A stretch of DNA of 52,315 bases, taken from Pseudomonadota bacterium. GTDB taxonomy: Bacteria; Pseudomonadota; Gammaproteobacteria; Steroidobacterales; Steroidobacteraceae. Where the stretch lies: NCBI GenBank assembly GCA_021792555.1, contig JAJYUL010000024.1:1-52315 (forward strand), given 5' to 3'. The translations under genes were made by a program, and so were the position numbers. The first letter of the stretch is position 1, and each line of letters starts with the position of its first letter. Shown piece after piece: positions 1-52,315 of this stretch. Below the pieces are notes generated by a model. That model was not told where the DNA came from and ran no database searches. It saw only the letters and a list, made by a program, of their open reading frames with translations.

Positions 1-777
1 GTCGCCAACTTCTGCTCTCGCGTCGCGTGACCCTTACGCTGTTGATTCTCGAAGGTTCGAATTTTGGAGCGCGAAAAATCGTGAGACAGACCTATGGGAC
101 CTTGACAGCAGTCAGGCCATATGAGCCATACATATACGATCATCGGTTCGACGGCGCAGCAAGCGCTCGAGCAATGAGTGGCGATGGGCGGGACAGTCGG
201 CCCAGATCAAGGTCAAGAGTCGTGCCCGGTTAAATACGGTGCACAGACGCCTCAGGATCTTTGACTAGCAGAAGCTTGGCAGACGGGCCGATAGCCCGCG
301 AGCGCGCAGCCGGCCTCGGGCGGGATTAGAATTCCACAGGGGCGCTAGACGGGCATTGTCGGGAGGGATTCGTCGTGCCCGGGGGAGAGAAGTGATGTTC
401 CCCTGTACGGAAGTGCGCGCGGCGCGTGGGACGAGAGAGGGGTTCGTTGGTACATGGGTCATTTTGGGGTGCAGAGAGCCCTTGGATGATCGATGTGCGA
501 TAGTGTCGACATGAAGAGAGTCGAGTCTCGGCTGTATGGGCCGGAACTCGCAGAATTTCCCGCGAGGGTGCACGGTGTCGCAGCCGTGGTCGACGCGCAG
601 GGTATGGCAGTCCTTTTATGGGACACTGGGAGTCTGTGGCAGGAAAGCCGGGAATCTGCGTCTGGAAAAGTACGCTCTTGCGCAGCTACGGAACGGGTAG
701 TACCGTGTTGCTCGGTACCCTCGGCGCAGCCTGATGGTCGAGGAGTCCGCAGCGAATGGCATCAGGAGAATGCACCC
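1..777. other. no supported gene; left edge of window
   Basis: I see no convincing gene here. One frame runs from base 1 to a stop at 28-30 and could be the last codons of a gene entering from the left, but ten codons are not enough to say. The frame of the gene starting at 778 stays open upstream to 493; those residues look like random translation and no ribosome site supports an earlier start. A TTGACA hexamer lies at 102-107 without a good -10 partner. Confidence 0.4.
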
Positions 778-1341
778 ATGCGAGTCAAAGCCGTTTCAAA
801 AGTGGCCCTTGTCGCCGCCGCTGTCGTGTTTGGCGCGCTGCCCGCTTTGGCGGTGGCGCAGGAGAATGTTGAGGCCGTCTGGGTGCCTCGCCACCTGACT
901 TTCATCTATCAGGGTTTTACGACCCGCTACTCCTGTGGTGGTCTGCAGGACAAGGTGCGCGAGATGCTCTCGAAGCTTGGCCCCCGAGACTTGAAGGTGT
1001 TCTCCTACGGCTGCAGCCGGCTGGTCGGTGTCGAGCCCTCCCCGGGAGTGAGGGTGACCATGCAAGTTCTCGTGCCGGCCGGCTCAGAGCAGGGCAAGAA
1101 GGCCGCCGGTCCTGCAATTTCGGCGCATTGGCAGGACGTCGAAATCATGGCGGCAAACTCGAGCTTTGAAGAACAGGGCAACTGCGAGCTGATCCGGCAG
1201 TTCAAGGAGAAGTTCCTGCCGCTGTTCACCACGCGTCACATCCGTTATCAGGCAAACTGCATTCCCCATCAGCTGACCCTCGGCACACACTTGAGCGTCG
1301 AGGTTCTGATGCCCGTGCCAAAGCATGCGCACTCCCGTTGA
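778..1341 (+). CDS. small secreted protein of unknown function
   Basis: About 187 residues. The N-terminus is a clear Sec signal peptide: two lysines, a hydrophobic run rich in Ala and Val, and an ALA-V-AQ type cleavage region near residues 22-27. The mature part has four cysteines (in YSCGG, YGCSR, NCEL and NCIP), which could form two disulfides in the periplasm. I recognise no family. The start at 778 is chosen because AGGAG lies at 764-768, nine bases upstream, and because the signal peptide begins exactly there, although the frame is open further upstream. It stands alone, with no operon partner. Confidence 0.7.
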   Translation: MRVKAVSKVALVAAAVVFGALPALAVAQENVEAVWVPRHLTFIYQGFTTRYSCGGLQDKVREMLSKLGPRDLKVFSYGCSRLVGVEPSPGVRVTMQVLVPAGSEQGKKAAGPAISAHWQDVEIMAANSSFEEQGNCELIRQFKEKFLPLFTTRHIRYQANCIPHQLTLGTHLSVEVLMPVPKHAHSR

Positions 1342-1759
1342 GCGCGTGCCGCTTTTTAGGGGTCTGCATGAGCGAGGCCGACATCACCGAGTAACGCCGT
1401 AGGTCCGTAGGTGCGCCGTGCGCCGGGTAAGCCGCATCCGGGAGGGTACTTGCTTCGGGGACGGCTGACACTGCGTGGTGGCGCAGGCGATTGCCGCTGA
1501 CGAGGACATGCGTTCATCATTCGGCCGCCAGGCAGGCGGCCACGTGTGGCGGACCGAAATTCCGTGGCCATGCCGACGCGGATACCGAAAGCCCATGGTG
1601 TCGGTGAGCCTCGTCACTGATCGAATATAGAGGGAATTGCCTGATCGGCGCCGGCTGCACCGCGTCTCAGGCCGCCTCGTCGGCCCGAGGTAGGCCTTTC
1701 CGTCGCCCTGAGGTGCGAGGAATTCAGAGCGCGCGCGCAGCGGCAAGTCCTCGGCGCTG
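1342..1759. other. intergenic stretch with one perfect hairpin
   Basis: No gene is supported. A perfect inverted repeat GGCCGCC (1523-1529), five-base loop, GGCGGCC (1535-1541) could fold in RNA; it has no T-tract, so calling it a terminator would be a guess. The frame of the next gene is open leftward to a stop at 1709-1711. Confidence 0.4.
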
Positions 1760-2362
1760 GTGGAGCTGCACGCGCGACTGCAGCGGCGCGGCGTTCCCTG
1801 CGCCTACTCGCCCGCCACCGTGGGCCTCGATAGCATCGCGCGTGCGCTCGAGCGTGCCTATCCTGGAGTCAACACCGCGACAATGGGGCGCCGCACCGCG
1901 CGCGTACGGCTGTGGTACGCGGCGGACCGGCGCGCCGGCGTACTGCTGCTCGATCACTTCTCGTGCAATGGCAGCGCGATGGTGGCATTCCTCAGGCGCC
2001 TGCACGGCAGAATCGCGGGTGTGCTGACGGCGGTAGATGTCGATGCACAGCAGGAGCAGCTGCGGATGCGGCCGTGGCGTTATGGGGCGCTTTCTGTGCG
2101 TATGCCGTTGGCAAGCGCACGCCAGCTGCGTGCGATGCTCGATCGGCTCTGGAGTTCCCGTGGGCTGCCCCGGCTCGAGGCAAAGGCGGTGCAAGCATTA
2201 GTTGAGGCGGCGCGCGGCCGTGCGGGATGGATCGTTCAGTGCGTCGAGCTCGCCGGCGAGCCGCGCTACTGGCGCCCGTTCGGCCCCATGGTGACGGTCC
2301 TGTGCGTGGACACGGAAGCGGTGGTGCGCTGGCAGGCGCTGACGATGGTGTGTGCGGATTAG
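1760..2362 (+). CDS. hypothetical protein, possibly a truncated P-loop ATPase
   Basis: About 200 residues with a GTG start; function not recognised. Reading upstream in frame gives a SGKSSALVEL stretch that resembles the end of a Walker A motif, and residues near 54-60 (GVLLLDHF) resemble a Walker B strand. The usual first glycine of the P-loop is absent, and a stop at 1709-1711 closes the frame just before it. This could be a shortened ATPase that lost its N-terminus, or an unrelated protein with chance resemblance. No other ATPase remnant was seen beside it. Real coding is likely but not certain. Confidence 0.45.
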   Translation: MELHARLQRRGVPCAYSPATVGLDSIARALERAYPGVNTATMGRRTARVRLWYAADRRAGVLLLDHFSCNGSAMVAFLRRLHGRIAGVLTAVDVDAQQEQLRMRPWRYGALSVRMPLASARQLRAMLDRLWSSRGLPRLEAKAVQALVEAARGRAGWIVQCVELAGEPRYWRPFGPMVTVLCVDTEAVVRWQALTMVCAD

Positions 2363-2391
2363 TCGGTGCGGCTTGCTCGGACGGGCGACGG

Positions 2392-2748
2392 TCAGCTCTC
2401 GGCAAGTGACGGCGGGTCGGCGGCATCGGGGTTGATCGCGCCGAAGTGCGCGGGCAGATAGGCATAGAAGAGCCGCACCCGTTCGTGCTGCAGCAGCTCG
2501 ATCAGCTTCTGCCCCTCTTCGGGCGTCACGATGAATTCCACTTCGACGGTGAGTGTGCCGGCGAGCTCGAAAAAACGCGCCTCGTGCAGCATGTGGTGGC
2601 GGCCGAAGCCAGCCATCGCCTTGAAGGCCGAGCCGCCGCGGATGCCGAGGCGGTTGCCTTGCTCGAGCAACCATTCCCACACGAGCCTGCCGTGATGGCG
2701 ATGGTTTTCGTGCACGTAGAAGCGAAAGAGCGAGCCGTGCATGATCAC
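2392..2748 (-). CDS. DUF190 family protein (PII-like fold)
   Basis: 118 residues, matching the usual length of DUF190 proteins. Recognisable features are the N-terminal strand after GSLFRFYV, the central RGGSAF-KAMAGFG segment, and the VEVEFIVTPEE strand followed by a helix. DUF190 proteins are small PII-like proteins thought to have regulatory or ligand-binding roles and often sit beside CrcB or other ion transporters; no such partner is present here. The start is GTG at 2748, with an in-frame ATG two codons later at 2742. It is convergent with the gene ending at 2362. Confidence 0.82.
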   Translation of the reverse strand: MIMHGSLFRFYVHENHRHHGRLVWEWLLEQGNRLGIRGGSAFKAMAGFGRHHMLHEARFFELAGTLTVEVEFIVTPEEGQKLIELLQHERVRLFYAYLPAHFGAINPDAADPPSLAES

Positions 2749-2941
2749 GCGCCGTCGAAGCCGGTGCGGCAGTGTATGCCCCGCAGCCTACAGGCTCAAT
2801 CGCCTGTGCACAGAACCGCCGGCCGGTGTGCGCAGAGCGCGGGCCACTCAGGGCGCAGCTCTATTGAGGACGCCCGCAGGACAGTTCGTCTGACCGACCC
2901 GAAGCGCCGGCCCCTGCGCCGCTTCAGAGCCGGCGTGTTCG

Positions 2942-3364
2942 CTACCCGATTGCGCGCAGCGGCTCGTGGGGCTCCGGCGGGTCGAATCCAAGCGCAGGCG
3001 TGGACTCGACGTTGGAGCGGACGCGGCGAGGCGCGGCGGGCGTGCTCGAGCGCACGGCGCTGAGGAAAGTCGGATCAAGCAACAGCCGCACCGGTTCGGG
3101 CGCGAGGTCGCACCATTCCAGCCCCGTGCCGTCGTGTGACCTGCGGGTCACATGCCCCACGGCGCGCCCGAGCGGCTGGCCCAGAGAGCCTGTCGGCAGG
3201 ATCTCGAGTTCGAGCCGCGCGCCGAGCGGACCGGACCATGCGGTGCGCACGAGCGCGCCACTGACGCTGACGTTTTCCAACATTCCGGGCATGGTCTCGC
3301 CGCCGTCGACACGAACTCGCACCGGCACCTGCACTGTGACTCGTCGACCCCAACGATGTTCCAC
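2942..3364 (-). CDS. PilZ domain protein, putative c-di-GMP binding
   Basis: A small single PilZ domain. The RWGRR segment near the N-terminus fits the RxxxR c-di-GMP binding motif, and NVSVSGA further on fits the (D/N)xSxxG motif. About 140 residues if translation starts at the GTG at 3364, which follows a purine-rich GAGGCGGGG stretch. The frame is open to 3541, but the extra 59 residues are Arg/Ala/Pro-rich and unlike PilZ, so I prefer the shorter form. The C-terminal 35 residues look disordered. Such proteins relay c-di-GMP signals to motility or polysaccharide machinery; the partner cannot be inferred here. Confidence 0.72.
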   Translation of the reverse strand: MEHRWGRRVTVQVPVRVRVDGGETMPGMLENVSVSGALVRTAWSGPLGARLELEILPTGSLGQPLGRAVGHVTRRSHDGTGLEWCDLAPEPVRLLLDPTFLSAVRSSTPAAPRRVRSNVESTPALGFDPPEPHEPLRAIG

Positions 3365-3667
3365 GACGCCCCGCCTCGCCCCCAACCGGGTGCATGTGAT
3401 GTGCGCGCGCAGGATGAGCGGTCCGGCATCCGAGCGGCAATACGCACTTGCCGCCGGCCGGATGCGACCGGGCGGACCGATCGCGCGGGAAGCGGCGGCG
3501 CGGCCGAGGCGCGGTGCGGCTTTCCCGGGCGGCGTACGCATTCACCACGACCAGGCTTCGTTGTTGCGTTCTTGGTTGAGTTGCGGCGATGCGCTATACG
3601 TTGATGCCGGATCGAGCGGGGTGAGAGCCGCGCATCCGGCATCCGGACGTGGCGACAGGCGGTAGGT

Positions 3668-5629
3668 GTGGAGCGCAAGAGTCAGCTGACATTGTGGTAC
3701 TGGGTGGCGCTGATCGGGCTGCTGGTCGGCATGCAGTATTACCTGATCGATTCGCACGCCGCCACCATCCCGTACAGCGACTTCAAGACGCTGCTCGCGG
3801 CGGGCAAGGTGCGCGAGGCCACGGTGGGACAGAGCACCATTGCGGCGCAGGTCGATCTCACCGGGGCGAAGGACCTGCTGCCAGCCAGCGAATACCAGCG
3901 GCTGCTCGCCCTGCCGCCGGGCACCGGGGGCGCGCAGATGCGCCGCGTCGTCACGGATCGAGTGGACGATCCGCAGCTGACTCAGCAGCTCGAGGCCGCC
4001 CATGTGCGCTACTCCGGCGCGGCCGAGAGTCCGTGGTTGCGCATGCTGGTCGGCTGGGTCGTGCCGATTGGACTGATCGCCCTGCTGTGGGTCTGGATGA
4101 TGCGCCGCGGGATGGGAGCCGGGACCGGACTGATGACGGGCGTGGGGCAGAGTAGGGCCAAGCTCTATGTCGAGTCGAAGACCGCAGTGCGCTTCGCTGA
4201 TGTGGCCGGCATCGACGAGGCCAAGCAGGAGCTCGAGGAAGTCGTGCAGTTTCTGCGCAATCCGGAGCGCTTCCGGGGCCTCGGCGGAAAGATTCCAAAG
4301 GGGGTGCTGATCGTCGGGGCGCCCGGCACTGGCAAGACGCTGCTCGCCAAGGCGGTGGCGGGGGAGGCAGGTGTGCCGTTTCTCTCGATCAGCGGCTCGG
4401 AGTTCGTCGAGATGTTTGTCGGCGTGGGCGCCGCGCGCGTACGCGACCTGTTCGCGCAGGCGCAGCAGCGGGCGCCGTGCATCATCTTCATCGATGAGCT
4501 CGATGCGCTCGGCAAGGCGCGCGGTGTCTCGGGTCTCGGCGGCAATGACGAGCGGGAGCAGACGCTCAATCAGCTGCTGGTGCAGATGGACGGGTTCGAT
4601 TCGCAGAGCGGGGTCATCATTCTCGCGGCCACGAACCGCCCGGAGATCCTCGATCCGGCGCTCCTGCGGCCCGGCCGCTTCGACCGGCACGTCGCCATCG
4701 ACCGTCCGGACATCAAGGGGCGCGAGGCGATTCTCAAGGTGCATGCCAAGAACGTGCTGTTGAGCCCCGAGGTGGATCTGGGGGTCGTCGCCGCCAAGAC
4801 GCCCGGTTTCGCAGGGGCCGATCTCGCCAACATCGTCAACGAGGCGGCGTTGCACGCCGCGCGGGAGAACAAGAAGGCGGTGGAGCCGAAGGATTTCGAC
4901 GAGGCGATCGACCGCGTGATCGCCGGGCTCGAAAAGCGCAACCGCGTCATGAATCCCAAAGAGAAGGAGACTGTGGCCTATCATGAAGCTGGCCACGCGC
5001 TCGTTGCCGAGAATCGTGCGCACGCGGACCGCGTGAGCAAGATCTCGATCATTCCGCGCGGGATCGGCGCCCTTGGTTACACACAACAATTGCCAACGGA
5101 AGACCGCTATCTGCTCAAGCGCAGCGAGCTGCTCGACCGGTTGGACGTGCTGCTCGGCGGGCGGGTCGCCGAAGAGCTGGTCTATGGCGATGTCTCCACG
5201 GGTGCACAGGATGATCTGCAGCGCGCCACGGACATGGCGCGGCACATGATCACCCAGTACGGCATGAGCGAGCGTCTCGGGCAGGTTACCTTCGATACGA
5301 CGCGTCCGCCGGCGTTTCTGTCCGTACCCCAGGCGCCTCAGCCGGTCAGCTACAGCGAGGAAACCGCCCGAATCATCGACGAGGAAGTCGGCCGGCTCAT
5401 CAAGGATGCGCACGAGCGCGTGGCCAAGACGCTCACCGAGCAGCGCGGCACGCTCGAAGCGCTCGCGCGCCTGCTGCTTGCACAGGAAGTCGTGGACCGC
5501 ACGGCGCTCGATGGGTTGTTGTCCGGCCATCAGAAAACCGATCCTGAGCACCCGACGGCAGCCGCGCAGCCGCAGCGCGAGGTGGCAGCGGCCTCCAGTC
5601 TTCTCCCGCGGGCACGAAGCGCGGGCTGA
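3668..5629 (+). CDS. ftsH: FtsH-type ATP-dependent zinc metalloprotease
   Basis: 653 residues with a GTG start. Domain order is classical: TM helix 1 (about residues 8-25), a periplasmic segment, TM helix 2 (about 122-143), AAA+ ATPase with GAPGTGKT near residue 217 and FIDELDALG (Walker B), the pore loop MFVG, second region of homology with RPGRFDR, and a C-terminal M41 protease with HEAGH (about 439-443). All catalytic residues are intact. FtsH is an inner-membrane hexamer that degrades unstable membrane and soluble proteins. The usual neighbour rlmE is missing, so this is probably a second, accessory FtsH copy. The 669-residue opposite-strand frame is a shadow. Confidence 0.95.
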
Positions 5630-5805
5630 TTCATCTCATTTTTAGGGGGCTCGCGTCCTCTGCGGGGGATTGCGCCTGCCGGCGCCGGACGGGGCGGTTG
5701 CGCGAGCAGGCGCGATGATTATCCTGAGGCGCGGTTGTTTCGACCCCTGTGTGGGGGAAATGCGTTTCCAGAGAAGGATGTCATCCGACATGAAGAACGG
5801 GCCGC

Positions 5806-6859
5806 ATGTGTATGAAGGAACTTGGCGAACAAGAACGAGTGTCGCGGGAGTGCGACGCACGGGAAGCGCTTCACTGGCCGAGCGGGCTCATCGATGTAGC
5901 GCGTGAATGCGGTGACGCGCAGGAAGCAGGCGCCGGGGGATGTCCAGGGCATGATCGGTCGCAGTGCGGCAATGCGAGCGTTGAGCGGCAAGTCTGTCAG
6001 GTCGAGCGGGCCAGCGGACCGGTGCGGGTATCCGGGGAAAGCGGCGTCGGCAAGGAGCTGATCACGCGGGCGCTGCACGCGGAGAGCGAACGGGCCGACG
6101 GTCCTCCGGTGCCGGGCAATTGCGCCGGATTTCCGCTGAGTTGCTCAAGAGCGAGCTGTTCGGTCATGCCAGCGGCGCATTCACCGGCGCGCAGCGTGCG
6201 CGGCGCGGGCTCATGATCGAGGCGCACGGCGGCACGCTGCTGCTCGATGAGATCGGCGAGCTGCCGGCGGACATGCAGGCGAAGCTGCTGCGCGCGCTGC
6301 AGGATGGACGCGGCCGGCCCGTCGGGGCGAACTTCGAGCGCACTGTCGATGTGCGCATCGTCGCGGCCACCAACCGCGATCTCGAACAGGACGTTGCGCG
6401 CAAGGTGTTCCGCGAGGATCTGTTCTATCGGCTCAACACCTTCAAGTGCAGGTTCCGCCGCTGCCTCAGCGGGCAGGGGTTCTGGCGCTGCTCGAGGGCT
6501 ATCCGTTTCCGGGCAACGTGCGCGAGCTCGCCAACGTCAGCGAACGGGCGGTGAACTTCTGTCCGGGCAACCGGATCGCACCGGGCGATCTTCCCGAGGA
6601 GCTGCGGCTGGCCGGTGCTGGCGTTCCGGATCGTGCGTTCGCTAAAGCCTATCCGTCGGTGAAATCGATCGAGACCGAGTACTCGGCGAAGATCCAGCAG
6701 ATCCGCAACAACAAGACAGCCGTGCGGCTGCGCGAGTGGGTCCGGGCCCGGATGACGCACGCGGTCAAGGCGGCCGGCTTGACCATGCCGCAATTCAACA
6801 ATGTGATGATGCTGATCGGGCGTGTGCCGGCGCTGCGCAAGCAGGTGCTCGGGCACTGA
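5806..6859 (+). pseudogene. decayed sigma-54-dependent (NtrC-type) activator
   Basis: Pieces of one sigma-54 activator AAA+ domain are spread over three frames. In order: a MIGRSAAM segment from 5951, GESGVGKE (Walker A) in a second frame, then [13 protein letters not shown] (the GAFTGA loop), [10 protein letters not shown] (Walker B) and DLFYRLNTF in a third, and VPPLPQR followed by PFPGNVREL in a fourth segment from about 6446. At least three frameshifts are needed. About 45 residues normally found between the LPPLRER-like segment and GNVREL are also missing, so sequencing error alone does not explain it. The receiver or sensor domain is absent. The C-terminal 60 residues are open but show no ordinary Fis-type helix-turn-helix. 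Confidence 0.8.
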
Positions 6860-7145
6860 CCTGCGGCCTGCCGGTGCCACGCCGCGCGTGAGTGGTGCTT
6901 GGCGCGCCGGCGCGCTCCCGGTCGCGCTTGCGTCCCTGCGCGGCGTCGCCCTGGAGCCGGTGCCGGGCGCGGGCGTTGGCGCTGCAGGCATGGACAGGAA
7001 TCCTGCCGATGGCGGCGCACGCGCCGTGGCGCCACAGGGCGACGCTGGCGTTCGGGCGGGACGGCTGCTACTTTTTGTCCGGGCGCATCGCGGCACGGGC
7101 AGCGGTGCGGGCGGGTATGGACAGCATCGAGGAGGCGTCGTGGCG

Positions 7146-8174
7146 ATGAGCAAGTCAGCAGCCGGCAAGATGAAGGTGGCGCAGGTGGCCGCGCCGGGTG
7201 GGGCCTTTCAGATCGTCGAGCGTCCGATTCCCGAGCCGCGGGCCGGCCAGGTGCGCATCAAAGTGCAGGCCTGCGGCATCTGCCACAGCGACGCCTTCAC
7301 GCAGGAGGGAACTTGGCCGGGCATCGAATACCCGCGCGTTCCAGGCCACGAGGTCGCCGGAGTGATCGATGCGCTCGGGCAGGGCGTATCCGCTTGGCGC
7401 ACCGGCCAGCGCGTCGGCGTCGGCTGGCACGGGGGGCAGGACAATACCTGCCCGGCCTGCCGCCGCGGTGACTATCGCAACTGCCGCAACGTGCAGGTGC
7501 CTGGGATCAGCTACGACGGCGGGTACGCCGAGTACATGATCGCGCCCATCGAAGCGCTGGCCGCCATGCCCGAGGGCCTCAATCCCGTCGAGGCCGCTCC
7601 CTTGCTGTGCGCCGGCATCACCACCTATAACGCGCTGCGCCACAGCGGCGCGCGCCCCGGGGACTGCGTCGCTGTGCTCGGCATCGGGGGACTGGGTCAC
7701 CTCGGGATCCAGTTCGCGCACAAGTTCGGTTACCGCGTGGTGGCGATCAGCCGTGGCACTGAGAATGCAACGCTTGCGCACAAACTCGGCGCCAGCGTGT
7801 ACATCGACAGCACCGCCGAGCGCCCGGCCGAGGCGCTGCAGCGAATCGGCGGCGCTCGCGTGATTCTCGCCACGCCGCCGAACGCGAAGGCGATCACCGA
7901 GGTGATCGACGGGCTGGGCCCCGAGGGCAGACTCATCGTGGTCGGGGCCGACTTCAAGCCGATCGAAGTGACTCCGCTGCAACTGATCGCCGGCAGCCGC
8001 ACGATTCAGGGCTGGGCGTCCGGCACACCCGCCGATTCGGAGGACACGCTGCGGTTCGCGGAGCTCTCGGGCGTACGTCCCATGATCGAGACATTCCCGC
8101 TGGAGAAGGCGGGTGAGGCGTACGCGAGGATGATGAGCGGCAAAGCGCAGTATCGCGTCGTCCTCACGATGTGA
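7146..8174 (+). CDS. zinc-dependent alcohol dehydrogenase (MDR family)
   Basis: 342 residues. N-terminal GroES-like domain with the catalytic zinc site ACGICHSD and PGHEVAG, then a Rossmann domain with GIGGLGHLG for NAD(P). It resembles the bacterial AdhP/AdhA group that oxidises primary alcohols or reduces aldehydes in the cytoplasm. In the structural zinc loop, which normally has four cysteines, only three remain (in NTCPACRRGDYRNC); the first is replaced by Asp. GGAGG at 7131-7135 supports ATG at 7146; GTG at 7140 is an alternative. The reading frame is open further upstream, but without a signal for a start. It stands alone, with a 286-base gap after the pseudogene. Confidence 0.9.
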   Translation: MSKSAAGKMKVAQVAAPGGAFQIVERPIPEPRAGQVRIKVQACGICHSDAFTQEGTWPGIEYPRVPGHEVAGVIDALGQGVSAWRTGQRVGVGWHGGQDNTCPACRRGDYRNCRNVQVPGISYDGGYAEYMIAPIEALAAMPEGLNPVEAAPLLCAGITTYNALRHSGARPGDCVAVLGIGGLGHLGIQFAHKFGYRVVAISRGTENATLAHKLGASVYIDSTAERPAEALQRIGGARVILATPPNAKAITEVIDGLGPEGRLIVVGADFKPIEVTPLQLIAGSRTIQGWASGTPADSEDTLRFAELSGVRPMIETFPLEKAGEAYARMMSGKAQYRVVLTM

Positions 8175-8260
8175 CCGGCACGGCCAGGCGATGCCTGCGG
8201 GCGGCGCTCTGCCGCTTCGCTGAGAGCGCGCTCGGTGCCCATGGTCAGCCGGCGCAGGGG

Positions 8261-9061
8261 CTACAGCGCCGCCAGCGCTTCGGCGCACGGCGCGCTCACC
8301 TTCAAGGTGAGCAGGGCATCGGCGCGGGTGAGCCCGAGATTGACCGCGGCGATCGGCCTGTGCAGCTCTGCCGCGGCCCGTACGAAGCGGTAGCCGGAAT
8401 AGACCATTAGCGAGGAGCCGACTACGAGCAGGGCGTCGGCGCGCTCGAGCCGGCGCAGCGCCTCATCGACCCGCTCGCGCGGCACGCTCTCGCCGAAGAA
8501 CACCACATCGGGTTTGAGTATGCCGCCGCAGTACCGGCACCCGGGCACGACGAACGAGTCAAACGGCAGTCCGTCGAGGTCGGCATCGCCATCGGGCGCC
8601 GCGTGTGCGGTCAGGCCGGCCCAGTGCGGATTGCAGCGCAGCATCTGCTCCTGCAGCGCCTCCCGTGCGAGCAGCTGCGCACAGTCCATGCAGCGGACGC
8701 GATCGATGCGGCCGTGCAGATCGATCACCTGCACGCTGCCTGCGGCCTGATGCAGGCCATCGACGTTCTGTGTCACGAGCAGCTCGATCCTCCCGCGGCG
8801 CTCGAGCCGCGCGAGCGCCGCGTGAGCGGCGTTGGGCCTCGCACTGTGCACGCGCGGCCAGCCGGCGAGGCTGCGGGCCCAATAGCGCTTGCGCACCGCC
8901 TCATTGCCCATGAACGAGGCAAAGTTGACCGGCGGCGGGCGCTTCCAGTTGCCGTGCGTGTCGCGGTAATCGGGGATGCCCGAGTCGGTGCTGCAGCCGG
9001 CTCCGGTCAGGACGAAGAGCCGGCGATGGCGAGCGAGGAATGCGTGCAGATCGGCTGGCAT
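8261..9061 (-). CDS. sirtuin, NAD-dependent protein deacylase
   Basis: 266 residues, a Sir2-family Rossmann enzyme. Visible motifs: GAGCSTDSGIPDYR for NAD binding, TQNVDGLH, the catalytic His in LHGR, four zinc cysteines (CMDC and CRYC), KPDVVFFGE, and VVGSSL. The ST-D form of the first motif and the large insertion between the zinc pairs resemble class II/SIRT4-like enzymes rather than CobB. It removes acyl groups from lysines, giving nicotinamide and O-acyl-ADP-ribose. It is divergent from the M42 gene, with about 180 bases between. Confidence 0.92.
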   Translation of the reverse strand: MPADLHAFLARHRRLFVLTGAGCSTDSGIPDYRDTHGNWKRPPPVNFASFMGNEAVRKRYWARSLAGWPRVHSARPNAAHAALARLERRGRIELLVTQNVDGLHQAAGSVQVIDLHGRIDRVRCMDCAQLLAREALQEQMLRCNPHWAGLTAHAAPDGDADLDGLPFDSFVVPGCRYCGGILKPDVVFFGESVPRERVDEALRRLERADALLVVGSSLMVYSGYRFVRAAAELHRPIAAVNLGLTRADALLTLKVSAPCAEALAAL

Positions 9062-9240
9062 CGGTCTTCGGGGGACTTCGGATCGCGGCGAGGGCCGCCG
9101 CAGCCCCGGCCCGCCGCACGATCCGCTCGGGCTGGCGCATCGGTCTCAGCGCGTGCGCCGCCGCGGGCACACGCCGGGTCGGATGCCTCATAATAGCCGC
9201 AAAACATCCAATCGCCCCTGAGGGGCTGCGGGGAGTCGAC

Positions 9241-11520
9241 ATGAGAAGCTGTGCACCACTGGTCGCGGCGGCGGCCGTCCTCGGCACTATTGCCTCGCCG
9301 GCATTCGCGGGCACGCCGCCGGATTTCTCAGTGCTCAGCCGTATCGTCGCGGTCTCCGGCTACGAGCAGCAGCTCTCGGCGGCGATCGCGCATCAGTTGC
9401 AGGGGCAGGGCCTGCATCCGCATACCGACAACATGGATGACGTCTGGGTGAGCGTCGGCAGCGGCTCGCCGCATCGGCTCATCGTGGCGGCCATTGACCA
9501 GCCGGGCTACGTGGTCGGCGCCATCAACGAGCAGGGCTATCTGCGCGTGCAGCGTCTGCCGCAGCGCAAGCCGAATCCGGTGTTCGACACCCTGAACTTC
9601 GCACAGCCGGTGTACGTGGTCACGCCCAAGGGGCTGCTCAACGGAGGCTTCGCGGGACTGAGTGTGCATCTGGCACCCGGACATCTCAATCCACCGTCGA
9701 TGTCGCACGTCGGCAACCTGTACGTGGACATCGGGGCGAATTCGGCCGCTCAGGCGCGCGCGGCAGGCGCGGACATCCTCGAACCGGTGCAGCTGGCCCA
9801 GCCGCCGATCACCGTCGGTGCCGATGACGAGGCGGGCGCCGCGGCCGGCGATCGCTTCGGATGGGAGGCGCTGCTCGAGGCCACGCAGGAGCTGGCGCAC
9901 ACCCGCGCGCGCGGGACCACGACCGTCGCGTTCGTGACGCAGCAGTGGCTGGGTGGACGAGGTCTGTCGCGGGTGCTGACCGAACTGCCGGCGAACGAGA
10001 TGATTTTCGTGGGGCGGATCAATCCGCGCTCGCCCGCGGCGGGCGGGACGGTCGCCGGTGCGCTGCCCGGCGACGGGGTCCTCATCGGGACAACGCAGCA
10101 GGCATCCGCCTCGCATGGCCTGCCCGAGGCATTGATGAAGCTCGCGCTCGCGCACCACATCGCGGCGCGGACCGTGTCCGCGCGGCCGCCGGTGATCGGC
10201 GGCTTCGGGCCGAAGCCGCACCTGCCGCAGCAGTTCGCGCTGCTCGGCGTGCCGACGCTCTTCCCGGTCACGCCGGCGGAGACCTTCTCCCGGGCGGACT
10301 TGCGCAAGCTGACCCGATTGCTGCAGGTGTACCTCGGCGTGCCGGTCACGCCGATGAGTGCCGCGCGCGATCCGTTCGACGCGGCCCGCCCGCCCGGCCC
10401 CGGCAGCGGGCAGCCGCTGCTCGATCAGGCGCGTGCACCGAGCGCACACCTGCTGAAGACGCTTCAGACCATGACCACCGCCTACGGGGCGAGCGGCCAT
10501 GAGCAGGGCGCCCGCGAGGCGATTCTCAGCCGCCTGCCGGCGTGGGCACGGCGGCTCGCGCATGTCGATCCGGCCGGCAACCTCGTGCTGCACATCGGGC
10601 ATGCGGTGCCGGGCGTGCACGGACAGAGCATCCTCTTCGATGCGCACATGGATGAGATCGGCTATCAGGTTACGCACATCAAGCGCGATGGCGAGCTCGT
10701 CGTGCGGGAGCTCGGGGGCTTTTACGGCCGTTACTACCTCGGCCACGTGATGCTGGTGCATCTGCCCGACGGGCGCAGCGTCGGGGCGGCGCTGGGGCTG
10801 CCCGCGGGCTGGGACCGCCCCGGCTTCAAGTGGCCGCCGGCGCTGAGCACTCTGAGCGAGTCCGCCGATGCCTATGTCGGCACTGATTCACGCGCGGCCA
10901 CCGAGCGGCTCGGCATCCGGGTCGGGGACTTCCTGACCATGCCGAAGATCTACCGGCCGCTGCTCGGGTCGCACTTCGAGATCCGCAGCATCGATGACCG
11001 GGCCGGCGATACGGCGTTGATTGAGGCGGTGCGCGCGCTGGGGCCGGATTTTGCGCGCGAGCATCCCGGCCGGCAGCTGACCTTTCTCTGGGCAACGCGC
11101 GAGGAGGTCGGGCTGCAGGGCGCGGCCGCATACGCGGCGCGCGTGGCCAAGCTCGGACGCGAGCCGGATGTGGTGTTCGCCGTGGACATGTTCGTCAGCA
11201 GCCAATCGCCGCTCGAGACCGGGCGCTACGGCGATCAGCCGCTCGGCCACGGCTTCGTGGTGCGTGCGGTCGACCTCTCGCACATCGATTCGCCGGCCGA
11301 TGTGGCGCACGTGGTTGCCCTGGCCCGCGCACACCATATCCCGGTGCAGTACGGCATCACCGGTGGCGGCAACGACGCGGCCGTGTACACGCGCTATGGT
11401 GCCGACGCAGTGGCGCTCGGCTGGCCGACGAAGTACTCGCACTCGCCGGCCGAGCAGTCCGACACCAAAGACATCTATGGGCTGAGCCGCATCTGCACCG
11501 TGCTCGCGAAGGACTGGTGA
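9241..11520 (+). CDS. exported tandem M42/M28-like peptidase, two-domain
   Basis: 759 residues with a signal peptide ending near AFA-GT (residue 23), so probably periplasmic. Two M42-like halves are fused. The second half (about 405-759) has intact metal ligands: DAHMD (His469, Asp471), IDDRAGD, TREEVGLQG with the Glu pair, AVDMF and YSHSP. The first half (about 25-395) is homologous in layout but degenerate: AAIDQPGY replaces the HxD site and TQQWLGG replaces the Glu pair. M42 peptidases cut N-terminal residues from peptides and are usually single-domain and cytoplasmic, so both the signal peptide and the fusion are unusual. Start at 9241 has a GGGGAG ribosome site. Confidence 0.85.
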   Translation: MRSCAPLVAAAAVLGTIASPAFAGTPPDFSVLSRIVAVSGYEQQLSAAIAHQLQGQGLHPHTDNMDDVWVSVGSGSPHRLIVAAIDQPGYVVGAINEQGYLRVQRLPQRKPNPVFDTLNFAQPVYVVTPKGLLNGGFAGLSVHLAPGHLNPPSMSHVGNLYVDIGANSAAQARAAGADILEPVQLAQPPITVGADDEAGAAAGDRFGWEALLEATQELAHTRARGTTTVAFVTQQWLGGRGLSRVLTELPANEMIFVGRINPRSPAAGGTVAGALPGDGVLIGTTQQASASHGLPEALMKLALAHHIAARTVSARPPVIGGFGPKPHLPQQFALLGVPTLFPVTPAETFSRADLRKLTRLLQVYLGVPVTPMSAARDPFDAARPPGPGSGQPLLDQARAPSAHLLKTLQTMTTAYGASGHEQGAREAILSRLPAWARRLAHVDPAGNLVLHIGHAVPGVHGQSILFDAHMDEIGYQVTHIKRDGELVVRELGGFYGRYYLGHVMLVHLPDGRSVGAALGLPAGWDRPGFKWPPALSTLSESADAYVGTDSRAATERLGIRVGDFLTMPKIYRPLLGSHFEIRSIDDRAGDTALIEAVRALGPDFAREHPGRQLTFLWATREEVGLQGAAAYAARVAKLGREPDVVFAVDMFVSSQSPLETGRYGDQPLGHGFVVRAVDLSHIDSPADVAHVVALARAHHIPVQYGITGGGNDAAVYTRYGADAVALGWPTKYSHSPAEQSDTKDIYGLSRICTVLAKDW

Positions 11521-11532
11521 GCCGGCCGTGGC

Positions 11533-11555
11533 GGCGGGCCGGCAAACGGCCCGCC
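11533..11555. terminator. strong GC hairpin between convergent genes
   Basis: Perfect 9-bp stem (GGCGGGCCG at 11533-11541 with CGGCCCGCC at 11547-11555) and a five-base loop, between the stop of the M42 gene and the end of the leftward OsmC gene. There is no T-tract on either side. A bidirectional termination or mRNA-end role is inferred from position. Confidence 0.5.
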
Positions 11556-11601
11556 GTCGGCTTGCGGCGGGGCAGCCGCGCACCCGCGCGAGCGGACGCC
11601 G

Positions 11602-12084
11602 TTACCGCGCGGGCGCTTCCGAAGGCGGATGCGATCCATCCGCTGCGGCGGGGGCCTGGATGATGCGGATCTCGAGCGCGCGGCCGGCTTTCAGGGAATT
11701 GGCGATCAGGCAGCCCCGATCGGCCTGACGGAGCAGCCGTCTGGCGCGGGCCGCATCGGCTCCGGGCGCGAGGGTCAGCGCCGCCTGGACGGTGATGTGG
11801 GTGAATTGCGCGAGCCGATCGCGCTTCTCGAGCAGGCCCTCGGCACGGCACTCGAGCTTGCGCCAGCCGAACATCGCCGCCGCGCTCACGGCGCGGAAGG
11901 TAAAGACATAACAGTCGGCGAGCGCCGCAATCAGCAGCATTTCGGGGGACCAGGCGTTACCCGGTCCGCCAAACTGCCGTGCCGCCTCGCTCGAGAAGGC
12001 CGCAAGGTCCGGCGCTGCAACGGTCACTGGGCCGGAGAACGCCCCGCTCGCCTCGGCGGTGTAGGTGTGCGGGTAGGGCTCCAT
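11602..12084 (-). CDS. OsmC family protein
   Basis: 160 residues. The SPEMLLIAALADCYVFTFRA segment is the typical OsmC/Ohr core helix with its first reactive cysteine; the second is in the RGCLIANSL segment. OsmC-fold proteins reduce organic hydroperoxides or act on thiol substrates. It is the last gene of the leftward group dsrE2-tusA-fadL-osmC, eight bases after the porin stop, so a role with thiol or polysulfide chemistry is plausible but inferred. The last 20 residues are low-complexity. Confidence 0.85.
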   Translation of the reverse strand: MEPYPHTYTAEASGAFSGPVTVAAPDLAAFSSEAARQFGGPGNAWSPEMLLIAALADCYVFTFRAVSAAAMFGWRKLECRAEGLLEKRDRLAQFTHITVQAALTLAPGADAARARRLLRQADRGCLIANSLKAGRALEIRIIQAPAAADGSHPPSEAPAR

Positions 12085-12092
12085 CGCGACCG

Positions 12093-13460
12093 TCAGTGAC
12101 CCCAGGCGTAGGCGAAATCAAGAATGTACTGGTGCATGCTCAGCCTGATGGTCTGGGTCGGATCGAACGTGTTCGGACCGCTGACGCTATGGTTCAGCGC
12201 ATAGACGAATGCCACGCTGAACTGCCCGTGACTGCTGTCATGATGGGTCAGTCCGAGAGCAACGTGATTCTCGATGACACCGGGGGCGAGGATATTGAGC
12301 GTAACCTGCGAGCGGGGAATGGGCTGAGTCCCGTGGCTCACGCCAAAGCGCAGCGTCCAGTCCGGATCGAGCTGCCAGCGCGCGCCGATCTTGTAGACGG
12401 TCATGTTGCCCCAGCCGAATCCCGGCCCCGATCTGCCGCCGAGGCAGCTCTGCAGGTCGGTGCCGCCGGCGCCGGCCGTCGGACAGCTGAAGAGATTCTG
12501 GATGGGGTTGCCCACCGAGGAGATACCGCTGTACCAGATGCGCTGTGTGTCGAAGCTCACCGCCACCGGCGCCGTCGGCTTGAACGTGATGCCGATGGTG
12601 GCCGATGCCGGAATGTCGAATGAGCCTCCGCCCGCGAACAGATCGCTGTAGCGCGAGAGTTTCGACATGTACATCTTGGTGGTGTAGGCACCCGCCAGGG
12701 CCCACTGTTGGGTGGGGCGCCATTCGAAGCCGACGGACGCGCCGCCGCCGTAGGACATCTCATGCCCGTTGTCCGTCAGCGAGGTCGGCATCTTCGTGCC
12801 GCCGCTCGCGGCAAAGGCTTCGGTGTAACCGGCGAAGGCCCCGAGGCCTCGCGCCTGGAAGCGCTGCGCCGCCCCGATGAGCGAGACGCCGATCGCCAGA
12901 TGGCGGTCCGCCAGGGTGTGCACGAATGCGAGGTTGAGAAACGCCTGCATCAGACTGACGCCGGCCGTTCCTGAGCCGAAGGTGCCGGGCAGCTGCATGA
13001 CGGGCGTTCCGGGTCCCCCGGGGGCGAAGGTCGCGGTGCCGCCGACCCACTTGGTGTCCATGCCGCCGCGGCCGTAGAAAGCTATTCCGAGGGTGTTCTG
13101 CGCGTCGATCCGGCGGCGGTAGGCGATGTAAGGTATGGGGAAGAGGTTGTTGGAGCTGGTGATGTGGTTTGGACCGATCGTGAAGGCGCCGCCGTTGCCG
13201 TTGGCGAGGCTTGCGGAGCTCGAGTAGCTGCGAATCGGGCTGAACAGCGACAGGCCGACCTCCAGACTGTCGTGCACGAAGGCGAGGCCGGCGGGGTTGG
13301 TCGCGATGATCATGATCTCGGAGGGATCGGCGCTGCCGGCCCCGGCCATGGCACTGTTTTTCGTGCCAACACCGTTGGTGAAGTATCCATTCGTGGCCTG
13401 CGCTGTGCCGATAAGCAAAAGCGATGCCACGAGCCCGGTCAGTGTGATGTCGAGCTTCAT
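12093..13460 (-). CDS. FadL/OmpP1/TodX family outer-membrane porin
   Basis: 455 residues. The signal peptide ends near AQA-TNGYFTNG; the NGYF-N-G-G-KNSAMAGAG start of the mature protein is typical of the FadL hatch domain. Many alternating strands follow and the chain ends in an aromatic-rich strand (YAWGH). FadL proteins carry hydrophobic compounds across the outer membrane. Homologues beside sulfur-oxidation genes have been suggested to admit elemental sulfur; the position after dsrE2 and tusA fits that idea, which remains inference. ATG at 13460 is preferred to TTG at 13475 because a G-rich ribosome site precedes it. Confidence 0.88.
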   Translation of the reverse strand: MKLDITLTGLVASLLLIGTAQATNGYFTNGVGTKNSAMAGAGSADPSEIMIIATNPAGLAFVHDSLEVGLSLFSPIRSYSSSASLANGNGGAFTIGPNHITSSNNLFPIPYIAYRRRIDAQNTLGIAFYGRGGMDTKWVGGTATFAPGGPGTPVMQLPGTFGSGTAGVSLMQAFLNLAFVHTLADRHLAIGVSLIGAAQRFQARGLGAFAGYTEAFAASGGTKMPTSLTDNGHEMSYGGGASVGFEWRPTQQWALAGAYTTKMYMSKLSRYSDLFAGGGSFDIPASATIGITFKPTAPVAVSFDTQRIWYSGISSVGNPIQNLFSCPTAGAGGTDLQSCLGGRSGPGFGWGNMTVYKIGARWQLDPDWTLRFGVSHGTQPIPRSQVTLNILAPGVIENHVALGLTHHDSSHGQFSVAFVYALNHSVSGPNTFDPTQTIRLSMHQYILDFAYAWGH

Positions 13461-13481
13461 ATATACCCCCCCCAAGGGGTG

Positions 13482-13500
13482 CCGCCCGTGTGTCGGGCGG
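13482..13500 (-). terminator. hairpin between tusA and fadL
   Basis: CCGCCCG and CGGGCGG (7 bp) around a five-base loop, in the 65-base gap between the tusA stop and the fadL start. No T-tract. It could partly terminate or protect the upstream message so that porin level differs from that of tusA; this is inference. Confidence 0.4.
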
Positions 13501-13525
13501 TCGATTCAGGTGATGCCGAGCGGCG

Positions 13526-13753
13526 TCAGCCCGCGCGGCGGATTAAAAATCGCAAGACTTTGCCCTCACTGGAAGATTCGACGAGCTCGTTGCCCGTCGT
13601 ACGACAGAAAGCCTGGAAATCCTTCACCGCGCCGGGGTCGGTGGCGAGCACCTCGAGTGTGCCGCCTGCCGGCAGGCTCTGCAGCGCCTTCTTGGCCCGC
13701 AGGATCGGCAGCGGACAGTTCAGTCCCTTCGCGTCTAGGGTTTGATCGGCCAT
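13526..13753 (-). CDS. tusA: TusA-type sulfurtransferase
   Basis: 75 residues. The CPLPILRAKKAL segment contains the family CPxP motif, whose cysteine carries persulfide sulfur. TusA proteins relay sulfane sulfur between cytoplasmic carriers; in sulfur oxidisers they hand it toward DsrE-type proteins and then sHdr or DsrEFH/DsrC. It lies 37 bases after dsrE2 on the same strand, forming a transfer pair, and is divergent from the lip-shdr block. Confidence 0.93.
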   Translation of the reverse strand: MADQTLDAKGLNCPLPILRAKKALQSLPAGGTLEVLATDPGAVKDFQAFCRTTGNELVESSSEGKVLRFLIRRAG

Positions 13754-13790
13754 GGAAAAATGCCGAGGAACTCGGCCCTCTCGTGGTGAT

Positions 13791-14300
13791 TCAAATGAAC
13801 AGATTGATGTCGGAGCGGGTGGCGACCTCGATGTACGTGGCGGCCCCGCCGAGTTCCGGCCCTTCGATCATGTCGGCGAGCGTGTACTCGAACAGGTCCA
13901 TGGTCATCTGACAGGCGATCATGCGCACGTCGGATTCGATGGCGAGCGAGCGCAGGTCGGTGATCGAGGCGACGCCCTTCTTCTGCATGAGGTTCTTCAT
14001 CATCTTCGATGCGGCCGCCTCCACGCCGGGCACCACGCTGGCGAGATTGGGCATGCCCATGTGCATGCCGCCGAGCGGCATCTTCATCGCGGGATTGCCG
14101 AGCGGGGAGAGGCGCAGGTCAAGGTTCTTCAGCAGCAGCGGCAGGCCGTAGAACGTGAAGAACATCGTGACATCGAGGCCCATCGCCGCAGCGGTGGTGC
14201 CGAGGATGAACGGCGGGTACGCCCAGTCGAGCGTGCCCTTGGTGACGATGATGGACATGCTCTTCGCGCCGGAGCGCTGATCGGCATTATCGGAAGACAT
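13791..14300 (-). CDS. dsrE2: DsrE2-type membrane-associated sulfur carrier
   Basis: 169 residues of the DsrE/DsrF-like superfamily. The sequence opens with SIIVTKGTLDWAYPPFIL, has a Met/Gly-rich loop (about 70-85), and the conserved CQMTMDLF segment with the likely persulfide cysteine. DsrE2 proteins occur beside tusA, rhodanese and hdr genes in sulfur oxidisers and take part in sulfane-sulfur transfer near the membrane. It is the first gene of the leftward operon. Its start is about 50 bases from the large palindrome shared with the rightward lip operon, so both are probably controlled together. Confidence 0.9.
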   Translation of the reverse strand: MSSDNADQRSGAKSMSIIVTKGTLDWAYPPFILGTTAAAMGLDVTMFFTFYGLPLLLKNLDLRLSPLGNPAMKMPLGGMHMGMPNLASVVPGVEAAASKMMKNLMQKKGVASITDLRSLAIESDVRMIACQMTMDLFEYTLADMIEGPELGGAATYIEVATRSDINLFI

Positions 14301-14352
14301 TGCGCCGCCCCCACCCGAAACGGCCGCCTGCGGCGGTCTACTGAACTTGAAA

Positions 14353-14387
14353 TTATCACTATTTTATAAATTAGCAAATAGTGATAA
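14353..14387. promoter_or_regulatory. perfect 12-bp palindrome, candidate sHdrR operator
   Basis: TTATCACTATTT (14353-14364) and AAATAGTGATAA (14376-14387) are exact inverted repeats separated by 11 AT-rich bases, in the only AT-rich patch of the region. It lies between the divergent starts of dsrE2 (14300) and the first lipS gene (14429). A site this long and symmetric suits a dimeric winged-helix repressor, and the ArsR-family sHdrR is encoded at 25792. Binding is inferred. Confidence 0.7.
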
Positions 14388-14428
14388 GGTTTTTTTAGTT
14401 GACTATTGTCGGGGGCAGGTCGGAGCAG

Positions 14429-15505
14429 ATGAGTTGGCTAGAGAAGCTCAAGAGCATCGAGGAGTTCGAGGACGCGCCCCTCGATGAGCGGCTCATTGCC
14501 GAGCTCGAGCATGCGGGCGAGACGGTCACCGCCCGGCCGATCCGCTTCTCGACGCCGACATTCAAAGACTATGCCAGTACCGAGCTGCGCGGCTGTTCGC
14601 GCAACAGCTTCCCGGCGTTTTCCATCACCGGCGGGGCGTGCGGGCTGAACTGCGAGCACTGCCGGGCGAAGATTCTCGAACCGATGCTGCCCGCCACGAC
14701 CCCGGAGATGCTCGAGCGCAAGGTGCGCGAGCTGATCGCCAAGCAGGGGCTGCAGGGGTTTCTGCTCTCGGGCGGCTCGAACCGGCGCAACGTGATCCAC
14801 TACGAGCGCTTCTACCCGGTGCTCGAGCGGCTGAGGCGCGACCATCCGGGACTGCGGATCGCCATCCACACGGCGCTCACCGACAGGGCGGGGGCGCGCT
14901 CGATGGAGTCCGCGGGCGTCGATACGGCGATGATGGATGTGATCGGCGCAGAAGCCACGATCCGCGAGGTGTACCATCTGCAGCGGCCGGTGGAGGATTT
15001 CGAGGCGACGCTGGCGGCGCTGTGCGAGACCTCCATGCAGGTCGTGCCGCACATCGTGATCGGACTGCATTTCGGGCGGGTGCTCGGCGAGCCTGCCGCG
15101 CTCGAGATCGTCAGCCGCCATCCGGTGAATTCGCTCGTGCTCGTGGTCGTGATGCCGTTTTACGCCACCCCCGGGACCTTTGCTGTCCCCGATCCGGGCG
15201 AGGTCGGGCGCATCTTCGCCGCGGCGCGCATCCGGCTCGCCGATCGCGGCGTGCTGCTCGGGTGTGCGCGCCCTCCGGGGATGCACAAGCGGGTGACCGA
15301 TGCCTACGCGGTCCTCGCCGGACTCGACGGCATCGCCTTTCCGGCTGACGGGGCGGTGGCGGCCGCCGCGGCCATCGGCCGGCCGTTCGAGCAGCAGCAT
15401 GCCTGCTGCTCCATCAAACTTGGCCTGAGCGCGGTCCCCGGACACACCCAGTCCTGCGCAGGCTCGGCGCGCGGGGCAAGTGCGCTGGCAGGAGTCCTTG
15501 CATGA
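14429..15505 (+). CDS. LipS1/LipS2-type lipoyl synthase radical SAM protein (first)
   Basis: 358 residues. Radical SAM motif CGLNCEHC (CxxxCxxC) in a GGACGLNCEHCRAKIL context, as in the biotin-synthase-like proteins (COG1856-like, from memory) that form one half of the two-protein LipS1/LipS2 lipoyl synthase. Together the pair inserts two sulfur atoms into octanoyl-lysine on a lipoyl protein. Another conserved cluster is HACCSIK near the C-terminus, possibly ligating an auxiliary cluster. I cannot say with certainty whether this is LipS1 or LipS2. ATG at 14429 is preferred over TTG at 14399. The stop overlaps the next gene by four bases. Confidence 0.85.
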   Translation: MSWLEKLKSIEEFEDAPLDERLIAELEHAGETVTARPIRFSTPTFKDYASTELRGCSRNSFPAFSITGGACGLNCEHCRAKILEPMLPATTPEMLERKVRELIAKQGLQGFLLSGGSNRRNVIHYERFYPVLERLRRDHPGLRIAIHTALTDRAGARSMESAGVDTAMMDVIGAEATIREVYHLQRPVEDFEATLAALCETSMQVVPHIVIGLHFGRVLGEPAALEIVSRHPVNSLVLVVVMPFYATPGTFAVPDPGEVGRIFAAARIRLADRGVLLGCARPPGMHKRVTDAYAVLAGLDGIAFPADGAVAAAAAIGRPFEQQHACCSIKLGLSAVPGHTQSCAGSARGASALAGVLA

Positions 15506-16761
15506 GCTGTCTGAAGCAAACCGGTGAGAGCGCACCGGCGCACGGCGCCGGCGATTTCAATGCGTATGAGGTGATGCAGCCGCGCGTGCCGGAGCCGACC
15601 CCACCCGAGCGGCGCAACGGCGCGCGGGTCAAGTCCGCCGACGTGCCCCCATCGGGCGTCTACCTGCCGAACAACAACGTTCTGGCGCCGCATATGCGCT
15701 CGCCCGAATACGTGCAGCTCTCGACCGCCGCGGCGATGACGCTCGGGATCATGCCCGGACGGATGCATCGCTGCGAATGCACGCGCTGTCTGAACCTGCT
15801 GCTGACGTATCCGGAAGGCTGCCGCGCGAACTGCGCATACTGCGGACTCGCGCGCCACCGCGAGGCCGAGCGCGACTACGCGGACCGCAACTTCATCCGG
15901 GTCGACTGGCCGGCGGTGCCCGTCGAGCAGATCATCGAGATCGTAGCGCGGGACGGCGCGGGCAGCCCGTTCCATCGCATGTGCATATCGATGATCACTC
16001 ATCCGCGCTCGGACGCCGATACGGTGGCGGTGCTGCGCGCGTGGACGCGCCGCATCGATCCGGCGAGCATTCCGGTGTCCATACTGTCCAATCCCACCAC
16101 CATGGAGCGCGAGGACGTCGTGCGGCTGAAGGAGCTCGGCGCGGACATCTTCACCGTTGCGCTCGATGCGGCGACGCCGGCGATTTTCGACCGCACCCGC
16201 GGCAAGGGCGTGCAGTCCCCGCACAAGTGGAGCAAGTACTGGGAGATACTGCATGTGGCCCGCGAGGTGTTCGGGCCGCAGAAGTTCGGCGCCCACATCA
16301 TCATCGGCATGGGCGAGACGGAGTTCGAGGCGCTCGAGCTGGTTCAGCAGCTTGTCGATCTCGGCGGACACAGCCACATGTTCTGCTTCTTCCCGGAGAA
16401 GGGCTCGCTGATGGACCATCTGCCGGCCACTCCGCGCGACCAGTGGCGGCGCGTGCAGCTGGCGCGCTATCTGATCGACTACGCCGCGGTGCGCATCGAG
16501 CAGATGCGCTTTGACGAGCGGGGCAGGGTGATCGATTACGGTGTTGCGCCCGAGATGCTCGAGCGGATCATCGCCGAGGGCGTGGCGTTCCGTACTTCGG
16601 GCTGTCCGGGAAAATTCCGCGACGACATCTCCGCGTGCGACCGGCCGTACGGGGACTCTCCGCCGAGCGATATCGCGAGCTTCCCATTCGCTCCGAACCG
16701 GACGGATCTGCGGCGCATCCGCCGCCAGCTGCGCATTCCGGTGGTGCGGGAGGACTCGTGA
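15502..16761 (+). CDS. LipS1/LipS2-type lipoyl synthase radical SAM protein (second)
   Basis: 419 residues. The radical SAM motif is CRANCAYC, preceded by CTRCLNLLLTYPEG, as in COG2516-like biotin synthase-related proteins, the partner half of the LipS1/LipS2 lipoyl synthase. Further cysteines (CFFPEKG, GCPGKF, SACDRP) may bind an auxiliary cluster that is consumed as sulfur source. It starts in an ATGA overlap with the first lipS gene and ends in a GTGA overlap with the ligase gene, so the three are translationally coupled. The likely substrate is octanoyl-LbpA, made by the next gene and encoded at 25361. Confidence 0.85.
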   Translation: MSCLKQTGESAPAHGAGDFNAYEVMQPRVPEPTPPERRNGARVKSADVPPSGVYLPNNNVLAPHMRSPEYVQLSTAAAMTLGIMPGRMHRCECTRCLNLLLTYPEGCRANCAYCGLARHREAERDYADRNFIRVDWPAVPVEQIIEIVARDGAGSPFHRMCISMITHPRSDADTVAVLRAWTRRIDPASIPVSILSNPTTMEREDVVRLKELGADIFTVALDAATPAIFDRTRGKGVQSPHKWSKYWEILHVAREVFGPQKFGAHIIIGMGETEFEALELVQQLVDLGGHSHMFCFFPEKGSLMDHLPATPRDQWRRVQLARYLIDYAAVRIEQMRFDERGRVIDYGVAPEMLERIIAEGVAFRTSGCPGKFRDDISACDRPYGDSPPSDIASFPFAPNRTDLRRIRRQLRIPVVREDS

Positions 16762-17840
16762 GTCGCGCGTTTCGCGTGATCGATGTCGGATTGCGCACCG
16801 GACGGTACAACATCGCCTTCGACCAGGCGATGCTCGAGTTGCATCAGGAGGGGCGGATCGGGGACTCGCTGCGGTTCATACACTTCGAGCCCGTCGCGCT
16901 CGTCGGGCGCCACCAGTCCCTCAGCGCCGAGCTCGATCTGGAGTACTGCAGGGAGCATGGCATTCAGACCGGCCGGCGCATCACCGGCGGCGGGGCGATC
17001 TACCTGGATCGCGGCCAGCTCGGCTGGGCGCTCGTGTTCGGGCGGGAGGCCTTCGGCGGGGATTCCCTCGGCGAGGTGGCGCGCAAGCTGTGCGAGGCGG
17101 CCGCCGCGGGACTGTGCTCACTCGGCGTCGAGGCCCGATTCCGGCCCCGCAACGACATCGAAGTCGGCGGGCGCAAGATCGGCGGCACCGGCGGCTTCTA
17201 CGACGGCAACTCGCTGCTTTATCAGGGCACGGTGCTGGTCGACTTCGACAGCGCCGCAATGTTCGGCGCGCTGCGCGTGCCGCAGGTGAAGACGGCCAAA
17301 CGCGGGCTCGACTCCGCCGCGCAGCGGGTCGTGACGCTGCGCGAGCTCCTCGCAGAGCGCACGCCGAGCATCGCGCAGGTCCAGCAGGCGCTGCTTGAGG
17401 GATTCAGGGCGCATCTGGGGCTGCAGTTCGAGCCGCGGAGCGCTTCCGAGTGCGAGGTGCAGCGGGCCGAGGAGCTGCATGACACGCTGATCGGCCGTGA
17501 TGAGTTCGTCGCCGAAATCGACGGGCCGCCGAGCGGCGGAGATGTCTCGATGGGGACACATACCGGGCCGGGCGGCACGATTGTCGCGTACCTCAGGCGC
17601 GAGGCGCGGGGCAGGCGCATCGGCCAGGTGATGATCACGGGCGATTTTTTCGTTGCGCCGCCGCGGCTCGTGTTCGATCTGGAGAGCCGGCTGCGTGGGC
17701 TCGAGCTCGACGAGATGGGGGCGGCCGTCGAGGCATTCTTTGCCGCACAGACCCCGGGCACGCTCTCGGTGACGGCTGCGGACTTCCGCCATGCGCTCGA
17801 GGCGGCCGTCGGCGCTTCGGCCGTGCCGCCGCTGCGCTGA
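16758..17840 (+). CDS. slpl(AB): lipoate-protein ligase sLpl(AB)
   Basis: 360 residues. N-terminal BPL/LplA catalytic domain with RRITGGGAIYLD, NDIEVGGRKIGGTGG (lipoyl-AMP binding, conserved Lys) and LLYQGTVLVDFD; C-terminal domain of about 90 residues (GTIVAYLRREARG onward) resembles LplB. The fused A+B layout is that of the sulfur-oxidiser ligases that load lipoate or octanoate specifically on LbpA. GTG start at 16758 overlaps the upstream stop. It belongs to the lip operon and should provide the octanoyl-LbpA used by the LipS pair. Confidence 0.9.
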   Translation: MSRAFRVIDVGLRTGRYNIAFDQAMLELHQEGRIGDSLRFIHFEPVALVGRHQSLSAELDLEYCREHGIQTGRRITGGGAIYLDRGQLGWALVFGREAFGGDSLGEVARKLCEAAAAGLCSLGVEARFRPRNDIEVGGRKIGGTGGFYDGNSLLYQGTVLVDFDSAAMFGALRVPQVKTAKRGLDSAAQRVVTLRELLAERTPSIAQVQQALLEGFRAHLGLQFEPRSASECEVQRAEELHDTLIGRDEFVAEIDGPPSGGDVSMGTHTGPGGTIVAYLRREARGRRIGQVMITGDFFVAPPRLVFDLESRLRGLELDEMGAAVEAFFAAQTPGTLSVTAADFRHALEAAVGASAVPPLR

Positions 17841-17847
17841 GGCGTTC

Positions 17848-18561
17848 ATGGCAGATGCGCTCAAGACGCTGGCGGTCGTCCAGCACACTTCGGCCGAATA
17901 CCTCGGGCTGATCGAGGATCACCTGGAGTTGCGGCGGATCCGCTTCCGCTACTTTCGCCCCTTCACTGCCGGCGGCCGCACGCCGCGCGCGGAGGAGGCG
18001 GCCGACGGACTGGTGCTGCTCGGCGGCGGCCCCTGGGCGGCGAGTCCCGGCGAGCGGCGCCTGCCGTCGCTCGATCAGGAGCTTGAGTTGGCCGCCGGCG
18101 CGCTCGAGAGCGGCACACCCGTTATCGGCATCGGCCTTGGCGCCCAGATTCTCGCGCTTGCCGCGGGTGGCGGTGTGCGGCCCGGCCCGCTCGAGTTTGA
18201 GGTAGGCACCGCACGGCGAGTGGTGGACGAGGCGCTCGCCGGTTGCCTGCCGCGCCACTATCCTCTGGTGCGCTACGGTCCGGATCGATTGATGCTGCCG
18301 CCGCATGCGTACACTCTTGCCCGTGACGAGGCGGGTCACGCGGCGCTCTTTCAAGTCGGGGAGCGCGCGTTCGGCTTCGCGGGGCACCCGGGCATCAAGT
18401 CCGCGATCATCGAGGATCTGATCATGGAATTTCCTGAGGCGCCGGCCGAGACGGTGGCGCCGCTTGCTGCGCTGCGCGCGCGCCAGGCCGAGCTGCACGC
18501 GGCGCTCGGGGCGGTGATGACCGGATTGATCCGCTGCCTCGGTCTGATGCGCGAGGCGTAG
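17848..18561 (+). CDS. class-I glutamine-amidotransferase-like protein, catalytic residues lost
   Basis: 237 residues with a class-I GATase fold: GLVLLGGGP strand, the nucleophile-elbow segment VIGIGLGAQ, and FGFAGHPG near the C-terminus. In active enzymes the elbow is GxCxG; here residue 96 is Gly in place of Cys, and the HPE motif reads His180-Pro-Gly, so the triad Glu is gone too. It cannot hydrolyse glutamine as known enzymes do. It sits eight bases after the lipoate ligase, in a slot where other lip-shdr clusters also carry a GATase-like gene (possibly the one called lipX; from memory). A scaffold or sulfur-donor-binding role is possible; unknown. Confidence 0.85.
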   Translation: MADALKTLAVVQHTSAEYLGLIEDHLELRRIRFRYFRPFTAGGRTPRAEEAADGLVLLGGGPWAASPGERRLPSLDQELELAAGALESGTPVIGIGLGAQILALAAGGGVRPGPLEFEVGTARRVVDEALAGCLPRHYPLVRYGPDRLMLPPHAYTLARDEAGHAALFQVGERAFGFAGHPGIKSAIIEDLIMEFPEAPAETVAPLAALRARQAELHAALGAVMTGLIRCLGLMREA

Positions 18562-18639
18562 AATTGACAAAGCGCAATTTTACTTGCGGTTTGCAGGGAG
18601 AGATATTAGGATTTTCTCATAGACGATCCGGGGGGATCG
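18562..18639 (+). promoter_or_regulatory. shdr leader: AATTG-N8-CAATT repeat, TTGACA, and hairpin
   Basis: The roughly 100 bases before dsrE3C are AT-richer than their surroundings. They hold AATTG (18562-18566) and CAATT (18575-18579), eight bases apart, overlapping a TTGACA hexamer (18564-18569). A later repeat CGATCC (18624-18629) and GGATCG (18634-18639) forms a short hairpin. The ATTx-N8-xAAT layout resembles sites of BigR/SqrR-type ArsR repressors. A second promoter for the shdr core, controlled by sHdrR, is inferred. Confidence 0.45.
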
Positions 18640-18663
18640 CCGTCACAGAAGAGGCCGCATCGA

Positions 18664-19041
18664 ATGGCTTCAAAGCTCCTGATCGTCATGGCCAACACCG
18701 ATCCGCGCAACGGCGCGGAGCTCGGGGCGCCGATCTTCCAGGCCACCGTCGCCGCCGCGATGGAATTCGAGGTGGAGGTCATCTGCACCGCCGCCGCGGG
18801 GCTGCTGCTGAAGAAAGGCGTCGCGGAGAATCTGCGCGTCAAGGCCGGCTCACCGAAATCCGTGCTCGACTTCATCGTCGATGCGCACGAGGCGGGGGTG
18901 AAGTTCCTCTGCTGCTCGCCGAATCTCGATCTGTTCGAAATGACCGAGGCGGACATGATTCCGCAGTGCAGCGGCATCGTCGGCGGCGCGTATTTGATCG
19001 AACGTGTCATGGATGATGATTACAAGGTGCTGACTTACTAG
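18664..19041 (+). CDS. dsrE3C: DsrE3C-type sulfur carrier
   Basis: 125 residues of the DsrE superfamily, starting KLLIVMANTDPRNG and carrying the conserved LCCSPNLDLF segment whose cysteine should hold persulfide. In sHdr organisms a DsrE3-type protein works with TusA to bring sulfane sulfur to the complex. It is directly upstream of shdrC1 (22-base gap) and opens the shdr core operon. GAGG at 18650-18653 serves as ribosome site. The exact subclass letter rests on gene context. Confidence 0.87.
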   Translation: MASKLLIVMANTDPRNGAELGAPIFQATVAAAMEFEVEVICTAAAGLLLKKGVAENLRVKAGSPKSVLDFIVDAHEAGVKFLCCSPNLDLFEMTEADMIPQCSGIVGGAYLIERVMDDDYKVLTY

Positions 19042-19063
19042 CAACGGGCAGCGGGGCATACCG

Positions 19064-19819
19064 ATGGAGCACTCCGGCAGCACACGAGTCCAGCAGTTCA
19101 TCGGCGATCCGCTCACGGGCAGTGCGCCGGTCGAGCGCTCGAAGCTCGAGGAAATATTCCGCGACATTCAGGCGGATCTGCGCTTCGATCATCAGTTGAA
19201 CGGTTGCCTCAACTGCGGCATCTGCACTGCCACCTGTCCTTCCGCGCATTATTACGATTACAGCCCGCGCGAGATCGTGCAGCTTCTCTGGACCGAGAAT
19301 CTCGAGGGCATATACGACGCGATGCAGGAGAAGATCTGGGCGTGCGCGCAGTGCTACACGTGCGCCGCGCGCTGCCCGTTCGGCAACTCACCGGGCGGCC
19401 TGGTGATGCTGATGCGCGAGACGGCGATCAAGCACGGCATGGAGTCGGCGAAGAACGTTCTGCGCCCCTTCAGCCGCGTCATGCTCAAGCTCATCTCCAC
19501 CGGCAACCAGCTCTCCCCCGACATGATCAGCCGGGATGCGTTTCCGGATTGGGGCCCGAACATCTCCAAGGTGGATGCGCCGCTCGCGACGCTGCGCAAG
19601 GCGATTCCGGTGCCGACGCTGCACACCACCAAGACCGCCTGGGAGGTCAATCTGAAGACCTCTGTCGAGCTCTACACGATCTGGGAAGAGACCGGGGTGC
19701 TCGAGAGCTTAAAGGCGGTCGATCCCAATCTGTTCGATGTGATCCGCGACATCATGGACGAGAAGCGCGAGGAGTATTCCGATTGGCAGGAGGAGCAGGA
19801 GGAAGAGGACGATGACTAA
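19064..19819 (+). CDS. shdrC1: sHdrC1, iron-sulfur subunit
   Basis: 251 residues. Two 4Fe-4S motifs: CLNCGICTATCP (about residues 48-59) and CAQCYTCAARCP (about 91-102). The protein transfers electrons inside the sulfur-oxidising heterodisulfide-reductase-like complex in the cytoplasm. The C-terminal tail is extremely acidic (mostly Glu and Asp over the last 20 residues). It starts the conserved C1-B1-A-H-C2-B2 order, which defines type I sHdr clusters. Confidence 0.95.
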   Translation: MEHSGSTRVQQFIGDPLTGSAPVERSKLEEIFRDIQADLRFDHQLNGCLNCGICTATCPSAHYYDYSPREIVQLLWTENLEGIYDAMQEKIWACAQCYTCAARCPFGNSPGGLVMLMRETAIKHGMESAKNVLRPFSRVMLKLISTGNQLSPDMISRDAFPDWGPNISKVDAPLATLRKAIPVPTLHTTKTAWEVNLKTSVELYTIWEETGVLESLKAVDPNLFDVIRDIMDEKREEYSDWQEEQEEEDDD

Positions 19820-19876
19820 TCGAGCGATAGCCTTGTTCCACCGGCTTCCCCGCCACGCAATCTGAGGTGTCTAGCT

Positions 19877-21238
19877 ATGAGCAAACCCACTGATACGCCA
19901 GCCGGCGAGCGCTTCACCGGCCACGGACCGGAGTGGCAGAACACGCAGCTGAGCGCGAAGGACGCTCAGGTCGCCACCGTCTGGGTCGAGCAGATCATCA
20001 ACAAGCGCAGCATGCAGACCGGCAAGGAGCGGGTCGAGGATGTGCGCGACATCATGTGGCAGCTGGAGAAGGACGGGCAGATCGTAGTGCATCGCGTCAC
20101 CGAGGAGCACAAACCGGTGATGGTCAAGACGCTCTACGGCTGGGACAAGAAGATCCCGACCGTGCGTCTGTGGCACCATAAGTCCTGCGGGCAGTGCGGC
20201 AACATTCCGGGCTACCCCGCCTCGCTGCTGTGGCTGATGAACCAGCTCGGGACCGAGTACCTCGATGAGACGGATCAGACCTCCTGCACCGCGTGGAACT
20301 ATCACGGCTCGGGAATCGGCAACATCGAGAGCCTGGCCGCGGTGTTCCTGCGCAACTTCCATCAAGCCTACGTCGCGGCTAAGGCGCAGGGCCTGCCGGA
20401 CGGCTACTATTATCCGCTGGTGCACTGCGGCACTTCGTTCGGCAACTACAAGGAGGTGCGCGGCTACCTGCTTCATTCCGCCAAGCTGCGCGAGCGGGTG
20501 CGGCAGATTCTGGGCAAGCTCGGCCGCCTGGTCGACGGCAAGCTTCTGATCCCCGAGGAGATCGTGCATTACTCGGAATGGCTGCACGTGATGCGCGAGG
20601 AGGTCGCCAAGCTGCGGCAGATCGACTGCAGCAACATCCGGGCAACCATCCATCCGGCGTGCCACGTCTACAAGATGGTGCCCGAGGACGTCATCTATGA
20701 CGATAAGGTGCTCGACGGCAACCGGGTCGCGGTATCGACGGGCATCATGCAGACGCTCGGTGCCGAGGTCATCGACTACTCGACCTGGTATGACTGCTGC
20801 GGTTTCGGCTTCCGGCACATCATCTCCGAGCGCGAGTTCACCCGCTCGTTCGCGATCGATCGCAAGATCCGCGTCGCGGTGGAGGAAGCCCACGCCGACG
20901 TCATGATCGGACACGACACCGGCTGCATCACCACCCTCGACAAGAATCAGTGGATCAGCAAGGCCGACGGCCGGCCCGTGGGCCTGCCGGTGCTCGCCGA
21001 CTGTCAGTTCGCGGCGCTCGTGTGCGGCGCCCACCCGTACAAGATCGTGCAGTCGCACTGGCACGCCTCGGCGACCGAGGCGCTGATGGAGAAGCTCGGG
21101 ATCGACTGGCGGGCCAAGAAGGCCGAGTTCGAAGAATATCTGAAGGAGGTCGCCGCCGGCCGCGCCGAGACGCTGTACGACCCGCGGCGCAAGATCACCT
21201 CGGGTCCCGGTTTCAAACGTATTGGACAACCCGGATGA
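19877..21238 (+). CDS. shdrB1: sHdrB1, CCG-domain subunit
   Basis: 453 residues, longer than methanogen HdrB, as usual for sHdrB1. CCG-type cysteine clusters are visible: KSCGQCGN, IHPACHVYK followed by WYDCCGFGFRH, and a final pair region around LADCQFAALVCG. In HdrB such clusters bind noncubane iron-sulfur centres that handle disulfide chemistry; in sHdr they are expected to act on the LbpA- or DsrE-bound sulfur. The stop overlaps shdrA by four bases (ATGA). The opposite-strand frame of similar length is a shadow. Confidence 0.95.
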   Translation: MSKPTDTPAGERFTGHGPEWQNTQLSAKDAQVATVWVEQIINKRSMQTGKERVEDVRDIMWQLEKDGQIVVHRVTEEHKPVMVKTLYGWDKKIPTVRLWHHKSCGQCGNIPGYPASLLWLMNQLGTEYLDETDQTSCTAWNYHGSGIGNIESLAAVFLRNFHQAYVAAKAQGLPDGYYYPLVHCGTSFGNYKEVRGYLLHSAKLRERVRQILGKLGRLVDGKLLIPEEIVHYSEWLHVMREEVAKLRQIDCSNIRATIHPACHVYKMVPEDVIYDDKVLDGNRVAVSTGIMQTLGAEVIDYSTWYDCCGFGFRHIISEREFTRSFAIDRKIRVAVEEAHADVMIGHDTGCITTLDKNQWISKADGRPVGLPVLADCQFAALVCGAHPYKIVQSHWHASATEALMEKLGIDWRAKKAEFEEYLKEVAAGRAETLYDPRRKITSGPGFKRIGQPG

Positions 21239-22281
21239 GTAAACCGATTCTGATCGTCGGTGCAGGCCCAGCGGGGCTCGCAGCCGCCCATGCGCTCGCC
21301 AGTGTCGGCCAGAGCGTCGTGCTCGTCGAGAAGGCCGAGCGTCTGGGGGGCGCGCCCATTCTTTCCGGCTACGCGAAGCTCGTCCCCTCGGGGGAGTGGG
21401 CCAAGGACGCCATCGGCGGGATGGTGCGGCGGGTGCAGGAGAGCCGGCTCATCGAGGTGCATCGCGGCGCGACCGTCACCGCCTTCAGCGGCGCGCCCGG
21501 AGAGTTCAACGTCGAGCTGTCAGACGGCAAGCGCCTGCAGGCGGGGGCTGCGATCCTGTGCACGGGATTCACCCACTTCGATTCGCTCAACAAGCCGGAG
21601 TGGGGCTTCGGAACATTTCCGGACGTCGTCACCACCGCCCAGGTGGAGCAGATGATCTCTTCGGGGCAGGGCGTGCGTTGCCCCTCCGACGGCCGCAAGC
21701 CCCAGCGGGTGGCGATCCTGCTGTGCGTCGGCTCGCGCGACCGGCAGATCGGCCGCGAGTGGTGCTCGAAGATCTGCTGCACGGTGTCGGCCAACATCGC
21801 GATGGAGATCCGTGAGGAGCTGCCGGACTGCCATGTGTACGTGTACTACATGGACATCCGCACCTTCGGACTGTATGAAACGAAGTACTACTGGCGCAGC
21901 CAGGAGGAATTCAAGGTCAAGTACATCAAGGCGCGCATCGCCGAGGTGACTTCCGACGGCGAGAAGCTCATCGTCAAGGGCGAGGACACGCTCGTGAAGC
22001 GGCCTATCACCATTCCCTTCGACATGGTGGTGCATGCCATCGGCATGGATCCGAATGTCGAGAACAAGTCGATCGCCTCGGTGTTCGGCGTGACGCTCGA
22101 GGCGCACGGCTATCTGGCGCGAGGCAACTCGTACGCCAACACCGCCGAGACCTCCCGGCCAGGGGTGTTCGTGGCGGGCGCCGCGACCGGGCCGGAAACG
22201 ATCGACGATTCCATCGCGCAGGGCCACGCGGCGGCGGCGCGGGCGCTGGCGCTGATGCAGCCGGCGCAGGCGAGGGCCTGA
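21235..22281 (+). CDS. shdrA: sHdrA, FAD and iron-sulfur subunit
   Basis: 348 residues. N-terminal FAD site GAGPAGLAAA; the HdrA cluster motif CVGSRD followed by WCSKICC at about residues 162-183; and a second dinucleotide region ending in GVFVAGAATGPETID. sHdrA is the central flavoprotein of the complex and lacks the extra ferredoxin domains of methanogenic HdrA. Start ATG overlaps the shdrB1 stop. Confidence 0.95.
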   Translation: MSKPILIVGAGPAGLAAAHALASVGQSVVLVEKAERLGGAPILSGYAKLVPSGEWAKDAIGGMVRRVQESRLIEVHRGATVTAFSGAPGEFNVELSDGKRLQAGAAILCTGFTHFDSLNKPEWGFGTFPDVVTTAQVEQMISSGQGVRCPSDGRKPQRVAILLCVGSRDRQIGREWCSKICCTVSANIAMEIREELPDCHVYVYYMDIRTFGLYETKYYWRSQEEFKVKYIKARIAEVTSDGEKLIVKGEDTLVKRPITIPFDMVVHAIGMDPNVENKSIASVFGVTLEAHGYLARGNSYANTAETSRPGVFVAGAATGPETIDDSIAQGHAAAARALALMQPAQARA

Positions 22282-22291
22282 GAGGGCGCGG

Positions 22292-23167
22292 ATGATGGGC
22301 TGGCTGGCTCAACGGGGCACACGAACGCAGCCGCCTGGCGTGCGGCTCGAGCTGAGTGGTCCGCGGCTCGAGGCGAGCCTGGCGAGACTCACCGCCGGAT
22401 GCGAGCCGCACGGCGGCATCGAGCGCTACGCACAGGCGGTGAAGCTCAAGAGTGCGATGTTTCGAGACGCCCTCGGCGCGGCCGGAGAGCGCGCGGCGGA
22501 CCTGGAGCCGCAGACCTTCATGGGGCTGTGCACGTTCATGGCGACCGTGCGCAGACGTATCGCCCCCTGGCTCGAGCGGCCGCACTTCGATGCCCTCAGG
22601 GCCGAGCTCGTGCGGCTGGTCCGCGTCATGGGCGACACGGCGATCACCGACCGGGAGCTGGCCGCCTTCGGCGGGGGCTTCGTGAGCGGGGCGCCGGAGC
22701 GATGGGTGCGCGACCTCGCGGTTGAGATACTGCACAACCTCGCGCCGGAGCGCTTCCCGCTGATGAACCGCTGGGTATGGGATGCCGAGACGAACACGGG
22801 GGTGATCCGCGAGTTGTGGTTCGGGGAAGAGCGCGAAAATGCGCGCATCGAGGTGCCGGATGCCTACGCGACGTTTCTGACGCTGCGCGAGGAGCTCAGC
22901 GGATTTCTGACCGGCAACGGGTTCTTCCGGGACGTCATCTATTACGTCGACCTGCTGTGCGCCCAGGTGTACGCCGAGTACATCTGCGAGCAGGGCGGCA
23001 GTTACCTGCGCACCGATTTCTCCGCGGAGGACGATCCATTGCAGTACACGCGCCGGCTCCTCGGCCTCGATGGCGTCAGACCCGGAACGCGGCGCACGCG
23101 TCTGAAGACGATAGACGGCAAGGCTTTCGTGCTCGCCGAAGACTCACCGCACGGACTGCTCGACTGA
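22292..23167 (+). CDS. shdrH: sHdrH, conserved protein of the sHdr locus
   Basis: 291 residues, mostly helical, without cysteine motifs or known catalytic residues. Segments such as RYAQAVKLKSAMF and RFPLMNRWVWD are of the type kept in the 'hypothetical' gene always found between shdrA and shdrC2. The name follows its position in the C1-B1-A-H-C2-B2 order. Function is unknown; the fixed position suggests an assembly or structural role. ATG codons at 22292 and 22295 are both possible starts. Confidence 0.85.
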   Translation: MMGWLAQRGTRTQPPGVRLELSGPRLEASLARLTAGCEPHGGIERYAQAVKLKSAMFRDALGAAGERAADLEPQTFMGLCTFMATVRRRIAPWLERPHFDALRAELVRLVRVMGDTAITDRELAAFGGGFVSGAPERWVRDLAVEILHNLAPERFPLMNRWVWDAETNTGVIRELWFGEERENARIEVPDAYATFLTLREELSGFLTGNGFFRDVIYYVDLLCAQVYAEYICEQGGSYLRTDFSAEDDPLQYTRRLLGLDGVRPGTRRTRLKTIDGKAFVLAEDSPHGLLD

Positions 23168-23175
23168 GGCTCCTG

Positions 23176-23955
23176 ATGCCCATCCACGAAAAATCGCTGA
23201 TCCGGCCCGAAAACCTCAAGACCCACGAACAGCTCGTGGTCGACGGCGTCGATGTGTCCGGGCACTGGAGCACGTTCATCCAGTCGCGCGTCGTGACCGA
23301 TTACAACGAGGCGCTGCAGGAGGAGATCGCCGCGCTGCCGGGTGGAGAGCACATCCATCGCTGCTGGCAGTGCGGCTCGTGCACGAACGCCTGTACGGTC
23401 AATGCGGTCAACCCGGACTTCAATCCCCGCTACTGGATCTACCTGGTGCGCATGGGGATGGAGTCGGAGCTGCTGCGCGACAAGGACATCATCTGGCAGT
23501 GCGTCTCGTGCAACAAGTGCACCTACGCCTGCCCGCGCGATGTGGTTCCGGAGGGCGTGATGAAAGCGCTCAGCCACTGGCTCGAGCTCAAGGGCCATAC
23601 GCGCAAGTCCCCGTCGATGATTTTTGATGAAGTGTTCACCGAACAGGTGATCCAGCGCGGCCGCATCGAGGAAGGCCGGATCATCCAGCGCTTCTTCCGC
23701 CGCACCGGTCAGGCGCTCGGGCAGGACTGGCTGATCGAGATGGGCCGGCGGCTGCTGCGGCGGCTGCCCCTCGGCATGTTGACGCGGCTCGGCCTCGCGA
23801 GCGTGCGCGCGCCGCGTACGCATGGCTGGGCTCGATCGCGCGAGGCGCTGCGCGAGTACGTGGCGGAGGAACACGCCCGCCAGCGTCGGGCGCTCGGGCT
23901 CAGCGAGCTGATCGAGGGCGCGCAGCGCGACGCGGCCGGCATCCCACACGCTTAG
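23176..23955 (+). CDS. shdrC2: sHdrC2, iron-sulfur subunit
   Basis: 259 residues. Two 4Fe-4S motifs: CWQCGSCTNACT and CVSCNKCTYACP. A basic, Arg-rich C-terminal half follows, unlike the acidic tail of sHdrC1. It forms the second electron-transfer pair with sHdrB2. ATG at 23176 lies eight bases after the shdrH stop; the longer frame to 22777 overlaps shdrH and is not used. Confidence 0.94.
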   Translation: MPIHEKSLIRPENLKTHEQLVVDGVDVSGHWSTFIQSRVVTDYNEALQEEIAALPGGEHIHRCWQCGSCTNACTVNAVNPDFNPRYWIYLVRMGMESELLRDKDIIWQCVSCNKCTYACPRDVVPEGVMKALSHWLELKGHTRKSPSMIFDEVFTEQVIQRGRIEEGRIIQRFFRRTGQALGQDWLIEMGRRLLRRLPLGMLTRLGLASVRAPRTHGWARSREALREYVAEEHARQRRALGLSELIEGAQRDAAGIPHA

Positions 23956-23966
23956 GTGACCAAGAT

Positions 23967-24905
23967 ATGTCCGATTCCAAGGCCGACAAATACCGCAAGG
24001 TCGCCTACTACCCGGGCTGCGCCCTCGAGGGGACCGGGCACGCCTACGACCGCTCGACCCGACAGGTGGGCAAGGCGCTCGGGCTCGATCTCGTCGAGGT
24101 ACGCAACTGGAACTGCTGCGGGGCGATGGAGGCGAAGAACATCGACCCGAAGGTCCAAACGTACCTGTCCTCGCGCGTGATGTCGATCGCGGCGAACGAG
24201 ATGGGCATGGACGTCGTGATGGCGCCCTGCAACGGCTGCTATCACAACCTGAAGAAGGCCGAGTACGATCTGGCCCACGATGCGGACAGCGCACAGGTGG
24301 TCGGGCGGCTCGCGGAAAAGGCCGGCGAGACGGCATACCGAGCCGGGCAGGTCGAGACCATCCATGCGCTGGAGTGGATCAAGTCGGCCATCGGTGAGCA
24401 GGGGCTGCGCGAGCGGATCCGCGGCGGGCTGAAGGGCTTGCGCGTGGCCAATTATTACGGCTGCATGTACACCCGTCCGCGGCACATCTTCCCGGAGAAG
24501 GACGCCGGTCCGGGCAGCGAGTCGACCGCCAAGCCGCATTTCATGGACGACTTGCTGGCAGCCGCCGGAGCCCAGAACGTCGAGTTCGCGCTGAAGACCG
24601 CCTGCTGCGGCGGGGCGCACACGCTTTCCGACAGCGACATGTCGACTCGGCTCGTGCTCAACATCCTGCAGGCGGCCGAGGCGGCCGGCGCCGAGGTGAT
24701 CGCCACGGAGTGCCCCACTTGTCATTCGGGGCTCGAGATGCACCAGGTGCGCGCGGAGAAGCGCTTCGGCAAGAAGACTCAGGTCAAGATCGTCTACTTC
24801 ACGCAGTTGCTCGGGATCGCGCTCGGGCTCTCCCCGCGCAAGGTGGGACTGCACGAGAACGTCTCGGACGTGTTTGCAGCGCTGCAGAGCAGAGGGGTGG
24901 CGTGA
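23967..24905 (+). CDS. shdrB2: sHdrB2, CCG-domain subunit
   Basis: 312 residues with two complete CCG-type domains: YYPGCAL with NWNCCGAME and CNGCYHN, then YYGCMYTR with ACCGGAHT and CPTCHSG. Length and motif set match HdrB, so two noncubane clusters can be expected. It ends the core complex genes. Its stop overlaps the next small gene through a GTGA junction. Confidence 0.95.
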   Translation: MSDSKADKYRKVAYYPGCALEGTGHAYDRSTRQVGKALGLDLVEVRNWNCCGAMEAKNIDPKVQTYLSSRVMSIAANEMGMDVVMAPCNGCYHNLKKAEYDLAHDADSAQVVGRLAEKAGETAYRAGQVETIHALEWIKSAIGEQGLRERIRGGLKGLRVANYYGCMYTRPRHIFPEKDAGPGSESTAKPHFMDDLLAAAGAQNVEFALKTACCGGAHTLSDSDMSTRLVLNILQAAEAAGAEVIATECPTCHSGLEMHQVRAEKRFGKKTQVKIVYFTQLLGIALGLSPRKVGLHENVSDVFAALQSRGVA

Positions 24906-25318
24906 GATCCCTCGCTGAAATCGAGGCGCGCCTCACTGAGCTTCTCGAGGGCGAGCCGCGGGCGGCCGATGCCGGGGAGCTGCTCGGACTCGGCGAGGAA
25001 GTGCTCGAACACTGGGTGAGCGCGCACGGGCAGACCCCGACGCAGGAGCGGCGCGAGGGGTTCCGACTGCTCGCGCTGCACCGACAGGGCGCGCACGATG
25101 AGCCGAGCTTCAACGCCTGCCGCGAGAGCTGCCGCGAGCTCGTGTACCATTACAATCTGCTAGTATCGGAACCGGCGGCGGCCGAAACACCGGCCCGGGC
25201 GCAGACGATGGCGAGACTCGCGAATCATCTGTACCTGTTCGTCGCCGGTAAACTTCAGGTCAGGCAGCTCGGGGAGTTCTGCTGCGCGTCGCGACCGCTG
25301 CGGGCGCAGGGCGAGTGA
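24902..25318 (+). CDS. unknown protein encoded between shdrB2 and lbpA
   Basis: 138 residues, GTG start overlapping the shdrB2 stop, so it is coupled to the complex. Predicted mainly helical, with a CRESCRELVYHYNLL segment and a FCC near the C-terminus (four cysteines in all). I do not recognise the family. Well-known sHdr clusters usually pass directly from shdrB2 to lbpA, so this is an extra component, perhaps a stability factor or chaperone for the complex or for LbpA. The coding potential is supported by its tight fit between two real genes and by its codon use. Confidence 0.75.
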   Translation: MRSLAEIEARLTELLEGEPRAADAGELLGLGEEVLEHWVSAHGQTPTQERREGFRLLALHRQGAHDEPSFNACRESCRELVYHYNLLVSEPAAAETPARAQTMARLANHLYLFVAGKLQVRQLGEFCCASRPLRAQGE

Positions 25319-25360
25319 ACGGGCTGCCGCGAGGCATACTTCTGACAGAGGACTGAATCC

Positions 25361-25804
25361 ATGGCCACTGTGCGCGGCTGCAATCTACCCGATGAGCTGT
25401 TGTACGACGTTCAGAACCAGATCTGGTTCCAGGAACTCGGGGACGGCAACGTCAAAGTCGGGATGACCGCGGTGGCGACCGCCATGGCCGGGCGCCTGGT
25501 GGCCTTTACCCCCAAGAGCGTCGGCAAGGAGGTCAAGGCCGGCAAGTCCTGCGCGACCATCGAGTCCGGCAAGTGGGTCGGACCGGCCAAGGTCGCCAGC
25601 GGCGGCACCATCGTCGAGGTCAACGAGGCGCTGGTTGCAACGCCTTCGCTGGCCAACGAGGATCCCTACGGCAAGGGTTGGCTGCTCATCATCAAGCCCG
25701 AGGCGTGGGACTCGGTCAAGCCGACGCTGATTCCGGGCAGCGCGGTCGCTGCTCCCTACGAGGCGAAGATGGTCGCGGATGGGTTCGCCGGATGCGCGCC
25801 GTGA
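25361..25804 (+). CDS. lbpA: LbpA, lipoate-binding protein of the sHdr system
   Basis: 147 residues, GcvH-like. It opens with VRGCNLPDELLYD, typical of LbpA, and the lipoyl-lysine is Lys71 in the ATIESGKWVGPAKV segment. LbpA is a dedicated carrier distinct from glycine-cleavage GcvH; its lipoyl arm is thought to hold the sulfur substrate while the sHdr complex oxidises it. The lip genes at 14.4-17.8 kb and lipT at 26.2 kb serve this protein. Its 3' end overlaps the start of the regulator gene by 13 bases. Confidence 0.96.
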   Translation: MATVRGCNLPDELLYDVQNQIWFQELGDGNVKVGMTAVATAMAGRLVAFTPKSVGKEVKAGKSCATIESGKWVGPAKVASGGTIVEVNEALVATPSLANEDPYGKGWLLIIKPEAWDSVKPTLIPGSAVAAPYEAKMVADGFAGCAP

Positions 25805-26166
25805 AGCGTGCCACGGCCGCGGCCGTGCGGCGTCCCGTTCCCCTCGTCGGTGTGCTTCGTCCTCAGCAGCTCAGCGAGATGCAGGCCAATGCCAACCGCG
25901 TGTCCGACGTGCTCAAGGCGATCGCCAACGGTGCGCGTCTGATGCTGGTGTGTCAGCTGGCCGAGGGAGAGAAATCCGTCGGACAGCTCACCGCCTGCGT
26001 CGGGCTCGCACAATCGGCCGTCTCGCAGCATCTGGCGCTGCTGCGCAGGCACCACGTGGTCACGACGCGCCGGCACGGCCAGTCGGTCTACTATGGCCTG
26101 GCGAGTGCGGAAGTCGCGGAAGTGATCAAGACGCTGCACGATCAGTTCTGTCCGAAACGGCGCTGA
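25792..26166 (+). CDS. shdrR: ArsR-family regulator sHdrR
   Basis: 124 residues. Winged-helix core with KAIANGARLMLVCQLAEG and the recognition helix AQSAVSQHLALLRRH. Cys54 and Cys120 are 66 residues apart, the same spacing as the redox pair in the persulfide sensors SqrR (41/107) and BigR (42/108); a third cysteine, Cys69, is extra. It should repress the sulfur genes until persulfides form a tetrasulfide or disulfide bridge. The first 29 residues are a basic extension; ATG at codon 30 is an alternative start. Candidate operators lie at 14353-14387 and 18562-18579. Confidence 0.85.
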   Translation: MRAVKRATAAAVRRPVPLVGVLRPQQLSEMQANANRVSDVLKAIANGARLMLVCQLAEGEKSVGQLTACVGLAQSAVSQHLALLRRHHVVTTRRHGQSVYYGLASAEVAEVIKTLHDQFCPKRR

Positions 26167-26184
26167 GGCCGCCGCCGCGCGCCC

Positions 26185-27285
26185 ATGTCCTGTCCGGATG
26201 GCGCCCGCGAGGATTCCGCGTTCACTGAGCGTACGGGCGCGCAGCGGCCCGATGTGCTGGTCGTGGGCCTCGGGCCGGCGGGCGCCCGCGCGGCCGCCGT
26301 CGCCGCGGCCGCCGGCCTCCAGGTCCTCGCCATCGAACGGCGCACGCGGATCGGGGATCCCGTGCAGTGCGCCGAACTCGTTTCCGCCGCGTTCACCGTC
26401 GAGGCCATGCGCTGGGAGGCTGTGACGGCCCAGGGCATCAGCCGCATGGTCACGCGGGTGGAGGATGAGCCGCCCGAAAGTGCCGAGGGCTTTGCCGGCC
26501 GCATGATCTCGCGGCGGCAGTTCGATCAGCGGCTCGCCGAGCATGCCGCCGCCTGTGGTGCGCTTCTCGTGCTGGGCGTCACAGTGAGCGCTGTCGCCGC
26601 CGACGGCCGCGTACGCTTGTCCAACGGACAGACGCTCTGGCCACGAGCACTGATCGGCGCTGATGGGCCGCGGTCACGCGTGGGCGCGGCCATCGGCCGG
26701 GCGAACCGCGAACTCGTGGTGGCGAGGCAGGTGACGGTGCGGCTCGAGGCGCCGTACGACGCCACTGACATTTTTCTGCGGGCGGAGTATCGCGGCGGTT
26801 ACGCCTGGCTGTTTCCCAAGGGCCGGGATGCGAATCTCGGAGTCGGCGTGGACCATGCCTCGCGCGAGCGGCTGAAGTCGTTGCTCGAGGCGCTGCACTC
26901 TGAGCTCGCGGCCGATGGACGCATCAGCGCCGCGTCCGGCTCGATGCTCACCGGGGGGCTGATTCCCGTGGGCGGACGCCTGAGGGCCTTCGGACGCCTC
27001 GGGACGGTTGCGGTCGCGCTCGCCGGCGATGCGGCGGGGCTGACGAATCCGGTCACGGGCGCGGGCATCGAGGCCGCGGTGCGCTCCGGAGAACTCGCCG
27101 GCCGCGCGGTCTGCGCGTGGCTCGGGGGCGCGGGCGAGGCTTTGCAGGACTATGAGGAGGAGCTCGGCGATCTGTACGACGGCGCTTATGCGCGTGCGCA
27201 GCGGCACCGGCGCGCAGTCCTGCGCTGCGCGGATGCGCGCAGCCTGCGCCGGGGCTGGATCAGCTCACCGGAGTACTGGGCGTGA
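26185..27285 (+). CDS. lipT: LipT, geranylgeranyl-reductase-like flavoprotein
   Basis: 366 residues. FAD-binding GLGPAGARAA at the N-terminus, IGADGPRSRVG in the middle, and LAGDAAGLTNPVTGAGI near residue 290, the full set for geranylgeranyl reductase-like FAD proteins. LipT is regularly found with LipS1/LipS2 and LbpA and is thought to supply electrons for lipoate assembly. It lies 18 bases after shdrR and closes the rightward block; the neighbouring gene on the other strand ends five bases away. Confidence 0.87.
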   Translation: MSCPDGAREDSAFTERTGAQRPDVLVVGLGPAGARAAAVAAAAGLQVLAIERRTRIGDPVQCAELVSAAFTVEAMRWEAVTAQGISRMVTRVEDEPPESAEGFAGRMISRRQFDQRLAEHAAACGALLVLGVTVSAVAADGRVRLSNGQTLWPRALIGADGPRSRVGAAIGRANRELVVARQVTVRLEAPYDATDIFLRAEYRGGYAWLFPKGRDANLGVGVDHASRERLKSLLEALHSELAADGRISAASGSMLTGGLIPVGGRLRAFGRLGTVAVALAGDAAGLTNPVTGAGIEAAVRSGELAGRAVCAWLGGAGEALQDYEEELGDLYDGAYARAQRHRRAVLRCADARSLRRGWISSPEYWA

Positions 27286-27290
27286 GGGCA

Positions 27291-28349
27291 TCACCCCGAG
27301 TGCGCGAGCTGCGGCAGCACTTCGGAGGCAATGCACTGCAGGGACTCGCGCACCACTTCGGTGGGCAACGCACCGGCCCCGATGGAGCAGAGCAGATGCG
27401 TCACGCCGGCTTCGCGCAGCCGCGCGATGCGCGCGAGGCATTCGCTGGGAGTGCCGACAATGGCCAGTCCCGCCAGCTCGAGCAGGCTCAGGCGCGCTCC
27501 CAGCCTGAACAGGCGGCGAAAACGTCCCAACTGCTGCATGTGCTCGTAACTCGGCAGAAGCCGCTCGAGAACCGGTGCCGTGACGCGCAGCAACTCGCCG
27601 TAGGACCAGCGCAGCGCCGGTCCGGCGAGCGTCCGGGCGCGCTTGCGGTCGGACAGACACAGCATCGCGACGGTCATCCCGATGCGTGGGGCGTGTGCGC
27701 CGCGCCACGCCTGCCGATAGCGCTTCAGGTCAGCCGCGATCATGGCCCACGGTTTGAAAGGTCCGGCCAGCACGCCGAGCCCCTCCGCGGCGGCCCACTC
27801 GAAGGTCTCGGGGCTCACTGCAGCGCTCCACAGTGGCGGGTAGGGTCGCTGCAGCGGTCGCGGCAGCGCGCGCACCCCCTCGAGACGGAAGTGCCGGCCC
27901 TCATGAACGACGGCCGCATCCGCCGCGCAGGCGCGCAGGATCGCGAGGGACTCCTCGACGAGCGTGCGGCTGTGCGCCGGCTCTGCGCCGAAGGCCGCGT
28001 ACTCCTGCGGGGAAAATCCGCGGCCAATGCCCACTTCGAGCCGCCCTGCCGAGAGCACATCCAGCGTGCCGATGCGCTCGGCGACGTGCAGGGGATGGTG
28101 ATAGGGCAGAGGGATCACCCCGAGCCCGAGCCGCAGACGCGTGGTGCGCCGCGCGAGCGCCGCGAGCAGCAGATCGGGCTTCGACAGGTGCGAGTAACCG
28201 GGCATCAGGTGGTGCTCGACCAGCCACACGCCGTGAAATCCGAGCCGGTCGGCGAGTTCAATCTCCGCGAGCGCATCGTCGTAGGCCTGCGCCTCGGAGC
28301 GCGCGATCCACGGCGGCATGGCCAATTCGTAGAACAGATCGAGCAGCAC
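27291..28349 (-). CDS. LLM-class flavin-dependent oxidoreductase
   Basis: 352 residues of the bacterial-luciferase-like superfamily. Typical pieces: EIELADRLGFHGVWLVEHH, LLAALARRTTRLRLG, PLRVAERIGTLDVLS-type segment, and GIGRGFSPQEY. Such enzymes use FMNH2 and oxygen on varied substrates, or coenzyme F420 in other bacteria. Start is GTG at 28349 with GGGGA upstream. Only 26 bases separate it from the divergent AurF-like gene. The substrate cannot be told. Confidence 0.87.
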   Translation of the reverse strand: MLLDLFYELAMPPWIARSEAQAYDDALAEIELADRLGFHGVWLVEHHLMPGYSHLSKPDLLLAALARRTTRLRLGLGVIPLPYHHPLHVAERIGTLDVLSAGRLEVGIGRGFSPQEYAAFGAEPAHSRTLVEESLAILRACAADAAVVHEGRHFRLEGVRALPRPLQRPYPPLWSAAVSPETFEWAAAEGLGVLAGPFKPWAMIAADLKRYRQAWRGAHAPRIGMTVAMLCLSDRKRARTLAGPALRWSYGELLRVTAPVLERLLPSYEHMQQLGRFRRLFRLGARLSLLELAGLAIVGTPSECLARIARLREAGVTHLLCSIGAGALPTEVVRESLQCIASEVLPQLAHSG

Positions 28350-28375
28350 GTGATTTCCCCGCCGAGGTGAGCAGC

Positions 28376-29236
28376 GTGTCGAGCCTAACCGAATTGCCGC
28401 AGATCCGGTACGAGGATCCGCTCGTGCGCATCGATTGGCAGGCGGTCGATCGGGAGTGTTGGTGGCTGCCGCCGCAGCTGCTCTCCCTCGCAGGCGTGCC
28501 GGAGTTCGAGCAGCTCACCGTCAGGGCGCGGCAACAGGTCTCGCACCTGGAGTACGTGCACCTGTTGGAGGCGGGTCTGTGGCTCGAGTCGCAGTTCATG
28601 GGGCGCCTCGCGCGGCTCGCACATCGCAGCGCAGATGCGGCGCACCGTGCGCGCTTTCTGCACGAAGTGCGCGAGGAGGCCGGGCACAGCCTGATGTTCG
28701 TCGAGCTGCTGCAGCGCAGCGGCTACGCGATGGGCGGCGAGCGTGGACTCGGCACCCGGGCGGTCGATTTGTGCGGCAATCTGCTCTCGAGCCGCTCAGC
28801 GCTGTTCTGGGCCATGGTGGTCATCGGCGAGGAGCTGCCCGATCAGCTCAACCGCCGGCTGCGGCGCGGCGCCGAGGAGGCCATCCTGAGCGCGGTCGTC
28901 TACCGGATCGCCGACATCCACACGCGCGATGAGGCCATGCACTGCGCGTTTGCGCGCGAACAGTGCCGCCAGAGCGCGGCGCGCTGTCCGGCGTGGCAGC
29001 GGGCGCTGCTTGCCCCGGCTCTGTCTGTGGCGATTGACCTCTATGCGCGTTATGTGTATTTCCCATCTGCCGCGATTTACACGCGCGCCGGGCTCGCGCC
29101 GGCGCGACTGTGGCGTGCGCGGGCGCTTGCCAATGTGCACCGCCGCGCACTGGTGGCGCGGATGCTGCGCCCGACACTGGAGTTCCTCAATCGCAGCGGA
29201 TGGCGAGTCTCCAGTCGCTATTGTCCCCAGCACTGA
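28376..29236 (+). CDS. AurF-like non-haem diiron protein
   Basis: 286 residues, helical, with paired metal-binding motifs: EEAGHSLMF near residue 100 and RDEAMHCAF near residue 185, plus upstream Glu/His residues in SHLEYVHLLEAGLWLE. This fits the AurF/p-aminobenzoate N-oxygenase family (PF11583), which oxidises amines, and related diiron oxygenases. GTG at 28376 is chosen because GAGGTGAG precedes it; GTG at 28367 is possible. It is divergent from the LLM gene, so the two may form one oxidative pathway; inferred. Confidence 0.75.
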   Translation: MSSLTELPQIRYEDPLVRIDWQAVDRECWWLPPQLLSLAGVPEFEQLTVRARQQVSHLEYVHLLEAGLWLESQFMGRLARLAHRSADAAHRARFLHEVREEAGHSLMFVELLQRSGYAMGGERGLGTRAVDLCGNLLSSRSALFWAMVVIGEELPDQLNRRLRRGAEEAILSAVVYRIADIHTRDEAMHCAFAREQCRQSAARCPAWQRALLAPALSVAIDLYARYVYFPSAAIYTRAGLAPARLWRARALANVHRRALVARMLRPTLEFLNRSGWRVSSRYCPQH

Positions 29237-29325
29237 GGAGAGGCGCGAGAGCACCCGCTGAGGTGGTGCTCGTGGGCAAAGCCTGCCGTACAGTAGCCAG
29301 GTCGGGGTCCTCTGGAGGCGTTCCC

Positions 29326-30201
29326 GTGCAGGTGCTCGCGCGCGCGCTGGCCGCGCAGCTCGGTGTCGAATGCGCAACCGAGCCCGAGCGACGGGTCGGC
29401 GGCGGCACGCATCGCTGCTATCGCTGGCAATGCGCAAGCGGAGCGTTGTTCGTCAAGGTCGCTGCGGCCGAGGCGCACGGGCGGCTGGCTGCCGAAGCGG
29501 CCGGCCTCGATGAACTGGCGCAGGCGGGTGGGCTGCGCGTGCCGCAGGTGCGGGCCCAGGGACTCGCCGGGGCAGAGGCCTTTCTCGCGCTCGAGTGGAT
29601 CGAGATGGGCGCAGCGAGCCGCCGCAGCGAGCGCCGGCTCGGGCAAGGACTCGCTGCGCTGCACGCTGTTCGGGCCGAACGCTTCGGCTGGCGGATCGAC
29701 AACAGCATCGGCCCGACGCCGCAGTTGAACGGCTGGTGGGCGCAATGGCCGGCGTTCTGGCGCGAGCGGCGGCTGCGCCCGCAGCTCGAGCTCGCGGTGC
29801 GGCGCGGCTTCGGCCGGCTGCTCGAGGCGCCCGGAGAGCGGCTGCTCGAGGCGAGCGCGGCGCTGCTCGCCGGGCACCGGCCGCAGCCGGCGCTGCTGCA
29901 CGGCGACCTCTGGGCCGGCAACTGGGGCACGGACGCCGACGGGGGGGCGGTGATCTTTGATCCGGCGGTCTACTACGGTGATCGCGAAGCGGATCTGGCG
30001 ATGACCCGGCTGTTCGGCGGCTTCGGCCGGGAGTTCTACGCGGCATACCAGGACGCTGCGCCGCTGCCACCCGGCCACGCGCTCAGGGCCGAGCTCTATA
30101 CGCTGTACCACGTGCTGAACCACGCCAATCTCTTCGGTGGCGGTTACGCGCAGCAGGCTCGGGCGATGATGGAGCGCCTGATAGCCGAGGCAGGTAGCTG
30201 A
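29326..30201 (+). CDS. fructosamine kinase family protein
   Basis: 291 residues with a protein-kinase-like fold. Visible: RRVGGGTHRCYRW glycine loop, LFVKVA (ATP Lys), LEWIEMG hinge, LLHGDLWAGNWG (catalytic Asp and Asn), and IFDPAVYYGDREADLAM (metal-binding Asp). Members phosphorylate ketosamine adducts on proteins or small sugars, repairing glycation. GTG at 29326 has a strong GGAGG seven bases upstream. The frame open to 29110 overlaps the previous gene and is not used. Confidence 0.88.
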   Translation: MQVLARALAAQLGVECATEPERRVGGGTHRCYRWQCASGALFVKVAAAEAHGRLAAEAAGLDELAQAGGLRVPQVRAQGLAGAEAFLALEWIEMGAASRRSERRLGQGLAALHAVRAERFGWRIDNSIGPTPQLNGWWAQWPAFWRERRLRPQLELAVRRGFGRLLEAPGERLLEASAALLAGHRPQPALLHGDLWAGNWGTDADGGAVIFDPAVYYGDREADLAMTRLFGGFGREFYAAYQDAAPLPPGHALRAELYTLYHVLNHANLFGGGYAQQARAMMERLIAEAGS

Positions 30202-30233
30202 GACGCAGTCTTAGCCTTGGGGACCGCCTGGCG

Positions 30234-30251
30234 CCTTGACGGATGTCAAGG
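30234..30251 (+). promoter_or_regulatory. FNR/CRP-family-like box upstream of DUF3079 gene
   Basis: CCTTGAC-GGAT-GTCAAGG is a perfect 7-bp palindrome whose core TTGAC-N4-GTCAA matches the FNR/ANR half-site layout. TAGCAT at 30272-30277 could be the -10 element; the box centre would then be about 41 bases upstream of transcription start, a class II activator position. Oxygen control is inferred. Confidence 0.5.
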
Positions 30252-30283
30252 TGCGTGCCGATCGCGGCGCGTAGCATGTTCTC

Positions 30284-30484
30284 GTGGCCGCGAAGATTCC
30301 CCTGCATCCCGGGCACCCCGAGCGCATCTGCTGGGGCTGCGAGAAGTTCTGCCCCGCCGACGCCATGCGCTGCGGGAACGGGACCGACCGGGCGCAGCAT
30401 CCGGTGGAGCTTTGGGGGCCGGACTGGATGAACTTCGGTCTCGACGCCCAGGACCCGCCGTCGCCCGGCGAAGCCCGCTCCTGA
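30284..30484 (+). CDS. DUF3079 domain small protein
   Basis: 66 residues with GTG start. IPLHPGHPERICWGC, CPADAMRCGNG and QHPVELWG are the family's signature blocks, with four cysteines that may bind a metal. Function of the family is unknown. There is no Shine-Dalgarno sequence upstream, and the predicted transcription start from the FNR-like box falls at or next to the GTG, so leaderless translation is possible. Confidence 0.8.
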   Translation: MAAKIPLHPGHPERICWGCEKFCPADAMRCGNGTDRAQHPVELWGPDWMNFGLDAQDPPSPGEARS

Positions 30485-30656
30485 GCCGCGCGCGCCGGGC
30501 CGCGCCGCCCGGATCCTCCCGCTTCATCGTAGAATCCTTCCTCGTCGGGCGCCTCATCTTTGCGCGGCCCACCGCGGCTGCGGCGCGCGCCTGAGCCCGG
30601 CCGCCCGGGCAGGCCGTGTCCCACCCATGGGCCGAGGGGCCCGCCGAGAGAAGGGA

Positions 30657-32063
30657 ATGTCCACCAAGACCGAACCGTCCGGCGCGGCCCGGCTCGACAG
30701 CCTCGCCTGGAACCGCTTTCACACCGTAGCGCTGCTCGCGCTCGGGGTGGGCTGGGCGCTCGACTCCTTTGAGGTCACGCTGATCAGCAATGTGCTCGGG
30801 GTGTTGCGCGCGCAGTGGCGGCTCGACGGCACCGCGATGAGCTGGCTGCTCGGCGTATGGTTCATCGGACTGATGCTCGGGGCCTGGGGATTCGGGGCGC
30901 TCGCCGACCGCTTCGGCCGCAAGCGCGTATTTCTCTCCAGCCTGGTCATCTACGGGGGATTCACGGCCGTCAGCGCGCTCGCGCCGAGCTATGGCTGGCT
31001 GCTCACGCTGCGGCTGCTGACGGCGATTGGCGTCGGCGCGGAGTACGCGGCGATCAATGCGGCGATCAGCGAGTTGATTCCTGCGGCCGTGCGCGGCCGC
31101 GCAGGGGCGCTGGTGATGAGCTTCTGGCCTCTGGGGGCGATCGCGGCGGCACTGCTCTCGTTGGTGCTGCTGCGGGCGCTGCCGGCGCATCTCGCCTGGC
31201 GCGCGGCATTTGGTTTCGGCGCGCTGATCGCGCTGACTACGCTGCTGCTGCGCCGGCATCTGCCGGAATCCCCCCGCTGGCTCGAGAAACAGGGCCAAGC
31301 GGCAGCGGCTCGGGCGATCGTCGAGCGCATTGCCCAGGGACAGGTCGCCTTCCCGCGGCAACCTCGGCCGCAATGCGCTCCCGAGGCTGGCGTGTCCGCC
31401 GGCTCGCGCCGCGAGCGTCCGTGGCAAGGGCTGCTCACCCTGGTGCGCCATTATCCGGGACGTCTCGCGCTCGGCTGTGCGCTCGATTTTTCCGAAGCGG
31501 CCGGCTACTACGGGCTGTTCGCCTTCCTGCCGCTGGTGGTGCTGCCTGAGTTGAAATGGCCGGCGAGGTCATTGCCGTGGTTCTACTTCATCGGCAACCT
31601 CGGTGCGCTCGCCGGCGGGGTGGCGGTGGGATCGTTGCTCGAGCGCTTCGGGCGCAAGCGGACCGTGCTGCTGTGCTATGCGCTCACCGCGCTCGCCATG
31701 GTGGCGCTGGCCGAGGTGAGTCTGCGCGGCCATGACTGGATCCTCGTGGGCTTCACGCTGGCGAACCTGCTCGCAACCGCCAGCTGGATTGGCGCCTATC
31801 CGACGTTCACGGAGCTGTTTCCGACCCGTCTGCGCTCGACCGGCGTCGGAACGAGTGTTGCGTTCGGGCGGCTCGGCGCGCTGGCCTCGCCCTTTCTGAT
31901 TCTGTTCGTCGGGCGGCGCGCGGGCGTGCCGGCGGCACTGTGGGTGCTCGCCGGCTTCTGGGTGCTCGGCTGCGTGGCCATGCTCTTCTGGAGCCGCTTC
32001 GGCATCGAGGCGCGGGGCAGGCCGCTCGAGGCGCTCGCGCCGGATCCGCTGGCGCTCTCGTGA
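30657..32063 (+). CDS. MFS transporter (sugar/aromatic-acid porter type)
   Basis: About 468 residues, twelve predicted membrane helices. The D-F-E motif in ALDSFEVTLI on helix 1, ADRFGRKRV in loop 2-3, PESPRWL after helix 6 and LERFGRKRTV in loop 8-9 are MFS signatures of the aromatic-acid:H+ symporter and sugar porter families. Substrate unknown. ATG at 30657 is preferred; an ATG at 30627 is in frame. The stop overlaps the next gene's GTG by four bases (GTGA), so the two are coupled. Confidence 0.9.
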   Translation: MSTKTEPSGAARLDSLAWNRFHTVALLALGVGWALDSFEVTLISNVLGVLRAQWRLDGTAMSWLLGVWFIGLMLGAWGFGALADRFGRKRVFLSSLVIYGGFTAVSALAPSYGWLLTLRLLTAIGVGAEYAAINAAISELIPAAVRGRAGALVMSFWPLGAIAAALLSLVLLRALPAHLAWRAAFGFGALIALTTLLLRRHLPESPRWLEKQGQAAAARAIVERIAQGQVAFPRQPRPQCAPEAGVSAGSRRERPWQGLLTLVRHYPGRLALGCALDFSEAAGYYGLFAFLPLVVLPELKWPARSLPWFYFIGNLGALAGGVAVGSLLERFGRKRTVLLCYALTALAMVALAEVSLRGHDWILVGFTLANLLATASWIGAYPTFTELFPTRLRSTGVGTSVAFGRLGALASPFLILFVGRRAGVPAALWVLAGFWVLGCVAMLFWSRFGIEARGRPLEALAPDPLALS

Positions 32064-33166
32064 GAGCCCCGAAGGCTGGTGCGCCGGTGAGTGACTTCAC
32101 AGCCTTGGCTCAGGCCGGTCAGATTGGGGAGGCGGCTTCGCTGCGCGGCGCGGGCCGCATCTGCCCGGCAGATTATCGCTATCCGCCGGGCGCACTGGCC
32201 GCAGCGGACGACGGGCAGGCCGATGTCCTCTATACGGCCGGAGGGCTCTATGGCAACACCGAGGCGCTGCGCGCGCTGCGCGCACTCGTGCACCGCGAAT
32301 CCGCTCCTGTGCGTGTCGTGCTGGCCGGAGATTTCCACTGGTTCGACGTGGCGGACGAGGAGTTCGCGGCGATCGCCGAGGCGGTGCAGCCGGGCCCGGC
32401 AGCGGACGGACGGCGCAGGGATGCGGCGCGCTGGGAGGCGATTGCCGGGAACGTTGAGCGGGAACTGACTCGCTACAGCGGCGCCGGGTGCGGCTGCGAC
32501 TATCCGGAGTACGTGCGCGAGTGCACTGTCGAGTGGTCCAACGCGATCATGGCGCGTCTGCAGGAGCGGTCGCAGGCCCATGCTGCACACGTGGGCTGGC
32601 TCGCGACGCTGCCGCCATTTAAGGCGATCCGGGTGGGTGGTGAGCGCATTCTCGTGCTGCATGGGGATACCGAGTCGCTCGCCGGCTGGTCGTTCGCCGC
32701 CGAGCGGCTGCCCGATGCGCCCGAGGCGCTGCGCCGGAGGTTCGGCCTCGGCGCGCAGCAGTCCACCGACACGGCTTGGCTGAGCGCTCAGTTCGAGCGC
32801 GTCCGTGCGCGTATCATCGCCTGCTCCCACACGTGTCTGCCGCTCGCCCGGCCGGTACGGACAGCGCGCGGCGATGCGCTGTTGATCAACAACGGCGCAG
32901 CAGGCATGCCGAACTTCCGCGGCCGCATCGCGGGGCTGGTGACCCGCATCGCTGTCGGGCGCCGGGTGCCGCCGGGGAGTCTCTACGGGATGCAGCTCGG
33001 TCCCGTGCGCTGCGATGCGCTGGAGCTGCCCTATGAGCCGACCGCCTGGTGGCAGCGCTTCACGCAGCAGTGGCCGCAGAACTCGCCGGCCTATCTGAGC
33101 TACGCCCGGCGCCTGCGCGAGGGGCCGGACTACCGGATCGAATGGGCGCGAGCGGCGCTCGGATGA
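32060..33166 (+). CDS. metallophosphoesterase-like protein, incomplete metal site
   Basis: About 368 residues. Calcineurin-like layout is visible: GGLYGNTEALRAL (in place of DxHGN), LAGDFHWFD (GD kept), a WLATLPPF and LHGDTES stretch, and ACSHTCLP (in place of GHTH). The first motif lacks both metal ligands (D to G, H to Y) and the last has HTC instead of HTH, so activity is doubtful or the ligands differ. The start overlaps the MFS stop; GTG at 32087 is an alternative. It could process something carried by the transporter; inferred. Confidence 0.7.
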   Translation: MRAPKAGAPVSDFTALAQAGQIGEAASLRGAGRICPADYRYPPGALAAADDGQADVLYTAGGLYGNTEALRALRALVHRESAPVRVVLAGDFHWFDVADEEFAAIAEAVQPGPAADGRRRDAARWEAIAGNVERELTRYSGAGCGCDYPEYVRECTVEWSNAIMARLQERSQAHAAHVGWLATLPPFKAIRVGGERILVLHGDTESLAGWSFAAERLPDAPEALRRRFGLGAQQSTDTAWLSAQFERVRARIIACSHTCLPLARPVRTARGDALLINNGAAGMPNFRGRIAGLVTRIAVGRRVPPGSLYGMQLGPVRCDALELPYEPTAWWQRFTQQWPQNSPAYLSYARRLREGPDYRIEWARAALG

Positions 33167-33641
33167 CGGCCTGCATCGATGAATGAGCGTTCCGTTTGAG
33201 CGGCGGCTGACGCTGGGAAATAAGCCGCTTCGGCGCTCATCATATTAAGTAATTCAACCGCTTAGGAAACTATTCTCTACCGTGGCGTAGCATCGCCGGA
33301 TTCCCGACCGAATCGGGGCGCGCGCCGGCACCCGGGCGGGAACCGTTGTGCGCAAGGCGGGCGCACCGGGATCACGCAGCGGCCCGGCGAGCCGCCTGCG
33401 CCAGTCTGATGAGGACCGCCGGCTCAAGTGCAGCCCGATGAGGCGTCTGGCGCAGTTACGCGCGCAGCCTCTGCGGCGCTGACGAGAAAGTGGCGTGGCG
33501 TGTGCCGGCACGGCGCGCAGGGTTTGCCTCAGGACCGGTTTTATCCCCATTGGCGAGTCGATATGTTCCTTTGGAGATATATCGAGGACCGTCCGCCGCC
33601 TCTGTAATGACTGCCTGAGAGTTGCTTGCCTCGGGTGACGC
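33167..33641 (+). promoter_or_regulatory. upstream region of cysG with ATATATC-CCAAAGGA motif
   Basis: 475 bases without a gene. At 33560-33584 lies GATATGTTCCTTTGGAGATATATCG; read on the other strand it closely matches a site at 35787-35811 before dsrA. The rest is GC-rich, with an AT-rich patch at 33239-33262 (CATATTAAGTAATTC) that may hold another promoter. No terminator with a T-tract is seen after 33166. Confidence 0.5.
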
Positions 33642-35063
33642 ATGGATTTCTTGCCGGTGTTTCTCGATGTCCGCTCGCGCTCCTGCCTGGTGGTGGGCGG
33701 CGGCGAGGTGGCGGCGCGCAAAGCGGAACTCCTGATGCGGGCGAACGCCGCCGTCACGGTGGTGGCACCCGAGCTTGGCAGAAGCCTCGCACGCTATCGC
33801 GCTGCGGAAAGACTCGCTCACCGTGCGCGTGCGTTTCGAGCCAGCGACATCGACGGTTGCGCTCTGGTCATTGCCGCGACGGATGACGAGGCTGTCAACA
33901 GCGAGGTCTCCGATCTGTGCCGCGAGCGTGCCATTCCCGTCAATGTGGTCGATGCGCCCGAGCTCTGCAGCTTCATCGTGCCGTCCATCGTCGATCGCTC
34001 GCCGGTGATCGTGGCAGTCTCCTCGGGCGGCGCCTCGCCGGTTCTCTCGCGCATGGTGCGTACGAAGCTGGAAACGATGCTGCCGGCCTCGTATGGCAGG
34101 CTCGCGACGCTCGCGCAGGGGTTGCGCGAGCGGGTCAAGCGCCGCTTCACGAGCGTGGCGCAGCGCCGCCGTTTCTGGGAAGAGGTGCTGCACGGTCCTG
34201 CAGCCGAGATGATGCTGGCTGGACGGGAGCGGGCAGCGAAGTGCGCGATCGAGTTGGCACTCCAGCAGGACACACCCGCGTCGCTTTCGATGGGCGAGGT
34301 GTATCTGGTGGGCGCAGGTCCCGGTGATCCTGACCTGCTCACTTTCCGGGCCCTACGCCTGATGCAGCAGGCCGACGTCGTGGTGTACGACCGGCTGGTC
34401 GCGCCGGCGATTGTCGATCTGGCGCACCGTGGCGCCGAGCGCATCTTCGTCGGCAAGGCGCGTGGCGAGCACGCCCTGGCACAGGAGGAGATCAACGAAG
34501 TCCTGATCCGACTTGCGCGCGCTGGCAAGCGCGTCCTGCGCCTCAAGGGTGGAGATCCTTTCATCTTTGGCCGCGGAGGCGAGGAAGCCGATGTGCTGGC
34601 CGAGCAGGGCATTCCGTTTCAGATCGTGCCGGGCATTACGGCAGCATCGGGCTGCGCGGCCTACGCGGGCATCCCGCTGACCCATCGTGATTTCGCCCAC
34701 AGCTGCGTGTTCGTTCCCGGACACCTCAAGGATGGGGGTGATCTTGACTGGGGCGCACTGGCCCAGCCTCGTCAGACCATTGTGATCTACATGGGCTTGC
34801 ACGCTCTCGAGCCCATCTGCCGACGGCTGATCGAAGCGGGTTTGCCGGCCGCAACGCCCGCCGCGCTGATTCAGGACGGCACGACGCACAGCCAGCGAGT
34901 GCTGATCGGTGATCTGGCGGGCTTGCCGGCGAAGGCCGCGGAGGCGCTCATGCGCCCGCCTGCGCTGCTGATCATCGGCGAGGTGGTCAGACTCCACGAG
35001 CGTTTTGCCTGGTTTGAGCCGGCGGGCGTCACAGAGGCGAGCGCCGTCAGGGCGGTCGGATAG
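33642..35063 (+). CDS. cysG: siroheme synthase CysG
   Basis: 473 residues, trifunctional. N-terminal precorrin-2 dehydrogenase/ferrochelatase with VVGGGEVAARKA (NAD site) and SSGGASPVLSR; C-terminal uroporphyrinogen-III methyltransferase from about residue 223 with YLVGAGPGDPDLLTFRA, LKGGDPFIFGRGGEE and VPGITAASGCAAYAGIPLTHR. It makes siroheme from uroporphyrinogen III in the cytoplasm. In this place it feeds DsrAB, with DsrN making the amide form. It stands just upstream of the dsr genes, separated by one minus-strand gene. Confidence 0.96.
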   Translation: MDFLPVFLDVRSRSCLVVGGGEVAARKAELLMRANAAVTVVAPELGRSLARYRAAERLAHRARAFRASDIDGCALVIAATDDEAVNSEVSDLCRERAIPVNVVDAPELCSFIVPSIVDRSPVIVAVSSGGASPVLSRMVRTKLETMLPASYGRLATLAQGLRERVKRRFTSVAQRRRFWEEVLHGPAAEMMLAGRERAAKCAIELALQQDTPASLSMGEVYLVGAGPGDPDLLTFRALRLMQQADVVVYDRLVAPAIVDLAHRGAERIFVGKARGEHALAQEEINEVLIRLARAGKRVLRLKGGDPFIFGRGGEEADVLAEQGIPFQIVPGITAASGCAAYAGIPLTHRDFAHSCVFVPGHLKDGGDLDWGALAQPRQTIVIYMGLHALEPICRRLIEAGLPAATPAALIQDGTTHSQRVLIGDLAGLPAKAAEALMRPPALLIIGEVVRLHERFAWFEPAGVTEASAVRAVG

Positions 35064-35066
35064 TTC

Positions 35067-35756
35067 TCAATCCTCGGCGCCGCGCGCGCAGGCGGCGGGC
35101 CGCTTGTAGGGCATGAAAAGCCCGCACCCGAGCAACCGCCCGGAGCCGATGCCGTTTGCCAGCAACGCAACCGATTCGCGCGGGGCGAGGCTGACGATCA
35201 TGACACTGCGCGTAATGAGAGCTCCCCCGGGACTGGCGATCCGGCGGCTCTTGCCGCACATGAGCTTTGGACGCGCCGAGCCAAGAGAGCGCATTGCCTG
35301 CGCAACGCGGTCGAGGAAGATCTCTTCGTCGCGTGCCTCATCGATGACGTGGCGGGCATAGAGCGTCTCGGCCGGCGAGAGCGCAACGACCGTCGGGGAA
35401 CCGATCCGTAGCGGACAGCCGGCAACCCACAGCGTACTGCCGGCCAATGCTCGTCCGTCTTCGATCCGCTCGAGCGGAAGCCGCAATACCAATCGGGCGC
35501 GTTTTGGCAGATGGATGAGCGCGCCGTCACTTTCGTCGCATTGCCAGCCGTTGCCCGACTCGACACCAAGGGCGAGACGCAGCCCGGCGGCGCGCACTGA
35601 AGACAACCAGGGCAGCACCTCGGTGGCCGCGAGGCAAAGGGCGAGGCGGTAATCGAAGGGAATCGTCCCGCCCGATAGTGCAAACGACAGATCGGCGGCC
35701 GAGCAGGCAGCGACCGCGGCATCCTCAGCGTCCTCGCTCCAGTAGCGATATGTCAT
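35067..35756 (-). CDS. Cas6/Cmx6-like protein without a CRISPR array
   Basis: 229 residues. The pattern follows the Cas6 subtype Cmx6 (I-MYXAN type; PF09559-like, from memory): DLSFALSGGTIPFDYRLAL, VLPWL, LPKRARLVLRLPLERI, LAGSTLWVAG, LYARHV, DEEIF, LMCGK, and the C-terminal Gly-rich GIGSGRLLGCGLFMPYK. Cas6 proteins cut CRISPR precursor RNA, but no repeat array or other cas gene is in this window. Histidines usually found after LPWL and in the last motif (F-P-H-K) are Arg and Tyr here, so RNA cleavage may be lost. It lies between cysG and dsrA on the opposite strand, sharing the dsrA upstream region. A role in dsr mRNA binding is a guess. Confidence 0.72.
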   Translation of the reverse strand: MTYRYWSEDAEDAAVAACSAADLSFALSGGTIPFDYRLALCLAATEVLPWLSSVRAAGLRLALGVESGNGWQCDESDGALIHLPKRARLVLRLPLERIEDGRALAGSTLWVAGCPLRIGSPTVVALSPAETLYARHVIDEARDEEIFLDRVAQAMRSLGSARPKLMCGKSRRIASPGGALITRSVMIVSLAPRESVALLANGIGSGRLLGCGLFMPYKRPAACARGAED

Positions 35757-35786
35757 GCCCTAAAGCTTCCGCGCCAGGTGCACGCC

Positions 35787-35811
35787 GCATATATCCCAAA
35801 GGAGATACCGC
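35787..35811. promoter_or_regulatory. second ATATATC-CCAAAGGA motif, between cas6-like gene and dsrA
   Basis: GCATATATCCCAAAGGAGATACCGC matches the reverse complement of the site at 33560-33584 through ATATATC, CCAAAGGA and ATA. Both look like imperfect versions of a palindrome TATCTCC-AAA-GGAGATA. It lies 31 bases upstream of the cas6-like start and 150 upstream of dsrA. Likely a binding site for a common regulator; inferred. Confidence 0.5.
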
Positions 35812-35963
35812 GCCCTGGACCGGCTATCCCGTCTGCGCAATACCGAGCAGCGCCGCTCGCGCCTAGAGTCCCCTGCACAGTGACGCGGTCCGCTCTGTCG
35901 TGCGCGGCGGGTGGGCGCCAGGACCCGGAAAGGGTCGCAATCGACAACTTGCGATGCAACCTT

Positions 35964-37241
35964 ATGAGCCCGAAAACACCTGAAACGCCCATGCTGGACC
36001 AACTTGAAGGCGGTCCATGGCCGAGCTTCGTCTCAGGACTGAAGCGCCTGGCCAACGCGCAGGACAAACCCTATGCCCCCATGATGACTGATCTGCTCGG
36101 CCAGCTCGAACGCTCTTACGAAACGAAGCGTGGGTACTGGAAGGGCGGCACCGTGGGCGTGATCGGCTACGGGGGCGGTGTCATCCCGCGCTTCACGGAG
36201 CTGCGTGACGAGGACGGCACGCCCGAATTTCCGGACGCGGCGGAATTTCATACGTTGCGCGTCATGCCGGCTCCGGGCATGCACTACACGACCGACGCAC
36301 TGCGCAAGATCTGTGACGTGTGGGAGAAATACGGCTCCGGCCTCATCGCGCTCCATGGCCAGAGCGGCGACATCATGCTGCAGGGCTGCCGCAGCCGTAA
36401 TGTGCAGCCCTGCTTCGATGAGATGAATGAGCTGGGCTACGATCTCGGCGGGGCCGGGCCGGCCGTGCGCACCTCGATGTCCTGCGTGGGACATGCGCGT
36501 TGCGAGCAGTCCTGCTACGACGAGATCCGCGCCCACACCCAGATCATCAACGCCTTCCTGGACGACATGCATCGTCCGGCGCTGCCCTACAAGTTCAAGT
36601 TCAAGTTTTCCGGCTGCCCGAACGACTGCATGAATGCCATCCAGCGCGCTGACATGGCGGTAATCGGCACGTGGCGGGACGATATCCAGATCGATCAGGA
36701 TGAGGTGCGTAGACACGTGTCCGAGAGCGGCCGGCGGGCAGTGATCGACAACGTCGTCACCCGTTGCCCGACCCGTAGCGTGTCCCTGAAGGAAGACGAC
36801 ACGATCGAAATCGATAACCGCAACTGCGTGCGCTGCATGCATTGCATCAATGTCATGCCCAAGGCTCTGCGGCCCGGGACGGACCGCGGCGTCACCATCC
36901 TTCTAGGCGGCAAGCGTACGCTCAAGATCGGCGACCTGTTCGGCACGGTGATCGTGCCGTTTATGAAGCTGGAAACGGATGGTGACTTCGATAGGCTCCA
37001 GGCACTGGCACAGAACATCATAGACTTCTTCGCCGAGAACGCGCTGGAGCACGAGCGCACCGGCGAGATGATCGAACGCATCGGATTTGCCAATTTTCTC
37101 AAGGCGCTCGGCCTTGAGCCCGATCCGAGCATGGTGCTGCATCCGCGCACCAACCCATACGTCCGTACCGACGGCTGGGACGAGGAAGCCGAGAAGTGGA
37201 ATGCGCGTCAAAGCACCCAAGTCACCGGGGGTCCTCGATGA
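35964..37241 (+). CDS. dsrA: reverse-type dissimilatory sulfite reductase alpha subunit
   Basis: 425 residues. The MLDQLEGGPWPSF start, siroheme/4Fe-4S cysteines (CVGHARCEQSC and FSGCPNDCMNA) and the inserted ferredoxin domain (NCVRCMHCINVMPKAL) identify DsrA. DsrAB oxidises DsrC-bound sulfur to sulfite in the cytoplasm; the presence of dsrEFH and dsrL marks the oxidative direction. ATG at 35964 fits the family N-terminus; the frame runs open to 35778, but those residues are not DsrA. The stop overlaps dsrB by four bases. Confidence 0.97.
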   Translation: MSPKTPETPMLDQLEGGPWPSFVSGLKRLANAQDKPYAPMMTDLLGQLERSYETKRGYWKGGTVGVIGYGGGVIPRFTELRDEDGTPEFPDAAEFHTLRVMPAPGMHYTTDALRKICDVWEKYGSGLIALHGQSGDIMLQGCRSRNVQPCFDEMNELGYDLGGAGPAVRTSMSCVGHARCEQSCYDEIRAHTQIINAFLDDMHRPALPYKFKFKFSGCPNDCMNAIQRADMAVIGTWRDDIQIDQDEVRRHVSESGRRAVIDNVVTRCPTRSVSLKEDDTIEIDNRNCVRCMHCINVMPKALRPGTDRGVTILLGGKRTLKIGDLFGTVIVPFMKLETDGDFDRLQALAQNIIDFFAENALEHERTGEMIERIGFANFLKALGLEPDPSMVLHPRTNPYVRTDGWDEEAEKWNARQSTQVTGGPR

Positions 37242-38341
37242 GCGCTCCTGCCAAGCCCCGCATGCCCGTCGAGAGCGGCGTTCCGGATGCGTTTCAATTC
37301 ATGCATCCGGTCCTGAGGAGGAACTACGGCAAATGGAAGTGGCACGAGCGGCCTCGTCCGGGCGTGCTGCATCACGTGGCCGAAAGCGGCGAGCACGTGT
37401 GGACCGTCCGCGCCGCAACGCAGCGCCAGATGGATGTATTCACGGTCCGCAAGCTGTGCGACATCGCCGATCAGTACGCTGATGGCTACATCCGCTTCAC
37501 CATTCGCAGCAATATCGAGTTCATGGTCGGCGAGGAGGCCAAGATCGCCCCACTGATCGGCGCACTTGGCGCCCACGGATTCCCCGTCGGTGGCACCGGC
37601 AACTCCGTGCGCACGATCTCCCATACCCAGGGCTGGCTGCATTGCGACATTCCCGGCACCGACGCATCAGGGGTGGTCAAGGCGCTGATGGATGAGCTGC
37701 ACGAGGAATTCGTCAACGAGCGCATGCCCAATCGGGTCGGCATCACCACCTCGTGCTGCGAAATAAACTGCGGCGGCCAGGGCGACATCGCGGTCAACAT
37801 CCAGCACACCAAGCCGCCCCGGATCAATCATGATCTGGTGGCTAATGTCTGCGAACGCCCGGCGGTGGTGGCTCGCTGCCCGGTAGCGGCAATCAGGCCG
37901 GCCGTGGTCAACGGCAAGCCGACGCTGGAGGTGGACGAGACGAAATGTGTCTGCTGCGGCGCGTGCTTTCCGCCGTGCCCGCCGATGCAGATCAATGATC
38001 CGGAGCACACCAAAATCGCGATCTGGGTGGGCGGGAAGCACTCCAATGCCCGCACGCGCCCGACGTTCCACAAGCTGGCCGTGGCTGGCCTGCCCAACAA
38101 CCCGCCCCGTTGGCCGGAAGTGGCGGCTGCGGTGAAGACGATTCTGCGCACATATCAGCAGGACGCCAGGGACTGGGAGCGCATCGGTGAGTGGATCGAG
38201 CGCATCGGCTGGCCACGCTTCTTCGAGCTCACCGGTCTGCCGTTCACGCCCTATCACATCGACAACTGGCGCGGCGGGCGGGGTAGCCTGAATGCCTCGG
38301 CGCATATCCGTTTTTCGGTGGGCAGCGGGAGCGGGCGATGA
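37238..38341 (+). CDS. dsrB: reverse-type dissimilatory sulfite reductase beta subunit
   Basis: 367 residues. MHPVLRRNYGKWKWHE, SCCEINCGGQGDIAVNI, CPVAAIRPAV and the ferredoxin motif CVCCGACFPPCPP are DsrB landmarks. It completes the alpha2beta2 enzyme and carries the catalytic siroheme. ATGA overlaps join it both to dsrA and to dsrE. Confidence 0.97.
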   Translation: MSAPAKPRMPVESGVPDAFQFMHPVLRRNYGKWKWHERPRPGVLHHVAESGEHVWTVRAATQRQMDVFTVRKLCDIADQYADGYIRFTIRSNIEFMVGEEAKIAPLIGALGAHGFPVGGTGNSVRTISHTQGWLHCDIPGTDASGVVKALMDELHEEFVNERMPNRVGITTSCCEINCGGQGDIAVNIQHTKPPRINHDLVANVCERPAVVARCPVAAIRPAVVNGKPTLEVDETKCVCCGACFPPCPPMQINDPEHTKIAIWVGGKHSNARTRPTFHKLAVAGLPNNPPRWPEVAAAVKTILRTYQQDARDWERIGEWIERIGWPRFFELTGLPFTPYHIDNWRGGRGSLNASAHIRFSVGSGSGR

Positions 38342-38697
38342 AGTTCGGGATACTCGTGAACGAGGGCCCATATCAGCATCAGGCCTCCGACTCGGCGTAT
38401 CAATTTGCCGTAGCGGCGTTGGCAAAAGGGCATCAGATCTATCGCGTGTTCTTCTACAACGATGGGGTAAACAACGCCAACAAGCTGACTGAGCCGCCGC
38501 AGGATGACCGGAATATCACCCGGCAATGGTCGACGCTCGCGGCGGAGCACCGTCTCGACATGGTCGTGTGCGTTGCGGCGGGGCTGCGCAGGGGCATCAA
38601 GGCCGAGATCCTCGCCCCCGGGTTCAATATCTCCGGTCTCGGACAGCTGATCCAGGCGGGCATAGAAGCCGACCGGCTCGTGGTCTTTGGCGACTGA
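38338..38697 (+). CDS. dsrE: DsrE sulfurtransferase subunit
   Basis: 119 residues. The active cysteine is Cys78 in VVCVAAGLRRG, the same number as in Allochromatium vinosum DsrE. It binds persulfide and passes it to DsrC as part of the DsrE2F2H2 hexamer, found only in sulfur oxidisers. Start overlaps the dsrB stop. Confidence 0.96.
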   Translation: MKFGILVNEGPYQHQASDSAYQFAVAALAKGHQIYRVFFYNDGVNNANKLTEPPQDDRNITRQWSTLAAEHRLDMVVCVAAGLRRGIKAEILAPGFNISGLGQLIQAGIEADRLVVFGD

Positions 38698-38710
38698 GGG
38701 CGAGGCGAGA

Positions 38711-39106
38711 ATGAGCGATACGCAAGCAAATGAGGGCGGGGACCGCAAGGTCAAGCGCTTCATGTTCGTCAACCGCAAGGCGCCCTACGGAACAATCTAT
38801 GCGCTCGAGGCGCTGGAGGTCGTGCTGATCGGCGCGGCGTTTGATCAGGATGTGAGCCTGGTCTTCGCGGATGACGGTGTCTATCAGCTCAAGAAGGGCC
38901 AGCAGACCAAGGGGATCGGTCAGAAGAATTTCTCGCCGACCTACCGGGCCCTGGAGGACTACGACATCGAGAAGCTGTACGTGGAGCGCGAATCGCTGCA
39001 GGCGCGGGGTCTATCGCCCGACGATCTTCTCGTGCCGGTGCGCGTGCTCGGGTCCGCCGAGCTCAGTGTGCTGATGGACGAGCAGGACGTGCTTCTTAGC
39101 TTCTGA
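38711..39106 (+). CDS. dsrF: DsrF, sulfurtransferase complex subunit
   Basis: 131 residues. FMFVNRKAPYGTIYALEALEV and LVFADDGVYQL are typical of DsrF. It has no cysteine, so it is structural in the DsrEFH hexamer. The ATG at 38711 follows GAGGCGAGA; a 13-base gap separates it from dsrE. Confidence 0.95.
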   Translation: MSDTQANEGGDRKVKRFMFVNRKAPYGTIYALEALEVVLIGAAFDQDVSLVFADDGVYQLKKGQQTKGIGQKNFSPTYRALEDYDIEKLYVERESLQARGLSPDDLLVPVRVLGSAELSVLMDEQDVLLSF

Positions 39107-39118
39107 GGGGAGAACGAG

Positions 39119-39427
39119 ATGGCAGTATTGCATACCACCAACAAATCGCCGCTGCAGACGCGGGACCTGGAGTCCTGTCTTCGTCTCACCCGTCCGGGCA
39201 GCGGGATTCTTCTGATGGAGGATGCCGTCTACGGCGCTCTGAGGTCCACCGAGGCGAGCGCGAGGCTGGCGCAGGCGGCGAAGGACAGACGAATTTACGT
39301 TCTCGGGCCGGACCTCGCCGCGCGTGGCTTCACGCCAGAGGAGGTGATCGATGAGGTCGAGGTTGTCGATTACGGCGGCTTCGTCGATCTAGTCGCGGAA
39401 CATCACCATGTGCAGGCTTGGGTCTGA
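39119..39427 (+). CDS. dsrH: DsrH sulfurtransferase subunit
   Basis: 102 residues. MAVLHTTNKSPLQTRDLESC gives Cys20, the second conserved cysteine of the DsrEFH complex. GILLMEDAVYGAL is another landmark. A GAGGGGAGAACG ribosome site lies just upstream. Confidence 0.95.
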   Translation: MAVLHTTNKSPLQTRDLESCLRLTRPGSGILLMEDAVYGALRSTEASARLAQAAKDRRIYVLGPDLAARGFTPEEVIDEVEVVDYGGFVDLVAEHHHVQAWV

Positions 39428-39486
39428 TATGCAAGTGCCGAGGCGGATGGCGACGGGTTTGCAAACGCTATATCGGGAGCAAAGAC

Positions 39487-39825
39487 ATGACAGCAGCAGT
39501 GGCATTACAAGATAGGGAAGTGGCGGTCGATGAAGAGGGCTATCTGGTCAATCTTTCCGACTGGAACGAGGATGTGGCCAAAACCATGGCGGCCGATGAC
39601 AGCATCGCGCTCACGGACAATCACTGGGAAGTGATCAACTTCCTGCGTGAGTATTATGCGGAATACCAGGTGGCGCCGGCGATCCGTGTGCTCACCAAGG
39701 CGATCGGCAAGAAGCTCGGTCCGGAGAAGGGCAACAGCAAGTACCTGTACGAGCTGTTCCCTTATGGTCCCGCCAAACAGGCCTGCCGCTATGCCGGTTT
39801 GCCGAAGCCGACGGGCTGCATCTGA
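39487..39825 (+). CDS. dsrC: DsrC, sulfur carrier for DsrAB
   Basis: 112 residues. The C-terminal arm ACRYAGLPKPTGCI carries Cys100 and Cys111, eleven residues apart, with the penultimate cysteine that marks true DsrC rather than TusE. DsrC takes sulfur from DsrEFH, presents it to DsrAB, and its trisulfide/disulfide form interacts with DsrK. ATG at 39487 has GGGAG at 39475-39479. Confidence 0.97.
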   Translation: MTAAVALQDREVAVDEEGYLVNLSDWNEDVAKTMAADDSIALTDNHWEVINFLREYYAEYQVAPAIRVLTKAIGKKLGPEKGNSKYLYELFPYGPAKQACRYAGLPKPTGCI

Positions 39826-39917
39826 TCGCATGATATTGGCCGCCACGAGGTCGGGCCATCGGGGCCGGGTGTGGGCCGAGAGAGGGGGCCGGGGCTGACG
39901 CCGGGAGGATGCGCGCG

Positions 39918-40661
39918 ATGCCGATCCTGACTGTGATCTTTGCGCTGCTGCTCTACGGAGCCGCTGCAGTGTTCGTGGTCGGCGTGTCCTACCGGGTGTT
40001 CACGTATGCGCGCACCCCGGCGCCGCTGAAGATACCGACCATGCCGGCGCCTGTGACCCGCGCCGGCGTGGTCTTTCGCGTGGCTCGCGAGGTTGGACTG
40101 TTCGAGAGCCTGTTCAAGTCGAGCAAATGGACCTGGATATTCGCGGTGATGTTCCACCTGGGGCTGCTGCTCGAGGTGCTGCGTCACCTGCGGTATTTCA
40201 TTCAGCCGATTTGGTTCTGGGTGGTGCTTGTGCAGCCGTTCGGCGTCTATGGCGGCATGATGATGGTGGCGGGACTGCTCGGGTTGCTCGGACGCCGATT
40301 GCTAATCGCGCGGGTGCGCTACATCAGTCAGCCTTCGGATTACCTGATCCTGCTGCTGTTGCTCGGGATCGGTGTGTCCGGCTTTGCGATCACGTTTCTT
40401 CACCACACCGACATCGTGTCGTTCAAGGCCTTTGTTCTGGGTCTTCTTTACTTCGACTGGCAGCCTGTGCCGGCGAATCCCTTGTTGCTGGCGCACTTGA
40501 GCATGGTGGCGGCGCTGCTGATCGTATTCCCGTTCAGCAAGCTGCTGCATGCGCCCGGGGTCTTCTTCAGCCCGACGCGCAACCAAGTGGATGATGCTCG
40601 CGAGCGGCGGCATCTTGCGCCCTGGGCGGCGCAGCTCACGGGCGGCGGGGACGAGGTGTAG
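39918..40661 (+). CDS. dsrM: DsrM, haem b membrane subunit
   Basis: 247 residues, about five membrane helices in a NarI-like arrangement, with histidines in VMFHLGLLLEVLRH and TFLHHTDIV suited to haem b. It passes electrons between quinone and DsrK. ATG at 39918 is preferred since GGAGG at 39904-39908 is nine bases away; the ATG at 39909 touches that site. Confidence 0.93.
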   Translation: MPILTVIFALLLYGAAAVFVVGVSYRVFTYARTPAPLKIPTMPAPVTRAGVVFRVAREVGLFESLFKSSKWTWIFAVMFHLGLLLEVLRHLRYFIQPIWFWVVLVQPFGVYGGMMMVAGLLGLLGRRLLIARVRYISQPSDYLILLLLLGIGVSGFAITFLHHTDIVSFKAFVLGLLYFDWQPVPANPLLLAHLSMVAALLIVFPFSKLLHAPGVFFSPTRNQVDDARERRHLAPWAAQLTGGGDEV

Positions 40662-40662
40662 C

Positions 40663-42159
40663 GTGGCGAAGGTGGATTTCAAGGTCCCCGCGGTAGAGGA
40701 GTATCTCAAGACCCCGGAACTACAGCCGGGGGCCATGGCCAAGAGCGCGCCCTTCAAGGCCGCGCCCCGACATCAGGAGGCGCTCGGCTTTCCGGGCGAG
40801 CTGGTCGAGGACTGGGAGCGGCGCGCGGTCGCGAAGCTCGCGGACCTGCTGAAGAAATACCGATCGCTGCGCGTGCATCTCGATGCGTGCGTCAAGTGCG
40901 GCTCGTGCGCCGACAAATGCCAGTACTTCCTCGGCACGGGAGATCCGAAGAACATGCCGGTGGCGCGGCAGGATCTGTTGCGCAGCATCTACCGGCGCCA
41001 TTTCACGCTCGCGGGGAAGCTCTTTCCGCGTCTGGTCGGTGCGCGTGACCTCGATCCGAGCGTGCTCGAGGAGTGGTACGGCTACTTCCATCAGTGCTCG
41101 CAGTGCCGGCGCTGCTCCGTGTTCTGCCCGTACGGCATCGACACCGCGGAAATCTCGATGGCGGCGCGCGAGATCCTGGATGAGATCGGCATCGGCCAGA
41201 AGTACTGCAACGAGATCCTCGGAAAAGTTCACACGCTCGGCAACAATCTGGGCCTGCCCGCGCCGGCGCTCGCCAACACGCTGGAAGGCCTGGAAGAGGA
41301 TGTCAAGGAGGACACAGGCGCCGATGTGCGCTTTCCGCTCGACGTCCAAGGCGCCGAAGTCCTGCTCATCGCGCCTTCGGCCGATTTCTTCGCCGAGCCG
41401 CACATCGACGGATTGATCGGCTATGCGAAGGTATTCCATCAGGCAGGTGTCAGCTGGACGCTGAGCTCCTACGCGTCCGAGGCGGCGAACTTCGCCATGT
41501 TTATCGGCAATTACGAGCAGATGCGCAAAGTTGCGCTGCGTATCCGCAAGGCGGCAATCGATCTTAAGGTCAAGCGCATCATCGTAGGGGAATGCGGCCA
41601 TGCGTGGCGCGTGGCCTATAGCTTCTGGAACACGCTCGCCGGGCCATTCGATTTCCTGGACCCGCGCTATCCGGTGCCGCAGCACATCATCGAATTCACA
41701 CATGACCTGATCGAGAGGGGCGCGATCAAGCTCGACAAGGAAGCCAACGATCACATGAGAGTCACCTTTCACGATTCGTGCAACGTGGCGCGGGCCACGC
41801 GTATGGGCGCGAGGCCGGGCGGGCAGTTCGTGCTGCCGCGAGAGGTGATCAAGGCGAGCTGCAACCACTTCTTCGACATGGCTCCGGAGACTATCGGCGA
41901 GAAGACGTTCTGCTGCGGCGGAGGAGGCGGTCTTCTGACTGATGAGCTGCTGGAACTGCGGGTCAAGGGCGCGCTGCCGCGCATGCAGGCGCTGCGGGAA
42001 GTGCACAAGGAGCACGGTGTGACGCACATGGCAGCCATCTGCGCCATATGCAAGAGCCAGTTCAGCAAGGTGCTTCCCTATTACGAGTTCCCGATGGAGA
42101 CGATCGTGAGCGTGCATCAGCTTGTGAGCAACGCCATTCAACTGGGCAAGAATTCATGA
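40663..42159 (+). CDS. dsrK: DsrK, CCG iron-sulfur subunit
   Basis: 498 residues, GTG start two bases after the dsrM stop. Two 4Fe-4S motifs, CVKCGSCADKCQ and CSQCRRCSVFCP, then HdrD-like CCG regions: GECGHAWR, HDSCNVAR, FCCGGGGGLL and CAICKSQ. It is the cytoplasmic-face catalytic subunit of DsrMKJOP, thought to react with the DsrC disulfide. Confidence 0.96.
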   Translation: MAKVDFKVPAVEEYLKTPELQPGAMAKSAPFKAAPRHQEALGFPGELVEDWERRAVAKLADLLKKYRSLRVHLDACVKCGSCADKCQYFLGTGDPKNMPVARQDLLRSIYRRHFTLAGKLFPRLVGARDLDPSVLEEWYGYFHQCSQCRRCSVFCPYGIDTAEISMAAREILDEIGIGQKYCNEILGKVHTLGNNLGLPAPALANTLEGLEEDVKEDTGADVRFPLDVQGAEVLLIAPSADFFAEPHIDGLIGYAKVFHQAGVSWTLSSYASEAANFAMFIGNYEQMRKVALRIRKAAIDLKVKRIIVGECGHAWRVAYSFWNTLAGPFDFLDPRYPVPQHIIEFTHDLIERGAIKLDKEANDHMRVTFHDSCNVARATRMGARPGGQFVLPREVIKASCNHFFDMAPETIGEKTFCCGGGGGLLTDELLELRVKGALPRMQALREVHKEHGVTHMAAICAICKSQFSKVLPYYEFPMETIVSVHQLVSNAIQLGKNS

Positions 42160-42192
42160 GAGCGGAGTGTCGGCGAGGCGAGGGTATGTAGC

Positions 42193-44121
42193 ATGTCCAT
42201 ATCGGTGCAAGACAAGGGCGCTCGGCCGACGTTCCCTCGCTACCGCAATGGTGATGAGGCGCCGCGCTCGTGGCGGGAAGCGATCTTCCAGGCGGGCCAT
42301 TCCCACAAGTGTCCGACCTACGTGCAGCGCACGCCGCCATGCCAGGGGAGCTGTCCCTCGGGCGAGGACATCCGCGGCTGGCTTGACATCGTGCGGGGTC
42401 TCGACAAGCCGCGCCAGGGGCAATCCTGGCAGGAATACGCCTTCCGCCGCCTGACCGACGCGAATCCATTTCCCGCGGTCATGGGGCGCGTCTGCCCGGC
42501 GCCGTGCGAGGCGGGCTGCAACCGCAACGATCTTGACGATCATGTCGGCATCAATGCGGTGGAGCAGTTCATCGGTGATACGGCGTTGAAGCAAGGGTAT
42601 CGCTTCGATCCGCCCGCTGGCGAGACGGGCAGAAAGGTCGCAGTGATCGGCGGCGGCCCAGCGGGCCTTTCCTGCGCCTACCAGCTTCGCCGCCGTGGCC
42701 ACAAGCCGACCATCATTGAAGAGAAAGCCAAGCTCGGCGGCATGCTGCGCTATGGCGTGCCGCGATATCGCGTACCGGCGGAGGTCTTAGACGGCGAGAT
42801 CCAGCGGATCCTCGAGATGGGCGTTGAGGTACGGGCGAACTGCCGCGTCGGCACAGACATCAGTCTCGAGGAGCTGGCGGGTGATTACGACGCAGTGTTT
42901 TGGGGAATCGGCACGCAGATTGGCCGCAAGCTTCCGATCGCGGGCGCGGATGCGCCCAATTGCCTCGACGGCATCGAATTCCTTCATGCCTTCAATGACG
43001 GGCGGCTGAGCGCGGCGCCGAGACGCATCATCGTCATAGGCGGCGGCGACACCTCCATCGACGTGACAACGGTTGCACGCAAGCTGTCCGGGCGCGATGG
43101 GGGAACGGCCGGAGAACCATCGACCTACACCGCCGATACGGTGGCCGCGCAGGCAGCGTCTGGCGGTGCGCAGGTGACGCTGACGACGATCTTTCCATTG
43201 GGAAACATGCAGGCGTCGCCGCGTGAAGTGGCGGATGCGCGCTCGTTGAACGTCGAGATTCACGGCGGCGTGATGCCGGTGCAGATCCTTCTTGATGGGA
43301 AAGGCAATGCCCGCGCCGTGCGCTACGCGGCGTGCCGCATCGAGAGGAACGTCCCGGTGCGCATCGAGGGCGGCCGTGAATTCGAGCTTGAGGCCGACCT
43401 GGTGATCTTTGCAGTCGGCCAGAAGGGCAACTTGGCCGGACTTGAGGCGCTGAGCAACGGGCGCGATGCCATCAGCGCAGGCGGCGTGTTCGAGGTGCCG
43501 GGCCATCGTGGCCACTTCGTAGGAGGCGATATCGTCGCGCCGCATCTGCTCACCACCGCCATCGGCCATGGCTGGATCGCCGCTGAGGGGATTGACGCCT
43601 TTCTATCTGGCGCCGAGCCGTCCAAACGCCCCAAAGTGGACAAGCATCAGTTCGAGCTGCTTCAGGCGCTGCGTCACGCGGGGATCGCACTTTCTGACTA
43701 TCCGCATGGGCCGGTGCGCGGCACGAGCGACGCCGACTTCGCGGTGCACAATTTCGACAATCGCGCCGAGCGGGAGATCGTAAAGTCCTCGGATCTGTTC
43801 CTGGGTCATTTCACGCCCGAACCGCGCATCGAACGCGAGGAGCGGCGTCTCGCCGCCGTGTTCGCCGAAGGAGGCGAGCGCATCAAGACGCTTCTCGAAG
43901 CCCAGGCGGTTGCTGAAGCCAAGCGCTGCATGAGCTGCGGCCTGTGCGTCGAATGCGACAACTGCGTGGTGTACTGTCCGCAGAGAGCGGTTAAAAAGGT
44001 GCCGAAAGCGCAGCACACCATCGGTCGCTACGTCTTCACCGACTACAGCCGCTGCATCGGCTGCCATGTCTGCCACGACGTTTGTCCGACCGGCTATATC
44101 CAGATGGGCTTGGGCGAGTAG
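42193..44121 (+). CDS. dsrL: DsrL, NAD(P)H:acceptor iron-sulfur flavoprotein
   Basis: 642 residues. N-terminal cluster region CQGSCPSGEDIRGW and CPAPCEAGC, FAD site VIGGGPAGLSCA, NAD(P) site VIGGGDTSIDV, and a C-terminal pair of ferredoxin motifs (CMSCGLCVECDNC and CIGCHVCHDVCP). DsrL links DsrAB to the pyridine-nucleotide pool and is required for oxidation in purple sulfur bacteria; this layout fits the DsrL-1 type. It follows dsrK after 33 bases. Confidence 0.95.
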   Translation: MSISVQDKGARPTFPRYRNGDEAPRSWREAIFQAGHSHKCPTYVQRTPPCQGSCPSGEDIRGWLDIVRGLDKPRQGQSWQEYAFRRLTDANPFPAVMGRVCPAPCEAGCNRNDLDDHVGINAVEQFIGDTALKQGYRFDPPAGETGRKVAVIGGGPAGLSCAYQLRRRGHKPTIIEEKAKLGGMLRYGVPRYRVPAEVLDGEIQRILEMGVEVRANCRVGTDISLEELAGDYDAVFWGIGTQIGRKLPIAGADAPNCLDGIEFLHAFNDGRLSAAPRRIIVIGGGDTSIDVTTVARKLSGRDGGTAGEPSTYTADTVAAQAASGGAQVTLTTIFPLGNMQASPREVADARSLNVEIHGGVMPVQILLDGKGNARAVRYAACRIERNVPVRIEGGREFELEADLVIFAVGQKGNLAGLEALSNGRDAISAGGVFEVPGHRGHFVGGDIVAPHLLTTAIGHGWIAAEGIDAFLSGAEPSKRPKVDKHQFELLQALRHAGIALSDYPHGPVRGTSDADFAVHNFDNRAEREIVKSSDLFLGHFTPEPRIEREERRLAAVFAEGGERIKTLLEAQAVAEAKRCMSCGLCVECDNCVVYCPQRAVKKVPKAQHTIGRYVFTDYSRCIGCHVCHDVCPTGYIQMGLGE

Positions 44122-44126
44122 TGGCA

Positions 44127-44717
44127 ATGGCGGCAATCCGGCTGATCATCGCGATCATGCTGTTCGCCCTGATCGCGGCGGTGCCGGCCGTCGCTGGGCG
44201 GGTGCCGATGCCGAAGATACCGCCGGCGAAAGGTGCTCATTGCGTCCGCCCGACGGAGTGGATGCGCAGGAACCACATGAAGCTCCTGATGCAGCTGCGT
44301 TACGAGGCGGTGCACGAGGGCATTCGCCACAAGCGCGAGTCGCTGCCCGGGTGCATCGCCTGCCACGTGTCGCGGCTGGCAGATGGAAAGTACCCCTCGG
44401 TGAAGAGCCGGAAGTTCTTCTGCAATGCATGCCATCAGTACGTCGGGACGCGCATCGACTGCTTTTCCTGCCACACCAACCGGCCGGACGCCGCGTACGA
44501 GGTCGCAGATGGGGTCGGGAAATCGTCGGGTGTGGAGCCCGAAGGCGGGCGCAGCGGCACTGGGGGGTGGGCGCGGGCGGTTGCGATTGTGGCCTCCGGT
44601 GCCGGATCGGGGTCCTCCGGAAGGGTGGGTGCCGATGGGGCGAAGCGGACGAAGGAGCAGCGAGCCGTCACTCGCGGGGGGCAGCTATTAACCCGGCGTC
44701 TAACTACTGGACAATAA
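44127..44717 (+). CDS. dsrJ: DsrJ, triple-haem cytochrome c, 3' end altered by IS insertion
   Basis: 196 residues. N-terminal membrane anchor (residues 4-23), Cys39 in HCVRPTEWMRRNHM (the unusual haem-ligand cysteine), and three CxxCH sites: CIACH, CNACH, CFSCH. It is the periplasmic subunit of DsrMKJOP. After the third haem an unusually long Gly/Ser/Ala-rich tail of about 80 residues follows. The last ten residues (from LTRRLTTGQ) come from the IS630 element; without it the frame would read QLRGRP and stop at the dsrO start. ATG at 44127 is used; GTG at 44121 touches the dsrL stop. Confidence 0.9.
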   Translation: MAAIRLIIAIMLFALIAAVPAVAGRVPMPKIPPAKGAHCVRPTEWMRRNHMKLLMQLRYEAVHEGIRHKRESLPGCIACHVSRLADGKYPSVKSRKFFCNACHQYVGTRIDCFSCHTNRPDAAYEVADGVGKSSGVEPEGGRSGTGGWARAVAIVASGAGSGSSGRVGADGAKRTKEQRAVTRGGQLLTRRLTTGQ

Positions 44718-45804
44718 GACGATATGATGCGATGATGCGGAATGCCGAACAAACCTGATCGTCGAAGCGCAAGTACGGATGTCCGCCTGGAGTTGCGTCG
44801 GCAGATGCTGATGCTGCGCGAGCAGGGCAAGACGCACGTGGAGATCGCACAGATCACCGGCTACACCCGCTCGTACGTGTCGACGATGCTCAAGCGCCTG
44901 GAGGGGACTCCGCAGATGCTGGAAGGTATGTCGCGTGGCGGGCGGCCGCAGGGCAGCCTTCGAGCGCTGTCGGCGAAGGAAGAGCGTCGGGCGCAGCAGT
45001 TGATTTGCGGCAAATGCCCCGATCAGCTGTCGTTGCCGTTCGCGCTGTGGACGCGTGGAGCGATTCGCGAGCTGATCCGGCGGGAGTTCGGCATCCGGCT
45101 ATCGATCCGGGGAGTCGGAGAGTACGTGGCGCGGTGGGGCTACACCCCGCAGAAGGCGGCACGGCGAGCGTACGAGCGCGATGATGCGGCGGTGAAGGAC
45201 TGGCTGTCGATCGAGTATCCGAAGATCAAGGCGCGCGCAAAGCGGGAAAACGCCGAGATCAGCTGGGGGGATGAGACCGGGGTTCGTTCGGACGAGAGTC
45301 GTCATCGCGGCTACGCCCCACCTGGGCAGACGCCGATTGTGAAGATCCCCGCCCGTCGCAAGAGCCTCTCGATGATCGCGGCGGTGACGAACCAGGGGAA
45401 GGTTCGGTTCATGATCTACCCGGGGGGTCTGAGCCCAGAGCGCTTGATCGTGTTCATGCAAAGGCTGATCAAGGACGCCCCTCGCAAGGTGTTTCTCATC
45501 CTCGACAATCTGAACGTTCACAAGGCGAAGGTGGTGCGCGAGTGGCTTGCAGAGCATGCCGAACGAATCGAGGTGTTCTATCTGCCCCCATACTCCCCGG
45601 AGTTGAATCCGTCCGAATACTTCAACGGCGACCTGAAGGGTGAGATTCAGCGTGGCGTCCCGCCGAAGGACGTGGCGGACCTGAAGCGAACGATGTTGAG
45701 CACTTCGCGCCGCATCCAGAAATCACCGAGGCGCGTACGTGCTTACTTCAAACATCGCCACATCAGATATGCTGCGTAAGTCCACTGCAATCACGCCGGG
45801 TTAA
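44688..45804 (+). mobile_element. IS630-family insertion sequence, complete
   Basis: 1117 bases bounded by exact 12-bp inverted repeats, TTAACCCGGCGT (44688-44699) and ACGCCGGGTTAA (45793-45804), flanked by TA on both sides (44686-44687 and 45805-45806), the TA target duplication of IS630/Tc1-type elements. It carries one intact transposase gene, so it looks recent and probably active. It lies in the last codons of dsrJ. Confidence 0.93.
44742..45779 (+). CDS. IS630-family transposase
   Basis: 345 residues, intact. N-terminal helix-turn-helix (LREQGKTHVEIAQITGYTRS), then the DDE domain: ISWGDETGVR (first Asp), FLILDNLNVHKA (second Asp), YSPELNPSEYFNGDLK (Glu). It moves the element by cut-and-paste at TA sites. 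It is transcribed in the direction of the dsr operon, so read-through to dsrO may be kept. Confidence 0.95.
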   Translation: MPNKPDRRSASTDVRLELRRQMLMLREQGKTHVEIAQITGYTRSYVSTMLKRLEGTPQMLEGMSRGGRPQGSLRALSAKEERRAQQLICGKCPDQLSLPFALWTRGAIRELIRREFGIRLSIRGVGEYVARWGYTPQKAARRAYERDDAAVKDWLSIEYPKIKARAKRENAEISWGDETGVRSDESRHRGYAPPGQTPIVKIPARRKSLSMIAAVTNQGKVRFMIYPGGLSPERLIVFMQRLIKDAPRKVFLILDNLNVHKAKVVREWLAEHAERIEVFYLPPYSPELNPSEYFNGDLKGEIQRGVPPKDVADLKRTMLSTSRRIQKSPRRVRAYFKHRHIRYAA

Positions 45805-45817
45805 TAAGGGGGCGGCC

Positions 45818-46630
45818 TTGAACCCGCTCAAGCCGCGCTCTCGTCGGCGCGTGGCGCCGGAAGGCCCGGGTGACGGGATGCGCGACAGTGCCTTGCCGCA
45901 GGTCGCTTGCGACCAGGACCGTCGTCGCGTTCTCGGCATCGCCGGGGCGGTCGCTCTTGCGCTCGCTCCGGGGCTGAGCCTCATCGCCTATGCGCAGAGC
46001 GGTTCGCCGGCGGGGGCCGCCGCGAGCGCAAGGACGCGCTGGGGCTTGCTGATCGACACTGCGAAGTGCACGCCGTCCTGCACTGCCTGTGTCACGGCGT
46101 GCTCATCGTATAACGGTTGGAAGAACGAGGGGCGGCCTACTGACCCGCAATGGATCCGCAAGGTGCAGGTGTCCGATCCGAGCACGGGATTCTCGCGCTC
46201 GGTGCCGGTGATGTGCCAGCACTGCGCGAATGCGCCCTGCGTTGAGGTCTGCCCGACCGGGGCGTCTTTCAAGCGCGCCGACGGCATCGTGCTTGTCGAT
46301 CGGCACATCTGCATCGGCTGCCGCTACTGCATGATGGCCTGTCCGTACAAAGCGCGCTCCTTCGTCAGCGAGAATCTCTCCGACCAGAAACCATGGGCGC
46401 CTCGGGGGAAAGGCACGGTGGAAGGGTGCACGCTGTGCGTGCCGCGGGTCGATGCTGGGAAGGTGCCCGCCTGCGTCGAAGCGTGCGCGCGCGAAGGCAA
46501 CGGTGCGATGACCTTCGGCGATCTGAACGACCCTGCGAGCCCGATCCGCCGCGCCCTGGCGCAGCATCCCGCAGTGCAGTTGCGCGCCGATCTGCTGCTC
46601 GACACCGGTGTGCGTTATGAGGGACTCTAA
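45818..46630 (+). CDS. dsrO: DsrO, periplasmic iron-sulfur protein
   Basis: 270 residues. A Tat signal (DRRRVLGIAGAVALAL) leads to a periplasmic protein with several ferredoxin motifs: CTPSCTACVTAC, CQHCANAPCVEVCP, CIGCRYCMMACP and CTLCVPR. It transfers electrons between DsrJ and DsrP. TTG at 45818 is taken as the start because, with the IS removed, TTGA would overlap the dsrJ stop; ATG at 45878 is possible and keeps the signal. Confidence 0.92.
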   Translation: MNPLKPRSRRRVAPEGPGDGMRDSALPQVACDQDRRRVLGIAGAVALALAPGLSLIAYAQSGSPAGAAASARTRWGLLIDTAKCTPSCTACVTACSSYNGWKNEGRPTDPQWIRKVQVSDPSTGFSRSVPVMCQHCANAPCVEVCPTGASFKRADGIVLVDRHICIGCRYCMMACPYKARSFVSENLSDQKPWAPRGKGTVEGCTLCVPRVDAGKVPACVEACAREGNGAMTFGDLNDPASPIRRALAQHPAVQLRADLLLDTGVRYEGL

Positions 46631-46633
46631 AAG

Positions 46634-47872
46634 ATGAGCGTCGTCCATTACCGCGAGATCGCGGGGCGCAGCCCGGGGTACTGGGGGCTGGTGGCTCTGC
46701 TCACTGCGTTCGTGGCGGCGGGACTGACGGCGGCCTGGTTCATGGAGCACATCGGGCACATCATCACCGGCATGACCAACCAGGTGGTCTGGGGCATGCC
46801 GCACGTGTTCGCGGTTTTTCTGATCGTGGCGGCCTCGGGGGCACTCAACGTCGCCTCCATTGCCTCGGTCTTCGGCAAGGTGGCGTACAAACCCCTGGCG
46901 CGCCTGTCCGGGCTGCTGGCCGTCGCGCTGCTGATCGGCGGGCTCTCCATCCTGGTGCTGGATTTGGGCCGACCAGACCGGCTCGTCGTCGCCATGACGC
47001 ATTACAACTTCCGATCCATTTTCGCCTGGAACATCTTCCTCTACACCGGATTCGTGGCCGTCACCGGGTTCTATCTGTGGGTGATGATGGAGCGGCGCTT
47101 GAACCGATATACCCGCATGGTCGGCACGGCCGCCTTCCTGTGGCGGTTGATCCTCACCACGGGCACCGGCTCGATCTTCGGCTTCCTGGTGGCGCGCGCG
47201 CCTTATGACGAGGCAATCATGGCCCCGATGTTCATCGTCATGTCATTCTCCTTCGGGCTCGCGATCTTCCTACTGGTGCTCATGGCGGCGTGCAAGGGCA
47301 CGGGCCGGCCGCTCGGCGACGTCACTCTGATGCGGCTTAAGAATCTCCTGGGCGTGTTCGCTGCGGGCGTGCTGTATTTCCTGCTCGCCTTCCACATCAC
47401 CAAACTCTACGAGGCCGAGTTTCGCGGCGCCGAGGCCTTTCTCCTGCTGAACGGCGGCATCTACACCTTCCTATTCTGGTTCGGGGCGGTGTTCCTCGGC
47501 GGCGTGCTGCCGATGCTGCTGTTCTGGCTGCCGCAGACGCGCCGGTCGCGCGCTGCGGTCGGTTGGGGATCGGCGTCGGTGGTCGTGGGCGGGCTCGCGC
47601 TCATGTACGACATCATTATCGGCGGACAGGCTTGGCCGCTGTCGATTTTTCCCGGAATGCACGTCTCCAGCTCCTTCTACGACGGCGTGGTGAATTTCTA
47701 CGCCCCAAGCCTTCCGGAGTGCGCGCTCGGCCTCGGTGGCTGCGCGCTCGCTATGCTCCTCATTTTGCTCGCACTGCGACTTCTGCCGTTCCTGCCGGAG
47801 AGCGTCCTCGACGATTCCGGCGAATCGCACAGCGCCGTCGCCGGGACCTCGACGGCGCCGGGAGCGGCCTGA
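46634..47872 (+). CDS. dsrP: DsrP, NrfD-like membrane subunit
   Basis: 412 residues with about ten membrane helices of the NrfD/PsrC type, for example GLVALLTAFVAAGLTAAW at the start and the LDLGRPDRL loop. It carries quinone-linked electrons in DsrMKJOP without haem-binding histidine pairs. ATG at 46634 is three bases after the dsrO stop. Confidence 0.95.
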   Translation: MSVVHYREIAGRSPGYWGLVALLTAFVAAGLTAAWFMEHIGHIITGMTNQVVWGMPHVFAVFLIVAASGALNVASIASVFGKVAYKPLARLSGLLAVALLIGGLSILVLDLGRPDRLVVAMTHYNFRSIFAWNIFLYTGFVAVTGFYLWVMMERRLNRYTRMVGTAAFLWRLILTTGTGSIFGFLVARAPYDEAIMAPMFIVMSFSFGLAIFLLVLMAACKGTGRPLGDVTLMRLKNLLGVFAAGVLYFLLAFHITKLYEAEFRGAEAFLLLNGGIYTFLFWFGAVFLGGVLPMLLFWLPQTRRSRAAVGWGSASVVVGGLALMYDIIIGGQAWPLSIFPGMHVSSSFYDGVVNFYAPSLPECALGLGGCALAMLLILLALRLLPFLPESVLDDSGESHSAVAGTSTAPGAA

Positions 47873-47888
47873 GGGAGAATCCCGGATC

Positions 47889-49283
47889 ATGCCCCATGTG
47901 ATGATCTCCGCCGTCTGCAAGTCCTCGGGCAAGACGACAGTCAGCCTGGGCCTGTGCCGTGCGTTGTCGGGGCGCGGCGTGAGCGTGCAGCCGTTCAAGA
48001 AGGGCCCTGATTACATCGATCCGATGTGGCTCACCGAAGCGGCCGGCCGGCCATGCTACAACCTCGATTTCCGCACCATGGCCCCGCAGGAAATCAGGGC
48101 GCGATTCGCCCGCCACGCGCAGGCAGCCGACATCGCTCTGGTGGAAGGCAACAAGGGCCTGCATGACGGGATGGATCTGCATGGCAGCGACAGCAATGCC
48201 GCGCTGGCGCGAGTGCTCGGCGCGCCGGTGGTGCTGGTGATCGACACACAAGGCATGGCGCGTGGAATTGCGCCGCTGATTCTCGGCTATCAGGCCTTCG
48301 CCCCCGATGTGCATATCGCCGGCGTGATCCTCAACAAAGTGGCCGGCGCACGCCACGAGGGAAAGCTGCGCGCGGCGATCGAGCATTACACAGCCGTTCG
48401 AGTGATCGGCTCGATCGGGCTCGACGCGTCGCTTGCCATCACCGAGCGTCACCTGGGGCTGATCCCGACCTGCGAGTCAGGCGCAGCGGAGCAGACGATC
48501 GCGCGCATTGCGGCAGCCGTGGGCGCCTCGGTGGATCTGGGTGCGCTGATGAAAATCGCCGCGACCGCGCAGTCGCTGCCGCAGGTGTCAGGACCTGTGG
48601 GCGTTCCCGGCCGTGGTTTGGACGTGCGTATCGGGATAGCGCGCGATGCAGCCTTCGGCTTCTACTACGCCTCTGACCTCGAGGCGTTTCACGAGGCGGG
48701 AGCTGAGCTGGTGCCGTTCGATACGCTGCGCGATCCGCACCTCCCGCCGGTCGATGGCCTGTTCATCGGCGGCGGCTTTCCGGAGACGCACCTAGATGCA
48801 CTCAAGGCCAACGTCAGCTTGCGCCGCGATCTGCGGACTGCGATTGAGGCCGGGCTTCCGGTTTATGCAGAATGCGGCGGTCTGATGTATCTTGCCCGCA
48901 GCATCAGCTGGCAGGGCCGGCGTGTCGAGATGGTCGGCGCGATCCCCGCCGACGTCGTGATGAGCCAGCGGCCGGCGGGCCACGGCTATGTCCGTCTGCG
49001 TGAGACGGGCCAGGGGCTCTGGCCGGATGCCCGGGCGGAATTTGACGCACACGAGTTTCATTATTCGACATTGACAAATGTCAGCGCGGAGCTGGGTTAC
49101 GCCTATGAGGTTCTGCGTGGCGTCGGGATCGATGGCCGCCGGGACGGTATCATCTACCGCAACGTGCTCGCGAGCTATGCGCATCTGCACGCCTGCGAAG
49201 CCAATTCCTGGCCTCGGCGTTTCGTGAGCTTCGTGCGCCGCTGGGCAAATAGTGCGCCGATGCGCGCTGCCGCCAACGCATGA
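47889..49283 (+). CDS. dsrN: DsrN, siroheme amidating cobyrinate-synthase-like protein
   Basis: 464 residues. ATP-binding SAVCKSSGKTTVSLGL and KKGPDYIDPMW at the N-terminus, and a C-terminal GATase domain with VYAECGGLMYL holding the nucleophile Cys and an EFHYSTL segment. It resembles CbiA/CobB and is thought to convert siroheme to the amide form used by DsrAB. Unlike the GATase-like gene at 17848, its cysteine is intact. It follows dsrP by 16 bases and ends the dsr structural genes. Confidence 0.94.
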   Translation: MPHVMISAVCKSSGKTTVSLGLCRALSGRGVSVQPFKKGPDYIDPMWLTEAAGRPCYNLDFRTMAPQEIRARFARHAQAADIALVEGNKGLHDGMDLHGSDSNAALARVLGAPVVLVIDTQGMARGIAPLILGYQAFAPDVHIAGVILNKVAGARHEGKLRAAIEHYTAVRVIGSIGLDASLAITERHLGLIPTCESGAAEQTIARIAAAVGASVDLGALMKIAATAQSLPQVSGPVGVPGRGLDVRIGIARDAAFGFYYASDLEAFHEAGAELVPFDTLRDPHLPPVDGLFIGGGFPETHLDALKANVSLRRDLRTAIEAGLPVYAECGGLMYLARSISWQGRRVEMVGAIPADVVMSQRPAGHGYVRLRETGQGLWPDARAEFDAHEFHYSTLTNVSAELGYAYEVLRGVGIDGRRDGIIYRNVLASYAHLHACEANSWPRRFVSFVRRWANSAPMRAAANA

Positions 49284-49320
49284 TCGCGTAGGACTTTTGC
49301 GCACTTGCGGCGCGCGGGGA

Positions 49321-49341
49321 ATTAGTTTAGCGTTTTCTAAT
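49321..49341. promoter_or_regulatory. AT-rich inverted repeat before the sensor kinase
   Basis: ATTAG (49321-49325) and CTAAT (49337-49341) flank eleven bases in the 144-base gap between dsrN and the kinase gene. It is the only AT-rich patch there and probably holds the kinase promoter; a regulator site is possible but short. Confidence 0.35.
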
Positions 49342-49427
49342 AGGCTTTTACCCGGTACCGTGCCACGCGGCCTGTGTGTCTGCCCGAGTGGGCGGCGCGT
49401 GGGGGCGCCGAAGGGGGCCATTAGAGC

Positions 49428-51059
49428 ATGAGTGTGATCGGGCACACGCAGCGTTCAGCCGCGCGGGGTGAGGCGGCCGAGGTGCCCTCTGATGACGGGC
49501 GTCTCATTCGGCTTGATTGGAACAGCAGCAGGCTCGGTTTGCCGCTGCAGCTGGGTGCGCTGGCACTTCTCGGCGCACTGGTGCTGCTGTCCGATGCCGA
49601 GCCCGCCTGGCGCATGCCGCTGTCCGTGCTGGCCTTCGCTCTGACCGCCGCCTCGGCCGCACTGGCGCTTCTCGTGCGGCGGCAGACCCGCCGCGAGCTT
49701 CTGCAGCCGCTGGCGCATTTGCGCCTTTGGGCGGCGCGCGTGCGCGGTGGCAACCTCGCAGAGCGCATTCCGCAACCCCAGTCTCGCGCGTTTGGAAGCC
49801 TGGCGCAGGATCTGAATGCTCTCGGCGAGATGGTCTGCGGCCTGTCAGCGGAGATGGAAGCGAAGGTACAGAAGGCCACGCACCGCATCGCCCAGAAGAC
49901 CCGCTCTCTGGAGATTCTCTGCGACGTGGCGGCAACGATCAACACCGCGCGTGATCTTGACCAGCTGCTGAGGAAATTCCTCGAAATCATCAGCGAAGTG
50001 GTCGAGGCCCGCTGCGGCCTGGTCAGACTCCTGACCCAGGACGGGCAGCTGCGCCTCGTCGCCAGCGAAGGAATTGATGAGGAGATCGTGGGCCGAGAGC
50101 GCCTGGTGCCGGTTGGGCAGTGCCTGTGCGGCAGAGCCGTTTCCGGGCGCTCAGTGCAATCCCATGGCGCGGAGGCTTGCCGCTGCGTACTCGGTCGGCC
50201 GGTCGTGGCCTGCGACGAGCGCATGGAAATGGTGGCCGTGCCGTTGACCTACCGCGGACGGGTGCTCGGCATTTACAACCTGTTTCTGGAGCGGCCGCTG
50301 CCGTTTCCGCGGGAAGATCTGAACGATCTGCTCAGGAATATTGGGCGCCACCTCGGCATGGCGATCGAGAAGGCGCGCCTCGATGAGGAGGCCAAACGGC
50401 TCAGCGTGGTGGAGGAGCGTACCCTGCTCGCGCACGAGCTGCACGATTCCCTCGCTCAGACTCTGAGCAGCCTGCGCTTCCAGGTGCGCACCTTGGACGA
50501 CGCTCTGCAGGCAGGCGATCAGCCCGCAGTCCGGAGCAATCTCAGCCGCATCTCCAACAGCCTGGATGAGGCAAATCGGGAGTTGCGTGAGCTGCTGGTG
50601 CAGTTCAGGGCTCCGATGGAACGCAGCGGCCTGGTCACGGCGATTGAGAAAGTCGTGGAAGGCTTTGCCCAGGACAGCGGCGTCGATATTTTCCTTCAGC
50701 AGGAGTGGCACGATGCCCGGCTGCCTGCACATCTCGAGATGCAGGTGTTGCGGATCGTTCAGGAGGCTTTGGCGAATGTGCGCCGGCATGGCCAGGCCCG
50801 CCACGTGCGTGTCATTCTGCGCGATGAGGAGTCTGAGAATACCGCTTGGGTACTGATTGAAGATGACGGCGTCGGCTTCAGGCAGAGCGATATCGAGGAG
50901 CGTCCCGGGGAGCATCTCGGCCTGTCGATCATGCAGGACCGGGCTCGCCGTCTCGGCGGGACACTCCGCGTGGAGAGCGAAGTGGGGGAGGGTACACGCG
51001 TGATCCTAGCATTCCCCTTGCCCGGCGAGATCCGACTGCCTGCGCAGGCGGCTGGGTAG
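49428..51059 (+). CDS. NarX-like sensor histidine kinase with cysteine-rich GAF domain
   Basis: 543 residues. Two membrane helices (about 35-52 and 60-82) with almost no periplasmic loop, HAMP (to about 145), a GAF domain (about 165-315), then HisKA_3 with AHELHDSLAQTL and an HATPase domain (EALANVRRHG, EDDGVGF, GLSIMQDRARRLGGT). The GAF domain has a QCLCGRA, ACRC and ACDERM series of cysteines, suited to a redox, iron-sulfur or persulfide sensor. Since there is no periplasmic sensor, it should read a cytoplasmic signal. Placed right after dsrN with its regulator, it is a candidate dsr control system. Confidence 0.92.
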   Translation: MSVIGHTQRSAARGEAAEVPSDDGRLIRLDWNSSRLGLPLQLGALALLGALVLLSDAEPAWRMPLSVLAFALTAASAALALLVRRQTRRELLQPLAHLRLWAARVRGGNLAERIPQPQSRAFGSLAQDLNALGEMVCGLSAEMEAKVQKATHRIAQKTRSLEILCDVAATINTARDLDQLLRKFLEIISEVVEARCGLVRLLTQDGQLRLVASEGIDEEIVGRERLVPVGQCLCGRAVSGRSVQSHGAEACRCVLGRPVVACDERMEMVAVPLTYRGRVLGIYNLFLERPLPFPREDLNDLLRNIGRHLGMAIEKARLDEEAKRLSVVEERTLLAHELHDSLAQTLSSLRFQVRTLDDALQAGDQPAVRSNLSRISNSLDEANRELRELLVQFRAPMERSGLVTAIEKVVEGFAQDSGVDIFLQQEWHDARLPAHLEMQVLRIVQEALANVRRHGQARHVRVILRDEESENTAWVLIEDDGVGFRQSDIEERPGEHLGLSIMQDRARRLGGTLRVESEVGEGTRVILAFPLPGEIRLPAQAAG

Positions 51060-51066
51060 AGCGACC

Positions 51067-51738
51067 ATGCACGTTCTCATCATCGACGATCACACGCTGT
51101 TCCGGGCCGGGTTGAAGGGTCTTTTGGAGAGGCGGGGAATTGCAGTCAGCGTCATCGGCAACGGCGAGGATGGCGTGCGCCTGGCCGCACAGATCCAGCC
51201 CGACGTCGTGCTGCTCGATCTGCGCATGCCTGGAATGAACGGCCTGCAGGTGCTTCAGCGCTTGCGCGAGGACGGTCTCGGCCGGCCGGTGGTGATGCTC
51301 ACCACCAGCGATGATGAGCGCGATCTGGTCGGCTCCCTGCGTTGCGGCGCGCAGGGCTACTTCCTGAAGGACATGGACCCTGATGCGCTGGTGCAAGCGC
51401 TCCATGAGGTTCTTCAGGGCAAGACCGTCGTCACTCCGGAGCTCACGACGGTTCTTGCGGAGGTGGTGCAGCGTGGCGAGACGAATGCCGAGACGCCGCA
51501 CGCGCTGTTCGAGGGGTTGACCCCGCGGGAACTTGAAATCTTGCGCCATCTGGCCGAAGGCGAAAGCAATAAAATCATTGCACGCTGTCTAGGCATTTGC
51601 GATGGAACGGTCAAATTGCATGTAAAGGCGATCCTGCGCAAGCTGGGCCTTTCTTCGCGCGTCGAGGCGGCCGTGTTCGCGGCGCAGCGGGGCCTTGGTG
51701 GCAAGCCTTGCGCCCCCGCAAAGCTGTCGAGCATTTGA
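51067..51738 (+). CDS. NarL-type response regulator
   Basis: 223 residues. Receiver domain with IIDDHTLFR, phosphoacceptor Asp51 in VVLLDLRMPGMNG, TTSDDE and a Lys in YFLKDMDP; C-terminal LuxR-type HTH from GLTPRELEIL to VKLHVKAILRKLGL. It starts seven bases after the kinase stop, so they are one unit. Targets unknown; the motif shared before cysG and dsrA is one candidate. Confidence 0.95.
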   Translation: MHVLIIDDHTLFRAGLKGLLERRGIAVSVIGNGEDGVRLAAQIQPDVVLLDLRMPGMNGLQVLQRLREDGLGRPVVMLTTSDDERDLVGSLRCGAQGYFLKDMDPDALVQALHEVLQGKTVVTPELTTVLAEVVQRGETNAETPHALFEGLTPRELEILRHLAEGESNKIIARCLGICDGTVKLHVKAILRKLGLSSRVEAAVFAAQRGLGGKPCAPAKLSSI

Positions 51739-51872
51739 GCGGCAAGTGAAGCGCTGCCGAGCGCGGAGTGCGCGAGATCACCGGCTATAGAATCCCCGTG
51801 GCCCCTCACTACATCCGGCTTGGCAAGTGGGTCGAGGCTGGTGTAGCATGCACACCCTTCGCGGTGCAATAT

Positions 51873-51891
51873 GTCATTGAATTTCAATGAC
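51873..51891. repeat. perfect 8-bp inverted repeat before tRNA-Cys
   Basis: GTCATTGA and TCAATGAC around ATT, about 135 bases downstream of the regulator stop and 94 before the tRNA. It can be an operator or a weak hairpin terminator; no T-tract follows. The 246 bases between the regulator and the tRNA hold no gene. Confidence 0.4.
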
Positions 51892-51984
51892 TTAGACAAC
51901 GATTCTGTGCCCCGAATATAGATGCCGAGTCTTCGACGGCATCGGAGCGAGACCCGGTGTCCACCCCGGGAGACATTCGCGCAA

Positions 51985-52058
51985 GGCTAGGTGGCAGAGT
52001 GGTCATGCAGCGGCCTGCAAAGCCGTCTACGCCGGTTCGATTCCGACCCTAGCCTCCA
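51985..52058 (+). tRNA. tRNA-Cys (anticodon GCA)
   Basis: Acceptor stem GGCTAGG pairs with CCTAGCC (52048-52054), followed by T and encoded CCA. The anticodon arm GCGGC-CTGCAAA-GCCGT gives anticodon GCA. The T arm has the GGTTCGATTCC core. 74 bases including CCA. It stands near the sulfur genes but this is probably chance. Confidence 0.95.
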
Positions 52059-52315
52059 ATAAAACGACATATTGTGTTAGTGTTGATCACAATCACGTCA
52101 AAAAAAACGCTGATGAGCTGTTGAAATATGCTGATCGACACCCGATTCAGAGTGTCAATATGAGCGCGCCGTAACCCCAACGTGACGGCTGCGGCGCGAC
52201 GCTTCATGATCAACCAGACGGCCGGATAGCGGTTCAGTTGCCGTCGGGCCGGATGGCCGGGAACCCGGCCCGCTCCCGTTTGACATCCTCTTCGCCCTGA
52301 AGGAGAGCAAGTCAG
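52059..52315. other. no gene seen; right edge of window
   Basis: No frame is convincing. An AT-rich start follows the tRNA, then GC-rich sequence with GGCCGGG-AA-CCCGGCC (52255-52270), whose two-base loop is too tight for a good terminator. GAAGGAGA at 52299-52306 may be the ribosome site of a gene starting just beyond the window. No direct repeat of the tRNA 3' end was noticed, so no integrated element is claimed. Confidence 0.4.

Follow-up and report, generated by a model that had tools for sequence, protein, structure and literature searches.

A Cas6-family protein encoded divergently from dsrA, with a probable and so far overlooked role in sulfur metabolism

The locus described here raises the question of why a gene that databases name after the cutting of CRISPR RNA should stand in a dsr cluster, next to the genes of dissimilatory sulfite reductase. 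The window, the whole stretch of 52,315 nucleotides that was analysed, carries one such gene, here called the cas6-like gene. It was examined through the family membership of its product, its company in other genomes, the DNA and transcripts around it, and the explanations that could account for its place.

The gene, its family and its neighbours

The window protein matches the Pfam family PF09559 ('Cas6') with an E-value of 1.3e-46 and 159.4 bits against a cut-off of 26.7, the NCBIfam model TIGR02807 (cas6_cmx6) with 108.7 bits against an equivalog cut-off of 98.85, and six PADLOC Cas6 models, each at E 4e-14 or better; no other PF09559 match was found in its 3.51-Mb, 99.2%-complete genome. 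The fold criterion used for Cas6, two tandem RRM-like domains, follows PMC3652601, and the window protein possesses both domains. A single-sequence structure prediction for the relative from locus L051 reached a pLDDT of 46 and was left out of the fold evidence. The Gly-rich loop (G203, G205, G211, C212 and G213 in the numbering of the L001 protein, which is that of the window protein plus one) is kept in 66-68 of the 68 class members of the tree described below, and TIGR02807 was above its cut-off in all four class members tested. A search for relatives of the protein on viral contigs found none. An earlier note, made from the DNA letters alone, had called the protein Cas6/Cmx6-like and proposed a comparison of its fold with that of Cas6; the name is borne out by both curated cut-offs, and the fold agrees.

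The surroundings of the gene are listed in Table 1. Siroheme, the product of the neighbouring synthase, is the cofactor of DsrAB. Among the possible starts of dsrA, the ATG at 35964 is the one that fits the relatives, giving a gap of 207 nt to the cas6-like gene, so that the placement given in the earlier note (between cysG and dsrA, divergent from the latter by about 200 bases) was correct. The names dsrB, dsrE, dsrF, dsrH, dsrC and dsrM to the dsrN-like gene were assigned from the gene order and are to be taken as presumptive; the dsrN-like gene, the last of its stretch, encodes a CobB/CobQ-type amidotransferase. The transposase gene between dsrJ and dsrO is of the DDE_3 type and lies on the same strand as the operon, at a point where six related loci (L039, L040, L042-L044 and L046) have a gap of less than 200 nt. 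A tRNA-Cys gene is situated downstream of the cluster at 51985-52058, and an Rfam scan of the window at gathering scores returned one tRNA and nothing else.

Table 1. Coordinates of features in the window, with strand and basis of assignment
Feature	Position	Strand	Basis or remark
cysG, siroheme synthase	33642..35063	+	NF007922, 641 bits
cas6-like gene, Cas6 family (PF09559/TIGR02807), dsr-linked Cas6 lineage	35067..35756	-	229 aa, ATG start; profile and fold
Divergent intergenic region common to cas6-like gene and dsrA	35757..35963	.	207 nt; dsrA start from alignment with relatives
P1, near-palindromic site TATCCCNNNGGAGATA	35792..35807	.	once in whole genome; in all 9 aligned clade sequences
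P3, -10-like element CCTAGAGTC	35862..35870	+	70 nt after P1, as in distant relatives
dsrA, dissimilatory sulfite reductase alpha	35964..37241	+	TIGR02064, 565 bits; ORF open from 35778, start inferred
dsrB	37196..38341	+	open ORF; resembles dsrA profile; name by order
dsrE, dsrF, dsrH, dsrC	38338..39825	+	names by order
dsrM, dsrK, dsrL, dsrJ, transposase gene (44742-45779), dsrO, dsrP, dsrN-like	39909..49283	+	names by order
GAF-type histidine kinase (49428-51059) and LuxR/NarL-type response regulator (51067-51738)	49428..51738	+	end of dsr cluster

Co-occurrence with dsrA and independence from CRISPR

The placement of a cas6-like gene beside dsr is recurrent, far beyond one locus, as the survey of other dsr loci proposed in the earlier note has revealed. 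Among 148 genomes, comprising the window's own and its relatives, PF09559 was matched in seven and dsrA scored over its cut-off in nine; all seven are within the nine, and in each of the seven dsrA sits divergent to the cas6-like gene. The contig of G048, which has dsrA without PF09559, begins at dsrA (match from base 40), and G141 carries dsrA, a TauD-like gene and cysG with no cas6-like gene in its 14-kb region or in its genome, an exception without explanation. A scan of named genomes, queried with an alignment of six cas6-like proteins including that of the window, gave 15 loci, in 12 of which dsrA is divergent beside the gene, Sideroxydans and Ferrovaceae included (six of these 12 are, judging by length, contigs already counted among the 148 genomes). 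A DsrC-like gene adjoins the cas6-like gene in Ferrovum (L049), whose contig starts 245 bases before the match, and dsr genes are absent from L048 and L050.

The broadest count came from 369 genomes taken evenly from the window's class, which the named loci suggest is Gammaproteobacteria in the GTDB sense, with dsrA called at E <= 1e-60: PF09559 was present in 118 and dsrA in 117, both together in 110, PF09559 only in eight, dsrA only in seven and neither in 244 (odds ratio 479; Fisher p 1.5e-74, a value that ignores kinship). Counted by genus, PF09559 and dsrA occur in 87 and 88 of 272 genera, respectively. The two genes share a contig in 82 of the 110 genomes and lie on different contigs in 28; 80 of the 82 same-contig pairs are divergent and 300-4510 nt apart, and the other two (G255 and G469) are unlinked. 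For almost every one of the 15 discordant genomes, a contig end could be the explanation. Five of the genomes with dsrA only (G216, G225, G256, G352 and G499) have a contig end at most 1.8 kb from dsrA on its 5' side, and in G269 the contig stops after the TauD-like and TPR-like genes. The 86%-complete G356 shows more than 10 kb upstream of dsrA in which no cas6-like gene was found; its Cys-less DsrC gene is 118 nt away from the start of a contig, and a cas6-like gene could be cut off there. Two of the eight genomes with PF09559 only have a dsrA fragment at a contig edge, and the other six end at most 2.6 kb 5' of the gene, one of them (L138) with a different gene order.

Beyond the class the picture changes. 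Within a sample of 200 genomes from the phylum, dsrA was found in 46 and PF09559 in the window's genome only, being matched in none of the 45 dsrA genomes from outside the class; the pairing is therefore not general to dsrA. This control is partial, since it represents mostly another kind of dsr cluster: the order dsrABEFHCMK was seen in two of 20 fetched regions (L228 and L229), and 17 of the 20 yielded dsrA, dsrB and dsrL only by the queries used, one with a TPR-like match as well.

Turning to the CRISPR INDEPENDENCE, Cas1 is present in 35 of 80 dsr-linked genomes and absent from 45, the window's genome being among the latter; genome-wide cas searches covered Cas1 and Cas6, and the whole genome of the window has no Cas1 match. 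The closest Cas1 on the same contig as a dsr-linked cas6-like gene is about 22 kb away (G384), and genomes of 1.0-1.1 Mb retain the cas6-like gene without Cas1. A scan for repeat arrays by exact 20-mers in 62 stretches (847 kb) found none in the 52-kb window and matched the cyanobacterial loci L174-L176, plus a 3-copy repeat in L145. No array was detected in the comparison loci L048, L050 and L172, so that the scan was positive in three of six comparison loci with cas operons and its sensitivity is moderate, arrays being either missed or outside the stretches. When 20 further window proteins were scanned with PADLOC, 18 had no match; the LuxR-type regulator (51067-51738) weakly matches SduA and two CARF models, and the ORF at 8261-9061 has a single weak match to PDC-S65. 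Neither was read as a cas gene.

The arrangement that defines type I-MYXAN, with cas3, cas8, cas7 and cas5 beside cas6, was not seen around the window gene, whose neighbours are cysG and dsrA. The comparison Cmx6 genes of L172, L174, L175 and L176 lie inside I-MYXAN operons; L048 has a CRISPR operon with Cas3, DevR/Cas7 and Cas5, and L050 has ORFs of similar sizes in the same order. On a Gloeobacter plasmid (L173), a Cmx6-family gene is found amid genes of the PAPS-reductase family and hypothetical genes, with no annotated cas gene near. The earlier note had also claimed that no array or other cas gene is present in 52 kb: the first part stands by the array scan, and the second for the 20 proteins scanned. 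Of the outcomes named there as refuting its reading, none arose where this could be tested: profile and fold matches to Cas6 were both obtained, and no CRISPR array served by the protein was found.

The tree was built from 75 distinct proteins of the 93 loci with a match, of which seven are comparison members (six of them in CRISPR operons, L173 being the exception) and 68 are termed class members; the latter are every row outside the seven comparison loci, some of them unlinked to dsrA. A single branch with support 100/97 parts the two sets, and the label switches once in 100% of 200 bootstrap trees, in an analysis whose bootstrap had not fully settled, which was rooted at the midpoint and in which L173 has a long branch. 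At alignment column 60, His is found in all seven comparison members and in none of the 68 class members (four of which have gaps). The Cas6 of the type I-B CAST system likewise has His at this column, and we take it to be the active-site His equivalent to His46 of PfuCas6. Column 44, the position next after a conserved Asp or Glu, holds His in 58 of the 68 class members and in all seven comparison members, and Tyr in nine, eight of which come from the window's clade, the window protein included. Two further His positions, column 68 (52 of 68 class members) and column 71 (47 of 68), are not His in the window protein, and other conserved His residues have been lost in most of its clade. The positions conserved specifically in the class, and not in comparison members, are an N-terminal W, GNGW, E145, K165 and R184 (L001 numbering), while several basic residues and the Gly-rich loop are common to class and CRISPR members. 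Loss of the column-60 His does not prove loss of cleavage, because the Sulfolobus solfataricus Cas6 (Sso1437) has no canonical catalytic His and is active nonetheless, as PMC3652601 reports, its authors emphasising recognition and chaperone-like activities.

Several known systems invite comparison. The Cas6 of type I-MYXAN (TIGR02807, Cmx6), as on plasmid pP742402 of Gloeothece citriformis, belongs to the same Pfam and NCBIfam family as the window protein, and both lineages have a Gly-rich loop with GCG.F and a D-H starting helix 1; the I-MYXAN protein, however, is encoded in a cas6-cas3-cas8a1-devR-cas5-cas4/1-cas2 operon, unlike the window gene, and keeps the His that is missing from all 68 class members, the clades being separate. 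The type I-B CAST Cas6, which retains its column-60 His where class members do not, is part of a crRNA-guided transposon complex according to the entry titles (PDB 8fcj and 8fcu), unlike the window protein. Sso1437 resembles the window protein in missing the canonical His and differs from it in serving CRISPR and in being dimeric. No paper linking Cmx6 or Cas6 to dsr was found in the open-licence literature, and subscription papers may know more. The legend of Figure 3 in a 2023 paper on mangrove MAGs (PMC10989796) lists 'purple: cas6' among its dsr clusters; the passages searched leave cas6 undiscussed, and the word CRISPR is absent from the main text.

The control region, the transcripts and the DsrC paralogue

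Promoter patterns were counted in the dsrA upstream regions of 50 distinct loci, the patterns having been derived from those very sequences. With one mismatch allowed, the palindrome TATCCC-N4-GGGATA is present in 32 of the 50 regions (shuffles 0.0); CCCCATNGGTAGGGT, with two allowed, is present in 18 (shuffles 0.1), and CCTAGACTT, with one allowed, in 22 (shuffles about 2). The distance from the palindrome to CCCCATNGGTAGGGT is exactly 35 nt in 19 of the 50, as is that from CCCCATNGGTAGGGT to CCTAGACTT in 19. In the window the distance from P1 to CCTAGAGTC equals this total, and P2 is not recognisable. Many class loci thus conserve a rigid dsr promoter layout of palindrome, second site and -10-like element. 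Among 15 genomes selected because dsrA has a perfect P1, five of 20 perfect sites lie away from dsrA. The palindrome was considered as an RNA target of the Cas6-like protein and rejected, the fixed spacing of 35 nt plus 35 nt making the P1 region look like a DNA operator with its promoter. Its 7-2-7 layout resembles NarL-type sites, and the kinase and LuxR-type regulator pair at the end of the window's cluster is a candidate reader of P1.

A search for structured RNA was likewise made by folding, with z-scores taken against an approximate dinucleotide shuffle. The 5' leaders of dsrA display no general excess of structure (50 leaders, mean z -0.35, four below -2; control stretch -0.03); the window's leader, at -2.3, is one of the four, and those of four clade relatives stand at 0.8, 0.6, -0.6 and -1.2. 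Structure exceeds shuffles in the dsrC-dsrM gap (mean z -1.75, nine of 24 below -2) and more weakly in the dsrA-dsrB gap (mean z -0.79, eight of 26 below -2). Hairpins after dsrC, which could be substrates of the protein, have a mean z of -1.55 in loci with the gene (12 of 27 below -2) and of -2.04 where the gene was not found (five of eight below -2), three of these eight being free of a near contig end (L181, L228 and L229, with z of 0.9, 0.3 and -4.0); 18 of 20 regions fetched outside the class yielded no dsrC by the query used. In L115, L117, L118, L120-L123 and L127, strong GC hairpins follow just past the dsrC stop, often with T-rich DNA next to them. The post-dsrC hairpins may form a partial terminator, which would be to the advantage of dsrC mRNA.

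The gene also keeps particular company on its own side. In 36 regions with the gene chosen from other families (L113-L148), the order, which diverges from dsrABEFHCMK in regions with a linked dsrA, runs as a TauD-like dioxygenase gene (23 of 36), a gene for a protein of about 235 aa (13 of 36), the cas6-like gene and a gene for a DsrC-family protein (26 of 36). The protein of about 235 aa matched no family in the library and is TPR-like in our own reading. Adding L049, L051 and L052 to the 26 regions gives 29 adjacent DsrC paralogues, all of them co-oriented with the cas6-like gene, all without cysteine in the last 25 residues and all with a C-terminus of KGGY. In G161, G243, G255, G356, G371 and G469, a Cys-less DsrC is encoded elsewhere in the genome and not beside the gene. 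The window has no TauD-like or TPR-like gene and its genome no Cys-less DsrC, the sole DsrC-family match there (G000) being to dsrC, in which both cysteines are present; G008, G030 and G048 have extra DsrC-family proteins, none of them of the KGGY type. With no such Cys-less paralogue detected in the window's own genus, the Cas6-like protein can act without one. A histidine kinase and a LuxR-type response regulator come after cas6-dsrC2 in L128 and L137, and the pair that ends the dsr cluster of the window is related to them. The TauD-like gene is divergent from dsrA in L113-L126, and also in L181 (G141) and L228 (G685), where no cas6-like gene was found.

In seven genomes (L141-L147), no dsrA was found in the 16.5-17-kb region around the cas6-like gene, which lies near a dihydrouridine synthase gene in L144 and near an Obg gene in L145. 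The dsr-unlinked gene is divergent from an RNase III gene in L141 (by Pfam) and L143 (by sequence likeness), both in genomes of 1.4-1.6 Mb. Scored against TIGR03342, the TusE/DsrC family, the DsrC paralogue reaches 103.5 bits (cut-off 53.5), and against the TusE equivalog 99.4, far under the cut-off of 191. We liken the adjacent paralogue to RspA, presumably a type of regulatory DsrC-like protein without cysteines, in that both belong to the DsrC family and lack C-terminal cysteines; we know of no link between RspA and a Cas6-like gene, and nothing on RspA was found in the open-licence literature. PMC5944118 describes additional DsrC-like genes in Thiodictyon, one locus tag being near the dsr cluster, and binding of the A. 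vinosum DsrC to DNA upstream of dsr.

Competing explanations and their bearing

Recruitment of a Cas6 lineage to Dsr is strongly supported, in many loci, and to that extent the earlier suggestion of a Cas6-fold protein taken up by sulfur genes has been upheld; its further idea, that the protein works on the mRNA of dsr or on a small RNA, is an inference. The account that we favour, and hold at about even confidence, is that this lineage left CRISPR and became a dedicated, RNA-binding partner of Dsr sulfur oxidation in the window's class, where it adjusts sulfur-oxidation transcripts. The protein would bind a specific RNA through its retained Gly-rich loop and conserved Arg and Lys residues, and once bound would tune the expression or stability of sulfur-oxidation transcripts post-transcriptionally. 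In most of the regions its partner would be the Cys-less DsrC paralogue encoded next to it in the same orientation, a protein that may be a sensor or an adaptor. Cleavage may be lost or weak, though the His-less Sulfolobus enzyme illustrates that it need not be, and with cleavage possibly lost or weak, binding or chaperoning would be more likely than the work of a turnover nuclease. A fuller version, which we put forward tentatively, has Cas6 becoming, early in the class, an RNA-binding protein that regulates sulfur oxidation post-transcriptionally, with a cysteine-less DsrC at its side as sensor of the sulfur state, and that shares its divergent operator region with dsrA. Against the favoured account, the co-occurrence could in part stem from linked inheritance of a dsr cluster, the dsrA leaders show no overall excess of structure, the post-dsrC hairpins are as strong in loci in which the gene was not found, the DsrC2 partner is missing from the window's genome, most of the window's clade has lost further conserved His residues, and G141 and G356 carry dsrA with no such gene found.

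If the protein still cuts, it might be a specific endoribonuclease for the polycistronic dsr transcript or for a small RNA, with a rearranged active site that in most of the class would consist of the His at columns 44, 68 and 71. The frequency of these three residues among class members and the excess structure in the dsrC-dsrM gap, less so in the dsrA-dsrB gap, speak for this, but the window protein has none of the three and its gene is still kept, the ancestral column-60 His is gone from all 68 class members, and the post-dsrC hairpins resemble terminators and are of no lesser strength in loci in which no cas6-like gene was found; we regard it as possible and on balance unlikely. A role in thiolation of tRNA or other RNA, in which the protein, a TusE-like DsrC paralogue and DsrEFH (which we take to be TusBCD-like) would split sulfane sulfur between tRNA modification and oxidation, draws on the TIGR03342 match of the paralogue and on the one unlinked genome with the gene near a dihydrouridine synthase gene. 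It is doubtful given a paralogue that lacks the sulfur-carrying C-terminal cysteines, falls far short of the TusE equivalog cut-off and is missing from the window's genome.

Explanations that deny the protein an RNA task beside dsr fare worse. An inert CRISPR remnant, riding as a passenger with a horizontally transferred dsr cluster, has in its favour that in the nearest three loci with both genes (L038, L039 and L040) the cas6-like gene diverges faster than dsrA (80-82% against 89-92% identity); this reading is nevertheless improbable in the face of open frames and strongly conserved motifs in 68 distinct proteins, and of retention both in reduced genomes and when unlinked from dsrA. That the RNA function was lost and the protein persists as a structural or protein-protein partner, for instance of DsrC paralogues or a Dsr complex, would suit the missing His and the conserved positions peculiar to the class, yet the Gly-rich loop and basic residues of CRISPR members have been retained, and we consider it slightly more improbable still. 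The view that the protein is an ordinary Cas6 working for CRISPR arrays at other places in the genome has the profile names and the fold in its favour and is close to refuted: a CRISPR function was rejected given the lack of Cas1 in the window's genome and in 45 of 80 linked genomes, the absence of an array in the window, the co-occurrence with dsrA, the separate clade, and the retention of the gene without Cas1 in genomes of 1.0-1.1 Mb.

A protein that databases name for the cutting of CRISPR RNA thus probably plays a part in sulfur metabolism that has gone unrecognised. As TIGR02807 scores above its cut-off in all four class members tested, a conserved companion of Dsr is easily filed under CRISPR, and TIGR02807 and PF09559 matches in this class ought not to be counted as CRISPR unless other cas genes accompany them. 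Because 110 of the 117 genomes with dsrA in the class sample have the gene, what it does can be tested directly in many organisms. If the fuller version of the favoured account is true, this would be, to our knowledge, the first Cas6 with a metabolic, non-CRISPR job. The lineage would show that ordinary metabolism can recruit a protein from CRISPR RNA processing.
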